Positions 1 to 64,000 of a stretch of DNA of 64,000 nt are shown piece by piece. The DNA comes from Echinarachnius parma (taxonomy: Eukaryota; Echinodermata; Echinoidea; Clypeasteroida; Echinarachniidae), in NCBI GenBank assembly GCA_037951105.1, contig JBAMJV010003030.1, positions 248,001-312,000 on the forward strand, read 5' to 3'. The notes beneath the pieces are model-generated. The model searched no databases. It was not told the DNA's origin and saw only the letters and a program-made list of their open reading frames with translations. How positions within the stretch are numbered: position 1 is the stretch's first letter; each line of letters opens with the position of its first letter. The translations under genes were made by a program, and so were the position numbers.

Positions 1-230
1 CGGCGTATACATTTTGTCATATTCTTGTGAAACCCGATGATATATTCCTTTGAAGGGAATAGTAGCCGTCTATATAAATGCATCCCATAAACTTTTCATA
101 TCCAATCTAAGTTCTCCGGCGTATACATTTTGTCATATTCTTGTGAAACCCGATGATATATTCCGTTGAAGCAAGGATATGGGAGTTCCATGGTTGAAAG
201 GAATAGTAGCCGTCAATACATGCATTGCAT
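1..230. repeat. Short local duplication (period 116 bp)
   Basis: A block of about 48 bp starting CGGCGTATAC at position 1 recurs almost unchanged at 117. A short ATAGTAGCCGTC stretch also recurs (about 58 and 206). The block is AT-rich with no credible coding content. It lies outside the large inverted repeat that follows, and its left part is cut by the window edge. Confidence 0.6.
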
Positions 231-1046
231 AATAAATGAGCAGATACCCCCCCCCCCCCACCCCCAGGCGTCTTCTCTTCGCGGATGGCATAATACAATC
301 ATCTTACCGCAAGATGTCGAGATTGTATAAAACTCCCCTGCTCCACCATTGTCCACCCCGCTTTATTCACTTCAATGCACTTTGCACACCCGCTCAGCTG
401 TGTACAAAGCATGTGAGCTCGCGGACTTAATACATCTTACCACAAGCTGGCACAATTATAGTATCGTGTACGGTAGGGCGAATGAGATAGTGACCAGAGA
501 CGATGGTCAGCAGGTCAGTGAGCTATGCAAATAAACTAGGGTTCGGTGGGGTAATTAGATGACTGCGCGACGTGTATACACGGCTGTACAGCCATCGCGC
601 GTTGTATAACCGCAGCTAAATTGAAGTTGTCGCATTTTGTCGTCTATGCACTTACAAACACGATGCCAATCGGCAATAGCGATCATTACCATACCATCCG
701 CGTAATATAAATATTGATATTTATCAAAACCTGGGTAGTTTCGCAACGTGTTATATCTAAAATAGTTTTTCGATATATTATTTGTTTTATCTACTCCAAT
801 TTATATTCTTACAAATACTTTTACGGCGATAAATCGTTAGTCAATGCTCGGCGTCTTAAACGGGCAATTGACATTGCTGACTTTCACTTTTCTTCGATCT
901 GGACGACGACCACGGGGCGGGAGCGACTCGGGAATGCCTTATTGTCCTCCGCAAAACGTATATCCTTCGATCACGACGGTCGGGAAGTCGCCGAATCCTC
1001 GGGGTGAGGATATCTCGAGTGGGAACCATTTTGGGGGGTTGAAGCT
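230..1046 (-). repeat. Inverted Helitron-like copy, left arm
   Basis: Read on the minus strand this stretch repeats the sequence at about 1065-1800. The segments holding the paired 63-codon open frames (555-746 minus, 1368-1559 plus) match closely, as do the CTTGTGGTAAGAT and GAGCAGAT blocks farther out. The arms face each other around an AT-rich spacer near 1055 (AAGCTTCAACCCC on the right, its complement on the left). The outer third is more diverged and has different G/C runs. It is best read as a second copy of the same mobile element in opposite orientation. Confidence 0.75.
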
Positions 1047-2137
1047 TCTATTATATTAATACGGTAAGCTTCAACCCCTCGAATCATGTCCCACTCGAGA
1101 TATCCTCACCCCGAGGATTCGGCGACTCCCCGACCGTCGCGATCGAAGGATATACGTTTTGCGGAGGACAATAAGGCATTCCCGAGTCGCTCCCGCCCCG
1201 TGGTCGTCGTCCAGATCGAAGAAAAGGGAAAGTCAGCAATGCCGGTTGCTAAAGTTAAGGCGCCGAGCATTGACTAACGATTTATCGCCGTAAAATTATT
1301 TGTAAGAATATAAATTGGAGTAGATAAAACAAATAATATATTTAGAAACCATTTTAGATATAACACGTTGCGAAACTACCCAGGTTTTGATAAATATCAA
1401 TATTTATATTACGCGGATGGTATGGTAATGATCGCTATTGCCGATTGGCATTGTGTTTGTAAGTGCATCGACGACAAAATGCGACAAATTCAATTTAGCT
1501 GCGGTTATACAACGCGCAATGGCTGTACAGCCGTGTATACACGTCGCGGAGTCATCTAATCACCCCACCGAACCGTAGTTTATTTGCATAGCTCACTGAC
1601 CTGCTGACCATCGTCTCTATATATTCGCCCTACCGTACACGATACTATAATTGTGCCAGCTTGTGGTAAGATATATTAAGTCAGCCACGAAGCTAGCATG
1701 CAGTACCAGAAGAGACGCCGACGGGGTGGGGGGTGGGGGTGGGGGTAGAATGGACGGGGAGATATCTGCTCATTTATTATACGGGGGGAGGGGGGGGGGG
1801 GGAGCGGCGAAGCTACTTTATTAGCAAGAACACAAACATAGGGTACTGAATCTATTTTAATACAAGCGGAACAAATTATGGATTATATGAAATATAGGGG
1901 ATAACTGAATAACTTTGCGTGGATACTAAATCATCATGATTTTGTTATACATTGGCCGGATGTATCGTTGGACGGGGCCCCGACGGGTTGTGAGGGCGGG
2001 ATTGAGTCGCCCGAGTCTATTTTGTCTTACTATTTAATTATGATGACTGTGGGATATTTAGTAAAGTTTTAAAGTGGTGTATGTCATCCATCGTCTTTCT
2101 CTTACAAAAACCCGCGGATTTCCGCGGGTACAGCTAG
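1047..2137 (+). mobile_element. Non-autonomous Helitron (copy 1)
   Basis: The 5' end starts TCTATTATATTAATACGG, the TC start expected of Helitrons. The 3' end has a GC hairpin (CCCGCGG-ATTT-CCGCGGG, 2111-2128) followed six bases later by CTAG at 2134-2137, which matches the Helitron CTRR terminus. No Rep or helicase frame is visible, so the element would be non-autonomous. A second copy with identical ends is at 8355-9441. Similarity between the two copies continues past CTAG, so this Helitron may lie inside a larger repeated unit. Confidence 0.7.
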
Positions 2138-4113
2138 TCTTACAATGATTTTGGTACAGGATTGAAATCTCATATGTCATTTTGGGCAATAGCTGACACT
2201 TTACAGGCCTCACTTTAACAACTATGCATATCCACATTAATATTTACCAGGGGAAGAATTCAAACATTCGAAATCTGATGGCAAATAATGAGTATTACTG
2301 AAAGCAGAGCCACCCAACAAAAGTGTCCACTTTTAGCTATTCCCTTCGACAATATACAAAAGTGTCCACTTTTAGCTATTCCCTTCGACAATATTTACCC
2401 AACAACTAAATATAAGTATTAACAGACACCAAAGTTGTATTTAATACCGACGCTTACATTTCTCATTGCATGACAATCTACTTCAATATAGCGTAAACAC
2501 TGTTTAAACAAAAATTAGTATAGCTGATTGGGACTACATTGTCTATCTTCTCCAAACATGTTGTTTTAAAATGACACGTAATGCCCTGTGACACTTCTCC
2601 GCATTCATGAATCCCGCCTTGTTTCCGACTTGACCGAAACCATGCGGGACGGATGCGTGGCCCGCATCGTCACGTCATGTTTCTGACATATTTCGGCACT
2701 CTTCACGCATTGTCCCGTCATGTTTACGCCACCTTTCCGCATTCGTCGTTTTGGTCATTGTTCTACGATACTTCTTTCAACTGGTCACCGTTGATCGGAT
2801 ACAGTGTAGCAATCATTCATATAAATGACCAGGTATATAAATGGGCACATCATTTCATATGATCTCCAGATGAATTATGACCACCGTCCATTAATACCTG
2901 TTGTTCAGCGGGGAATTAATGAAAAGGTTACCCCATTCCAGTGAACAGTATAAAATCAATTACAAATCGACGCCATTTTATAGCGTACCCAGGATTTGAA
3001 GGGGGGGGGGGGGGGTTGTAATTTCCGTTGGTAAACATTTCCGAGGCCGAGGCCGAGACCGAGAAGAAGAAAACCTCGGGTTATTTGGTTTTTGTTTGCT
3101 TATGTATAGCGCCTGTGTGTAGTTGTAGCTACGTGGTGGTTCAGGCCGGGCGCAAACACAAAGAAATAGGGGGTGGAGAGGTGGGGTGACGATGCGAGAA
3201 CCGGGATTTAGACTAGCGAGACGGACACCTGAAAAGAGCAGGGAAAGAACACGTCAGGGTTGGGTCACACAATTCCGCAAAGTCTTTATTAATATCTCAA
3301 AAACAAACATATCATCAATACAATCATTTCCAAATCAATTATTTAACATAACGAAACAATACTATCAATCATGAGTTAAATATTATAACTACACGCGTAG
3401 TAACTAATTTAAACCCAATTTAACCTCATACCTCATAATCACCCTTTCTTTATCTCTCCTGAATACTTCCAACAATTAATCCCCGTGCCAAAACCAGGCA
3501 AATAACTTTACTCCTAAAATGGCTACCACGGCCCATTCAAATGTAGATAAGAGATAGCGAGAGTGGAGCGAGAGGGAGAGAGAGAGGAGATAAGAACATA
3601 GACGGGAAAGTCAAAGTCGAAGCTGGCTACCATCGCATTATACACGTACACTACTACAAAGCTGCGATACTAGAAATCAAAGGTTAAGTTCCTCGTACAG
3701 TGGACCAGCGTGCAACGGAGATAACAGACTCTCTACCATACCAACATACGCTCAATGCTAAAGCCGTATACATTCAGAAATAACACGTGCTAGGTACAAA
3801 CCTACATTTTCTAACAGAACGCATATCTCACATATTGAACAATAATAACTACAAACCATATACTAAGAAGACTAAAGGTAATTTCGTGTTAGCCAAACCA
3901 TCCAATATAAATCACATTATCTTTGCAAACATATAAAAATGAATCATACACATCATCAGAACGAATATAACATTACATTTTAAGAAGTCATATATAAAGA
4001 ACATTTAAACTGCAATTATCATAACAGACATGAGATATCATAATCAATCATTATATCATACAAAGATGCAGATAATCGTACACCAACAAATATAATATTT
4101 TCACTATACAAAT
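1047..4113 (+). repeat. 3.1 kb dispersed repeat, copy R1
   Basis: The region is collinear and nearly identical with 8355-11387. It contains the Helitron ends, a G-run with a GCGTACCCAGGATTT hAT-like end (about 2985), and an AT-rich tail. R1 carries a local duplication of about 39 bp (AAAGTGTCCACTTTTAGC twice, about 2318-2395) that R2 has once. The shared sequence stops at ACTATACAAAT. Small open frames inside (for example 2653-2862) are conserved only because the repeat is recent; I recognise no protein. Confidence 0.85.
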
Positions 4114-4380
4114 TCTAAATTTTCTTTGCTATCTTTCCGTAGTCTTTTGCTGGCGTCTTTTGCTGGCGTTGCCGCTGGCGTCTTTTGCTGGCGTCTTTTG
4201 CTGGCGTCTTTTGCTGGCGTCCTTTTGCTGGCGTTGGGCCGCTGGCGTTGGCCGCTGGCGTTGGCCGCTGGCGTTGGCCGCTGGCGTTGGCCGCTGGCGT
4301 TGGCCGCTGGCGTTGGCCGCTGGCGTTGGCCACTGGCGTTCTGTAGAAATATAAGTTATTTTGTACATGTTGTACATATG
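4107..4380 (+). repeat. 13-bp minisatellite element, long copy
   Basis: A core of 13-bp units (TTGGCCGCTGGCG and the variant TCTTTTGCTGGCG) lies between a left flank (TCTAAATTTTCTTTGCTATC) and a right flank (TCTGTAGAAATATAAG). The same flanks recur at 5977-6121 around a shorter array, so this is a dispersed element whose array length varies. Overlapping Gln/Arg/Pro-rich and Leu/Ala/Trp-rich frames are by-products of the array and not genes. Confidence 0.85.
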
Positions 4381-5976
4381 TATTATGTCTCGGGACAACC
4401 TAGCCGATGACATTGTTCCCATCCCTAAACAAATAATGAGTTCAAATTCTGCTGTGATAGTAAATAGAACAGAGTATCGTGACCTCGACCGTGCAAGATT
4501 GTAATCCTCTGTACACGATACAGGTAAAGTTAAATACAAACGTGAATCATTTACATACCGCATCCTGTATTACGTATGTCGATCGGACCAATATTTCCAA
4601 CTCGAAATCTAGAACATTGGACAAATATAGCAGTCTGGCATCTAAAATAAATATAGCTAAGGATTGTCACACCATCTTGATGAGTGACACAGCAAGGCAC
4701 ACCTGAAGATCAGAAATGATATTTACGCAGGCACCGTGAAGCTTCAATTCGGTAAGGCTTTTGTCGTTAACGTTACTGCATAATATATTGCATAATAGTT
4801 AGTATGTGCTTTTCACCATCCCCCCCCCCCCCCCCATTTTAAGGGATTAATGCAAAATATACTGCGATATGCGTAAATAGGTTGGGACACAAATAAACGT
4901 TGTTGTAGCATTAATGCATGCTTTGTAGACAATTAATTTACATCGTTTATATTAAATTGGAACTAAATTTACATCAGAACAAAGTCGCAACCAGATAACC
5001 AGGAATATTGTATAGAACAATGAAATCAACACATGCCTTGTAATACAAGAGTGGAGATCAAAGGAAAACATATGGGATATTAAGAAAGAAGGTAAGAAAA
5101 AACCGGAATACAGGTATAATCAATAATGGGAAATAACGTGGGTAAGGAATCGAACGGCAAAGAAGGTGAAATTTTAGACAAAAAGATGACAGTTCTTGAA
5201 GAAGGAAATCTAAATCATCCATACATTCTGATTTATAATGAGTAAACACTGAGTGGCAAAGATATAGGGAGTATCGTCCATGATTAAAGTGAGGCCTGTA
5301 ACGTGTCTAACTCCACGAAAATAACTTGGAGCTTCCTCGTTTCTCTATACCGTGTTGTTTTAGCTAAGTGTAAGAGAAGAATAAAATAGGGTTAGATTTG
5401 TTTCAAATGCCCCTTTAGTATGACGATATCTATCATTTAGCTCAAAGCGTTAACAAACGGTCATAAACGTCATAAACGTCCGTTGTAAAAGCTGACGCAT
5501 ATTTATATAGCGACGAATAAAGATTCGCGAATAATGACAGGCAGTCGACGTATCTGACTCTGTCTGGGCGACGAATATTTCGCCGAAAATGACAGATTTA
5601 TCGTTGTCGATCGAGTCTGGTAGGTTAGTTGATTGATAACATAGCTATGACCTTTATGTCGGCCACGAAATTACAAAAATTACCCGCGTTGAGTTTTGCG
5701 CATTATTTTATTTTAAAAATAATTATGCAGATCGAGCTGCCGCGATCCGGTTTGACCCTAATTTTGTCAGAACCTCAGGCCGACGGTACGGCGTCGATTC
5801 CGATCCGGCTCTGTTGCACGTGTACGCGTACCTGTACCATAGCTGCATTGCCATTGAGTTGTGTTGCACCGCAAGAAAATGAGAAGCCACATGATGTGCA
5901 TTCAAAATTAAATCGTTAGTTTTCAAGATAATTAGCATTACGTACACAGGGAATCTTTACGAGCTATTTTGGAAAA
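4381..5976. other. Gene-free spacer
   Basis: AT-rich sequence with a poly-C run near 4820 and CG-containing sequence around 5450-5850. I find no credible exon, RNA gene or bounded element in it. Confidence 0.5.
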
Positions 5977-6121
5977 GCAATTCTAAATTTTCTTTGCTAT
6001 CATTCCGTAGTCTTTTGATCGCGTTGGCCGCTGGCGTTGGCCGCTGGCGTTGGCCGCTGGCGTTGGCCGCTGGCGTTCTGTAGAAATATAAGTTATTTTG
6101 TACATGTTGTACATATGTATT
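5977..6121 (+). repeat. 13-bp minisatellite element, short copy
   Basis: It has the same left and right flanks as 4107-4380 with only about four full TTGGCCGCTGGCG units. The matched flanks show that the two arrays are copies of one element that differ by expansion or contraction. Confidence 0.8.
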
Positions 6122-6232
6122 AGAAAATATTGTGTGCCAGGCAGCCACTCATTTTTATTTATTTTGTAACACAATGTTCTTTTCACTAAAGTGACCACTA
6201 TTATATGAACAGATGCAAGGTACATGCATAAT

Positions 6233-7505
6233 CAGTGGTGAACCCAGGATTTTTTAAGGGAGGGGGGGGTTATTTGTAAAAATTTCCAAGCGGAGACCAA
6301 GTTCCATTAAAAAATTTCCAAGCTGAGGCCAAGTACCCTTCAAAGTTGAAAACCCCTCTTAGGGAGGGCGGGGGGGGGGGGGGGGGGTGTCCTTAAAATT
6401 GTTTTAGAAGCCGAGGCCAAGTATCTGCGAAGTTGAAAACCCCTCTCCCGGGGGTGGGGGAGGGGGGGGGGGGGGGTGTCTGTTAAAAAAATTCGAGACC
6501 GAGACCAAGTACCTTCAAAGTTGAAAACCCCTCTCAGGTGGGGGTGGGGGGTGTCTGTAAATTTTTTTTCGAAGCCGAGGCAAAGTACCTTCAAAGTTGA
6601 AAACCCTCTCAGGGGGGTGGTGGGGGGGGGGGGGGGGGGGGGGGGTGTCCGTTAAAAATTTCGAAGCTGAGGCCAAGTACCTTCAAAGTTGAAAACCCCT
6701 CTAAGGGAGGGCGGGGGGGGGGGGGGGGGGGTGTCCGTAAATGTTGTTTCGAAGCCGAGGCCAAGTACCTTCAAAGTTGAAAACCCCTCTCCGGGGGGTG
6801 GTGGGGGGGGGGGGGGGGGGTGTCCGTTAAAAAATTTCGAGACCGAGACCAAGTACCTTCAAAGTTGAAACGCCTCTCAGGAGGGCGGGGGGGGGGGGGG
6901 GGGTGTCCATAACATTTTTTCGAAGCCGAGGCAAAGTACCTTCAAAGTTGAAAACCCCTCTCATGGGGGTGCTGGGGGGGGGGGGGGGGGGGGGGGTGTC
7001 CATTAAAAAATGTTGAAGCTGAGGCCAAGTACCTTCAAAGTTGAAAACCCCTCTCAGGGAGGGCGGGGGGTGTCCGTAAATTTTGTTTTGAAGCCGAGGC
7101 CAAGTACCTTCAAAGTTGAAAACCCCTCTCCAAGGGGTGGTGAGGGGGGGGGGGGGGGGGGGGGGGGTGTCCGTTAAAAAAATTTGAGACCGAGACCAAG
7201 TACCTTCAAAGTTGAAACGCCTCTCAGGGAGGGCGGGGGGGGGGGGGGGGGGGGGGGTGTCCGTAATTTTTTTTTTCTAAGCCGAGGCCAAGTACCTTAA
7301 AAGTTGAAAAACCGGGGTGGGGGGGGGGGGGGGGGGTTAGTTTTAGTTTTAGACAGTCAAGACCAGGTTTTAGACAGTCGAGACCGTTTAAAAGTAGTCT
7401 CGAGAATGGCTAAAATTTAAAAAGGGGGGTTCAAACCCCCCCCCCCCCTTTGGTCAAGGGGGGGGGGGGGTCTGAATCCCCCCTCCCCCGCTGGGTACGC
7501 CTATG
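6233..7505. mobile_element. hAT-like element with amplified G-run repeats
   Basis: Starts CAGTGGTGAACCCAGGATT and ends CTGGGTACGCCTATG, which are imperfect inverted ends of the CAG-RGGCGTACCCAGG type. The flanking octamers TGCATAAT (6225-6232) and TGTATGAT (7506-7513) agree at 6 of 8 positions, as expected for an aged hAT target duplication. The inside is about twelve tandem units of 75-95 bp. Each unit has a conserved CAAGTACCTTCAAAGTTGAAA block and a G run of 8-28. The Pro-rich minus-strand frames are shadows of the G runs. Confidence 0.75.
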
Positions 7506-7910
7506 TGTATGATACATGATTTTAACAACTAACTACCATTGGGGGGGGGGGGGGGGGGAGGTGGGTAGTCGTAAGAATTTTTTGAAGCCAAGACTGAGCC
7601 TACAACATTTTCAAGACCAAGATCAGGTCCGGCCCAAAATTTTCTTGGCCCAGACCAGGACCCATTTGTTGCGAATGTGAGACTCAACCCCCCTTGGGTA
7701 CGTCTATGGGTGTCGGTGAATATTTGAGGCGTGTTTTGGCGAAGCATTTTAAAGGGGGCTGTCGCGTGAAGAATTTTCGAGGGTGCAGTGTCCGCAAGAC
7801 TTTTTGAAGGGGTAGTGGGGAGGGGAGGAGGGTTCAAATCCCCCAAAACAGTAATTTTTGGGTCAAGGGGAGAGGGATTAAACCCCGAACCTCCGCTAGG
7901 TACGCCTACG
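7506..7910. mobile_element. Degenerate relatives of the G-run hAT-like family
   Basis: A G run at about 7541-7560 is followed by CCGAGACC-style sequence. One internal terminus-like CTTGGGTACGTCTATG lies at about 7693-7709 and another, CTAGGTACGCCTACG, near 7896-7910. At least two nested or truncated copies are implied. No left terminus is clear. Confidence 0.55.
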
Positions 7911-8354
7911 GCTCATACTGTAGTTTGACAGAATACAGATTGTGCTAATATAATGGTACAAATCCTCAATTTTAAGGTAATCGTGCAGTTTGTGATACAA
8001 TAACATAATTTGGCACAAAGACAAATAATGTGTCACAAATGGTTCATTTTGTAATAAAAGCAACAAAACAGCTCAGAGTATAGCTTGATGGGACAAATGA
8101 CACAAACTGTTCATGTTATGATACAAGCAATGGATTAAATCAAAGTATAGCTCTATATGGACACAAATTGCTTCTTTTCTGATACATGCACTATACTTAG
8201 TACAAACATGCCAGAAAGGGTACAAATTGTCCAGTTTCGGATACAAGCTCAAATATTGATTACGCGAGCAAACGGTGTAAGAGTTTGATGTCGCGACTAA
8301 CGCAAAATGGCTGCCACAGCAAAGAGCGCCCGTTTAACGGGCGCAAACAGCTAG
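7911..8354 (+). mobile_element. Helitron 3' end and upstream degenerate repeat
   Basis: The last 30 bases form a GC hairpin (GCGCCCG-TTTAA-CGGGCGC, 8326-8344) followed by AAACAG and CTAG at 8351-8354. This is a second, different Helitron-type 3' terminus. Upstream sequence has loosely repeated ACAAATT and GATACAAGC words about 80 bp apart. The next base begins the TC terminus of the following Helitron copy. The matching 5' end may be at 1047, giving a 7.3 kb unit, but that is not proven. Confidence 0.6.
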
Positions 8355-9441
8355 TCTATTATATTAATACGGTAAGCTTCAACCCCTCGAATCATGTCCC
8401 ACTCGAGATATCCTTACCCCGAGGATTCGGCGACTCCCCGACCGTCGTGATCGAAGGATATACGTTTTGCAGAGGACAATAAGGCATTCCCGAGTCGCTC
8501 CCGCCCCGTGGTCGTCGTCCAGATCGAAGAAAAGGGAAAGTCAGCAATGCCGGTTGCTAAAGTTAAGGCGCTGAGCATTGACTAACGATTTATCGCCGTA
8601 AAATTATTTGTAAGAATATAAATTGGAGTAGATAAAACAAATAATATATTAAGAAACCATTTGAGATATAACACGTTGCGAAACTACCCAGGTTTTGATA
8701 AATATCAATATTTATATTACGCGGATGGTATGGTAATGATCGCTATTGCCGATTGGCATTGTGTTTGTAAGTGCATCGACGACAAAATGCGACAAATTCA
8801 ATTTAGCTGCGGTTATACAACGCGCAATGGCTGTACAGCCGTGTATACACGTCGCGGAGTCATCTAATCACCCCACCGAACCGTAGTTTATTTGCATAGC
8901 TCACTGACCTGCTGACCATCGTCTCTATTCGCCCTACCGTACACGATACTATAATTGTGCCAGCTTGTGGTAAGATATATTAAGTCAGCCACGAAGCTAG
9001 CATGCAGTACCAGAAGAGACGCCGACGGGGTGGGGGGTGGGGGTGGGGGTAGAATGAACGGGGAGATATCTGCTCATTTATTATACGGGGGGAGGGGGGG
9101 GGGGGGAGCGGCGAAGCTACTTTATTAGCAAGAACACAAACATAGTGTACTGTATCTATTTTAATACAAGCGGAACAAATTATGGATTATATGAAATATA
9201 GGGGATAACTGAATAACTTTGCGTGGATACTAAATCATCATGATTTTGTTATACATTGGCCGGATGTATCGTTGGACGGGGCCCCGACGGGTTGTGAGGG
9301 CGGGATTGAGTCGCCCGAGTCTATTTTGTCTTACTATTTAATTATGATGACTGTGGGATATTTAGTAAAGTTTTAAAGTGGTGTATGTCATCCATCGTCT
9401 TTCTCTTACAAAAACCCGCGGATTTCCGCGGGTACAGCTAG
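8355..9441 (+). mobile_element. Non-autonomous Helitron (copy 2)
   Basis: Same TCTATTATATTAATACGG start as copy 1, same hairpin (9415-9432) and CTAG (9438-9441). It directly abuts the CTAG end of an upstream Helitron-type terminus with no base between. An open frame of 69 codons (8661-8867) matches the one in copy 1 but is not recognised as a protein family. Confidence 0.7.
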
Positions 9442-11387
9442 TCTTACAATGATTTTGGTACAGGATTGAAATCTCATATGTCATTTTGGGCAATAGCTGA
9501 CACTTTACAGGCCTCACTTTAACAACTATGCATATCCACATTAATATTTACCAGGGGAAGAATTCAAACATTCGAAATCTGATGGCAAATAATGAGTATT
9601 ACTGAAAGCAGAGCCACCCAACAAAAGTGTCCACTTTCAGCTATTCCCTTCGACAATATTTACCCAACAACTAAATATAAGTATTAACAGACACCAAAGT
9701 TGTATTCAATACCGACGCTTCATTTCTCATTGCATGACAATCTACTTCAATATAGCGTAAACACTGTTTAAACAAAAATTAGTATAGCTGATTGGGACTA
9801 CATTGTCTATCTTCTCCAAACATGTTGTTTTAAAATGACACGTAATGCCCCTGTGACACTTCTCCGCATTCATGAATCCGCCTTGTTTCCGACTTGACCG
9901 AAACCATGCGGGACGGATGCGTGGCCCGCATCGTCACGTCATGTTTCTGACATATTTCGGCACTCTTCACGCATTGTCCCGTCATGTTTACGCCACCTTT
10001 CCGCATTCGTCGTTTTGGTCATTGTTCTACGATACTTCTTTCAACTGGTCACCGTTGATCGGATACAGTGTAGCAATCATTCATATAAATGACCAGGTAT
10101 ATAAATGGGCACATCATTTCATATGATCTCCAGATGAATTATGACCACCGTCCATTAATACCTGTTGTTCAGCGGGGAATTAATGAAAAGGTTACCCCAT
10201 TCCAGTGAACAGTATAAAAATCAATTACAAATCGACGCCCATTTTATAGCGTACCCAGGATTTGAAGGGGGGGGGGGGGGGTTGTTATTTCGTTAGTAAA
10301 CATTTCCGAGGCCGAGGCCGAGACCGAGAAGAAGAAAACCTCGGGTTATTTGGTTTTTGTTTGCTTATGTATAGCGCCTGTGTGTAGTTGTAGCTACGTG
10401 GTGGTTCAGGCCGGGCGCAAACACAAAGAAATAGGGGGTGGAGAGGTGGGGTGACGATGCGAGAACCGGGATTTAGACCTACCGAGACGGACACCTGAAA
10501 AGAGCAGGGAAAGAAACCGTCAGGGTTGGGTCACACAATTCCGCAAAGTCTTTATTAATATCTCAAAAACAAACATATCATCAATACAATCATTTCCAAA
10601 TCAATTATTTAACATAACGAAACAATACTATCAATCATGAGTTAAATATTATAACTACACGCGTAGTAACTAATTTAAACCCAATTTAACCTCATACCTC
10701 ATAATCATCCTTTCTTTATCTCTCCTGAATACTTCCAACAATTAATCCCCCGTGCCAAAACCAGGCAAATAACTTTACTCCCTAAAAATGGCTACCACGG
10801 CCCATTAAAATGTAGATAAGAGATAGCGAGAGTGGAGCGAGAAGGGAGAGAGAGAGGAGATAAGAACATAGACGGGAAAGTCAAAGTCGAAGCTGGCTAC
10901 CATCGCATTATACACGTACACTACTACAAAGGTGCGATACTAGAAATCAAAGGGTTAAGTTCCTCGTACAGTGGACCAGCGTGCAACGGAGATAACAGAC
11001 TCTCTACCATACCAACATACGCTCAATGCTAAAGCCGTATACATTCAGAAATAACACGTTCTAGGTAAAAACTCTACATTTTCTAACAGAACGCATATCT
11101 CACATATTGAACAATAATAACTACAAACCATATACTAAGAAGACTAAAGGTAATTTCGTGTTAGCCAAACCATCCAATATATATCACATTATCTTTGCAA
11201 ACATATAAAAATGAATCATACACATCATCAGAACGAATATAACATTACATTTTAAGAAGTCATATATAAAGAACATTTAAACTGCAATTATCATACAGAA
11301 CATGAGATATCATAAATCAATCATTATATCATACAAAGATGCAGATAATCGTACACCAACAAATATATATATTTTCACTATACAAAT
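8355..11387 (+). repeat. 3.0 kb dispersed repeat, copy R2
   Basis: Near-identical to R1 (1047-4113), including the hAT-like G-run end near 10255 and the AGAGAGAG-rich stretch near 10830-10860. It differs from R1 by single-base indels and lacks R1's 39-bp duplication. After it, 11405-11461 repeats a 57-bp internal segment (TGAAAAGAGCAGGGAAAG...), which suggests a broken or rearranged third copy. Confidence 0.85.
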
Positions 11388-11461
11388 GAATGAAATTCAT
11401 TCTTACCTGAAAAGAGCAGGGAAAGAACACGTCAGGGTTGGGTCACACAATTCCGCAAAGT

Positions 11462-11730
11462 GAGAATTTGTGCTGACACACGCAAGATACCCTCTGTTTT
11501 TCCCCCCTCGTGGTCAGATAAGACATCCCCAAACCAGGTGTTGGTAGTGGCCAAAAACAACATGTGCCTAGGTTTACGACACGTCGCCCGACATCGCTTA
11601 TCTTTCCGACTGGATTAATAATTAAAGGCAGCTACAGTACATTGTTTAAAGTTAAAAGCTAGCAACAATAATTTTAAAAAGCAAATTTTGAAAATGTTCA
11701 AGATTTGCTTCCGACTAGTTAACGACTAAA
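11462..11730. other. Short spacer without recognised features
   Basis: Non-repetitive AT-rich sequence following the 57-bp duplicated fragment at 11405-11461. No exon, RNA gene or element ends seen. Confidence 0.4.
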
Positions 11731-11905
11731 TTTGTCGGGAACAGTGCCGAAACAATACCGAAACTATGCCGAAACTAGCCGTGACAATGCCGATCATCGG
11801 CATTGTGGCCCGCCTGGTTCACGACAAGGTTCCGCACAGTTTCCGACAAGATTCCGCACAGTTTCGGAATGGTTTCGGCATGGTTCCCGAATAGTTTACG
11901 CACTC
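11731..11905. repeat. Palindromic array of GCCGAAAC motifs
   Basis: The left half carries repeated TGCCGAAAC or ACCGAAAC words about 12-14 bp apart. The right half carries their complements (GTTTCGGCAT, GTTTCCGAC, GGTTCCGCAC). The centre is a perfect palindrome, CAATGCCGATCATCGGCATTG with one base at its axis. The overlapping 67-codon frame is probably incidental. Confidence 0.7.
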
Positions 11906-12089
11906 GCAGTACTTGATCAAGAAACGAAGACATGATTATTTTTGGCCAAGTTTAAATGAAACAAATATTACATAGATTGTACAGTTCTGATTTTAGGGCG
12001 CTTTAAATCCTTGTTTTCTTAAAGGTAATCACAACTCCCGTGTTTTATTTGAAAAAAGGCACATATTTAAAAGACATAATACACAATTT

Positions 12090-12215
12090 GATGTGTCGGA
12101 AACAGGGCGGAAACATGACGTGACGATGCGGGCCACGCAACCGTCCCGCATGGTTTCGGTCAAGTCGGAAACCAGGCGGATTCATGAATGCGGAGAAGTG
12201 TCACAGGGGCATTAT
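12090..12215 (-). repeat. Inverted fragment of the R1/R2 repeat
   Basis: The reverse complement of about 2587-2690 (R1), including CATGCGGGAC, GGCCCGCATCGTCACGTCATG and the TTCATGAATGCGGAGAAGTGTCACAG region. It shares the GGAAAC/GTTTCGG word style with the array at 11731-11905, so the two may be parts of one element. Confidence 0.75.
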
Positions 12216-13380
12216 ATTTATTCAGCGAAACATTTCTTGCTTACTTGTGGGGGTCAAATATGTATGTGGTCATGGGAGTGTGTGTTCGTAGATACAAAGT
12301 TCAATCTGTTTAATCATATTGGGGTTAATCATTAATACGCGCTTAACGCGATATGTACACAGAAATATTGTGCGATATGTTTCATTATCAGAAGTGCATT
12401 TATTCCAGGGTCCTATTTGCCAGAAAAATGTTTCAACGTTGTGTGCATGATATTGTTTACCTTAACTACAATCTCTTATTTACCATTCATCATTCAACAT
12501 GGGGGCACGGGGGCACGTGGCCTCCTTCAATAATTTAAAAAGGCAATAACAAAAAACAAAAAAGGGAAATATCAACTTTTTACTTCGTAAGGCATTTACA
12601 TGATTGTGTACATTTAAATGAGAACGTGCATTGTTTTGTAATGGGCATAATACAATATTCTCTGTATTGTTCTGTTTGAGAAAGCAAGTAATGGACCATG
12701 GCCTGCTTGGCTTTACATTTACCATAATAAGAACACGCTTACCTTCTATCAAAGTAAAAAATTATAGTGTAGGTGGGTTATGAGCCCTTTTCCGAGATAA
12801 AGTGAAGTATCAACATATAACATGCACATTGTAAAGTAAGTAAGTAATTTAATTCGAATCGTCTTAAAGAATTAATTTACTGTGAGTTGAGATTCCATGT
12901 ATACAACAAAATCCAGATAAAGTTTGTGTCATCACATCGCATAAAAATACACTTTTAGCACAACGATAAAACAAGCAATCTGATTGGCGCTAACTTATGG
13001 GATAGCGTTACGTTTGAATGAGAGATGCACTTGGATTGGATTATTTTTCAGAGAGTGTTGTTAAAAAAATGAATATTTGTTCCACTTTTTCAAAAAATGT
13101 GCATCTTTTGAGCTTGACGAGATTTAAATTAGTGTTCAGTGATTTGTTCACTACCCCATGCCCAAATTCAGATGTGAAGCACGAAAGTCAATAAATAAGG
13201 CGATTTTCACGGTTCGGCCCGTGGTGTAATGTACCTTGGCCCAGCTAATTGATTGTTAAAATAGTATAAGAGCAGATTTTATTGATAAAATATGAAGGTA
13301 ATATCATGAGAACAAAATAATAAACCACGCAAGTTCCACATGAAATAAACTGAACCGCTAGGATAATACCACTAACAATG
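12216..13380. other. Gene-free spacer with a dispersed repeat
   Basis: Mostly AT-rich. 12855-13140 (AATTTACTGTGAGTTGAGAT to GAGCTTGACGAGAT) is repeated at about 36985-37280, with partial inverted relatives at 36340-36640. I see no coding exon. Confidence 0.6.
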
Positions 13381-13388
13381 CTCTAGTC

Positions 13389-13950
13389 CAGTGGATTACC
13401 CGGGATTTATTTAAGGGAGGGAGGGGGGGATTGGGAGATCATTTCGTCGACCATTATTTTCGAGGTGAGGGGGGGGAGGGTGTTGGTGAAGAATTTGCAA
13501 GGGGGAGGGGGTTGTCGGTGAAGATTTGTCGAGGGGGGTGTCGGTGAAGATTTTCGAGGGGGGGGGGGGGGTGTTGGTGAATATCTTTCGAGGGGGTTGT
13601 CGAAGAAGATTTGTCGGGGGAGGGGGGGAGGGGTCACCGTCAACAATTTTCGGGGGAGGGGGGAGCTGTCGGTGAATTTTTTTCGGAGCCGAATCCGAGA
13701 TCCTTCAAACATTTTTGAGGCAGAGACCAATATCCTTCAACAATGTCAAGGCCAAGACCGAGCCCACTTGGTTTTCGGGGGCCGAGACTATTGGGTATGA
13801 TGGTCAAGACCACTAAATATTGGCTTCGAGACCACTTAAATTGTGTAAGGTGGGGGGGGGGGGGGGATGAACCCCCCAAAACAGCCCTTTTCCATCAAAG
13901 GGGGAGGGGGTGGGATAGAACCGCCACCCCCTCCCCCGGGTACGCCTATG
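13389..13950. mobile_element. hAT-like G-run MITE with perfect target duplication
   Basis: Ends are CAGTGGATTACCCGGGATTT and CCCGGGTACGCCTATG. The element is flanked by a perfect 8-bp direct repeat CTCTAGTC (13381-13388 and 13951-13958), the target length of hAT transposons. The 562-bp interior is G-run rich with CGAGACC words, like 6233-7505, 33492-33824 and 60839-61259. No transposase is present, so it is non-autonomous. Confidence 0.88.
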
Positions 13951-14027
13951 CTCTAGTCTATAAACACCCACCTTACATGCCTTAGCCTGGTACGACCTTG
14001 CCATTCCACGCTCATCTTACGAATTAA

Positions 14028-14587
14028 AGGGATAGTTGAGTATTGGTCAAACTTAACTTTAGTAACAAAAACCTGCACCATTACGGTACAAAGTAATAGT
14101 TATATCTTCACCATGCTCGAAAAGTATATACACAATTATAAACGACTAAGTAAAACCCCTGTTATCATTAAAAAAGAGCCGTTACAACTCAAGAGGGCGC
14201 TATTAAAATAAATCATTTGTTTTAGCCTTTTTTCATACAAAACTGTGCATTTAATGTTTGTTAAAATAATTATTTAATAGAGATATCATCAACGACTTTT
14301 TGAAAACCTATTCTGATTTTTGTTCAAAGTAGTCTTCGAGCATTTTTTGAAATTTTTCCAAAAAGTCTGAATATCGCCCGGTGATTGCCGGTGAAGAACA
14401 TTTTAAATAAAAATAAATTTATGGATATTTCAGTCGTTTCTGAACCGATTTTGATCAAATAAAGTTTATTCTGTCATTAAAATTGTATGTTCTTTCGAAT
14501 TTGACAGCCAGTTTTTCATTATCTCACAACAAAATATCGGGGGGCACTTCGGGAAATACCAATACTCAACACTAACTTTAACTACCT
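14028..14587. mobile_element. TTAA-flanked MITE, family T1
   Basis: Begins AGGGATAGTTGAGTATTGG after TTAA and ends before TTAA. It contains the family hallmarks: CACCATGCTCGAAAAG, GGGCGCT, and an arm carrying CCGATTTTGATCAAATAAAG. It lies just upstream of the NLR gene, so it could sit in or near the promoter. Confidence 0.8.
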
Positions 14588-14955
14588 TTAATGTAAACAT
14601 TTGATTGGTAAACAAACAACAACAATTTAAGACGGTTGTTGTACGTTTTTTTTAGAGATTATTGATTATAGTATTGACTTGTCTAGAAAAAAACGGATAC
14701 TTATATATTTCAAGGGTTTCCCGAAGTGCTTTAAAGTCGCACAAGCTTGCACCGGCCTTCGCGTTTAATTTATGATGGTCGATATCATTCTCAAAATTAG
14801 AGCATTTAACCATGAGACTTCGATAATTCCATACTACTTTGTCGTGGTGTCTTACCTATGATTATACTTTGGTTTACTTATTTTCTGTCATCAGGTTCAG
14901 TAAACAAGAGGGGAAAAAAGGACGTTTGCACCTTTGATGTGACTTCCGTGCCGCC
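14588..14955 (+). promoter_or_regulatory. 5' flank and probable 5' UTR of the NLR gene
   Basis: AT-rich sequence ending in a favourable start context, GCCGCCATGT, at 14956. A plausible 3' splice site (TATTTTCTGTCATCAG) ends at 14891-14896, so the untranslated leader may begin in an upstream exon. No TATA box is convincing. The assignment is inferred from position. Confidence 0.4.
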
Positions 14956-16101
14956 ATGTCTGTCTCTTTGTGTGAGTGGAGGATGAGGATCGGAAAATTT
15001 CTCCCTCGTCCTCCGAATGATGACAAGAAGAAAGATAAACGGAAGAAGAAATCAAGTACAGACTACAAGAGAAAGAACAAATCAAATGGTCATCAGGAAG
15101 ATGGCAACCATGTACAATTAGGGCCAGAAGGACTTATGATTATCCTAGTAACATTACTGATATCGTGCTGTATACTTCGGATGAATGCGACGCCGTGGTC
15201 AAGTTCAAACGAAACAGGAAATCCAGCAATCCACCAACCATGTCTTGCTCTTGAAGGTGGAAAAGGTGTGTTCAGTGAAACAGGCAACTGGATTAGGAGT
15301 AACATCAGAGTTGCGTCAGTTACGCCAGTCATCAATGTAAAGATTGACGTCTCCACTGAACAGACTGATTGGGCTCCAGAAGATCAAGGATCAGACATCA
15401 CTAATGAACTTGAGCATTGCCTTCAGCAAACCAGCTACGTAGACAATGGCTTCATTAACTTCATCTCGACATCGCAGTCGAACCAACCATCAACCAAGAT
15501 AGCAATCTCCTCAACACCAAAGTCAAATCACTCAGTAACCAACACTGACATAGGACAATGCGCATCTCTGCCAAAACGCAAATCTACCCCAACGATGCAA
15601 TTAATTGACACAGGTTTATACCCACCCAACTCGGCACCTCGATCTAACGAATCAGCAACAATTTGGGGTCATACATCCTCCTGTGTGACGTCACCCATAT
15701 CTGCCCAGTTAACTTCTGCATCACACAACAACTATTGTGTGAAATCCTCAACATCCAACCAACTAGCAGTTCATATGCGTCCAAGATGTAATTCTACACT
15801 CTTGACAAACCAGTCAACCTGTACCACAAACACGACATACGACAGCTCTTGCATGGCATCCACTTCCAACCAACCCGTGTTTAAAATGTCTCCAAGACTT
15901 AACTACACAGTTTTGCCGATCCAGTCAAGATCTGCGTCGTACAGCCACTGCGTATTATCAACTACGTTCAACCAACTGGCAGTTGACTTACCTTCCATAC
16001 TCAAATCTGCGTTCTTGAAGATCCAACCAGCATCTTCATCAAGAGAAGAATCGGCTAAGTTTGCAGTCAAGATATCAACTTCGTCTAGTCTTGCCGTACA
16101 G
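14956..16101 (+). CDS. Exon 1: membrane-anchored Ser/Thr/Asn-rich repeat protein
   Basis: 382 codons from an ATG in a GCCGCCATGT context to the donor ACAG|GTAAAA (phase 0). Residues 24-42 are strongly basic (DKKKDKRKKK), residues 59-75 form one membrane segment (LMIILVTLLISCC), and the rest is Ser/Thr/Asn-rich with N-glycosylation sequons at about residues 85, 191, 231, 279, 285, 292 and 316. Imperfect repeats of about 33-38 residues start near 261, 299, 332 and 370 (for example CVKSSTSNQLAV and CVLSTTFNQLAV). Basic residues before the membrane segment suggest N-in, C-out topology with a mucin-like ectodomain. I recognise no named family. It could also be a separate gene ending at the in-frame stop at 16123-16125, which would give 389 residues. 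Confidence 0.65.
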
Positions 16102-19100
16102 GTAAAAATCAACAATATAGCTTGAAATATATATTGTGAGATAAAAATGGAATGGTACTATATCTTGTGCTAAGGATTTACGAAGAGCTAACTTTAACAT
16201 AAAGTTACAGATTTTAGATTTGTACACAAATTTTGCATATTTTATATCAGTTTTGCCACCAGCAATCTTGAAGCAAACAAGTAATCGAAATACACTATTT
16301 AAAGATGTTCAACGTTATAACCATGTCTTGTTAACCAAAGTGTTCAAAATGTTTTATTATGGTTTAACATTATCTGACATAATACCACATAACACTAATG
16401 TCAGTATTGTATTCTCTGTTTACTGTAAGCAGAACACTACATATCAGAAGTCATCTTTAACATCATCTGTTAGCATCAGGAAGGGGCAGAGTAAATGTCT
16501 GTGGATGTGGTTCATCTCCAAACTTCACATCATGACGGCAGGAGACATCGAAGTAAATCCTGGTCCTAAGAGCAAGACTAAGACGAAGAGTGCAGAGGTT
16601 CAGACCAGGTTAGCACAAATAATATGTTTAATTAGTATTGCATATCATGTATACACGAGGTCTTTGCTATTAAAGTAACTAGCTCGTGGAAAGGGATTAC
16701 TTTCGATCGATTGAATAAACCAACATTGTCCATCTTAAAATAGTAACATGAGTCATGTGCAATGTACTCTTGCCCCTTTAAGAGACAGAACACCAAGTCT
16801 AATTAAACGATCATGCTAATTCAATGATGGTTTGTAACATGGTCGAAGCTAAGGGGTGAGGGCAGTAAGTTGATCTCTATGAGACCCTCTCCCAGGCGAA
16901 TAATCCTTACAATACAAGTAGCGTATAAGCACAATGTAAACACAGCATATTCATTTTAGGTATTTATTTGGTCCTTATTTTAAATATGTCATTATGTTAA
17001 CCAGATGATAACTAGTATTGTTTCTGTGTCATTGATTTTAAGAGTGCTTAACAATTTTATAATGCTTTTAAACGTTTACTTTAAATTGGCTAGAGCTAGA
17101 ACTTAATATCATGTACAATTGACTCAAAACAATAAAAATATAACTTTATCAAGTTTGATGGCAAATTGTAAGGGAATATATATATATATAATTATTTAGA
17201 GTTTCATTCCTTAATTCATTATACCCCTATTCCATACATTGCTTTATATTTAGCTGTGTACAGGAGAAAGAACTTCTGGAATTGGCAAGAAACATATCTC
17301 CAAGTGAGTACTTTGTTATTGGCAACAGACTTGGAATGGACTATGCTGAGCTGGAGCAGATTAAAGTCAAACATCTCGCCGATACTAGAGGAGCTCTTAC
17401 TGAAGTGTTCATGACATGGAAAACCAGAGAGAAAGGAGGCAATAATAGAGAGATTCTTGCTAAGAAACTGCAGGAAGCACATCTGGATGATCTGGCAGGG
17501 AAACTGCTTAGAGGCCAGCTGATTGACATAGGTACATTTGCCCATTACCATCCCACACCCAGGACATTGTCCAAGGGATGATTTCATTTAATGTATGTTC
17601 ACGTATTTTATCGCCATATTTTATCTTCATATGTTATTTTTTTAAAGAATAATACGTACTTATTGCAAACAAATGTATACTAGTACAAATTACATTCAAA
17701 ATAAAAACTATTTTAAGTGATCCATTAACTCTATAGATTATCTCAATATCATTATAAGTTTCACCTGAACGATACGACATATTTTCAAAAAAGGGAACAA
17801 TGGTTTTCTAATTTAATAAAACAAGGTGAAAGTTGACGTCAGATTTTTTATCCCCGATCGTTCGTAAAGTCACCGAGTTCATATACTTTTGACAACAATC
17901 GTAAAACTTACTGGAACGCATTTTAATGGACATATCTCCATAATTAAGGAGATATTAGACGAATCAAAACCCATTTATTCGTCTGTTATAAAAGTTCGTA
18001 TGCATATTTTAGTTACGCTACGATTTTGCGGAATAAAATTGATGTACCTACCCCCCCCCCCTTCAAAAGAAGAAGACGTTCTCCTAAAGTTTCCCTTATG
18101 TTACCATTTATATGGCAAGCATGTTTAATTGTTATCATGTTTATATTGTATTATGCAGTGATAATACACTGGGCCCAAAAAGAAACTTATAATTTTTCAC
18201 ATGGCCATATTATCTTGAAAATCTGTCCATCCAAATTAACCAAAATAATACACGGGGTTACTTGAATATCCTACTCCAATGACATGTCAATATCCAAACA
18301 GTTACCTTACTGACATAATTAAAAATGCACTGGCATGGAACCATTAGCTGAATCACATGTCGCAGCGTGAAATTTCGGCAACAGAGTTTAAGGCAGGTGA
18401 GGAAGTAAAAACAAATTTAAATGAAAGTAATGTCAGTTACCCAAACACAGACATCAATAGTGGGTGTGTCAACCATGTGCTTGTAAGCATTCAGTGCATC
18501 TGCTACGCATGCTGTCCACCAGGTTTCTCATACAGGCTTGGGGGAGATTGTGGATATCGTGTGGCAAGATTGGTAGAGTGCGCGCTTTCCGATCATGAGA
18601 TCCCGAGTTCGAACCCTGCCCACGGCGTTTGTCCTTCAGCAAGACAATTTATCCACTATTGCTGCTCTCTACCCAGGTGTATAAATGGGGACCGATAGGA
18701 GGTGAAAGACTTTATGTGAACGATCTTCTTGAGCCCACTGAGCGCTTGGAAGGAACACTCCCCAGGGAGTCGAGATGGGACACACAATGTGTGCTGGTTT
18801 GCATTGTATCCTATGACCGGGTAATAATATAATTGTAAAGCGCTTAGAGATGAGTATCAATCGTGATAGGCGCTATATAAATAGTGTATTATTATTCCTC
18901 TCTTCCTGTAGAGCTGCTCTGAGTGTGTGCATTAACAGGCGGATTGTCCCTTACTGTGTGACATGTGGTCCCAGAAGTTGTTCAATGTCAGTGCTTTTTT
19001 TTGCGGTTGTGTCAGTTGGGCAACTGATTGGTTACTGACATGGGCTCAGAGTAAAGTATTTAAGTAATCCGGTGGGTCAATTTTGATGGACAGGATTTTA

Positions 19101-22100
19101 AGATATGATCATGTGAAAAATTATAAGTTTCTTTTTTGGCCCAGTGTAGTATTCGTTCCCTCAAAATCAAATGTATTCTGAAATGTGCCATTATTATGTT
19201 TCACATATCGAAGGGCCCAGTGTTTTTATATCTTTTGTTTATCTATGGTCAGCTGATAAACAACACAATACTCCTTAGTCTGACTTGATTGAGCAGAACG
19301 CTGTTGCATCATGTTATTAGGAATGAAACTATTTGAGGAACTCTATCTCCATTTAACGTACGGTGTACACAATTATTTGTTAATGATTTATGTAAAAAGG
19401 TTTGAGCAGACTGAGGAGAATGTGTTGAATGTCTGTGTGTATGTGAATATGTGAGCGTGCATGTGTGTTTGTATCATGTTATTTTTAAGAATTTAAACTG
19501 TATTAATTATGTGTAGTTTATTTTCCTTTTAAGGGTCCACCACAAGCAATCTGCTTATAATGGTGACCATACCATAATATGTTAATTATGAGGTATTATC
19601 ATTTGAATGTACATGTACATTCATTTTATGGTTAAATCAACGAATTGAATTGAATTGAATTGAATTACATAGTACAATTACGTATGTATCTCCACCGTGA
19701 TCATTTATACATATACTTCTCAACAGATCAGTCATCATGTACATCTTCATCCGGAGCAGAATCACCTCTATCTGATGAACAGTTCGAAGAATGCTGTCAG
19801 GATTTGAAGGAATTTTATCGTACACATGTATGTAAGATAAGGAAAAACCCACTAGACCCTTCCTCCTACCAGGAATTTGAAAATATTTACACCAATCTGA
19901 AGATATTGTCAGAAGATGGCAGGGCTTGGAAAGACCTGGATTACGAAGATCTCTTCACAATCAAGGTCAATGGGGCATTAGCCAAACGAATTATGATGCA
20001 GGGAGAAGCTGGATCTGGCAAGACCACGTTCTGTTCTAAGATAGTATGGGACTGGGTGAACGGAATCCACTTCCAAAAAGAAATGGTAATTATTGCATAT
20101 CTTCGAGAAACAGAAAATTGTACCATTGGTCAGATTGCTAAGATGTACATCGGGAATGATAACCCAGCTCAAGCCAGCCAGCTGGATCGTTACATTATTT
20201 CTCATCCACACAAGGTCTTCATCGTTTGCGATGGGCTTGATGAGTTCAAGGAAGACATCTCACAGTCATACGACCATCTCACATATTACACAACCAGCAG
20301 TAATCCTCAAACTCAAACCAGGCATTATCTATTCACAGATGTCACAAATATTGTGAAGACCCTTCGGAATGAACAGTTGAGGAAGAGTCTTGTGTTTGTG
20401 ACATCTCGGCCATGGACAACAAACCGTATTAGATTGAATGAGACTCTGCGAAAGGTTTACACTTTCTTATGTGTAACAGGTTTCACTAAAGAAAATATGT
20501 CAACATACATCAGCAAGTACTTTAAGAATGATAAACAAAAAGCAACCAACCTAATCGAGTTTGCAGAAGAAAATGACATTATTGCTGAGGATATTGCGCC
20601 CTATCCGATATACGCATCTATGTTGTGTTTGATGTGGAGAGACTTAACTGAAGAGAGATGTAGACAAATCCAACAGTTGCAGACATATTCACAGCTTTTT
20701 AAGGAAATATTCCTTTTCCTGAAGGAGCATTTTGTCTCGAAAAGTTACGCCAATCTGCTTGATCCGGCACGAAATGAGTATGGCAGGCAAATTGACGAGC
20801 TGTTGAAACCAGTAGCGAAAACTGCATTCGATGGTCTTCTGGATAGAAACATGGTTTTCGAAAAGGGTGATTTTGGTAGCTGCCCTGATGCCATGGATAC
20901 CGCGTGCAAGATGGGAATTCTGACAACAGAGAATAAACTCATACCGACGACACAATGGCACACTACCAATAAACGAATACAGACTGCAGTGTCATTCCCG
21001 CACAAACTCTTCCAGGAGTTCATGGCGGGAATGCATTTAGCTGTTCTGTTTCACACTGACTGGCATGGGTACATCAGAGTGGTGGAAGAAAAAGTTCTTC
21101 CCAGGATGGAAGAGTTCAAGAATCTTTTGTATTTTGCTACATCACAGAGCAAGGAGGTTGCAATAGATATCATGATCATGATGAAAAAATATGGACGCTG
21201 GGATATTAATTTCATCATAGATGTAGCATTCGAAAGCCAAGACAAAGAAGCAGCTAATTTCGTAAAAAACAATATATTGCCTGTTATGAACTCATTGAAG
21301 GTAGATAAGGAGAGAACAGCACATGCACAAGTGGGCAACATCTTTGTAGCACCGGACTTCGTAAGTAACCGTTATTGTTATTTCGTATACGTATGATAGT
21401 GTATCAATAATTATTATGCTTGTCTAAAATATAGATATTGTGATATAAATCAGCCAGATAATTATTTCAAATTTAATGTATGTAAAATTAATATGCTACA
21501 TTCTTATTCATAGACATGTTTTGGACTGCGTGTGTTTTATTTGTAAGCTTTCTTCTCGTTCGTCTTCTTATTTTATTATTCCTCCATCTTCTTTGTCTTC
21601 TTTCTTCTTCTCCTTTTTCTTTTTTTTCCTTTTTTCTACTTCTTCTTCTTGTTCGTTCTTTTTCTTATTATTGTTAGGTGATACGTATATCATACGTATC
21701 ACCTATTGATTTTGTTCGAATTTGTATTTATTTATTTATTTATTTATTCTTCCCATCAATTTTGTTTGTCGCATATCTCAAGATCAGATGAATCAATTGT
21801 CATGAATCTTCACATGATGATAGATCATGTTCTAACTTAGAACTGCCAACTTTTTAGTGACGTCATCAGGACGCCATTTTGTCAAATTTTAATAATCATC
21901 ATATCTCAGTCATGAAAAATAAATTTCGATTCAAATTTTGCATCAATATTAATCAGGTCAATCTTCATCTTTTAAGCTCATGCGCATGCGCCTACACATG
22001 AAGACGCGCGCGTACGCGTCCGTCAAATGAAAAGAAAAGTCAAAAAATGCCCAAAACCCCAACCAAATTAATTTACTATATGTTTTAGACAATTTTAAGC

Positions 22101-25100
22101 GTTTAAAAAATGTCAGCGCGTGCGCGTCGGCGCGCGCGTTTTTGCGCGCGTAACGCGAATGAATGGGTAAATTGTCTTTTTTTCTCATGTTTTGAAATCC
22201 TCATACATTCCTCAACATTTGAGTCATTGTTGACTCATAATAACGGAGTACGCGCGCGTCAAAGTCAAAATTACGCGCGCACTCAAATTGTCAAAATATG
22301 GTAAAAACATCCTTTTTTTATTCGGCCATAACTTTTTTAAAGGAGGGGTGAAATCCCGGCTTTGATACAGGTTTATAGCTTTAAATATGTGCCTTTATTG
22401 ATATACCACACTCTTTTTTTCAAAGAAATCCTTTAGTTGGGAAAAAAAAGGGAAATTTCATGCAACTTTTTTGCTTTATTACGCATCGGCGTTCCATGCT
22501 CCTAAAAAAAGTCATTTATAGCAGAGCTGGAATGTGCGCACGTGTCACCCGATTCATGACATCACAAGCAGACCGCAACGCGGAGGAATGTGCATGGTTT
22601 ACATGCAGAGCCTATGACTTGCTACAAAAACAAACTTGTTTTTTCTTGTAAATTGAGGCTTAACTGAAAGTGCTTAAGAATTGCTAAGAAATGAATTGTA
22701 GCAGGATGCAGCTACACATCTGAGTGTATATCGTCCATGATATAAACCTAAGCAAATGTTTGCAAATATTGAAACAAATGGAAATAATATCTCTCTGTCA
22801 AGGTGAGTATTGCACTCAGCGTGTACGTCTATGACCGAGCTAAACTGCGATTGCCTGCATGTGACGTCACAAAGATGACGTCATTTTTTTTCCGCCCGGA
22901 CTCAGTTTTTTACGGGGGTTCCGAAAGTGATTTTACAAGTTGATTTTTTTTATTTTACCGGGTTTTCCCACGAGGAAAATATGTTGTATTAGTAATCTTC
23001 ATGAAAATCTACCTTAGATACAGTAAAACACAATTTTGAGGCAGTTTTCTTGTCACCATACCTTTAAAAGTCCACAAACAACCAATTTTCTTTTAATATT
23101 CGGATAGATTATAAGTTGTGGTTACGAAATCATACCTCATTTATGCCAAGTTAATGTTATGAAGTCATCATATTGAGGGTTAAATTTGAAATGCGAATTT
23201 TAACCAATTTTAATCGAATATGAAATCGATCACAGCGGACTTCTGCCTATATCTCGCTTATTCTTAATCGATTTTCTCAAAGATTTCGATATGTTGTAGC
23301 TAATTGGTTATGCTCTAAAAGTGCTGTGGTTAAAATTACCCAACAATATGAATTCAGGAACTATAATGGGTCATTCCCTGTCAAATCACCCAAAATTTGG
23401 GAAATTTTTCATCGTACCCCCTTTAAATTTGCTGAAATTTGGTAGGAATGAAGATTCAGGCTTATACATCCCAAATTCCAAGATTTAGTTGTTTCTTCCA
23501 AACGGTTTTCATGCTACCGCGCATTCTTATGTTGTGTTTTTGTCCAAAATGAGTGATTCTAACTGTTTTCAAATGACTATTTCTCGGTTACTCAACGTCC
23601 AAAGTGGGTTAAAGTGTTATCATTTGAAAGAGTATGTAATCATGAATCTAGATATAGTAATGATTTTTTCGATGGAGGGGTATAACACCCAATAGCATAT
23701 TGACATTTACTTTGAACTTTAATTTGACAATGTGGATCAAATATATTTTTGCTGAAATACATCATAAATTGTTCCCGTGGATGTCATTAATAATATATAA
23801 AAGAATTGGAGATATTTTATTTTTTGTTTTATTTTTATCACCAATTTTACTTTTTATACAATTCTTAATGTAGTCCCACAAGCAAATCCATGTGTTGGAT
23901 TCACATATCTCAAGAGCTTTTATGACATCTTCACTTCATTTGACTATTTTGACCATTAAACTTCATACTCTGACAGTGAAATTGCACATACTGGGAGCAC
24001 ATTAAATGTAGAATGTCATGGTCATAATTTGATGAAAAAATATCATGTATTTTCCAATAATTTTCACCGATTTCCCCAAAAAATATTTCAGATTTTGAAG
24101 GAAAAACAGCTTACTAGTCAAATTAAGTTAAGCTCCAACAGAGACTCATTATGTTATGTCAATCAAAGTTCTATTCATTCCAACAGCTGGGAAATTTGTA
24201 AAGACCATATTCATGGTAACTCTGTGCCACCAGATCCTTTTCATTACTAGCAATGTAAATCCCCTGCTTAGTGACACAGTCAGACAAAAGATCTTTTGTC
24301 ACTCCAGTGGAAGGGTTTTCTATTGATATTCAAAATGTTCTAGCCAAGAAGTTTAAGGTAAACAAATTAATCTGTGTGTGGGACTATGTTTAGAATCTGA
24401 TAAAACAATCTTTTTAAGATAAAAATTAAATGAAAAATAATATATCTCCAATTTTTTCATATTTTGTATAAAACATCTTGAAGTACAATTTAGACTAAAT
24501 TCTGACCCAAAACTATTTGATCCACATGGTAAAATCATAGTTCAAAGTAAACATCTTGTAGTTATTGCACTTTAGACCCCTCCTACATGAAAAATAATAC
24601 TTTGTCTAGATTGATAATTAAATGCTCTTTCAAATGTTACCACATTTAACAAAAGTTTCCCAGTGGTAATCGAGCAAGGGCCACTTGAAATTTGCTAGCC
24701 ACGCCCATTTTGGCCAAAACATGGAAGAAAGGATGTGCTGTTGCGCTAAATCCGTAAGGCAGATCAGGCTAAAATTTGAAATTTGGGCTTTTAAAACCTC
24801 AATTACCCTAATTACCAAATTTGAGAGGATTTGAAGAGGGTGCGAAGAAATCCATTGAGTGATTTGACATGGAATGACCCTAATGTGTCTCTATATTATA
24901 CAATTGTGATTAGTCTGCCACGCGTATTTGCGCGCGTAACGCGAATGAATGGGTAAAATGTCGTTTTTTCACATGTTTTAAAATTCTGATACATCCCTCA
25001 ACTCACCCTATCAATTTGAGTCATTGTTGACTCATAATAACGGAGTACGCGCGCGTCGATGTCAAAATTACGCGCGCACGCAAATTGGCAAAACATGGTA

Positions 25101-26096
25101 AAAACGTCCTTTTTTTATTCGGCCATAACTTTTTAAAAAGTCCACAAACACCCAATTTTATTTAAATATTCGGATAGATTATAAGTTGTAGATACGAATT
25201 CATACCTCATTTATGCCAAGTAAATGTTATAACGTCATCATATTGAGGGTTAAAGTTGAAAATGCGAATTTATACAATTTATATGATTAGTCTGCCGCGC
25301 ATCAACATTATATCTTGTATTGGCAAATGCAGAGTGCAATCTTTTACTCATATACCATCATTGTTTTATATCTGTCAAGTGAACAAGGGCTGGTGTCGTG
25401 GTACGAATCTGTCACTCTAGATCATACTGTCTAATTGTCGTGGGTTCGAATCCAAGCGATATTTTTTTAAAACTTTCTTTGTTCTTCTTTTTCTTTTTTT
25501 TGCTGGGGGATGTAATAATATTTATATGATGATTAAAGGGATAGTTGAGTATTGGTTAAACTTAACTTTAGTAACCAAAACGTGCACCATTACGGTGCAA
25601 ACTAATAGTTATAACTCCACCATGCTAGAAAAGTATACACAATTACAAACGACAAAGTAAAGCCCCTGTCATCATTCAAAATGAGCCGTTACAACTCAAG
25701 AGTCAAATTAACTCTAGAGTACGCTAGCGCTAGCGTTCTAGGTCCTCCTAATACGGGACTGAAACTGAATATTTTTTGTGCACGCTAATTGTGCTTAAAA
25801 TTATGATACGGTACTCGACTTCTCTCCGTGTGTTAGCGCGACTCCGAACAGATTTTGAACGAAAGATAATCGCGATGGGGGGCATTCGGAAAATACCAAT
25901 ACTCAACGCTCCCTTTAAGTGGTTATTATTGGAATCATCATTTTATCTTAACAAATCGACACGTATCACCTTAATTCGTCTCTAAGTGACGAATTCAACA
26001 TCTAGTTTGTATTGTTTGTCTTCTTCTTCTTCGTCCTCTTTTTCTTCTTCTTCTTCTTCTTCTTCTTCTTCTTCTTCTTCTTCTTCTTCTTCTTCT

Positions 26097-26155
<59 letters not shown>

Positions 26156-26240
26156 TTCTTCTTCTTCTTCTTCTTCTTCTTCTTCTTCTTCTTCTTCTTC
26201 TTCTTCTTCTTCTTCTTCTTCTTCTTCTTCTTCTCCTTCT

Positions 26241-26275
<35 letters not shown>

Positions 26276-29200
26276 TTCTTCTTCATGGTAAAGAGTGTAT
26301 TCTAACCCCTCTTGATAGTGTGTGTATCCGTGGGATAATGCATGAAAGTTAAACATTGACGTATTGTTTTCTTCCGAATACTCCAGACAGAACTGGTAGT
26401 CGAGGGAAGAGACTGCAACCTGCTACTGTCCACGGCACTTGCAGAGGCTATCTGCAATTCAACCTCTCTCGAGAAGATTACCCTGCAGAAATGTTCCCTG
26501 CATAACAGGTTCTATGAGATGCTTGCTGAGAAAGGTCAACTTCCAACGGTATAAAGTAGCATATTCGTATGTAATGGTGTAGCTTCAGGGGGAGGGGCAG
26601 GACGTGACCCCCCCCCCCCCCCCCAACCCGATAATCTGACCAAAACAAAACAAATATACGGCTATTTTTTATTTAAAAAAAATACAGACATACAGAAACG
26701 GTTTTGCCCCCCCCCCCCCGAACAATAATCAGTCTGACCACGCTACGCCACTGTTGTTAATATATGTTAATATTTCACATATGTCAGAAACATTGGTTAC
26801 CTTCATTGGTTACCTTCATTACCATATTATTAAAGGAATAGTTTAGTTTTAGTATAACTAAACTTTAGGAACCAAAACCTGAACAATAACATTAAAAACA
26901 AATAGTTGTAACTCCACCATGCTCAGAAGGTAAAACAAACTACAAACGACTAAAACAAAGTTTGTTATCATTAAAAAAGAGTCGTTAAAACACAAAAGGG
27001 CGCTTTCTAAAAATGCATTGGATTCAAGCATTTTTCATACAAAATTGTATTTTTTCCAACGGCTTGTTAAAAATTGTTGAATTCTTGTGGGGCCCAATAA
27101 TATTTATAACTAGTTATATTTATGGATCTTTCAGCATTCTGTGAACCAATTGTGATCGATTTTGATTTGATAAAGTTAATTTTGTCATTAAAATAGTATG
27201 CTCTTTCAAATTGGAAAATTTGGCAATCTGACAAATTGAGTAATTTGACAAGTGAAAGCATTTAATATATATATTTTAAAATCATCTAATACTCCTGGGG
27301 CCCCAGGTTTATACCGATCGGATATATGTATTGATATTTTCGCTGTTTCTGAACCGATTTGGATCAAATAAAGTTTATTCTGCTTTAAAATCGTATGCTC
27401 TTTCGAATTTGTCAATCAGTTTTTCATTACCTCACACAAAATTATTTCATGAAGCGCCCTCTATACCACATCTGTACTACCCCTTTAATGAAACCTGTTT
27501 TAATAGTTCTTAGTATGTGCATAGTGCACTTATAGAAGAAGTATATGATGATTTTAAACAGTTTAGTGGGCTGTCTCGCCTTGAAATGCATTTTAGTAGT
27601 TGAGTGAATTTCACTAGGAGTAAAGTTGAAAGTAGATATAAAGAAAGGGCATTCATAAGGGAGAATATAAATGAGGAGTAACCAAACATTATTATAAACA
27701 TTTAACCCTACTAAGGCCGGGGGCCATTATGCCCCCCCCCCCCCCCCCCCTCCTCCGGATTTTTTCTGATTGCTCGGAAACGCGTAAGGATGCATGACGC
27801 CCCGTCGCTTGGTGACTGTTTTCGTTCGAGTCTTGCGCATCTCTTAAAACATTTTTTTTTAAATCAGACCTATCGTTACGAAGTCACTACATGTCTATAT
27901 ATATATATATATCATTGGTTCATTGGTCTTGTTAACCTTTTAGGTATTTGATTTGGGGTCAAAATAGTTTAATTAAAGTAAGAAATAGAATAAAACAACA
28001 AAAACAATAAATTACATAAGTTAAACAAACAAAGAAATACCTAAGAAATTATCAAAACAATAGAAAACCTAAGGAATATTTCTGGCTCTTCCGTTTTTGT
28101 TGTGGTGTTATTATTCATAATGGTCTGAAGAATATATGTTATGTAACCAACGTTTAATTGTGAAGAATATATTATTTATGGGTAACAATATGAATGTTAT
28201 GACCTTCTTTGCATAAATGTTCAAATTAATGCATTTTTCAAAAAATTTAAATTACCATAGTATTCTATACACTTGACATGCGTGCAAATTCTAGTGGTGA
28301 TCGGCCGCCTCGCGGCCGAGATCTTAAGAGGGGGGGGGGGGGGGGGGGGGGGCATAATGCCTCCTGGCCGTGGAAATACATCAAATAGCCCGGCCTTTTT
28401 GGGTTAAGGGCTGTTCGTTCAAGAAAGTAAAATTTGAGTAAAAAGAAGTAAGATAATAACTAAGTACTTTATTTCTTGGCCTAAAGGGATAGTTGATATT
28501 TGGTAGAGAGGGCGCTACACAATATAATTTTGTGTGAGATAATGAAAAATTGAGTGTCAAATTTGAAAGAGCATACCATTTTAATGGGAGAATTAACTTT
28601 ATTCAGAAACGGCTGAAATATCCATAAACATATCAATTTGTAATAAATGTGGGGCCCCACAAGTATACGATAATTTTGAACCAGCCGTTAAAATTCGTTT
28701 TAAAAAGCTTCCTCTTTTCGAAAATTGTCAAAAGAGGTTTTTAGATAGTTGTTGATTATCTCTCCATCTAATCACAATTTCAACAAAATATCACATGCAC
28801 AATATTTTATTTTAAATTGTTTATATAAATGCGTTTTTTGAATACGCCCTTTTAAGTTTTTACAGCTCTTTTTGAATGATAGCAGGCTTTTTACTTAGTC
28901 GTTTGTAATGTTTAATTCCTTTTGAGCATGGTGGAGTTATAACTATTAGTTTGTAAAGTAATGGTGCAGGTTTTGGTTACTAAAATTTAGTTTGACTAAA
29001 ACTGTACTCTCTCAACCAGAACTCAACTATCCCTTTAATCTGCTAAATCATGCTTAAGTAATATATTGAATAATGTCACTGGGGTCTTGGCAACATGACG
29101 TGTAATCCTGACACATCTGATCCCAGATTACATTAAACAGTGTATGTTTTATGTTACCTTTACCAAATCCCAGATTCATTATGTAAGCCTGAATAGCGCA

Positions 29201-32200
29201 AGACTGAACGAGCATGCATCCGTTTCTCTAGCAACATGGCTGTGTGGCTTGACAAACCATGATATGCACCTAGAGCTACAGAACATGCCACTGTGTGACA
29301 GCTTCTACCATACGATGGAATCTAAGGGAGCATCAAGCAAGGTAACATTTTAACTGAATATCGGACTTTTGTAGAAGTCTACTGCAGTACGAATTAATAT
29401 AAACACGCCATCAGACACGCCATCAGACTTGAAGTTTTACTTTCATTGGTATTTACCACAATTTTCTCACATGCGTTTTGAGCGTGGCAATACGATTATC
29501 GTTTTTACTGGTATATTGAGACATTCATTCCGCCCGGCAGTTGTTGTACGATGCACACAATAATACAATACAAATTGTGATTCACATCTCATTGTTCTTC
29601 AATAAATATGCTTTTAGAGTGTTTAGAAATGACCATGACAATGTATGCAGTAAAGTGTACAAGATAATACAATACGTGATGTGAATTTTACTCTGTTCAA
29701 TTAGTAAATGAGGTTATATTTGTGAATTACCAGGTACACACGCTCAGTCTGTGTAACATGTACCAGACTGATGATACTAGACCATCCGCCCTGACAACAT
29801 TGCTGCGTGGCCTGCCCAGCCTGGCAAGCCTGGATGCATGGACTACGACACCATTTGACATATTGCACATTACGATGGCAGCTGGATTAGACTCTAGCAA
29901 GGTAACATGTTGACTGAATTGCATACTGCAATACTGACTTTATAACGACACTGTATTTTCCTTTTTATAGGTGTATTATCAGCATTTAGGAATATAATGC
30001 ATATCAATTATTCAATACTATATGTATTCAAGGGTTGGTAACAAACTGTTAATTAAACCAGATTTAGAAATGTGTCATCAAACCACTGATATATATTACA
30101 CACTTACTCACAACTGTTGTACATACTTGTGTCTTTTAAAATAAAATCACAGCTTGAGTCCGTTACTCTTTGCAACTATACTGTGAAAGACCACGAATCA
30201 AGTTCCTTAGCATCATGGCTGTGTGGTTTGCCAAACCTTACAGAACTAACGCTCAAGAGCATGGTACTGTTCGACAGCTTCTACCACACTATGGCAGAGG
30301 GAGCGCCATCGAGCAAGGTAACATTTGATTGAATATAATGATCATCCGTCTCTTCTGATATATGTTTATATTTGTGTTATATAACAAAAGGTGGTTTAGC
30401 TGACTAGAATTTGTAGCACATGAACCAACATCGATTTGTAATTGTTTCTAACAGTCGTCATTAAATTAACCATATGTAAGCACATACCTTATTATTCCAT
30501 TTGTTGCGTATACACTTTTAGCTTAGGGGACACCTTTCCATTTCCTGCTTATTTCGACCCATGTTGCACAATGCAAAGTCTCTCGTTAAAGAACCACACA
30601 ATGTATAGTGTTTGGTATTGCGAATTAAGGTTTGCTATTCCAAATCCTCAAAAAATGTCTATGTTCTTTATGTTCATGAAATGTGTAATTTACGATTTCG
30701 AAGCATACTGTTGTTGGTCACAGTTTCGTACCTCATCATCCAGACGTCTAGCCACTTGGATCGATTTGATGCCTGGCCTGGCCACCCTCAGTCTATGCAA
30801 GGATAACGATGTAGATATGACCACGAAGCTTTTCAGCCTTTTCTTCTTGGCTTGTGCTTGTCGCGTCCATGAAACACCCTCTAAATTATCTGATGTCATC
30901 CATCCAACGCTTACTCTGTCTGCATCTTCGCCTAGTTTGTGTTCATAAGTGTCCAATTAGTTATATGATATGTCCATATATTGTCTTTACGTCTTGCAAG
31001 GTGGCCTGCCCATCTCCATGTCTTTATTTTTATTTCCTGTATAATATCCTTGTCATTTATTTTCTGTATTAATTCCTCATTTCTGACCTTGTCTCTTCTA
31101 GTAACTCCTACCATAATCGTCTCTGTCGTTCTTTATGTGACTCTAAGCTTCTTTTCCAATGTCTTAGTTCTTGCCAAAGTCTCTGCCCCGTAGGATAGTT
31201 CCGGAATTGTACACTGATTTAAGATGTGTATATTGAGGGAGATAGGAAGATTCTCATCTCTGAATCCCGGGGGGGTCACTCCCAACATGACTGGCTACGC
31301 ACCCGCGTCAGAAAAAAGCGTCGAAAGGGTATCATTTTCAGCTATACGGCGTCGTCGACGTTTTCCTTAAAAAGGGGTGTTTTTCAAGCACTGATCGCAC
31401 AAAAACCTAAAAAAGGGTACCTTTTCAGGTTTACAGGTTTCGACGTTTTTCTACAAAAGGGGTCCCTTTTTAGCTACCGTACCTCCGTACTAGGTTTTCG
31501 AATATTTTTTATTTCTGCGGCTGAAATATATGTGTGCATGAATGTTGTGTGCGTGTATACACGTAACAAGTGCGCTACATGCGGTGCGCTATTCACATGC
31601 ATCACAGTGGTCGCTACTTCAGACGGTATTTTCAGCATAAACTTCCAGTGATCTGAATATATTCGAAGCTGCGACGCGTCAGAGCCACGAAAGAGCGTTT
31701 TATACGACTTTAGGATGAAGCCTTCGAAGGACAAGGAGTCATTTACCAACCGAGAATCGGCATTTATTGACACATTTTGTATCTAATACAATGGAGACGG
31801 GCCCGTAAGTAGACTACCCGTAAGTAAAATAGTAATAAACGGTGGCAACGAACGTGTTTGCATAAATTACAGCTGGTAGTACTGGTGGTAGGGGCCTAGT
31901 GCCACTGACTCTAGCCCGACGATCTGGGCGATCGATTACAAAAATTTCCGCTGAGCCTGAGGGCTCATAATTATTCTGGAGCACCCATTATATCAGTTAT
32001 ATAAACTAACTATATAAACACATTATTGAAGGATACAAACTTCCTTTTACTGAGACTTTTCCTAGCTACAATATAATTATAAATAATAGTTGTTTCTTGT
32101 AGAATTGCAATTCTATTTCTAGGCTGAAAAGATTATTCAAATTGATTGTTTGTGTCACTGAGCTGAGTCACTGACAAGTGACATCACCGAGTGTGGGTCT

Positions 32201-35200
32201 ACTCCGTTGAACCCTCTGAGTGACATGGGTCATGCTATGGCCATGGTCATGAGCCGATGTATGAGTGCACTTCTAAGTAACCATGTCCATGAGGACGATG
32301 AGCCGATCCCGATGCCTTTATCGAGCTGCCACTTGAGCCTGATGGATCCTTGACGTTGTTGACAATCATCGCCCAGGCCCCATGACCGGTGACCGGATGG
32401 TGGATGGCACGACCTGATGATTGTAATGTGTTGAGTCATTTAGATTCAAACACTTTTTTTCTTTTATGGGTTTACCGTATAGTATTCAGCAAAAAGGTAA
32501 ATTAAGCATTTTGCGTCACTCGAGTCGAGGCTTTAAAACCATATTAAATGCCATTTTAACAATTAAGGGGTGTTAACTTTAAAATGTGCATTACGCCTTT
32601 TAGGCTCCATTCAGAAAAGGTGCGATACATACGCCATTTAGGGTAAATTTCAGAAATGGTGCGATACGCCATTTTTGCCCATTAGGGTCCATTTTTAAAA
32701 AGGTGCGATACGCCATTTTTGCCCATTAGGGTCCTTTTTTAAAAAGGTGTGACACGGGTGGGTAGCACTTGTGTATGAGAGTGACCCCCCCGGGCTCTGA
32801 ATGTGATGCTGAGTTTCCCAAATTTCACCTAAGCTAGCTGGACTCTTTTTCGCACTTCTCCTGCCGTTTCATTTTCAAGGGTGATGGTTTGGACCGACGT
32901 ATATGTGGCTATCCACCTTCTCAATTGTCATGCCATCATCTGTAATTGTATGGTCTTGTAGCTGGTTGCTTATAATTATTTTAGTATTTTCGATGTTCAT
33001 TTTGTGTCCTGCCCTTTTGCTCTCTACGCTAAACTCATAGATCATTGTCTATAGTTCTTGCAAATTATGACTAGCAAGCACTCATTTGCAAACCTTTGAT
33101 AATTCAGATACTCCCCATTTATTGTAATTCTGTCATTAAAATTGTATGCTCTATCGAATTTGCCAATCGGTTTTTCATTACTTAAGCCCAATGTCTTAAA
33201 GCGCCCTCTATACCAAATCTGAACTACCCTAATAGTTATTAGTATGTGCACTTTTAAAATACGTATAAGACAAATCTAAAAAGTTGAGCGAGCTGTTTCG
33301 CTCAGTAGTTATGCGAATTTCACTAGCGTAAAGTTGAAAGTTAACCTTGAACCTTGAAGAATTACTCTCCCAAAAGCGTAAGCGCTGCCTCCTGGAGAGG
33401 GATGTGCTGTGTTGCGGGCTGTAGGTGATGTGCTGTTGGTTGTTCCCCGAGCACTAATGTATATACAATGTGCAGGGTGCAGTGTGCAGGTCAGGGGCGT
33501 ACCCAGGATTTTGTAAAGGTTTTTTTTTTTCGTCAACAAAAATTCATGTCAGCGAGGGGGGGGGGGGGGGGGGAGGTAGTCGTAGACAATTTTCGAAGCC
33601 GAGACCGCGAATTTTCCACATTTTCAAGACCGTAACCATGGTTTTCGCACTTTTCGAGGGCGAGACCATCGAAAATGACGGTCGAGACCGCTAAAACTTG
33701 GTTTCGAGACCATTTACAATTTGAAAAGGGGGGATTCATACTCCCCAAAACAGTTATTTTTTGGTCAAAGGGGGGACTTTGAACCCCCCACCCCCCCCCC
33801 CCCCCCCCCCTGGGTACGCCTATGTTTCAGGTGGTATAGGTGTGTCCCTAGTTTACAACATCTTCAGGAGCAGGGCCAGCGCAATTATCTGTATGGCGGG
33901 TAATGCCGCTCCTCTAGAGCCAAATAATGTATTTGCTGAGACAGCGTTGCTTGGGAGAGTGATCCAGACACGGACTGCTCTGGGAAACATGCTGTATATG
34001 TAGCAATTAACTCGGCAAAATGGGTGGGAGAATCTGAGGTTGTGGCTTTGATGTTGTGGTCTGGTGATGCCTGTGATGAGTCGGATTTCGGGAGGCAAGG
34101 AGATCTGGACAAGTTTGTGGTGTACCTTGAAGAGCATCTCGCACTGTTAATATAATCAAGAGGCATTCATAAGGGAGTAAATACAAGAGGAGTAATCATG
34201 AGGTTTGTTCAAGAAAGAACAATTTGCTCAATGAGTAAATCAGAAGTAAGATAAGAAATAAAATGCTTAGATTCCTTGGCTTTATTGAAAACTGCTAATA
34301 TGTTCTTGGTAACTTGGCAGCGCGACTGGTTAATCTTGTCACATCTTATACTAGAACAGATAACACAGAATAGGTTTATATGTTATCTTTCCAAATCCTA
34401 GATTCATTCTGTAAGCCTGAATAGCGCAAGACTGAACGAGCATGCATCCGTTTCTCTAGCAACATGGCTGTGTGGCTTGCCAAACCATGACATGCACCTA
34501 GAGCTACAGAACATGCCACTGTGTGACAGCTTCTACCATACGATGGAATCTAAGGGAGCATCAAGCAAGGTAATATTTTAACTGAATATCGGTCTCCTAT
34601 AATAAAGATGTAAGAATTGAATTTTTGTAGAAGTGTACAGTACGAATAACAGTTAATATAAACACGCCATCACACGTGGAGTTTTACTTTGGTATTTACC
34701 ACAATTTTCTCACATTTTGTTTGAGCGTGGCAATAAGATTATCTTTTTGTATTTGTATATAGAAACCTTCACACTATGAATCATGTGTGGATCATGTTAT
34801 AGATGGCATCTGGGTAGCATCAGACAAAGTAAAAAGTGAACTTGATTGAGGACGTTAATGTTGACAATACAGTATAATAGAACCGACACTTCATAAGTGT
34901 GCTGTAAGAGTAGAAAACACAACCACTTTTGTTAATGGCGTGGTCACACTTTACCTATGATGGCCTGCGATGGGCTGTACCAGCGCTGTGTAGCACTAAG
35001 TCCGCCCGGCAGTTGTTGTACGGTGCACACAATATTTCATTGTCCTTCATATAGGGTTTTAGAACGTATAGTAATAACCATGACAATGTTTGCAGTAAAG
35101 TGTACAAGATAATACAATACGTGATATGATTAATACTCTGTTCAATTAGTAAATGAGGTTATATTTGTGAATTACCAGATACACACACTCAGTCTGTGTA

Positions 35201-38200
35201 ACATGTTCCAGACTGATGATACTAGACCATCCGCCCTGGCAACATTGCTGCGTGGCCTGCCCAGCCTGGCACGTCTGGATGCATGGACTACGACAAAATG
35301 TGACATATTGAACGTTACGATGGCAACTGGGGTAGACTCTAGCAAGGTAACATGCTGACTGAATTTTATACTCCAATACTGACATTAATAACACTGTATT
35401 TTTCTTTTGTTTTAGGTGTGCTATCAGCATTCACGAAAATAATGCATATCAATTATGTAATACTATATATATTCAAGGTGGGTAACAAACTGATAATTAA
35501 ACCAGATTTAGAAATATGTCATCAAACCACTGATATAAATTACACACTTTAATACTCACCATTGTTGAAAGGTTAATGACAGTAGTGGGAAACGACCCAC
35601 ACACAAACAAAACATGAAATGTACGCTCTTATTTCCAAACCATGTGAAAGAATATAAATGTACTAATACGGGATTATAACAATTTGGCGAGTAGACCGCC
35701 GGGCGAGGGTGACAATTCGTTACTTTTGTGATACCGTACAGTACAGTTACATTTTAAGTAGTGGAGATTGTTTATAAATATATTTAAAGGGGTAGTTTAG
35801 TTTTGGTAGAGAGGGCGCTGCACTTCGTAATTTTTTTGTGAGGTAATGAAAAACTGAGTGTCGAATTTGAGAGAACATGCAATTTTAATGGCAGAATAAA
35901 CTTTATTTGGTCAAAATCGACCCAGAAACGGCTGAAATATCAATAAATATATCTGATCTTATAATTATTTGGGGCCCAAATAATTAGATGATTTTTTGAA
36001 AAAATTAAAACAATGCTTGCACTTTTTCAAAAAAATTTAAAAGCGTTTTTTAAATGGTTGTTCATGATCTCGCTATTTAATCATTATATCAACAAAACAT
36101 CACATGCATAATTTTGGTTGAAAATGGTTGAAACCAATGCCTTTTAAAAAAGCGCCCTCTTGTGTTTTAATGGCTCTTTTTGAATGATAACAGGCGTTTT
36201 ACTTGGTCGTTTGTAATTTGGTATACCTTTCGAGCATGGTGGAGTTATAACTATTAGTTTATAATGTTACTGTGCAGGTTTTGGCTACTAAAGTTCAGCC
36301 TTACCAAAACTAAACTACCCCTTTAAGTATGGAATGATATCTCGTCAATCGCGAAATGTGCACATAAGTTCATAAAATGAAAAAAAAATCATCGAAAATA
36401 TCGATTTACTTTGATGCATTTTGTCCAATCATTGTGCGTCTCTCAAGTACGGATTACAGTGCATCAGAGTCATAAGCCAATCACAAGCTTTGTTTTAAAC
36501 CGCGCGCCTTATATACACACTGCATAAACACTAATGTATCCAATCCCAGTGAATCTTTCATTGGAACGTAACGCGACCCCGTTAGCAAGAGCCAATCAGA
36601 TTGCTTGTTTTATCGTTGAGCTAAATTATGATTTTACGTAACATCAACATGCTCTTCCCGCCGGGCCTATGGGGCACTGGTCGGCTACGAAAAGAGGCAC
36701 CAGGTAGGCCCAACACAAACATCATCAGCATGAATATGGGAGGAAAGCCTTGTTTCTATTTTATTTTCTACATTTGGGGTAATCTTAAGAAAGGACAACC
36801 TCCCAGATTCATGCTGATGGCGATTGCATTATGCCTCCCTGCCACCTTACGTAGCCGACCAGTGCCCCGGAGCTCAGGCGACAATAGCCTGATGATCTTC
36901 GTTAGCCGAAGATCGGTCTCTTTTCCTAAAATTATTTATCAACTTCAAATGTGTTTGTGGTAATTTTTTCAAAGTGGTACTCATTCCTCATCTCTTTAGA
37001 ATTAATTCGTCTAAACGAATCAATTTACTGTGAGTTGAGATTCCATTTATACAACAAAATCCAGATAAAGTTCGTGTCATCACATCGCATCAAAATTAAC
37101 TTTTAGCACAACGATAAAAACAAGCGATCTGATTGGCTTTAGCTTATGGGACAGCGTTACGTTCTAATGAGAGATGCACTGGGATTGGATTATTTTAAAG
37201 AGAGTGTTGTAAAAAATTGTTTCACGTTTTTTCCACTTTTTGAAAAAATGTGCATCTTTTGAGCTTGACGAGATGTAGAGTTATTTTCACTATATTTTTC
37301 TCTACCTTCTGGTAGAATTTCATGTAGATGTCGAGGGGGTGTCACAAAAAGTAAAAACTCAAGCAGTTTCGGCCACTCACCCGGCGGTCTAGAGGAAACC
37401 GCCTAGTAATTGATATATTTTCAAAACTATCAAATTGATTTACAGTAAATCGATATCGCCAACGCGGAATCGCGCATACGTCGCTATGTGCAAAAGTCCA
37501 CGTGCTCAACATTATGCTCTCCGGTATGCGGACGGTATACTGGCTTGTCGATATCTCAAGCCCAGCGCTAGCGGCGGTGGATTTATAAATTTCACGGACG
37601 GCCATTGGATTTTTCCGATATTTCTGCGTGGAATGATACTTAGGTTCGGATTTTACCACACAAGCCCTGTTTAGATACTTATTCAACAATGTTGATCAAT
37701 TATTTGGCCAATATAAATGCTTTCTGTAACTTTCCAAAAACTGTTTTTCCTCTTTAACATAATCATGTATTTTAAAATTAATTCACAGCTTAAATCCGTT
37801 ACTCTTTGCAACTATACTGTGAAAGACCACGAGTCAAGTTTCCTAGCATCATGGCTGTGTGATTTGCCAAACCTTACAGAACTGACGCTCAAGAGCATGG
37901 TACTGTTCGACAGCTTCTACCACACTATGGCAGAGAGAGCGCCATCGAGCAAGGTAACATAATTTTGATTGAATATGATTATCATCCGTCTTTTCTGATA
38001 GATGTGTATAGTTATGTTATTACAAAAAGGTATTTTAGCTGACTAGAATTTGTAGCAAATGAACCAACATCGATCTGTAATTGTTTCTAACAGTCGTCAT
38101 TAACAGTCGCCATATATAAGCACATACCTTATTATTTAATTTGTTAAGCTTAGGGGACACCTTTCCATTTCCTGCTTATTTCGACCCTTGTTGCAGAATG

Positions 38201-41200
38201 CGAAGGCCTTAGCAAAAAACACACACAGTGTATACTGTTTGGTATTGCGAACTGAGGTTTGTTATTCCAAATCCTCAAAAATGTCCATCTTCTTCATGCT
38301 CATGAAATGTGTGATTTATCATTTCGAAGCTTATAACGTTTTTCGTCAACACAGATACAATCTTTCACAGTTGCGGACATTCAGTTTCGTACCTCATCAT
38401 CCAGACTACTAGCCTCTTGGATCTGTATGATGCCTGACCTGGCCACACTGAGTCTGTGCAAGTATAACGATGACTTGCCTTGGAACATTGGAGTGGCAAT
38501 ATCAGAATCCTTCTTTGAGACAATACGTCAGACAACGACATCATCATCTCAGGTAACTTACTCCATTCACCAAAGAGGAGTGTTAATATGTTGGTATGTA
38601 CATGCTCCGTACTTAACTGATTTGCTAAGTTGTTGTTATTGATTCGTAGGTTATCCACTGACCACTATATTGTGGAAGTAATGTTGTTCTTATCAAACTT
38701 GAATGATTGTGATCGTTTATGATCTTCCTTTTCTTTGCTCATTTTGCACTAATATAATATACTTCTGGTCAGTTTCCTACGTTTGAAATAATGTTTTTAA
38801 TAAAGCCAATTCGCGCTTATCCCTAAGTTGATTTTTTAAATTTGAATTAAACTCACTATATTTTATTTGCTAACTAGTGTTAAAGTGATAGTTGAGTCTT
38901 GGTATAGAGGGCGCTACACAAAATAATTATTTTGTTGTGAGATAATGAAAAACTGAGTGTCAAATTCGAAAGAATATACAATTTCAATGACAGAATAAAC
39001 TTGATTTGATCAAAATCGGTTCAGAAATGGCCTTAATATCCATAAACATAACCATTTGTAATAATTGTGGGGCCCCACAATTATCTAATAATTTTGAACC
39101 AGCCGTTAATTTGTTTAAATGCTTCCTCTTTTCAAAAAATGTTCAAAAGAAGTGTTTAAATAGTGGTTAATTATCTTCTATCTAATCACCATTTCAACAA
39201 AACATCACATGCACAATATTTTATTTTAAATGGTTGAAACCGATAAGGGTCACGAGAGCGCCCTCTTCAGTTTTACGACTCTTTTAAAATGATAACAGGC
39301 TTTACACTTAGTCGATTGTAATTTTGTATTCCTTTCGAGCTTGGTGGAGTTATAACTATCAGTTTGTCATGTAAGGGTGCATGTTTTGGTTACTAAAATT
39401 CAGTTTGTCCTAAACTGTACTCTCTTTACCAAAACTCAACTATCCCTTTAACTTAGAAGATACCTAGGGGCTAGGGTTAAACCAGTTAACCCTAGCTGAG
39501 GACTAGAAACGGTGTGTTGCTCACTTAACCGTATAATTTGAAATAGACTTAGTATAAACTAACCTAGGGGGTTAGATGAATACAGGTCTAGGTTACCAAT
39601 AGGGTTAGCAAGCTACCGAATATCTACCACCTTATTAGTGATCGTTACTGCAGAACGGTATGTTAAGTTGAGTCCCGACGCTGACGAATGCTATAAATGA
39701 GACCGAACATTTCAGAGGTAAATACAGGACAATGTATTGTGAACAAGAGTCTGAAATGATTCGTTGTTTGAAATACCAATACAAATGAACGTTCATGTAA
39801 GAAGTGTAAAATATTAGTCAGTGGCAATCAAATTCGTTTTATAGTATGTAACGTAGAACCAGAATATCAAATGTTTTGAAAATAATATTTAAAAACAAAA
39901 TTCTGTATGACCCTCCTGACAGGCCTGCTTGCCCCATATCTCCATGGGTGACTTCACGTTCAATGATGAATCCTACTCCCAGGCTGAAAGATTCCTGCAA
40001 GCAATGAGGCAGGATGAAAGTGTCATGTATGTTATGGTTTTTCTTTTAAAAGGGTAGCTTAGTGCTGGCATAGAGGGCGCTGCACGAAATAATTTGTTTG
40101 TGAGATAATGAAAAACTGAGGGGAAATTTGAAATAGCATCAAATTTTAATGGCAGAATAAACTTTATTTGATAAACATCGGTTCAGAAACGGCTGAAATA
40201 TAAACTAGAAGGCCGACAAAGTCAGCATACCCACGCCTCCCATTAGCCCTGTTCTACCCCTTCGTCGGCCTCAACCCAGTCTAGATGTATTCAATATGTA
40301 AAAATGAACATCTGTTCATCTTCACATTAGTGTCGGGTCAATAATAATTATTAAATAAATAAATGTATTTTTCGGAAACTTACCAATTTCTTGGCGCTTC
40401 AAAGTTCAGATCAGCGTGTTGCAATTCAATTCCGTTCCGTATTAATTAACCCGGAATCGAAAGTACCGTACCATAACATATGGTACCGTGCGCGCGATCG
40501 CGATGCACACCTGGACTAAACTTGTTAGTTGCTGCTCGATTGGATTCAGCGCGAGCGAGGTTACCGTATACGTACCGCGCCTATAACGTGCAGATATTAT
40601 TTAGGCACACACGTGCATTAAATACATACTCAAACTTCAAGGTTCCACAGAATTTGCAGGGGTCAACCAATCATCACCAAAATCTAATCGATTCTTCCAT
40701 GTCACTATCCAAACATTCCCTGAAAATTTGGTGCAAATCCGTTCACCCGTTCTCTAGTTATCTTGTACACAAACAAACAAACAAAAAAAAAAAAAAAAAA
40801 AAAAACAGACAAACAAACAAACATACGGAACCCTTTACATAACCCCCTGCCGATTTCATCGGCGTGGGTAATAAATGGTCATGCGTCGTGAGGTCGCCTC
40901 CTTTTGCGTTACATGCCGATTTTGGCTTCTGCGGGACACTGTTACAGTTGATAGCAAATATTTTCTGAGGAAGTCCCCCTATCCTATCAAAACTATACAT
41001 TTTCTGAAAGGAAATTTCCCAAGGAACCCAAATATGCCCTAAAAAATAACACTAGGTGTACAGTTAATTTTGTTTATTAACCAAAACTTGAAATTTTGTT
41101 TGCAGTTTTAGAGGTCAATATTTTCCTGATAACTTTTTCTGAAGTAGCTCTAGACAACTTATGATAATATTTTCATGCAGTGCAGACTTAGACCTTTACA

Positions 41201-42879
41201 GCAATATAATATTGTATGGGGTAAATTATTATTTTGCGGGAGATATTTTAATTCATACTTCATAAATTTTTTCTGTTCAAATAATTCATCATTTTCACTA
41301 TGTAGGAGTCACTAGTGGAATGGAATATAAAGTCAAGCCCTCAATATGTTGGGACATAATACAATTTGATAACTAACCTTTAATTTGGTAACAAATTTGC
41401 AGTCTTACACCTTTTCTTTTTGAAGATATTAACGTTTCACAAAATGTATCGGTCAAGATTGTGCCTCCATAGAGTTTGTACAGGCAACCACCAATTTTCT
41501 ATGTTTGTGGTGATTTAGTTAAACAATTTAATAAAGCAAACACACTATTCAATCATTTGACATTAAAATTCAATGTTTAAGCTTTCATTTAATACCAACA
41601 TTGTTTCTATGCATCTAGTTTTGACAAAGTCATTAACGTTTTAGGAAAAATTGCACTTTGAGAGACATTTCCCCATAGACTTTGTACACGGGCGCCGCTT
41701 CCTGCGCCACCCTCTCGCTCCCACCCTCAAATAGCTGTATCTCCACTTTGGACAGAGGTATACCTTTAAAACTTTGCAGATAGATAGCACTGTGACAGTT
41801 CTTTAAAATGATACCAAATTTGTTAAGAAAGGTTGTCAGGTTTTGACAAAAATTAAGAAAATGGTACCAAAAAAACCCAAAAAGGAACGGCGCCACCCTA
41901 TTTGGAGGCGAGTTCATGGCACATGACCAAATATATTCGATCGTAGTATATCTGGGGCCCAAATATATTCGATGATTTTTGAAGAAGAAAAAAAATGCTT
42001 GCACTTTTTCAAAACTTGTCAAAAGAGGTTTAAACATAGTTGTTGATGATCTCTCTATTTTATAAATTTTTCCACAAAACATCACAAACATAATTGTGTA
42101 TGAAATATGGTTGAAACCAATGCTTTTTTTTAGAGAGCGCCCTATTGTGTTGGAATGGCTCTTTTTAAATAATAACAGGCTTTTTGATTAGTCGTTAGTT
42201 ATTGTCTTTACCTTTCGAGCATGGTAGAGTTATAACTATTAGTTTGTAGTGTTATTGTGCAGGTTTTGGATACTAAAGCTCAGCCTTACCAAAACTGTAC
42301 CACCCTTTTAATGATGCTGTCGTACATGAGGATGACATTTTGTTGTTTTCCACTTTATTAAACTACAAGTCTGTATTCATAGGTCAATCATCGGCATCAT
42401 GTTAGATACCGGAATTGTGTATTCATCCCGTAAGACATCCACAAACTAAATCGCTGTACAGGTCCTGAACCAGCTAATGTTTTGTAAGACTCAAGTTATA
42501 CGTTGTACATGTATTAGTTAAATAATCCACTTAATGCAACTCACAAAAGTAGCGAGCCACTTACTTAGATTATCGCTTAAATATTTAACAATGAACATGT
42601 TTAGAAGCATGTTATAGATAATTTAAATTCTGACACATCACTCATGACGTAGGTCTCTAATACTATTGTTTTTGCATTATATATTAACGTTAAACACTCA
42701 ATCATAATAGTGAATATTATTTAATGAGGGGTTTTCCTTCACAAATATACCTTGACGTACTTAGATAACAATTGAACACAAAGTATTATTAACAATGTAT
42801 TGTCTTTCACAGGATTATGTCTGATGAATCCGATGAATCAACAAGCGTCGTCGAATCCACTCACTCAGATTCTGATTAA
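14956..42879 (+). CDS. Death-NACHT-LRR receptor gene with 2A-like element
   Basis: Fourteen apparently intact coding exons join with matching phases to a protein of about 1,570 residues: transmembrane Ser/Thr/Asn-rich region, 2A-like motif (residues about 420-427), Death domain, NACHT ATPase, eight LRR-type exons, acidic C-terminus. NLRs are cytosolic sensors that oligomerise through NACHT and signal through an N-terminal adaptor domain; here the Death domain would be that adaptor. 2A-like peptides make ribosomes skip the Gly-Pro bond, so the NLR would start at the proline at codon 16565-16567. Exon borders were chosen by GT-AG sites and phase: exon 1 ends in phase 0, exon 3 in phase 1, exon 4 in phase 0, LRR exons are all phase 0, the penultimate exon ends in phase 2. 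A further LRR exon (30724) is broken. The weakest joins are exons 1-2 and the choice of acceptor for the D exon. Confidence 0.75.
16433..16597 (+). CDS. Exon 2: 2A-like recoding peptide
   Basis: 55 codons in phase 0, from acceptor TTTACTGTAAGCAG to donor GCAGAG|GTTCAG. The first 20 residues stay Ser/Thr-rich. A hydrophobic stretch CLWMWFISKLHIM is followed by TAGDIEVNPGP. DIEVNPGP (16544-16567) fits the 2A consensus D-[VI]-E-X-N-P-G-P exactly. In 2A elements the ribosome releases the chain after Gly and resumes at Pro. The following KSKTKTK would become the start of the NLR product. Only donor GAG|GTT, not the alternative CCAG|GTTAGC, gives the phase needed by the Death exon. 2A-like N-termini are reported in sea urchin NLRs, which supports linkage to exon 3. 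A start within this exon (Met of MWF) is an alternative. Confidence 0.8.
16598..17263 (+). other. Intron between 2A and Death exons
   Basis: AT-rich, with a TATATATATA tract near 17180 and no element ends that I recognise. An alternative donor CCAG|GTTAGC lies at 16608-16609 but gives the wrong phase for the Death exon, and a stop follows soon after. Confidence 0.7.
17264..17531 (+). CDS. Exon 3: Death domain
   Basis: 89 codons plus one base, from acceptor TTAGCTGTGTACAG to donor ATAG|GTACAT. The translation starts EKELLELARNISPSEYFVIG and continues through NRLGMDYAELEQIKV, ALTEVFMTWKTRE and a final helix ILAKKLQEAHLDDLAGKL. The spacing of hydrophobic and acidic positions (L-A-x-x-I, LGMxYxELEQI, LTxVFxxW, L-x-x-AL-like last helix) matches the six-helix Death fold found at the N-terminus of echinoderm NLRs. 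It would recruit a Death-domain adaptor or kinase through homotypic contact. The spliced codon (G + AT) matches exon 4 exactly. CARD is less likely because of the WKxRE pattern. Confidence 0.85.
18545..18897 (+). mobile_element. tRNA-derived SINE
   Basis: The head resembles a tRNA: an A-box-like GGCAAGATTGGTAGAGTGCG and a B-box GTTCGAACC at 18607-18615. The body carries TTATCCACTATTGCTG and CTACCCAGGTGTATAAATGG. The tail GTAAAGCGCTTAGAGATGAG...GGCGCTATATAAATAG is of the type shared by several marine-animal SINEs. A minus-strand copy is at about 45933-46222 and a tail-only fragment at 44279-44353. Transcription would depend on the internal Pol III promoter. Confidence 0.85.
19300..19666 (+). 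mobile_element. LINE 3' end with GAATT tail
   Basis: AT-rich 3' UTR-like sequence with a small stem-loop (GGGTCCACCACAAGC...GCTTATAATGGTGACCA), ending in four to five GAATT units. Short tandem 3' repeats instead of poly-A are typical of CR1/L2/Rex-type LINEs. No coding part is left. Confidence 0.5.
19727..21360 (+). CDS. Exon 4: NACHT ATPase domain
   Basis: 544 codons after the split Asp codon, one open frame, from acceptor TTCTCAACAG to a consensus donor GTAAGT at 21361. Walker A is GEAGSGKTT (20002-20028). Walker B is VFIVCDGLDEF (20215-20247), with the extra acidic residues usual in NACHT. VFVTSRPW (20392-20415) is the sensor-1 position. Helical and winged-helix regions follow, with FPHKLFQEFMAG near 20994-21030, a typical NACHT-associated motif. 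NACHT binds ATP and drives oligomerisation of the receptor. All key residues are present, so the ATPase looks functional. The N-terminal linker (CTSSSGAESPLSDEQFEEC) is Ser/acidic-rich. Confidence 0.95.
21675..21705. other. Perfect hairpin
   Basis: TAGGTGATACGTAT and its complement ATACGTATCACCTA are separated by three bases. It follows a (TTC/TTT)-rich run. It could be a stem in the pre-mRNA or the relic of an element end; nothing more can be said. Confidence 0.7.
22110..22341. repeat. CG-rich repeat, copy 1 left part
   Basis: Contains GCGCGCGTTTTTGCGCGCG, AACGCGAATGAATGGGTAAA, ACTCATAATAACGGAGTACG and ATTCGGCCATAACTTTTT. All recur at 24918-25140. Copy 1 is interrupted after CATAACTTTTTTAAA and resumes at 23063 with GTCCACAAACA. 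Confidence 0.8.
22342..23068. mobile_element. Insertion with TTTAAA flanks
   Basis: The undisrupted copy at 25120-25145 reads straight from CATAACTTTTTAAAAA into GTCCACAAACA. Here 0.73 kb is inserted between two TTTAAA hexamers (22336-22341 and 23063-23068). Its ends are GGAGGGGTGAAATCC and GTCACCATACC. It has no coding capacity and the family is not recognised. TTAA-type target choice is likely. Confidence 0.65.
23368..24887. mobile_element. Long inverted-repeat element
   Basis: Ends are GGGTCATTCCCTGTCAAATC and TGATTTGACATGGAATGACCC, imperfect inverted copies. The arms pair inward at length: GATGGAGGGGTATAACACC against GACCCCTCCTACATG, and TGTGGATCAAATA against TATTTGATCCACATG. The total is 1.5 kb with no transposase. 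It lies inside copy 1 of the CG-rich repeat, so it is the younger insertion. The small frames inside are not coding. Confidence 0.75.
24915..25300. repeat. CG-rich repeat, copy 2 (uninterrupted)
   Basis: Collinear with 22125-22341 plus 23063-23225, sharing GCGCGCGTAACGCGAATG, TCGGATAGATTATAAGTTG and CATCATATTGAGGGTTAAA. It shows the pre-insertion state of copy 1. Confidence 0.8.
25390..25465 (+). repeat. tRNA-like fragment
   Basis: A perfect B-box GGTTCGAATCC (about 25442-25452) lies about 50 bp after an A-box-like TGGTGTCGTGGTACG. T runs follow. The acceptor arms do not pair convincingly, so it is more likely a SINE head or tRNA pseudogene than a working tRNA. Confidence 0.35.
25537..25914. 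mobile_element. T1 MITE, short internally altered copy
   Basis: TTAA-flanked ends AGGGATAGTTGAGTATTGG and ACCAATACTCAACGCTCCCT. Only 378 bp; the middle is replaced by sequence with a palindrome ACGCTAGCGCTAGCGT around 25722-25737. Confidence 0.75.
26020..26285. repeat. Long CTT/AAG microsatellite
   Basis: About 265 bp of nearly pure TTC triplets with a few CTC and CTTT interruptions. It lies in the intron 100 bp upstream of the first LRR exon. Poly-Ser, poly-Glu, poly-Lys and poly-Phe frames over it are artefacts. Such polypurine-polypyrimidine tracts can form triplex DNA. On the sense strand it is a very long pyrimidine tract. Confidence 0.95.
26387..26548 (+). CDS. Exon 5: first LRR exon
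   Basis: 54 codons, phase 0 on both sides (acceptor TTCCGAATACTCCAG, donor ACG|GTATAA). It reads TELVVEGRDCNLLLSTALAE followed by ICNSTSLEKITLQKCSLHNRF, a ribonuclease-inhibitor-type LRR pattern (LEKITLQKCSL). It begins the ligand-sensing half of the receptor. Its sequence is not one of the A-D cassettes duplicated downstream. It may act as the cap of the LRR array. Confidence 0.8.
26573..26752. mobile_element. Small hAT-like MITE
   Basis: Left TGGTGTAGCTTCAGGGGGAG and right CCACGCTACGCCACTG are partial inverted complements of the GTGGCGTAGC type, with poly-C runs inside (26610 and 26710). No open frame. It starts 25 bp after exon 5. Confidence 0.5.
26834..27484. mobile_element. T1 MITE, intron copy
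   Basis: AGGAATAGTTTAGTTTTAGT after TTAA and CTGTACTACCCCT before TTAA, with GGGGCCC-type central words. About 650 bp, partly duplicated inside (two AATTTG...AATCTG arms). Confidence 0.75.
27706..28403. mobile_element. piggyBac-like non-autonomous element
   Basis: TTAA (27702-27705) then CCCTACTAAGGCCGGGGGCC at the left. At the right, GGCCTTTTTGGG then TTAA (28404-28407). Subterminal CATTATGCCCCCC and GGGGGGCATAATG are also inverted. The TTAA target plus CCC/GGG ends match piggyBac. The interior is AT-rich with no transposase. Confidence 0.75.
28485..29034. mobile_element. T1 MITE, intron copy
   Basis: Complete copy with AGGGATAGTTGATATTTGG and TCAACTATCCCT ends, the central GTGGGGCCCCAC palindrome and the CACCATGCTC-type arm in reverse. 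The right TTAA is intact and the left is CTAA. It ends about 140 bp before LRR exon A. Confidence 0.8.
29174..29341 (+). CDS. Exon 6: LRR cassette A, block 1
   Basis: 168 nt, phase 0 both sides (acceptor TACCAAATCCCAG, donor AGCAAG|GTAACA). Starts IHYVSLNSARLNEHASVSLA, then TWLCGL and LELQNMPLCDSFYHTM: two ribonuclease-inhibitor-type LRRs in 56 residues. An almost identical exon is at 34402, differing by a few bases. Confidence 0.85.
29734..29901 (+). CDS. Exon 7: LRR cassette B, block 1
   Basis: 168 nt, phase 0 (acceptor GTGAATTACCAG, donor AGCAAG|GTAACA). VHTLSLCNMYQTDDTRPSAL then LLRGLPSLASLDAWTTTPFD fits two LRR units. The paralogous exon at 35179 differs at several codons (SLASL versus SLARL, TPFDILHIT versus TKCDILNVT). 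Those codons lie on the predicted variable face. Confidence 0.85.
30153..30317 (+). CDS. Exon 8: LRR cassette C, block 1
   Basis: 165 nt, phase 0 (acceptor AATAAAATCACAG, donor AGCAAG|GTAACA). LESVTLCNYTVKDHESSSLA, then LPNLTELTLKSMVLFDSFYHTM. This is the clearest LRR consensus (LPNLTELTL) in the gene. The paralogous exon is at 37789. Confidence 0.88.
30724..30812 (+). pseudogene. LRR cassette D, block 1, truncated by a LINE
   Basis: The acceptor (GTTGGTCACAG) and the first ~29 codons (FRTSSSRRLATWIDLMPGLA, then TLSLCKDND) match exon D of block 2 at 38385. After about 30810 the sequence changes to minus-strand LINE, so the donor is gone. If it were spliced in, the frame would run into LINE sequence and stop at 30946-30948. 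It is probably skipped, which phase-0 neighbours allow. Confidence 0.75.
30812..33080 (-). mobile_element. Non-LTR retrotransposon fragment, minus strand
   Basis: Minus-strand translation in pieces gives reverse-transcriptase landmarks in the expected order: a palm segment near 32960-33075 (KRAGHKMNIENTKIIISNQ), a thumb region near 31170-31250 (ELSYGAETLARTKTLEKKL), then VTRRDKVRNEELIQK, RWAGHLARRKDN, and a C-terminal segment near 30830-30930. Stops and frameshifts make it a dead copy. It is split by the element at 31266-32794. Jockey/RTE-like architecture is likely, but I cannot assign the clade. Confidence 0.8.
31266..32794. mobile_element. DNA transposon with perfect 8-bp duplication
   Basis: Ends CCCGGGGGGGTCACTC and GAGTGACCCCCCCGGG are perfect inverted repeats of 16 bp. 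The element is flanked by CTCTGAAT on both sides (31258-31265 and 32795-32802). Removing it restores the LINE reading order, which confirms insertion. The inside has repeated AAAAAGG-TGCGATACGCCATTT words near 32600-32750 and no intact transposase. The 8-bp target suggests the hAT superfamily, but the termini are atypical. Confidence 0.85.
33118..33231. repeat. T1 MITE right-end fragment
   Basis: Matches the T1 arm: GTCATTAAAATTGTATGCTC, AGCGCCCTCTATACC and a CTGAACTACCC end. The left part is missing. Confidence 0.65.
33492..33824. mobile_element. hAT-like G-run MITE in intron
   Basis: CAGGGGCGTACCCAGGATTT and CCTGGGTACGCCTATG ends form inverted repeats. Flanking octamers GTGCAGGT and TTTCAGGT agree at 6 of 8. 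It is the simplest full copy of the family seen at 6233-7505 and 13389-13950, with one G run, one C run and CGAGACC words. Confidence 0.8.
34402..34569 (+). CDS. Exon 9: LRR cassette A, block 2
   Basis: 168 nt, phase 0 (acceptor CCAAATCCTAG, donor AGCAAG|GTAATA). Nearly the same as exon 6, including flanking intron sequence (CACGCCATC, ATTTACCACAATTTTCTCAC). This shows a recent duplication of the genomic block and not just of the exon. Confidence 0.85.
35179..35346 (+). CDS. Exon 10: LRR cassette B, block 2
   Basis: 168 nt, phase 0 (acceptor GTGAATTACCAG, donor AGCAAG|GTAACA). IHTLSLCNMFQTDDTRPSAL, then LLRGLPSLARLDAWTTTKCD. The flanking introns also match block 1 (GATAATACAATACGTGAT upstream). 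Confidence 0.85.
35788..36322. mobile_element. T1 MITE, intron copy
   Basis: TTAA on both sides, ends AGGGGTAGTTTAGTTTTGG and AAACTAAACTACCCCT, central TTTGGGGCCCAAA. A complete, well-preserved copy. Confidence 0.85.
36340..37280. mobile_element. Inverted-repeat element
   Basis: The right arm 36990-37280 (TGAGTTGAGATTCCATTTATAC, TGATTGGCTTTAGC, GGGACAGCGTTACGTTC) is inverted in pieces at 36420-36625 (GGAACGTAACGCGACC, AGAGCCAATCAGATTGC). Inside lies a second inverted pair (GGGGCACTGGTCGGCTACG / CGTAGCCGACCAGTGCCCC) around an 111-codon frame with no family resemblance. Another copy of the right arm is at 12855-13140. Confidence 0.65.
37789..37953 (+). CDS. Exon 11: LRR cassette C, block 2
   Basis: 165 nt, phase 0 (acceptor AAATTAATTCACAG, donor AGCAAG|GTAACA). 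LKSVTLCNYTVKDHESSFLA, then LPNLTELTLKSMVLFDSFYHTM. It differs from block 1 exon C at K/E, F/S, D/G and R/G positions. Confidence 0.85.
38385..38552 (+). CDS. Exon 12: LRR cassette D, block 2
   Basis: 168 nt in phase 0 if the acceptor is GCGGACATTCAG. The donor is CAG|GTAACT. FRTSSSRLLASWICMMPDLA, TLSLCKYNDDLPWNIGVAIS, then a polar end TTTSSSQ. The equivalent start in block 1 sits directly after CACAG, which supports this acceptor over the upstream TTTCACAG. That upstream site would change the frame and meet a stop. Confidence 0.75.
38884..39447. mobile_element. T1 MITE, intron copy
   Basis: TTAA-flanked, ends AGTGATAGTTGAGTCTTGG and AACTCAACTATCCCT, central GTGGGGCCCCAC palindrome. 564 bp. 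Confidence 0.85.
39923..40026 (+). CDS. Exon 13: C-terminal exon
   Basis: 104 nt, from acceptor GACCCTCCTGACAG to donor GTCAT|GTATGT, starting in phase 0 and ending in phase 2. ACLPHISMGDFTFNDESYSQ, then AERFLQAMRQDES. It could end the last LRR or start the tail. Its phase matches the next exon exactly. Confidence 0.75.
40050..42307. mobile_element. T1 MITE split by a 1.7 kb insertion
   Basis: The left part 40050-40203 (AGGGTAGCTTAGTGCTGGC, GAAACGGCTGAAATAT) and the right part from about 41929 (AAATATATTCGATCG, GGGGCCC, to CCACCCTT) together make one T1 element with TTAA at both sides. The insertion between them is listed separately. Confidence 0.8.
40204..41928. mobile_element. Unclassified insertion inside a T1 MITE
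   Basis: 1.7 kb. The first 0.66 kb begins near CAGCATACCCACGCC and ends near CGGCGTGGGTAATAA (inverted), and contains an A-rich ACAAACAAACAAAC tract after AATCCGTTCACCCG. That is a sequence style common at 3' ends of retroelements in animals. The rest is AT-rich without a usable frame. It may be two nested elements. Confidence 0.55.
42813..42879 (+). CDS. Exon 14: acidic C-terminal tail and stop
   Basis: Acceptor TATTGTCTTTCACAG; the first G completes the Met codon split from exon 13. IMSDESDESTSVVESTHSDS, then D and TAA (42877-42879). The tail is rich in Ser, Asp and Glu, plausible for phosphorylation. The phase match and the acceptor quality make it a good terminal exon. Downstream sequence in the same frame continues in a similar acidic-repeat style after the stop. 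Confidence 0.75.
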
Positions 42880-43640
42880 TCAGTAACCCTCAGTAGCCAC
42901 ACTGACTCAGAACCTACGAACCGAAAGACTCCAGTAGACCCACTGACTCAGAACCCTAAACGAGTAGACCCCATACGCCACACTGACTCAGAACCCGATA
43001 AACTAGTTAACCCAGTAGCCATACTGACTCAGAACCTTATGAACGAGTAGACCCCATAGGCCACACTGACTCAGAACCTGATGAACCAGTTAACCCAGTA
43101 GCAAAACTGACTCAGAACCTGATGAACCAGTTGACCCCAGTCGTCATACTGACTCAGAACCTTATGAACGAGTAGACCCCATAGGCCACACTGACTCAGA
43201 ACCTGATGAACCAGTTAACCCAGTAGCCATACTGACTCAGAACCTGATGAACCAGTTGACTCCAGTAGTCATACTGACTCAGAACCTGATGTACCAGTTG
43301 ACCCCAGTAGTCATACTGACTCAGAATCTGATATACCAGTAGACCCAAGTAGCAAAACTGACTAAGAACCTGATGAACCAGTAGACCCCAGTAGCCACAC
43401 TGACTCATAACCTTATGAACCAGAATATACCAGTAGCCACGCTGACTAATAACCGGATGAACCAGTAGTCACATTGACTTATAACCTGATGAACCAATAT
43501 ATACCACAAGCCAGGTTGACTTATAACATAAACAAAACATTAGATACCAGTCGCCACACTGACTCAGAACCTGATGAACCAGTATACCCAGTAATGTATC
43601 CACACTGACTCAGAAACCGAGGAGCAAGTGTACCCATTGA
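42880..43640 (+). repeat. 42-bp minisatellite after the stop codon
   Basis: About 17 imperfect units of roughly 42 bp (14 codons), core ACTGACTCAGAACCTGATGA. In one frame a unit reads TDSEPDEPVDPSSH. Runs of two or three units stay open (about 43225-43363), but indels and stops break the whole. It begins right after the NLR stop, and in the same frame the first unit reads SSHTDSEP. Minus-strand frames over it are shadows. Confidence 0.85.
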
Positions 43641-45411
43641 CCCATAACTTGCTGATCCGGAGGATCTTAGTACCAACTTCATATCGGCAGAAAATTTGAC
43701 TCAAATATCTAGTCGAGTGCACTCTACAAAACTGCTCCCAGTAATGACCATGCATAGGGCCAATACCTCATGACAATCGTGTGGACGTAAATCGTTACTT
43801 ACTCCACTTGAACGTGGACACACTGAACGTGCACAATTATGACAGATGTAAACGCAAATACCATGAAGAACAAGTCTACATCAATCTTGTTCCAGATGTA
43901 TCTCGCTGGTGCCGTCAGTCACATAATGTCGGGTTCGTATCGATGATTCTACATAACCGGTTGACCCAATAGTAATACATCACTTCAGAGCAAGATAAAC
44001 CACACATCCTATGATAGCACACTTATTATCGTTCGCGAACGATCGTGTTGCACGTGTACAAAGAGTGTATTATATGACCGTGTTATGATATTCGATGTAG
44101 GCATTGGCATTAAGTGCATTATGTGCATTATATGATTCAGTATGAAAATATATGTACGTCATTACTCATCAATCAGAGATCCTTTAACATTGATTTTCCA
44201 CAAAAAATTGATATAACCATGATTAAACCAACCTGAGTGCATAGTAGTATAATCACCTCGAGCTACCGCACATATGTAGGCATAATAATAATAATACACT
44301 CGGTTTATATAGCGCCTAATATGATTGATAATCATCTCTAAGCGGTTTACAATGATAATATGTGACCCGTCCTACGTAGAAGAACCGAAAGTCGACAAAG
44401 TTGATTTTCTGGATTTGTATTTAGTTCGATTCAGCAATATCTAAGCTTTAATATGATATAAAGTTTGTCTCATAATGATTCTGCAACGCGGAGTTATTGA
44501 CGCTTTTCTAAGGCAAATATTGAACGGTCTGGAAATAAGATGCCGAGAAAATAGCTCAAGAAACTTTACATCCATTTCGAAAGTGAAATTAGCGTTTTAA
44601 GCAGGCCATAAATGAAACGATTGCATGAATAGAATGTCGTAGCAACCTTTATTCAATTTTCTTGAAAACTTGCATATCAGTAAATATGTATGATATACAC
44701 CTTCCCTCCAGAAACTGTTGAATATTATCCATGCATTGTAGAGATATGAACAGATTTATTTACAATTTAAGTGGGTTTGGAACGATAAACTGTACACATC
44801 GAGCACATGATACAATAGCGAGCACTTTCAGGTAACAAAAGGGGCTCCGCTCTGGATCTGTTTATTGTTCGATTAATCGGTATTGACTGGCAGTTTGATT
44901 TTAGGAATGCAAACTTGCGTCTGGTGCGTAATGTAAAAACTATTACAAAGAACAGTATGTTGATACGTGAAAAGTAAAACGGGGTATCGAAGCTAGACAT
45001 TTTGGAGGGTGAGGCCCCAGGTACCAAAGGGGGAGGCCCCAGGTACCAAAGGGGGAGGGGGGATCCGTTGGTACAGGGTTTGTTTTCGTTCTTTTGGCGG
45101 GGATGCCCGGGGATGTCCCTTAGAAAATTTTAAAACAGGTGTCTAAGTAACGGAGGCGAGCCTCGGTCAACTTCAAAATGAGGGTATATAAAAGAGTGGG
45201 ATTGTGCTTTAGTCAACTTAAAACAAGCTCTAAATAGCGTTTTTTTTTTTTTTTTTGGTGGTGTGGGGGGGGGGGGGGGGGGGTGTATGCCTTATTAGAA
45301 AATTATTATGAACTACTTAAATATTTAGTAAGACAAATTAATTCTACATACGATTAATGAATGTTATGTTACAGGGCCCAATTCTTTAATCAATATAATA
45401 CTCACACTCAA
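43641..45411. other. 3' flank of the NLR gene, mostly unassigned
   Basis: Contains a SINE tail fragment on the minus strand at 44279-44353 (ATATAGCGCC...CATCTCTAAGCGG). A short tandem duplication GGCCCCAGGTACCAAAGGGG lies near 45010-45058, and poly-T and poly-G runs lie at 45240-45290. No clear poly-A signal for the NLR gene was identified and I see no coding exon. Confidence 0.5.
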
Positions 45412-45932
45412 CCAGTGGTGTACATAGTGTATGAGGTTGGAGGGGGGGGGGGGGGGGGGGTGGGTGTGCAGTTAATTGGATAGGACTTGGGTCGTATTGT
45501 CATAAACATACTTTGTCAAACTCAATAGGGCCACTATACAATGGAGGCCATTTGGATTACTAATCTCCGTGCACAGTCAATAGGGATTAAAGAATCTCGA
45601 TGTGCGCTGGCCGCTCTTGACAGCTACAGAGATTCCAACTTAGCACAAAGGGGTTGTTAAGAGGCGGAGCTTAATATCGATCGCTTTTAGTGGCAAATAA
45701 TTTTGGAACGCAAACTTTTCAAACCTGCAAAAAACATGCTTCAAAACTCTGCTTAATTTGTACCTTTCCACTGGATATTTTTACTGGATATTTTGCGTAC
45801 CGGTAGAACAGATATCAGGGAAATGTATGAGGCAATAATATTTTGTTTCACTTTTTCATGCAATTTCAAATCAATCGTGATTTCTGAGGTTCGACATCTT
45901 GCGACTTCTGGCTCCTCTGCGGATGGCGAGGC
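45412..45932. other. G-run element end and spacer
   Basis: CAGTGGTGTACATAGTG followed by a G run (45440-45465) looks like a left end of a hAT-like MITE. No right end is found. The remainder has no recognised feature. Confidence 0.35.
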
Positions 45933-46222
45933 ACATATTACCCCCGGTCATAGGATACAATGCAAACCAGCACACATTGTGTGCACCATTTCCACTCCCT
46001 GGGGAGCATTTCTTCCAAGTGGTTCATGTGCATTGAGAAGATCCTTCACATATATAGGCTTTCACCTCCTACCGGGTCCCCATTTATACACCTGGGTAGA
46101 GAGCAGCAATTGTGGATGAATTGTCTGAATTAGGACAAAGGCAGTGGGCAGGGTTCGAACTCGGGATCTCATGATCAGAAAGCGCGCGCTCTACCAATCT
46201 TGCCACACCACATCCACATATA
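45933..46222 (-). mobile_element. tRNA-derived SINE, minus strand
   Basis: Reverse-complement of the SINE at 18545-18897: GGTTCGAACTCGGGATCTC (B-box side), CTCTACCAATCTTGCC (A-box side) and CCATTTATACACCTGGGTAG. The 3' tail beyond CCTATGACCGG is missing. Confidence 0.85.
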
Positions 46223-46583
46223 ATCTTCATCCTCATTTCACCCCCAAAATGTTGGTAGGTTGGTTACTTGGTTAGGTTTTTTTCTTTTAAATCAAGGCCA
46301 AACAATGGTAAACTCACACAGAACCCCCTTTCCTCTTATAATCCCTGGATGTGTGTGCAAACGCGTTGATGGAAATACTGTGTGAGATGTTACTTAGTGG
46401 TTTATCTCAACGTTTCCCTCTTGTCTTGTTTTACTCCCACCCTCGGGCTTTTTTATCTAAATAAAGTAATAATCTACTTGTATATTCTGACCAGTGTAGC
46501 CGTTGATGACATGTTATAAAGTCTTGCATTTTTGGATTCGGTGGTGGGTGGGGGGGGGGGGGGGGGGGGAGGTCTGGACTATA

Positions 46584-47708
46584 CAGAGCGTATAAAAAAA
46601 GGTACCCGAAGTTCAAAGGTCAGTTATTTCAAAATTATATATTTCCATACCATAAAAGTGATATAGATGTAAGGAGTAACTATTTAGCTTTCATTTGATA
46701 CCCTTTTTTTAAATCATCAGTGCCACGAATTGCTGAGTTCTTTGTTGTTGAAGAGGACAGGTGCAAAACCAACATTTTGCAAGTTTGGACTAATGAATAT
46801 ATTCCTGAAATCAATGGTGCCACACTAAATGTTGCGTGACTTATGTAGATATTTGTTTTTTGTGTTGTTCAAAACATCCATCATGTGTCGAATGTGGCCT
46901 ACACATAATCCATGTCATGAGGAGGAGATGAAAAACCTTGTTCTTTAAAATAATGTTCCAATATAAAGAAGTTACAATGTGTTAAAACAGGGGACATTGG
47001 TGGCCATCCTACTTCATCATTAGGCGCAATAATTACCCTTTTCCCATGTTCCCCAAAGACTTCCCGTAGTCTATCTCTGAGAGCGAAATGACGATGGACA
47101 GATGCACTAACTTGGACCCACCAGATCTGTCTAAATACTCCATGCACTTATCGCTCAATTTGTTCCGCCAACAGAGGTACTGACCATATTCATGTAAAAC
47201 TATCATCTCAAGGTACATGCTCCCCTTTATTCATTTCAAAGCAAAATTGTCTGATCTCTTGACCACTTCCACAAAGTCCCATCCAACTGTCAATTTTTGA
47301 CGACCGATATTAACATCAAAATTCCATTCTGGCATGTCTGGTGGATGTCCGCCGACGCAAATGTTCAATAACAATGTACTCAGTCATGCATGATTACTGA
47401 ATGTATTCAATTAAACGATTCATTCATTCACAAAAACAATAAAACATGTTAAAAGTGATGGATTCACACGGCACCATTTATTTCACGGAATCGAATGATT
47501 AGCCATAACTTGCAAAAAGTGGGTTTTGCACCGGTCATCTTCAACAACAAAGAACTCAGCAATACATGGCACTGTTTAATCAGGAAAGGTATCAAATGAA
47601 AGCTAAATAGTTACTCTTTACATCTATATCACTTTTATGGTATGAAAATATATTATTTTGAAATAATTAACCTTTGAACTTCGATTACCTTTTTTTTGAT
47701 ACACTCTG
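46584..47708 (-). mobile_element. Tc1/mariner-IS630 element with transposase relic
   Basis: CAGAGYGTAT ends flanked by TA on each side (46582-46583, 47709-47710), with very long terminal inverted repeats of about 220 bp (CATACCATAAAAGTGATATAGATG on one arm and its complement on the other). Minus-strand frame 46899-47147 resembles the C-terminal half of a DDE transposase: VHRHFALRDRLREVFG, then VGWPPMSPVLTHCNFFILEHYFK. The usual QDGAPxH, SPDL and CDFF acidic residues are changed (V/S, V and N), and the N-terminal half is lost. The catalytic site is dead. Confidence 0.85.
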
Positions 47709-47710
47709 TA

Positions 47711-49955
47711 TAATCTTAGTACTGCTACATTATTTTTTAGTTGAAGCAGTCGAATTTGCTCGTTGTAGTATATAGCTTGTTGTAGGCTAAGCAATTATAT
47801 TTCAAACATATTTGCTAGCATTTTATTATCAAACAATGTGCATGTAAAAAGTTCCAGAGTCATGAATTACATCTTCCTCTGTTCCTTCGAACTAACTTCG
47901 GTCTCGTGTACATATTATATTGGCAGGATTACCACGGGTGGTAATTTAGCATTTTCTGGAATGTGGTAAAATTGCCTCTCAACAAAATATTCATAATATT
48001 TCGGTGTTGTTGTTTTTTAGTTGACATTTATACATCTGCATATAACATGTTCATATAGTATTTATGTTTATGGTGTATATTTAGAGGTTAGTTCAATTAT
48101 GACTTTATATAAAATCTAATGTTTATAAGTATATGAATATAAATATATATGTAAGTGTTTGACTAGATTTGTAGATTTGGCTTGTATCATGTACCAAACG
48201 ATAACTGTGTCAAGGTTGTATATAATGGCACACGCCTTTATAAATATCACTAAGAAGATTGTAGTTTTGAATCGGTTTTCAGTTTTTGCAATAATGTAAT
48301 GTGATAGTCCGAGTGACTAGACATTTTGTTATTTTAGTTTTGTATCGGTTTTCAGTTTTTGCAATAATGTAATGTGATAGTCCGAGTGACTAGATATTTT
48401 GTTATTTTATGACTCATCTCAATAAGATATCAAAATAAATTATTATACAACGCAAGTAAATGCCTTTATATGAATCCAAGGTTTTGTTTAAAGGGATTAT
48501 TATAATGTAGAATGCGCTGAATCTTAGTTAAACACATAAATATATCAATATATTTGTATGATTTCTAGGTAGATTTATTATAACATCATGATGCATGCAT
48601 TTAAAAGGCCAATTATTTTTGTAACAACAAACAATAGTCGTATGAATTGTATTATAATGGATACAATATATACGATATAACATAATGAGGCATGTAGTCG
48701 GAATCTCCAAGTATTTCGTTTATTTGGTAACACTTAAACCACATTTCTGCAAGATATTATGGGTTGAAGAAACGTATAAATGTTGCAAATAGATTGTATA
48801 TACCATACGAAATCAAACAAAATGCACGAGAAGTTTTCTTTTATACATATTTAAAATGTCGTGAAAACGAAAAACCATAAAATAATTGCATGATGAGTAT
48901 TGATTGAAAATCATTGAACACATTTTCTTAAACATTGACCTCTATGATATATATTTGCTAACAACATATTCATTCGATACTTATGTTTCACTTTAAACGC
49001 GCCTTGGGCGGTTTATAAGTATCCACTGTGATTTATTTTTTTAACTGGTTTAATCGCATTTATCTAGATTCCAGAATAATAATTGATCGGTTTTGAATTA
49101 AAAAAAAAAAGTTCTTCAATCATCATTGCATATCTTCAAGTCTTACTCCATTTTATTTTTAAAATATGATAATAGTTATTACTGAGATGATGCATTTCCA
49201 ATATGCATTCCATACACCTACGAAATATTGAGTCGGAAAGTAGGTATGCAAACCAAACACAATAAGTAAGTGACCCAACCGCTCCCCCCTAAAAAAAAAT
49301 AGATAAATAACTCCTCATTCATAACCGAGAAGTGTTTCAGAATTTCGTCTCGCCAATATATTTCAATGGTAGTTAGGAAACTGTTTAGTTGACTGAGCAC
49401 AAATTATAAACTCAAAATGGTTATAATTGAAAATTTGCAAAAGTAATATCATTACCGCAGTTTATTGAGAATTGAGAAATCCCATTTGCACTATTTTACA
49501 ATCGCAATAAATTCATTCAACCACTGATATGTGCCTTTAAAATTAAAATGGATGACATCTCAAACATCATTGTTTCGCAAACCATGATCATTGCATTCAC
49601 CCACATGATCTATTCCACAACAATGTACAGGCAAGTGCAAGTTTGTGTGCCTTTTACAAATTGGGTGATTTGTTTTTACCCTGTTGTCATTCTGCCAGGA
49701 ATCGATTAATATCTATTACTGGTACACAAAATGTGCATTATAACAATAATTATAACAATTGCAAACACTCGGATCCATGGTTGAGTAGAATCTCTCTTTC
49801 TCTCTTTCTTCCCTGACCTTTTATCTTTGTATGCCTTGTTCTTTCCCGTTAGTCGTTTTTGTACGCATGATCTGTAAAGTATATAGTAGGTGGGTGTGTG
49901 TGTTGATATGTAAGTACATGATGTGTGTAATTGCAAGATGCTGTACTCTTGTATA
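47711..49955. other. AT-rich gene-free stretch
   Basis: No credible exon. A tandem duplication of about 76 bp (TCGGTTTTCAGTTTTTGC, GATAGTCCGAGTGACTAGA) occupies 48264-48407. The 49706-49936 minus frame is basic but has no family signature. Confidence 0.55.
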
Positions 49956-50170
49956 TATACATGTATATTGTTATTTCTTGGTTACCACTCTATGACTTTG
50001 TTAGTATTTTGTTAATTTTACTTGTGTAGGGCCCCGACTATAAGCATTTACTGCTTCTTAGGGGTCCTAACCATTATTTTGTTTTGGTATTTTGTATAAT
50101 TGATTACTTTTCACTGACTTGTATATTGTTGTTGTTTTTATAATGAGTGAATAAATGAAATGAAAATAAA
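49956..50170 (+). mobile_element. LINE 3' UTR-like end
   Basis: A small stem-loop TAGGGCCCCGACTATAAGC...GCTTCTTAGGGGTCCTA, then AT-rich sequence and an (AATRAA)-type tail (GTGAATAAATGAAATG). This matches the look of CR1/jockey-type LINE 3' ends; no coding part is present. Confidence 0.45.
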
Positions 50171-50204
50171 TATTCTTATCGAAGCAGAATACATGATAAA
50201 GACA

Positions 50205-52450
50205 TGTCGGGGACGAGATTTTTGTTGTTGCAAATGTAGAGCTAAAATTTGGTTTTATTGCTCAGACGCTTAGCGTGCCTTTAAATTACTTGATTGTTTA
50301 TTTATAGCTGTTTGAGATAGTTGAGCAGAGGAACAATAAGCTGCACAGACTTGTTATGATAACTTGTTAGTTTCTCTGAGGTCTGTACATTGTTTAGAAC
50401 AGGTGAAAATATCTTAGATGTACTCTGGTATGCACTAGGTCTGATTGCAGTGCAGCCAAGTATGTAGTGAGACGCTTCACTCAGTAATATCTTTACTCTG
50501 TATTAAAAGTAGGTCCGTAGCTTGGCATGCACTAGCTTTGTTTGCAGCGCAGCCATGTATGCAGTGAGACACTTCATTTTGTAATATCTTTACATTGTAT
50601 TAAAAGTAGGTCTGTAGTTTGGAATGTGTAGTAGTCTCAAGCTATAGAGGGATTTTGTGTGTGATTACATTCAATCTAATGGAGGCTACCTCTGAAGATT
50701 TGAGGGGCGGATTAATCTCGGGTAATCAGGTTGCTTCTGGGACTAGTATTATAGTGGGTGGATGGAGAGGCCGGGTAGCTTGAATTTATTCCTCTACCAA
50801 CTTTCATTCGAGGTGTTTGTCCTGTCTCTCTGCTCTCGATGTAACAGAAGAAGCTGATTCACGTGTTGTTAGGTATGTAGAATAATTTCATATGCATGTG
50901 AGATAAATCTTACTTGAAGTTGTAGCGGTCTTATAAAGTTATTTTGCTCTATGCTTAGTATGTATACAGGACAGGTAGATGCGTTGTACCATACATAGTC
51001 AACGCAACTACGTGTACGAATTCATGGCATTTTGTTGAGGCCGTCTGGTCAATGTACTTTATATTAAGGTTTACATTCAAATTGTTCAGTGTACTGAGGT
51101 TTGCTTGGAAGTTTATGAGGCACAAATTGAGAAGTGAATTTGTATTTTGAAGATTTGAATCGTTTTAATTATGCATTGTACTAAGATTTTTTTGAGTGGC
51201 AATTGACTTTTAAAGATGGCCGACCAGCCGTACCTATGCCACGCCCACTTGACTTTGCATTCATTGATAAACATGACATCGAGGATGTAATTATATTGTG
51301 GTCTTGCTAGCTCGTGTTAAATTAGGTGAGAGAAATTAAACCTTTAAACTCTCAATTGTTTAGATAATATGAAATGCTTGAATTACAATTGGTAATTAAA
51401 TGTTGCAATACAGGATTGTAATATCACTTTTGCTTTAATTTATTTAGCTGCCTGCCTGTCGGCTGTGGCCGAGTCATGTGTTCACTCATGCTCTGCTTTG
51501 GGTCTGCTTGAGTGATCGGGGTTGTTGAACCTGGGTGAGCATTTACTTGATAGTTTTCATGTAATTGTACTTTTGGATATCATATGTAACAGTTTTCCTG
51601 TAGATTGATAGATGGACGTAATGATATCTTTGAATCATGTTTTAATGCAACAGCCTATTGCTTCAGACTAAGAAATGTACTGAAATCTTGATTTTTGTCT
51701 GATATTCCAAATTGGATATGAAGTACATGTATGAACAATGTAAAAGTTCAACCAAGTTGTGTTATGCTATTAGATTGATAATCATAGTTATAAATGTATG
51801 ATTAATAATATGATAAGTTGTAATTAATAGGCAATTATGTATAATTATACACACACATACCCATACATACATCAATTTCATTCAGTTTGGATTTATTAAG
51901 TACTTGTGACTCATTAATTGCAAGTTCTGGAGTTTATAGTAGGGATTGGAGTTAGAATTTATTCTTTGAAATTAATTTTGTTCTTGCATTGCAAGATACG
52001 AGTGTTATCAGAGGATAACGAAGAAGTAGCTATTGCGGGGCAAATTGGAATATTTGCATGTCACATTTGAGGTGACGATGTTCTCGAGATATACAATTAG
52101 TTCATTATTATCTGTGATTTGAGGACAGATGTAGGGTGCTAATGAATAACTTGTATTGTTAGCTGAGGATTTGATATGATTTTGGGGAAATCGCTTATAA
52201 ATTATTTTCCATTTTCACTTACATTTTAATATGATTATAATAACATATGTATTCAATAGTACAATATTATGCATATTAATTGCCATGTATTACAATGTAT
52301 CGATATAATTGCCATATATTATAATGAACTGATTGATTGTTGTTTCCTGTCTTTGCAGGGTTTTTTTGTTTTGATTTAATAAATGATCAACTGCAACCGC
52401 ATCGTTTGCCTCTGACTCCTCTCTCTCGATCTCCTGTCCTACCCACGACA
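50205..52450 (+). mobile_element. Solo LTR of an LTR retrotransposon
   Basis: 2,246 bp starting TGTCGGGGACGAG and ending CCCACGACA, so TG...CA with inverted tips. It is flanked by GACA on both sides (50201-50204, 52451-52454), a 4-bp target duplication. Near the end, TTTGATTTAATAAATGATC gives a poly-A signal followed by a short R/U5-like pyrimidine-rich region. Inside, a tandem duplication of about 100 bp (50430-50630). No internal region, primer-binding site or gag-pol adjoins it, so it is a solo LTR. Ty3/gypsy is possible from the 4-bp target. Confidence 0.78.
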
Positions 52451-52679
52451 GACATTAAGATGATTGTTTAATAGGGGAATTAGATTTGTTGCTATGTTAA
52501 GTTAAAATGGAATTGGTATCTTACAATTAATGTTTTCTGTACACCAAGGAATTGTAAAACAAACAACAAATTATTGCACATCTTGATTATGATTGTACAA
52601 TTTGTATCTAAGTGCTCAAATAAACATGATTGTAGTGTAACCATCAAATCGTCTCGTGATTGCTTTATTACTTTAAAAA

Positions 52680-52985
52680 TGTACTTGGTGTTTTGTGTGT
52701 GTGCTAGTGTGTGTGTGTGTATGTGCGTGTGCGTGCGTGAATGTGTGGGTGTATACGAATATTGATACAAAGTTATTGAAACATTTTTTGCAATGCCAAG
52801 ATTGTACAAAGATGGTGATCTTACGAAAAAGCGATAGTTATGAAATAATAAGGATATTGTGTGATATGAAACAAAAAAAGACCGTTAATCCAATTTTAAG
52901 TAGAACATTTGTAATGTATACACGTATCCGTGAAATAGTAAGCTACATAGCTACCTAAAATTTCAACCGTCAGAACAACTATCGA
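52680..52985 (+). repeat. Duplicated flank of the signal-peptide gene unit
   Basis: A TG-rich tract followed by GTGGGTGTATACGAATATTG, then CTTACGAAAAAGCGATAG to CAACCGTCAGAACAAC. It is collinear with 62515-62835, which lies upstream of the second signal-peptide exon. No matching exon follows here. Confidence 0.75.
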
Positions 52986-55120
52986 TTACCAACGCTCTAA
53001 TTTGTTGTCGGTGTCTTTTGTGTGGAGGATGTAATGCGACTGGAATGAGTTTGCCATGAATGAGAAGAATTAAATTGAAAACGCATGAATAGTGACTCAG
53101 TTGTGCCTTGAAATCAGAGCGTTTTGAAATGGGTCACTTTTGAGGCTCCCCCACATTCATCTCCCTGCAGCCGCCCTTTACTAAAATCATTATAAATTTT
53201 ACATTTTCATACAGAAGAGTTGTTGGGCCTTCCGTTGATATCAATTTGAATCATGAATATTTTATTTGAAATGCTAAAAAATCCTCCCAAAAGCTCAACA
53301 AAAATGCAACGCTCTGATTTTGTGTCAACTCCATATCTTTTTGTTTGATTTCACACTCGACCCATCTCCATATTCCAGTTCGCTGCACACATCCTTACGA
53401 TTGATATGCCATCGTAATGAAGAGATCATTTCCATTAAAATGGTATCAAATTCCAATGATTTTGATGAATGGAAAGGGTGGCAGTATTCAATAGAAAGAG
53501 AACTTTTAAAAAACTGGTCAGAACAGTCATGCACTCGTAAATTAAATACATTGAGCCATTTTGCGACATTTCATTTTCTGCCTCCCCCTATTCTCTGGGC
53601 TACTGCAATCGCCCCGATTGCATAATCACTACACATAATGCACAGTTTGAAAGGTATATAATGAGGCTTTATTGTGATACCAATTTTTTGGAGGGGTTTA
53701 GTTAACCTAAACGTGTCCTATTCATCATCTTTCCTGAATAGTACCATACATGTTATTCCATTCATGTTCTGTCACCTCTCAATATTGTTCTCTCTCTCAA
53801 TCATTATGTACTACCTACATGTATTCCTTTCTTCCGGGGGAGATTTATACTTTGGAAAATCAAAACAACTCGATAAGATGTATCTATGCATGATTCAACA
53901 TTAACATTAATGTGTTTGTGGAGGAAAATAAATGGTTACTCTTTATAAGGTTGAACTGCATAATCAGCAAATGCTAAATATTGACACAATTTTCGGATGT
54001 CTTTCACTGCAGTTTTGTATTTGTGTTGAAATTATTGTCACACTAACATGCTAAAGTTGTGCTCTTGACTGATGGTGCAAATACTGAATATCTTATGCAC
54101 AAAAATAGCACGCCATTTTTTCTAAAGGAAGCATTTACTAATAATGTTGGTAACAAGAATGTTATAAACTTGTAAAAAAAAAAGGTAGTTTCATAAGTGT
54201 TACTCGATGGTTCTTAAAACATGAACATAAGGTAAAGGAGATATAACCTTTGTTATAACCTAAGTTGGTTGAAATATATTCAAAACGTTTAAGCAACATT
54301 GAACTCAAAATGCTTTGAGTTCGAATGTGATTAATGTTCACATTATGTCTTCTTTATTACAAGTTTAAGATCAACGAATATAATGGTGTAATTAAAGAGA
54401 AGCAAAATATACGTGTAGTATGTACCGTTTTTTTAATAAGAATCACATGCAATTCTTTATCATTGGTATAAGACAATTTTTGAAGAAATCTTCATATTTG
54501 GAACATATATAAAATGTTGACTTTCTAGCAATTATTGTTCGCAACCGAATTTAATCAACTAGTAAACACGATATAATTAACTTTCTACAATATGTTCAAA
54601 AAAAGACATTAACACAGGGTAATGAAGTGAAGTATAACTTGATTATATTGTTTCCAAAGCACTTTACAGTATTCAATGTTCTCAAGATTGTATAAACGGT
54701 TTGAAATACAAACGTAATAGCTGTTGGTAGGAAAAGTGTGAAAATGGTCTTTAAAAATCACATGCCAATGATAAAAGTCTAGCAACATTTTCAAGAAATG
54801 TAAATAATACACACTTTTAAATGTTTCTAGCAGGTACATCTACATCCAATAAGGCTTTTTGGGGGAGAAGTTATATGTTATTTGAATGTCCAGGTTGGTT
54901 TCGGAGAATAACATAGCACTACTCATGCTGTATTGTCTTATCTAGAAAATGAATACCATGCAATTGATAAATCATCTCATATTGGTGGTTTATTTCTGGA
55001 TTTGTACAAGGCCTACGACATTCTTTGTGATTAGGATGTGTTACTGTACTAACTTTCCAATATGGTGTGCGTGGTAAAGCCTTGAAGATTTTTTCAGGAA
55101 CTAGCTATGTTATATATATT
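52986..55120. other. Spacer related to the 60 kb region
   Basis: A short inverted pair AATCAGAGCGTT / AACGCTCTGATT spans 53113-53325. 53850-53960 resembles 63690-63780 (AAAACAACTCGATAAGATG, AATAAATGGTTACTCTTTATA). 54120-54420 resembles 60370-60560 (ACTAATAATGTTGG, CTTTGAGTTCGAATG). These point to an older, partly deleted copy of the unit carrying the signal-peptide exons. I find no signal-peptide exon in this copy. Confidence 0.55.
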
Positions 55121-55126
55121 TTTTAA

Positions 55127-55650
55127 AGGGATAGTTCAGTTTTGGTATAGAGGGCGCTTCAAGAAATTTTGTTTGTGAGGCAATGAAAAACTGAGTGTCA
55201 AATTTGAAATGGCATACACTTTTAGTGACACAATAAACTTATCAAAATCGGTTCAGAAACAGCTGAAATATCAATTAACATCAAATCGGAAAAAACATGG
55301 GGCCCCAGGTTTATTCGATGATTTAACAAAAATGTATGAATTGCTTAAAACTTTACCAAAAAATCAGAGAAGGTTTTCAAAAAGTTGTTGATGATCTCTC
55401 TAAGTAATTATTATTTAAACAAAACATCACATGCCCAAATTTGTAAGATAAATGGTTGAAACCAATGCGTTTTTAGAGAGCGACCTATTGTGTTTTAGCG
55501 GCTCTTTTTGAATGATAACGGGATTTTTCTCTAGTCGTTGGTACTTTATTATACCTTCCGAGCATGGTAAAGTTATAAGTATTAGTTTGTAATATTATTG
55601 TGCAGGGTTTGCTTTCTAATGTTCAGCCTTACCAAAACTAAACTATCCTT
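55127..55650. mobile_element. T1 MITE
   Basis: TTAA then AGGGATAGTTCAGTTTTGG on the left, CAAAACTAAACTATCCT on the right, with the right target decayed to TTGA. Central CATGGGGCCCCAGG. Confidence 0.8.
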
Positions 55651-55824
55651 TTGAATAATCTAGCTACTTAACAGGTAGGTGATATATCTTGTGGCTTCAT
55701 GTAGTGAAACCTTCTACCGCTATCATGGTTTATCATTCGCTCTCTTCACCGACATGACCTATTTATTTTCCTTCATAATAAAAATACCACTCTTTCGATA
55801 ATAATTAATATTGAAGTAGTTTAA

Positions 55825-56491
55825 AGGGGCCCTGCAACCCAAATGCATGTTGACCTCTGTTCATCTGTATTAGTGTACACATTCAATATTTGTAAACGGT
55901 TTGACCCAAATATGTTTTGTATATTTTAAAACATTTTGTTATTTATTTGTATTCATGTTGCTAAGCCCCACCTCCTAAAAAACCCTCCAGAGCAAATTCT
56001 ATTGGTGACCTGCAGTGACATAATTTGTCAATCACTTGTCAACTACCATGAGATTAACAGAAGATGAAAGTACAAAAAGAACATCCACAGATTAGGCTAA
56101 TCACAATAGCATCACACAGTTGAATAGAATACCAACTCACACAACTTCAATTACAATAGCTGTTGCTATGTCTGAAGAAAAGCACTGTCTAAGCTATTGC
56201 ATGGAGGTATGCAGGGCATGCTTTTGTGTGGATGTTCTTTTTGTACTTTCATCTTTTGTTAATCTCATGGTAGCTGACCAGTGATTGACAAATGATGTCA
56301 CTGCAGGTCAACAGTAGAATTTGCTCTGGAGGGTTTTTTAGGAGGTGGGGCTTAGCAACATGAAGACAAATAAATGATAAAATGTTTAAAAATATACAAA
56401 ACATATTTGGGTCAAACCGTTTACAAATATTGAATGTGTACACTAATACAGATGAACAGAGGTCAACATGTATTTGGGTTGCAGGGCCCCT
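55825..56491. mobile_element. Near-perfect hairpin MITE with TTAA target
   Basis: AGGGGCCCTGCAACCC and GGGTTGCAGGGCCCCT ends, TTAA on both sides (55821-55824, 56492-56495). The two arms of about 265 bp pair almost throughout, leaving a 130-bp unpaired centre. No coding capacity. The TTAA target links it with piggyBac-like mobilisation. Confidence 0.88.
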
Positions 56492-56830
56492 TTAAGTAAA
56501 ACGTGGATACTCGCGAATATTGTTTTTTAGAAAACGTTCATACAGTATATGCGTTTCAGTAATTGATATATCCATTAACAACTTTGGCCGTGTAGATATT
56601 CTATGAGAAAATGTCCCTGGTCTCTAAAAATATTCCTCATCCGTGCTAAATATATAATCATACAACATATATATTACATGTGGAACCTTTTACGGTGAAG
56701 GTCGCAATTAATTTGACATGTGTTAACAATAGGGGCCAGCTTAAAATATGATTACGTTATTAGAACAGGAAAATATAGTGCATTAGGGATTCTTTTCTAG
56801 TTATCGGGATATAGTTCATCCAGACGGTAA

Positions 56831-57325
56831 AGGGGTAGTACAGTTTTGGTAAGGCTGAACTTTAGTAACCAAAACCTGCAAAGTAACATTACAAACTAAT
56901 AGTTATAACTCCACCATGCTCGAAAGGTATAGAAAATTACAAACGAGTAAGTAAAAAGCATTTTATCATTCAAAAAGAGCCATTAAAACACAAAAGGGCC
57001 CTCTCGAAAAAGGCATTGGTTTCAACCATTTTTGATACAAAATTATGCATGCGATGTTGTGTTGAAATAATGATTAAATAGAGAGATCATCAACACCTAT
57101 TTAAAAACCGCTTTTGAAATTTTTTTTAAAAGTGCAAGTATTTTTTCAATTAAAAAATAAAATCATCGAATAAATTTGCGGCCCAAATTTATAACGATCG
57201 GACATATTTATTTATATTTGAGCGATTTATGAACCGATTTTGACCAAATAAAGTTTATTCTACCATTACATTTGCATGTCCTTTCAAATTCGACCCTCAG
57301 TTTTTCATTACCTCACAAACAAATT
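56831..57325. mobile_element. T1 MITE, right end missing
   Basis: AGGGGTAGTACAGTTTTGG left end, GCTCGAAAGG and GCGGCCCAAA centre, ending after CAGTTTTTCATTACCTCAC; the final 40-50 bp of the family are absent. Confidence 0.75.
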
Positions 57326-57457
57326 GTCTCCATATAACCTAGTCCACGCGGCCGTTCTCATGTATGATTTTATTTCATCTCTTCATCTTTTTTCCTGCCT
57401 TCCTCTTCTCCTGTTTCCCTTCCTTGGTTACCATTCTGCTAATCGATATGTCCCTAT

Positions 57458-57860
57458 ACAGTGCGGCCCCAAAAAACGTAACGCGGCACTTTCCAAAATA
57501 TAAACCCCTCAAAAAAAGTTCGGAAACTCAACTTTGATCGAGTATATCACTCTTATTGTCAAATTTTACTTTTATATTTTAGTGTCATTGCATTGCATGA
57601 TGATTTGCCTTTAAAATGGTACATTATTTGTAATTTATTTCAAATCGGGGAATACGCAGAGCGTTTCAGAATGGAGGATGGTCAGAAGTCAAATGTCGCA
57701 AAATGGGCCGAGCGTATTCAGTTGGGACAAATGACTCTTGTGTCGTAGTTTTTAAATGTTCAAGTTGTATCGAAGATTGTAGCGTGTTCAAATGAATAAA
57801 ACCAATCAAATTTGGTATAATTGTAAAGCCCAATTGCATACCTGTTCCAAACAATCACGA
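57458..57860. mobile_element. Possible Tc1/mariner left end
   Basis: TA then CAGTGCGGCCCCAAAAAACG resembles Tc1/mariner termini. No right end or transposase was found before the LINE fragment, so it may be truncated by it. Confidence 0.35.
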
Positions 57861-57867
57861 TTTAATT

Positions 57868-58978
57868 AGCAGGTGTATACTGGTGTAATTTATAAACTGA
57901 GTTCTTTTGTCCCACAAGAAATTTTGCTTATTTTATATTCTACTTTAATTTTGCCTTATCTCAATTATGGAGTGCTGGCATGGGGGAAGTCATTGAAAAC
58001 ACAGTTAGAAAAAATATTTGTTGCCCCAAAAAGGGTGGTTAGAGTTGTTTTTAATGTGAATTATCGTGATCATACTAATGTTTTGTTCTATAGTAATAAG
58101 CTATTGAAGGTTGAAGATATTTACTTTTTACAGCTAGGCGCAATTATGTATGGTTTTGAAAATGGTACTCTCCCAAATGCGCTAGTACAAATATTTAGAA
58201 AGAATAATCAAATTCATAGCTATAATACAAGGCAGGCAACTGCACTTCATATTCCACGCGTAAGAACTGCTTTTGCTCTGAATACCCTGGCTTGTACTGG
58301 TCCTAAGTTTTGGAACTCACTTCCTATTGATGTAACTAGTTCTGTCAGTGTCTTTGTTTTTAAACGCAAATTGAAATTACATTTATTGAGTAACTATGTC
58401 GAAAATTAACGTGAAAGTGATATCACTAGAAATTATATTAAGTAATCATTTATTCTTTTAAAAATGTATTGATAACATGCATTTTTTTTTTTTTCTTTTT
58501 TTTTTTCGTATGTTCAGTAAAAATAATGTTGTAAATGTTTTGCTGACCACATTCTCTCTCTCTCCTAATTTTCTTCTCTTAACACTCATCTTCTTTCTCT
58601 GCTTTCCTCTGTCTGTTTTGTTTGTCTTGTTCCATATTGCTCTTTTCCTTCTCCATCCTACCTCCTCTCCTTTTCAATATTCAAGCTATCCCTTTTGTAA
58701 ATATTTTTTCCAATGTTTAATCGTTCATAGTTTAGATGCTTTGAAACTTATAAAAAAGTGATTTATTTATGTATTTTATTCTGGGGGACCTTTCTTATAC
58801 AAGCCCAGCTTCTCTAAGGTCTCCTCTTTCTTTCATAACTTGTGTTTGTTTTTTAGATTGCATATTGATTGAATGTGAAGCTTTAAACAAAACATTGTTC
58901 TCATGTTGTTTTGTTGTATTATGCCATGTTCAAATGTGAAAGGAAGAAATAAAATGAAACCTTGAAACCTTGAAACCT
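57868..58978 (+). mobile_element. LINE 3' part: RT C-terminus, UTR and tail
   Basis: An open frame at 57873-58409 (178 codons) reads LYSTLILPYLNYGVLAWGKS, a KRVVRVVFNVNYRDHT segment, then KVEDIYFLQLGAIMYGF and GPKFWNSLPIDV. This is the conserved C-terminal region after the reverse transcriptase of CR1/Rex/jockey-type LINEs. The frame is open without stops, so the insertion is young. It is 5'-truncated at about 57868. The element ends in three ACCTTGAA units instead of a poly-A tail, typical of the CR1 group. Confidence 0.85.
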
Positions 58979-59437
58979 AGGTTAAGTATGGTACAGCTGA
59001 TTGAGCTGAATTTAGCGGAGGGTCGAAAGTGAAGTGTTGTAAAATGCATTTCATTTTGTGAAATTTAAGGCGTTGCATCGAAAATAGACTATTGGAGGAG
59101 ATGTTTTGGGGTTTTGCCTTGCATAATCATCAATAAACTTAGCATCATGTGAAAGTATGTTTATTTTTCCTTAAAATTATGTCCCAACTGTAATAATTAT
59201 GATATCGGGGTGTGTGCAGTAAAGCCTGATATGGGGGCGCATTAATGCTATGAATTTACTACCGTGGCTTCTTGTTTCAAGATTCCGGTAAGATATTGTT
59301 TTATCAACCAAAACTCCATCATAATTACATTTTGCACTGTCGAAAAGCTTGTTAATTCATATTAACTATAGACGCAAACTGTATAACAAGACCAACCAAA
59401 CATCAAACGGGTAATATGTCATCGATTTGTTGATTCG

Positions 59438-59447
59438 GCGCATGCGC
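59438..59447. promoter_or_regulatory. NRF1-like palindrome, paralog 1
   Basis: GCGCATGCGC, the core of the NRF1 consensus, 280 bp before the signal-peptide ATG. It is conserved in place and sequence before paralog 2, inside a conserved block (CATGCGCAGTC, CTCTGCTTGCAGT, AGAAGTTGAATGCAGA). A core-promoter role is inferred. Confidence 0.55.
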
Positions 59448-59717
59448 AGTCGTAATCTCTGCTTGCAGTAAGAAGTTGAATGCAGAGCTGATTGCCGAAT
59501 ACATGAACGACAGTCACTTCTTCGCAATACATATTTTGTAATACAACACAAGCTCACCTAATGAGCACATTCAAGCATTTTTATTGATAGAGCGGGTGAT
59601 TTAAAATGTCCTATCCGATTGAATCCTCTAGTTAGGGCGTTGGACTATATCCATCGAGAAGTAAAACATAAGTAGGACTATATTTGTTTAAAGTATAGTG
59701 CATCGACTTAATCAAAA

Positions 59718-59802
59718 ATGTTTGTTTATTCGTCGCATTTCCTGCTCTTGTCAGCTGGTGTCTTATTACTTTGCATCGGAAAGGAGGGGGTCGCCTTTAC
59801 CG
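59718..59802 (+). CDS. First coding exon of a secreted protein, paralog 1
   Basis: ATG at 59718 opens MFVYSSHFLLLSAGVLLLCI, then GKEGVAFT, and meets donor ACCG|GTAAGT at 59803 in phase 1. It has a short polar N-end, a hydrophobic core LLLSAGVLLLCIG and small residues after it, all of which fit a cleaved signal peptide of about 20-26 residues. The exon is too short to identify the mature protein. The tandem paralog at 63312 keeps the frame, the donor and the hydrophobic core while varying at several N-terminal residues, which argues for real coding selection. Downstream exons were not recognised before paralog 2. Confidence 0.7.
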
Positions 59803-60019
59803 GTAAGTGAAGTAACATTCAACTGGTACAGGGTAGTGGAAAACGAAAAAAAAAAACAATCGTTGTATGATTTAATCAGAAACTCTTCAGTACAAATAAC
59901 GTATTTGATTCCAATGTTTCCTATTTACCATCTTTCTTCAGTAATAACTTACACTGTATTCCGTGCATTATCTGTTTTCTCTCGATTGTTTCCTCTATTG
60001 TCTCGTTTTCTCATCATCC

Positions 60020-60112
60020 ACTTCATAATGTTTATTTATTTATTTATTTCCTCTCATCAGGTGAATGGCCCTTTTAGCATAGCTTATTTTCAAAGGGGTC
60101 CACAAACATAAA
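60020..60112 (-). mobile_element. LINE tail fragment, minus strand
   Basis: Reverse strand reads GGGCCATTCACCTGATGAGAGG followed by AAATAAATAAATAAA, a LINE 3' UTR and tail. It is absent from the paralogous intron (63640-63660), so it inserted after the duplication. Confidence 0.55.
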
Positions 60113-60838
60113 ACTAACAATTAATATACAGTTATTTATACAATAATATGTAAAACGTTGTAAATATAAGAAGTAAGGCAATGAATATGTACATGCAGTT
60201 ACAACAAATAGATATCTAACAAATTAATGTACTAAACAAACAAATAATAAAACAGTTAATTGCAGAAATTCACTAGAACGACATTGCACGATCACCACGA
60301 TGTCACTGCAGTCTAATTTGTCCTCTGTTTTCCTGTAAAAGAAACCCACTCCGTGTTTCCTTTAAAAAAACAAATACTAATAATGTTAGCAACAAGATGT
60401 TTTAAGATTGTAAATAAAACAATATATAATTACTCGAGAGGTTCCTTAAACTTAAACAAACATTAACAACATTAAACCTTAAATGTTTTGAGTCCGAATC
60501 GGATTTTGTTTTAAACACACTTTTTATTACGAGATTAACATTAACAATTGTATAATAGAGATTGTATCTTATCGAACATTTTGTATAAAAATCATATCAT
60601 TGTGAATACATGTGTTACAAACATATTTTACATTTTAATTTTAAAAGTATTGTACGTAACCGAATCTTATAAGAGTGTAAAAACAATATAAATACATGAT
60701 TTGTCTGCACGATGTTATAAAGATATTAACTTAAGGTAATGAAGTCAAACCTAACTTGATTTTAGATGTCTCCAAAAGATTTTTAACAATATTGACATTA
60801 AAATACGTACGATCCAAATTTGATCATGTTCTCAAGAC
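60113..60838. other. Intron or spacer after paralog 1
   Basis: AT-rich; shares blocks with 54120-54420 and, at its end (GATCCAAATTTGATCATGTT), with 63830. No exon recognised. Confidence 0.5.
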
Positions 60839-61259
60839 TGGGGTGTGTCCGTAGACAATTTTCAAAGTACCTTCAAAATGTTCGAGACCGAGACCACCAC
60901 CCGTCAAAAAAGTTCGAGGTCAAAACCAAGACATTGGTTGAGAATCCTCTCAGCGGGGGGGAGGGGGGGGGGGGGGGAGGGGGGGGGGGCGTTCGTGGAC
61001 AATTTTCGAAGCCGAGATCAAGAAATTTCAACATTTTTGAGCTCGAGACCGGGATTCTTCGCAAATTTACGAGACCGAGACCAGGTTAATGATGGTCGAG
61101 ACCGCTTAAAATGGTCTCGAGACCAGCTAAAATTCGAAAGGGGGGGGGGGGGGTTCAAACCCCCAAAACAGCCATTTTTGTTCAAAGGGGAGGGGGGGTT
61201 GAACACCCCCCCCCCCCCCCCCCCGCCCCCCCACCCCCCCCCCCCTTGGTACGACTATG
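60839..61259. mobile_element. G-run hAT-like element, left end decayed
   Basis: GACAATTTTCGAAGCCGAGA, CGAGACC words, G and C runs, and a right end CTTGGTACGACTATG. It interrupts sequence shared with 63850, which confirms insertion. The Pro/Gly-rich frames over it are not genes. Confidence 0.7.
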
Positions 61260-62100
61260 ATAAAAGTAAAGGTTTGTACGCAAAAGCCTTTAAAAAAGAT
61301 ATAAAAACAATTAACAAATTTTTCATTCAATTCATAATGGCAGTTGTTCCAATACATTACATACATACAAGTCCACGATTGTACCCTTGTGATTAGGTAG
61401 CCATTACCATAATTACCTGAACTGCGAAGGTCTGCTTTGTATCGTGTGAAAATGAAATGGAATAAAAACAGAGGCATACTCCTCAACTTAGATAATTGGA
61501 AATTTAGCGGTCTGTCCATTTATCTCATACATTAATTTCCGCTGCTCGCATTAAATCATAAATCATTCAAAAAGGTCATAATTTCAACCAACTAAAAAGA
61601 CTCGTTGCTTATATCACCATAATACATAGCTTGGTCATGTATGTTGATAATACGGAATAAAGTGTAATTTTGTATAATAGATTAAATTCGAAATCTTGTT
61701 GAAAGTTACAGTGAAATATGTTTTAAATGTAATATTTGAACAAAAAAAATCTTGTTGATTAGAAAAAGTATATATATACCACCGCTGTACCACTGCATGT
61801 ACTGCTGGACAAAGAAACGCAGTTTGATACAGTATGATATGGTAGGCTGCACACTGTGCTATTGATGTGCGAGTAATAGGTTGGTTATTGCAGTCCAGCG
61901 CGATTCAATGCGGTACTATACAGTAGGCCGCAAACGTTTCCCGGAATTAATACAACTTACGGACAATACAACTCTATTCAGGTCAGACCAATCACTGTAC
62001 ATAGTAGAGCAGATAAATGTAAAATATCATGGAATTCTTTCAAAGTTTGATACAAGCAACATGCTTAGTATGCAGACTACCTTACGGACACTTTTTTTTT
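61260..62100. other. Gene-free spacer
   Basis: AT-rich; 61780-61950 has short repeated CTGTAC/CAGTATGATA words. No feature supported. Confidence 0.45.
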
Positions 62101-62500
62101 GAAAAAACACTTAACCAAGCGAAAATCTAAGATGGCGGCCATTTTCCAAAAGTGGCCGCCAAAAGCTACTTTTTGATATAAAAATTAACTGAGTTGGCCG
62201 ATTTTAATAATCTTGGTGTCGTTTTATATGTTTATTGATATGCTAAAAACGATGGTGATACATGCATACGGACCCATATGATGACTAAAATCCAAGAAGG
62301 TCGCCATTTTTTCCCAGATGGCTCCAAAAAAGCAACCTTTTGATATACAAATTGACTGAGATGGCCGTTTTTTTTCTTGGTGTTTATTTATATGTTTTCT
62401 TGATATGCTTAAGCCGATGGTGATATTTACGGACCCATTTGATGGCGAACATATAAGATGACAGCCATTTATTCACGATGGTCGCCAAAAGCTCTTTTCG
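62101..62500 (+). repeat. Tandem repeat of about 165-185 bp
   Basis: Two and a half units, each with a GATGG-C-GCCATTTT block, a CTTTTTGATATA...ACTGAG block, and a GATGGTGATA...ACGGACCCAT block. The first unit contains AAGATGGCGGCCATTTT, which matches a YY1-type site; the others are degenerate. Confidence 0.7.
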
Positions 62501-62514
62501 CCAAAAGAACGTTT

Positions 62515-62840
62515 GGTGCGTACGTGTGTGTGTGTGTGAGTGCGTGTGAGTGTGTGGGTGTATATGAATATTAATACAAGGTAATTGAAACATATTTCAC
62601 ATTGTTGTTGGGGTTTGGCTCAAAAAGTCATTATGAATTCTTTGCAATGCCAATATTGTACAAAGATTGTGATCTTACGAAAAGCAATAGTTATGAAATA
62701 ATAAGGATAGTGTGTGATATGAAATACAAAATTACCGTTAATCCAACTTTAAGTAGAACATGTGTTATTTATACACGTATCCGTTAAATAGTAAACTATA
62801 CATAACTATTTTAAATTTCAACCGTCAGAACAACAATGGC
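62515..62840 (+). repeat. Upstream unit of paralog 2
   Basis: TG-rich tract, GTGGGTGTATATGAATATT, and CTTACGAAAAGCAATAG to CAACCGTCAGAACAAC, collinear with 52680-52985. Confidence 0.75.
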
Positions 62841-63043
62841 AATCGAACATAAGATATAGAGCACTGCATCTTCACTCACATAGGCATTGGTATAGAGTTG
62901 GACAAAATATACGCATAACTTTTCCAGAATAAATCGAGTGAATTGTTCAAGCCTTTATAAATTAAGCTATCAACGTACACTGTATCAGAATTACAATAAA
63001 CATGAAATGGGAAATATGGAGACATCACCGATTCGTTGTTCCG

Positions 63044-63053
63044 GCGCATGCGC
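63044..63053. promoter_or_regulatory. NRF1-like palindrome, paralog 2
   Basis: GCGCATGCGC, 268 bp before the ATG of paralog 2, inside the same conserved 90-bp block as at 59438. Confidence 0.55.
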
Positions 63054-63311
63054 AGTCAAAACCTCTGCTTGCAGTTAGAAGTTGAATGCAGAACTGATTA
63101 CTGACTCCATGAACGACAGTCACTTCATTATTTGTTATCTAAATTAGCTTACCAGCATATACAAGCATTTTGCTTCAGATGAGTGGTTGGTTTTAAATGT
63201 CCTGTCCGTCTGGCTCCTGCATTAGGGCGTTAAACAGTATCCGCGAAGAAGACAAAAATGAGTATGTCTGTATTTGTTTGAAGTATACTATGTGCATCGA
63301 CTTCATCAAAA

Positions 63312-63396
63312 ATGTTTGATTATCCGTCGCGTTACCTGCTCTTGTCAGCTGGTCTCTTATTACTTTGCATCGGCAAGGAGGGGGCCGCCTTTACCG
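63312..63396 (+). CDS. First coding exon of a secreted protein, paralog 2
   Basis: 85 nt, the same length as paralog 1: MFDYPSRYLLLSAGLLLLCI, then GKEGAAFT, with donor ACCG|GTAAGT at 63397 in phase 1. Differences from paralog 1 are mostly substitutions in the first eight residues and V/L or V/A in the core; no indel. Upstream (CTCTGCTTGCAGTTAGAAG) and intron sequence (CAAATAACGTATTTGATTCC) are also conserved, so a genomic segment was duplicated. The rest of the gene lies beyond the window or is not recognisable. Confidence 0.72.
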
Positions 63397-64000
63397 GTAA
63401 GTGAAGTTATATTCAACTTTGTATTTGAGTGTATTTCTTTCTAGTACAGGGTAGTTGAAATAAAAAAAAAAAAAAACAATCATTGAATGATTTATTCCGA
63501 AACTCGACAGTACAAATAACGTATTTGATTCCAATGTTTCCTATTTACCATCTTTCCTCAGTGATAACTTATTCTGTATTCCATGCGTTATCTTAATTTC
63601 TCTCGATCGTTTCCTCTGTTGTCTCGTTTTCTCATTATCCACTTCATAATGTACATGTCTGATTTAACGTGGTAAAGATGTTTAAATTTGAAAATAAAAA
63701 CAACTCAATAAGATGTATCAATGTATGATCCGACATTTGTTGTGCTTATGGGAAAATAAATGGTTACTGTTTATAAGGTTGATCAAGAGACCAATAGTCT
63801 AACAATATTGAAAGTAAAATACTTACGATCCAAATTTGATCATGTTCTCAAGACTTTATACAAAATGTTCAAGAGTTTTTGTATGTTGAAATAATAAATG
63901 TAAATGTTGTTTAATAATCATAAGACAATTATCGTTTTAAGTTTGACATGAACCATTATGTATACTGACAGGATAAGTGAATTATTGTTGAATACTCACA
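63397..64000 (+). other. Intron of paralog 2 to window end
   Basis: AT-rich. Its first 250 bp match the intron at 59803-60010 and 63690-63780 resembles 53860-53950. No exon seen before the window ends. Confidence 0.5.

Follow-up and report, generated by a model that had tools for sequence, protein, structure and literature searches.

An exon for a predicted membrane protein precedes a 2A peptide and the Death and NACHT exons of an NLR in the window, the 64 kb stretch of Echinarachnius parma DNA analyzed here, and the question raised by this locus is whether one mRNA encodes both proteins. StopGo at 2A peptides is described as widespread among RNA viruses but rare in the genes of cells (PMC12846837). 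The only cellular animal use found described is the N-terminal signal sequence of sea urchin NLRs (PMC4981915); a survey of eukaryotic and viral 2A sequences (Rao 2025, Cell Rep 44:115822) may list genes of the present kind. The reading favored here, with good confidence, is that the locus is one StopGo-split gene whose single mRNA would give rise to two products, a membrane protein of type II and an NLR in the cytosol.

Gene organization and splice junctions

All features lie on the plus strand. Exon 1 is composed of a 5' untranslated part (14895–14955), which follows the apparent splice acceptor TCATCAG^G (caret, junction), and a coding part of 382 residues (14956–16101) that ends in phase 0 at the donor CAG^GTAAAA. 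After an intron of 331 nt (16102–16432), exon 2 (16433–16608, phase 0 start and phase 2 end) encodes a Ser/Thr-rich head, the 2A peptide and a basic linker, with the core octapeptide DIEVNPGP, part of AGDIEVNPGP, matched at 16544–16567. Exon 3 (17254–17531) encodes a Death domain, identified by Pfam, and exon 4 (19727–21360) encodes a NACHT domain, identified by Pfam and the PDB. The preliminary description had placed these four exons and had joined the phase-0 end of exon 1 in frame to the exon with DIEVNPGP, and on to the Death and NACHT exons; apart from one junction, all are located as claimed, open and in phase. The "about 420" residues that it put ahead of the 2A come to 426 for the upstream product when counted to the Gly. 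Rfam at gathering scores and ARAGORN gave no match across the window.

The junction to be revised is that of exons 2 and 3. The positions 16597/17264 were corrected to 16608/17254, with the donor CAG^GTTAGC and the acceptor TTTAG^CTG in phase 2. While an open frame results from either junction, the phase-0 alternative at 16597/17264 was dropped because the donors of paralogues are in phase 2 and the single acceptor inspected falls at the position of 17254. In each of the 56 sequenced paired 2A exons, a GT in phase 2 follows the motif by 5–21 codons, and a site of the form [A/G]G^GT[A/G/T] occurs there in phase 2 in 44 copies, in phase 1 in six and in phase 0 in two. The sole paralogue used for the acceptor, C13262, likewise has it 10 nt ahead of the Death-exon GAGAAAGAA, and no AG lies directly ahead of the GAG in that sequence.

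Exon 1 seems to be internal, with an acceptor of its own between 14894 and 14895 that lies 61 nt ahead of the ATG; on visual inspection, AG^G is found about 47–78 nt before the exon-1 ATG in all eight copies inspected. Thirty copies were fetched, with the exon end in view in 28 and cut off in two. A phase-0 CAG^GT[A/G] is present in 28/28 (27 CAG^GTA and one CAG^GTG), and it is kept as the stop codon behind it shifts between copies. A repeat similarity across the splice (NTTY..SS) is weak (shuffle P 0.034, the score being equalled or beaten by 1.3% of 1589 open non-coding windows) and was not retained as main evidence.

The exon 1 protein

The exon 1 product starts with the conserved residues M-S-V-S-L-C-E-W-R, in the initiation context GCCGCCATG, followed by a basic tail, a membrane helix and an ectodomain rich in Ser, Thr and Asn. 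From hydropathy, a signal-anchor helix is predicted at residues 60–78 (15133–15189), and AlphaFold places a helix at residues 57–77. A hydrophobic helix is found by hydropathy in 30/30 exon-1 copies (19-residue mean 1.67–2.59), with 13–20 basic and 5–9 acidic residues on its N-terminal side. Since 16 basic versus eight acidic residues precede the helix in the window, a type II (N-in/C-out) orientation is expected. The AlphaFold calculation for exon 1 (27 sequences) had a mean pLDDT of up to 91 in the block of helix 57–77 and an overall mean pLDDT of 40, with the ectodomain predicted to be unstructured.

The ectodomain (15190–16101) contains about 35% Ser, Thr and Asn and seven N-glycosylation sequons in the window; the number per exon-1 copy ranges from 3 to 21 and is permissive only for glycosylation. 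A 70-nt repeat is present in three diverged copies (15748–16030) that start at 15748, 15859 and 15961, with identities of 100, 70 and 63%. Neither a Pfam match over the cut-off nor an Ig domain was found in the exon-1 proteins of the window and seven class A paralogues, and a PDB search with exon 1 gave no match up to E 5. The exon 1 product is expected, from its sequence, to be a variable, mucin-like membrane protein of presumptive type II topology.

Pairing of exon 1 with the 2A exon

Paralogues were taken from the window's own assembly, in which the mitochondrial code is of the echinoderm type, as similarity matches to exon 1 and to the 2A exon. A 2A exon lies downstream on the same strand, at most 30 kb away, in 99 of 104 exon-1 matches, and an opposite-strand 2A exon within 40 kb in none of the 104. 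The gap between the two matches has a median of 1918 bp and reaches 29.2 kb at most. Exon-1 and exon-2 distances are correlated (r 0.57, n 26), with 0/2000 permutations as high. The 2A-exon matches are confined to 143 of 14790 contigs, and the gene number is smaller than the approximately 100 assembled copies because haplotypes are included. Co-transcription, previously proposed from the phases alone, is supported by the strand data and the constant exon-1 donor, and, after this within-genome comparison, no other reading is nearly as simple.

The locus might instead hold two adjoining genes, one encoding a membrane protein that terminates at 16125 and another encoding an NLR that begins in exon 2, with an N-terminal 2A of the SpNLR2A type. 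For the window copy taken alone, a start at the 2A exon is possible: an in-frame ATG (16505) precedes the final Pro of the 2A by 20 codons, and from 16145 onward intron 1 has no stop in the 2A frame. In 41 of the 56 paired copies, by contrast, an in-frame stop is found ahead of the 2A exon within the fetched stretch. However, this ATG has a weak context, is preceded by an out-of-frame ATG and is found in four of the 56 paired copies, the window included. The 2A exon has no conserved start codon, and in 21/56 no ATG is far enough upstream to be usable, so that the paired copies do not present the own-Met, N-terminal 2A of the SpNLR2A type. Splice-site patterns flank both exons on each side, and the exon-1 donor stays constant though the stop behind it moves. 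In addition, the loci that resemble a Met-start 2A exon (54 by similarity, two of them read) lie on 40 contigs, none of which has an exon-1 match. Two genes are, from these data, very improbable.

A related proposal is that alternative first exons let the locus produce, besides the joined transcript, a shorter one for the NLR alone. In its favor, and against the one-gene reading, 35/56 paired 2A exons contain some in-frame ATG 18 residues or more ahead of the end of the 2A; in seven of the 56 an ATG falls at 18–26 residues before that end. The start position is not conserved, though, and 21 of the 56 copies lack such an ATG; a second transcript of this kind is unlikely.

In a third class of loci, the partner of the 2A exon is a homologue of exon 1 that is basic and has no membrane helix (47/48 cases). 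This homologue has the same N-terminal motif, MxVSLCEWRxRIGRF.

The Death, NACHT and repeat exons

The Death domain (PF00531, E 2.8e-6) and the NACHT domain (PF05729, E 3.1e-19) both score over the Pfam cut-off. A search of the NACHT domain against the PDB identified 38 sequences up to E 0.01, mostly NLRPs, the best at 2.2e-9. Putative C-terminal repeat exons on the plus strand (29099–38639), among them 29099–29350, 29680–29910, 30090–30329, 35134–35355 and 37717–37959, are LRR-like by eye with no Pfam match over a cut-off, and are assigned to the gene by order and strand only. Within the assembly, 44/150 2A-exon matches are followed on their own strand by a Death match and 23/150 by a NACHT match; on the opposite strand near the 150 there is neither, and upstream there is one Death match.

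The 2A exon

DIEVNPGP is the sole match in the 64 kb at up to one mismatch, against a chance expectation of 0.01, and the bond predicted to be skipped is between the Gly (16562–16564) and the Pro (16565–16567). The strict core D[V/I]ExNPGP is found in 54 of the 56 sequenced paired 2A exons and 99/101 of all sequenced copies, a retention somewhat biased upward because the query used to find the copies contains the core; the two paired deviants are GDIQTNPGP and GDLETNPGP. A Gly at p11, before D12, is present in 56/56, which is a stated preference of 2A peptides (PMC12846837). The dN/dS ratio is 0.15 in the core, 0.42 just upstream, 0.45 in the head and 0.91 in the flanking intron.

Sea urchin retrotransposons have 2A-like sequences (PMC4981915), and 2As occur in non-LTR elements; the exon could in principle be part of one, its position being coincidental. 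This is barely credible, as the copies are under coding constraint, are bounded by splice-site patterns and precede Death and NACHT exons in one order and on one strand, which already contradicts it.

The commonest residues ahead of the core in the paired copies are C-L-W-K-L-F-I-S-K-L-H-L-M-R-A-G. A sea urchin NLR 2A ending in LMRSGDVETNPGP, a peptide deduced from a printed primer, showed about 80% activity in vitro (PMC4981915); the most frequent residues at the corresponding positions of the paired copies are LMRAGDIETNPGP. Replacing an Arg in SpNLR2A6 reduced activity (PMC4981915). At this position, −7 from NPGP in the numbering that the paper implies, the 56 paired copies have R in 31, E in nine, M in eight, T in four, S in two, and I and K in one each; the window copy departs from the commonest sequence with a Thr, which counts against the favored reading.

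This variation would also suit the same spliced gene with StopGo that is deliberately partial or fails in translocation, leaving a substantial single type II chain with the Death-NACHT part luminal or extracellular. Certain ER-translocated proteins inhibit an adjoining downstream 2A and produce fusions (de Felipe 2010, PMC2978324), which counts against the clean separation favored here, and an extracellular NACHT has been reported for a sea cucumber NLR (PMC13133943). However, the strong constraint on the core argues for a need of separation, and an extracellular NLR would presumably be without ATP and cytosolic partners. A substantial single chain is given a slim chance.

Proposed mechanism and significance

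In the favored one-gene reading, exon 1 would be spliced in vivo to the 2A exon in phase 0, followed by the Death, NACHT and probably the C-terminal repeat exons. The ribosome would first yield the type II protein, with its basic tail in the cytosol, its signal anchor in the membrane and its ectodomain passing into the ER. On reaching the 2A, the ribosome would free this chain after NPG without a stop codon and resume translation from the Pro. The second product, an NLR with no targeting signal, would remain cytosolic, and each locus would supply the two proteins in near-equimolar amounts. The constrained stretch upstream of the core probably provides a favorable context for a 2A behind a translocon-engaged chain.

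More broadly, and with moderate confidence, the 2A exon may be a standing joint of natural two-protein genes that, in about 100 copies, would make an NLR in the cytosol and, at a fixed ratio to it, a mucin-like membrane protein that evolves fast, with a sister class having a basic soluble partner and the Met-start class the 2A only. Acting jointly in immunity, the NLR may serve to guard or to read out the partner made with it, and the strength of the 2A may set the amount of NLR or its mislocalization. If so, a large animal gene family uses StopGo to link a membrane protein with an immune sensor inside the cell. Engineered 2A vectors would then have a natural counterpart, and surface and cytosolic recognition would be coupled within one gene. 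Gene models at such loci could then depict chimeric proteins that never exist as a single chain. With three classes in one genome that differ mainly ahead of the 2A, the role of a cellular 2A becomes testable.

Comparison with known systems

Plant paired NLR genes also place immune receptor parts side by side, but as separate transcripts and not in one frame. AjNLRC4 and AjNLR-new of the sea cucumber are echinoderm genes that likewise combine a membrane or extracellular part with a NACHT domain and are linked to phagocytosis by their authors (PMC8699970, PMC13133943). In the published descriptions, both are single chains that carry Ig domains, and neither "2A-like" nor "NPGP" was found in PMC13133943; the present locus, in contrast, has no Ig match, an N-terminal membrane helix and a 2A between its parts.

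The sea urchin SpNLR2A proteins (Roulston 2016, PMC4981915) share Death-NACHT NLRs with D[V/I]ExNPGP in front and a similar peptide end, LMR.GD.ETNPGP. Their 26-residue 2A is at the protein N-terminus and doubles as a signal sequence, whereas here the 2A is internal, behind a membrane-protein exon of 382 residues, and Met-start 2A exons form a separate class in this genome. With viral StopGo/2A polyproteins (PMC12846837), the locus shares the core octapeptide, the Gly before D12 and the joint of two unrelated proteins; it differs in belonging to a cellular multigene family in which the joint is on an exon of its own.

The window gene and its exon junctions

The preliminary description had proposed that a single transcript may encode a membrane glycoprotein and an NLR joined by a 2A peptide. 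At a 2A, the ribosome releases the first chain after NPG and then goes on from proline. Within the 1.2-Gb assembly, the window (C3029:248001-312000) has all four exons in the frames described, and the 2A motif as well: exon 1 (14956-16101) encodes a predicted membrane helix and a Ser/Thr/Asn-rich ectodomain, exon 2 contains the 2A sequence DIEVNPGP, and exons 3 and 4 encode the Death and NACHT regions. COX1 of this assembly, translated with table 9, has AAA where solved COX1 carries Asn, and ATA and AGA where it carries Ile and Ser, as in the mitochondrial code of echinoderms and flatworms; together with Death-NACHT NLRs that bear 2As, this makes an echinoderm the most likely source. The frame joined across the exons extends for 1078 codons to the end of exon 4 with zero stops, and the part ending with the 2A glycine is 426 residues long, close to the earlier figure of about 420. 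The motif is unique in the 64-kb window when up to one mismatch is allowed, where 0.01 matches would be expected.

The junction between exons 2 and 3 was revised from 16597/17264 to an exon 2 end at 16608 (phase 2) and an exon 3 start at 17254, the basis for this acceptor being a single paralogue on C13262. A phase-2 GT is found 5-21 codons past the 2A motif in 56/56 paired copies, that is, 2A exons with a window-type (class A) exon 1 ahead of them. A [A/G]G|GT[A/G/T] site past the motif is in phase 2 in 44/56 of these copies, phase 0 in 2/56, and phase 1 in 6/56. The end of exon 1 is visible in 28 of the 30 copies retrieved. Each of the 28 carries a phase-0 CAG|GT donor close to that end (27 CAG|GTA and one CAG|GTG), with a variable distance from the donor to the next stop. 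From its sequence, the end of exon 1 is a splice donor. Exon 1 also appears to be internal since an AG|G is present approximately 47-78 nt ahead of the ATG in all eight copies viewed by eye.

Pairing of exon 1 with the 2A exon

Class A exon 1 has at least 104 matches in the genome (from the best 108 of 203 candidates). Among the 104 listed, 99 are followed within 30 kb by a 2A-exon match on their own strand, with a median gap of 1918 bp between matches, and none has an opposite-strand match within 40 kb. The 2A-exon matches listed are confined to 143 of 14790 contigs. Four of the other five exon-1 matches are on contigs with no 2A-exon match among the matches listed (C8502, C8214, C10301, and C4950). 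The fifth, C643:7983, has a match from the first 2A-exon search 60 kb off on its upstream side, and a weaker one 0.7 kb downstream that came from the search with the class B 2A exon.

The 2A exon itself has at least 150 matches (the best 150 of 272 candidates), at least 44 of which are followed on the same strand by a Death-exon match and at least 23 by a NACHT match; both are lower bounds because the best 150 of 554 Death candidates and the best 80 of 638 NACHT candidates were scored. Among the matches listed, no Death or NACHT match was on the strand opposite the 2A exon and one Death match was upstream of it. Considered from the NACHT exon, 66 of the best 80 window-like loci are preceded by a 2A exon of one class or another at a distance of up to 30 kb, and none was found in that range for the remaining 14. 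Pairwise distances for exon 1 and exon 2 are correlated (r 0.57, n 26; 0/2000 permutations as high), as expected if both exons duplicate as one unit. Since the 56 sequenced paired 2A exons give 41 clusters at 97% identity, many of the gene copies are probably haplotypes.

Constraint and start codons in the 2A exon

Sequences were obtained for 101 of the 150 2A-exon matches listed, and 56 of the 101 are paired with an exon 1, two of them having one exon 1 in common on C4585. Strict matches to the core D[V/I]ExNPGP are present in 54/56 paired copies and 99/101 sequenced copies, a count from which copies without the core may be missing because the search query included it. Two paired copies, on C8909 (L005) and C12801 (L047), have the altered cores GDIQTNPGP and GDLETNPGP; a loss or weakening of StopGo is possible in both, which would make them natural fusions. 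Simple counting over 109 to 793 related pairs (≥60% identity) gave rough dN/dS values for paired copies of 0.15 for the core, 0.42 just upstream, 0.45 for the exon head, and 0.91 for the flanking intron.

An in-frame stop is present upstream of the 2A exon, within the stretch sequenced, in 41/56 paired copies. The window ATG at 16505 is found in 4/56, the window counted, and 21/56 have no in-frame ATG placed 18 or more residues ahead of the 2A end. As judged from these sequences, translation would not begin in the paired (class A) 2A exon; the 35/56 copies that do have such an ATG, seven of them at 18-26 residues, count against this reading.

The predicted upstream membrane protein

All 30 exon-1 copies retrieved encode a single hydrophobic helix near residue 60-85 behind a basic tail. 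Under the well-established positive-inside rule, a type II signal anchor would be the simplest topology. The ectodomain is 222 to 788 residues long (27 copies) with 29-36% S+T+N and 3-21 sequons per copy (30 copies). No Pfam match over the cut-off was found in the ectodomains of eight proteins tested, and the window-copy ectodomain had no PDB match and was unstructured by structure prediction.

Across 351 pairs, the N-terminus and helix have a median identity of 46%, against 31% for the ectodomain. Among 12 selected pairs, dN/dS ranges over 0.09-0.93 for the former (mostly 0.3-0.5, 11 defined) and 0.61-1.21 for the latter. The window and its nearest paralogue give 0.31 and 0.96, respectively, to which recombination or chance may contribute since dN is equal (0.12 and 0.12) while dS differs (0.38 and 0.12). 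The exon-1 protein may be read as a conserved anchor with an outside part that changes faster, short of proof of positive selection.

Class B and class C loci

Class B 2A exons are preceded by an exon 1 of another kind that shares the start motif, MPVSLCEWRVRIGRF. A 2A exon is downstream at 47 of the 48 loci listed, and the 48th is 372 bases from the contig end. This exon has 23-24% Lys+Arg and no hydrophobic stretch (two sequences), and that of L129 had no Pfam match above the cut-off (one sequence). The basic, membrane-free exon-1 homologues at L129:2470-3096 and L131 have the start motif MPVS[LM]C[ED]WRxRIGRF. Of 50 2A exons without a class A exon 1, 29 sit in class B pairs, and eight of the other 21 are preceded on their own strand by a weaker exon-1-like match, by eye.

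Class C 2A exons resemble a 2A exon that opens with its own Met (two sequences) and were assigned by similarity at 54 loci on 40 contigs. The two Met-start exons, L130:4470-4667 and L132 (reverse complement 4570-4881), read MAAAKSPCSS...AGDIETNPGP, each with a Death-like open frame farther downstream at the same locus, and would make up a long N-terminal 2A class. A Death match is downstream at 28/54 class C loci, and no class A or B exon-1 match was present on the 40 contigs among the matches listed (partly by eye).

Other features of the window

The intron before the NACHT exon contains a tRNA-derived SINE-like sequence (18571-18870) with A-box- and B-box-like parts followed by a TATTATTATT tail, by eye; ARAGORN identified no tRNA there. 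An open frame at 57870-58406 resembles, by eye, the C-terminal part of a LINE reverse transcriptase and had no Pfam match. A long trinucleotide repeat tract (25986-26422) would encode poly-Ser, Leu, or Phe in one direction and poly-Glu in the other. The repeat exons at 29099-38639 are partly similar in pairs (29099/34402, 29680/35134, and 30090/37717) and are possibly a tandem duplication of NLR C-terminal exons.

Comparison with known systems

The sea urchin 2A of SpNLR2A6 is reported, in the relevant part of PMC4981915, to be ~80% active in vitro, and its peptide end, deduced from the published primer, is LMRSGDVETNPGP. Over the equivalent stretch, the most frequent residues among the 56 paired copies are LMRAGDIETNPGP and the window copy reads IMTAGDIEVNPGP. 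The same part reports that altering one Arg of SpNLR2A6 lowered activity. Unlike SpNLR2A6, the window copy does not have this Arg, needed there for full activity, and its own 2A efficiency is therefore uncertain. In the passages of de Felipe 2010 (PMC2978324) on translocation, a 2A can be inhibited while the preceding protein undergoes translocation, and a longer stretch upstream relieves this inhibition. Here the 2A exon, with its constrained head, may supply such a stretch.

Where they deal with NLRs, Roulston 2016 (PMC4981915) reports that ~35% of sea urchin NLRs carry a 2A, located at the N-terminus or close to it, and a PNAS 2026 survey (PMC12846837) describes 2As as rarely used in cellular genes and cites the sea urchin case. 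The passages on NLRs in three holothurian genome papers (PMC8913654, PMC13228809, and PMC5638244) mention no 2A. The nearest membrane NLRs, AjNLRC4 (PMC8699970) and AjNLR-new (PMC13133943), differ in being described, in the parts concerned, as single chains. A literature search by title and abstract, with Rao 2025 outside its scope, found no 2A-separated membrane protein-NLR gene. Within those titles and abstracts, Rao 2025 excepted, the 2A in NLRs is already known and the predicted separation of a membrane protein from an NLR by a 2A would be a new arrangement.
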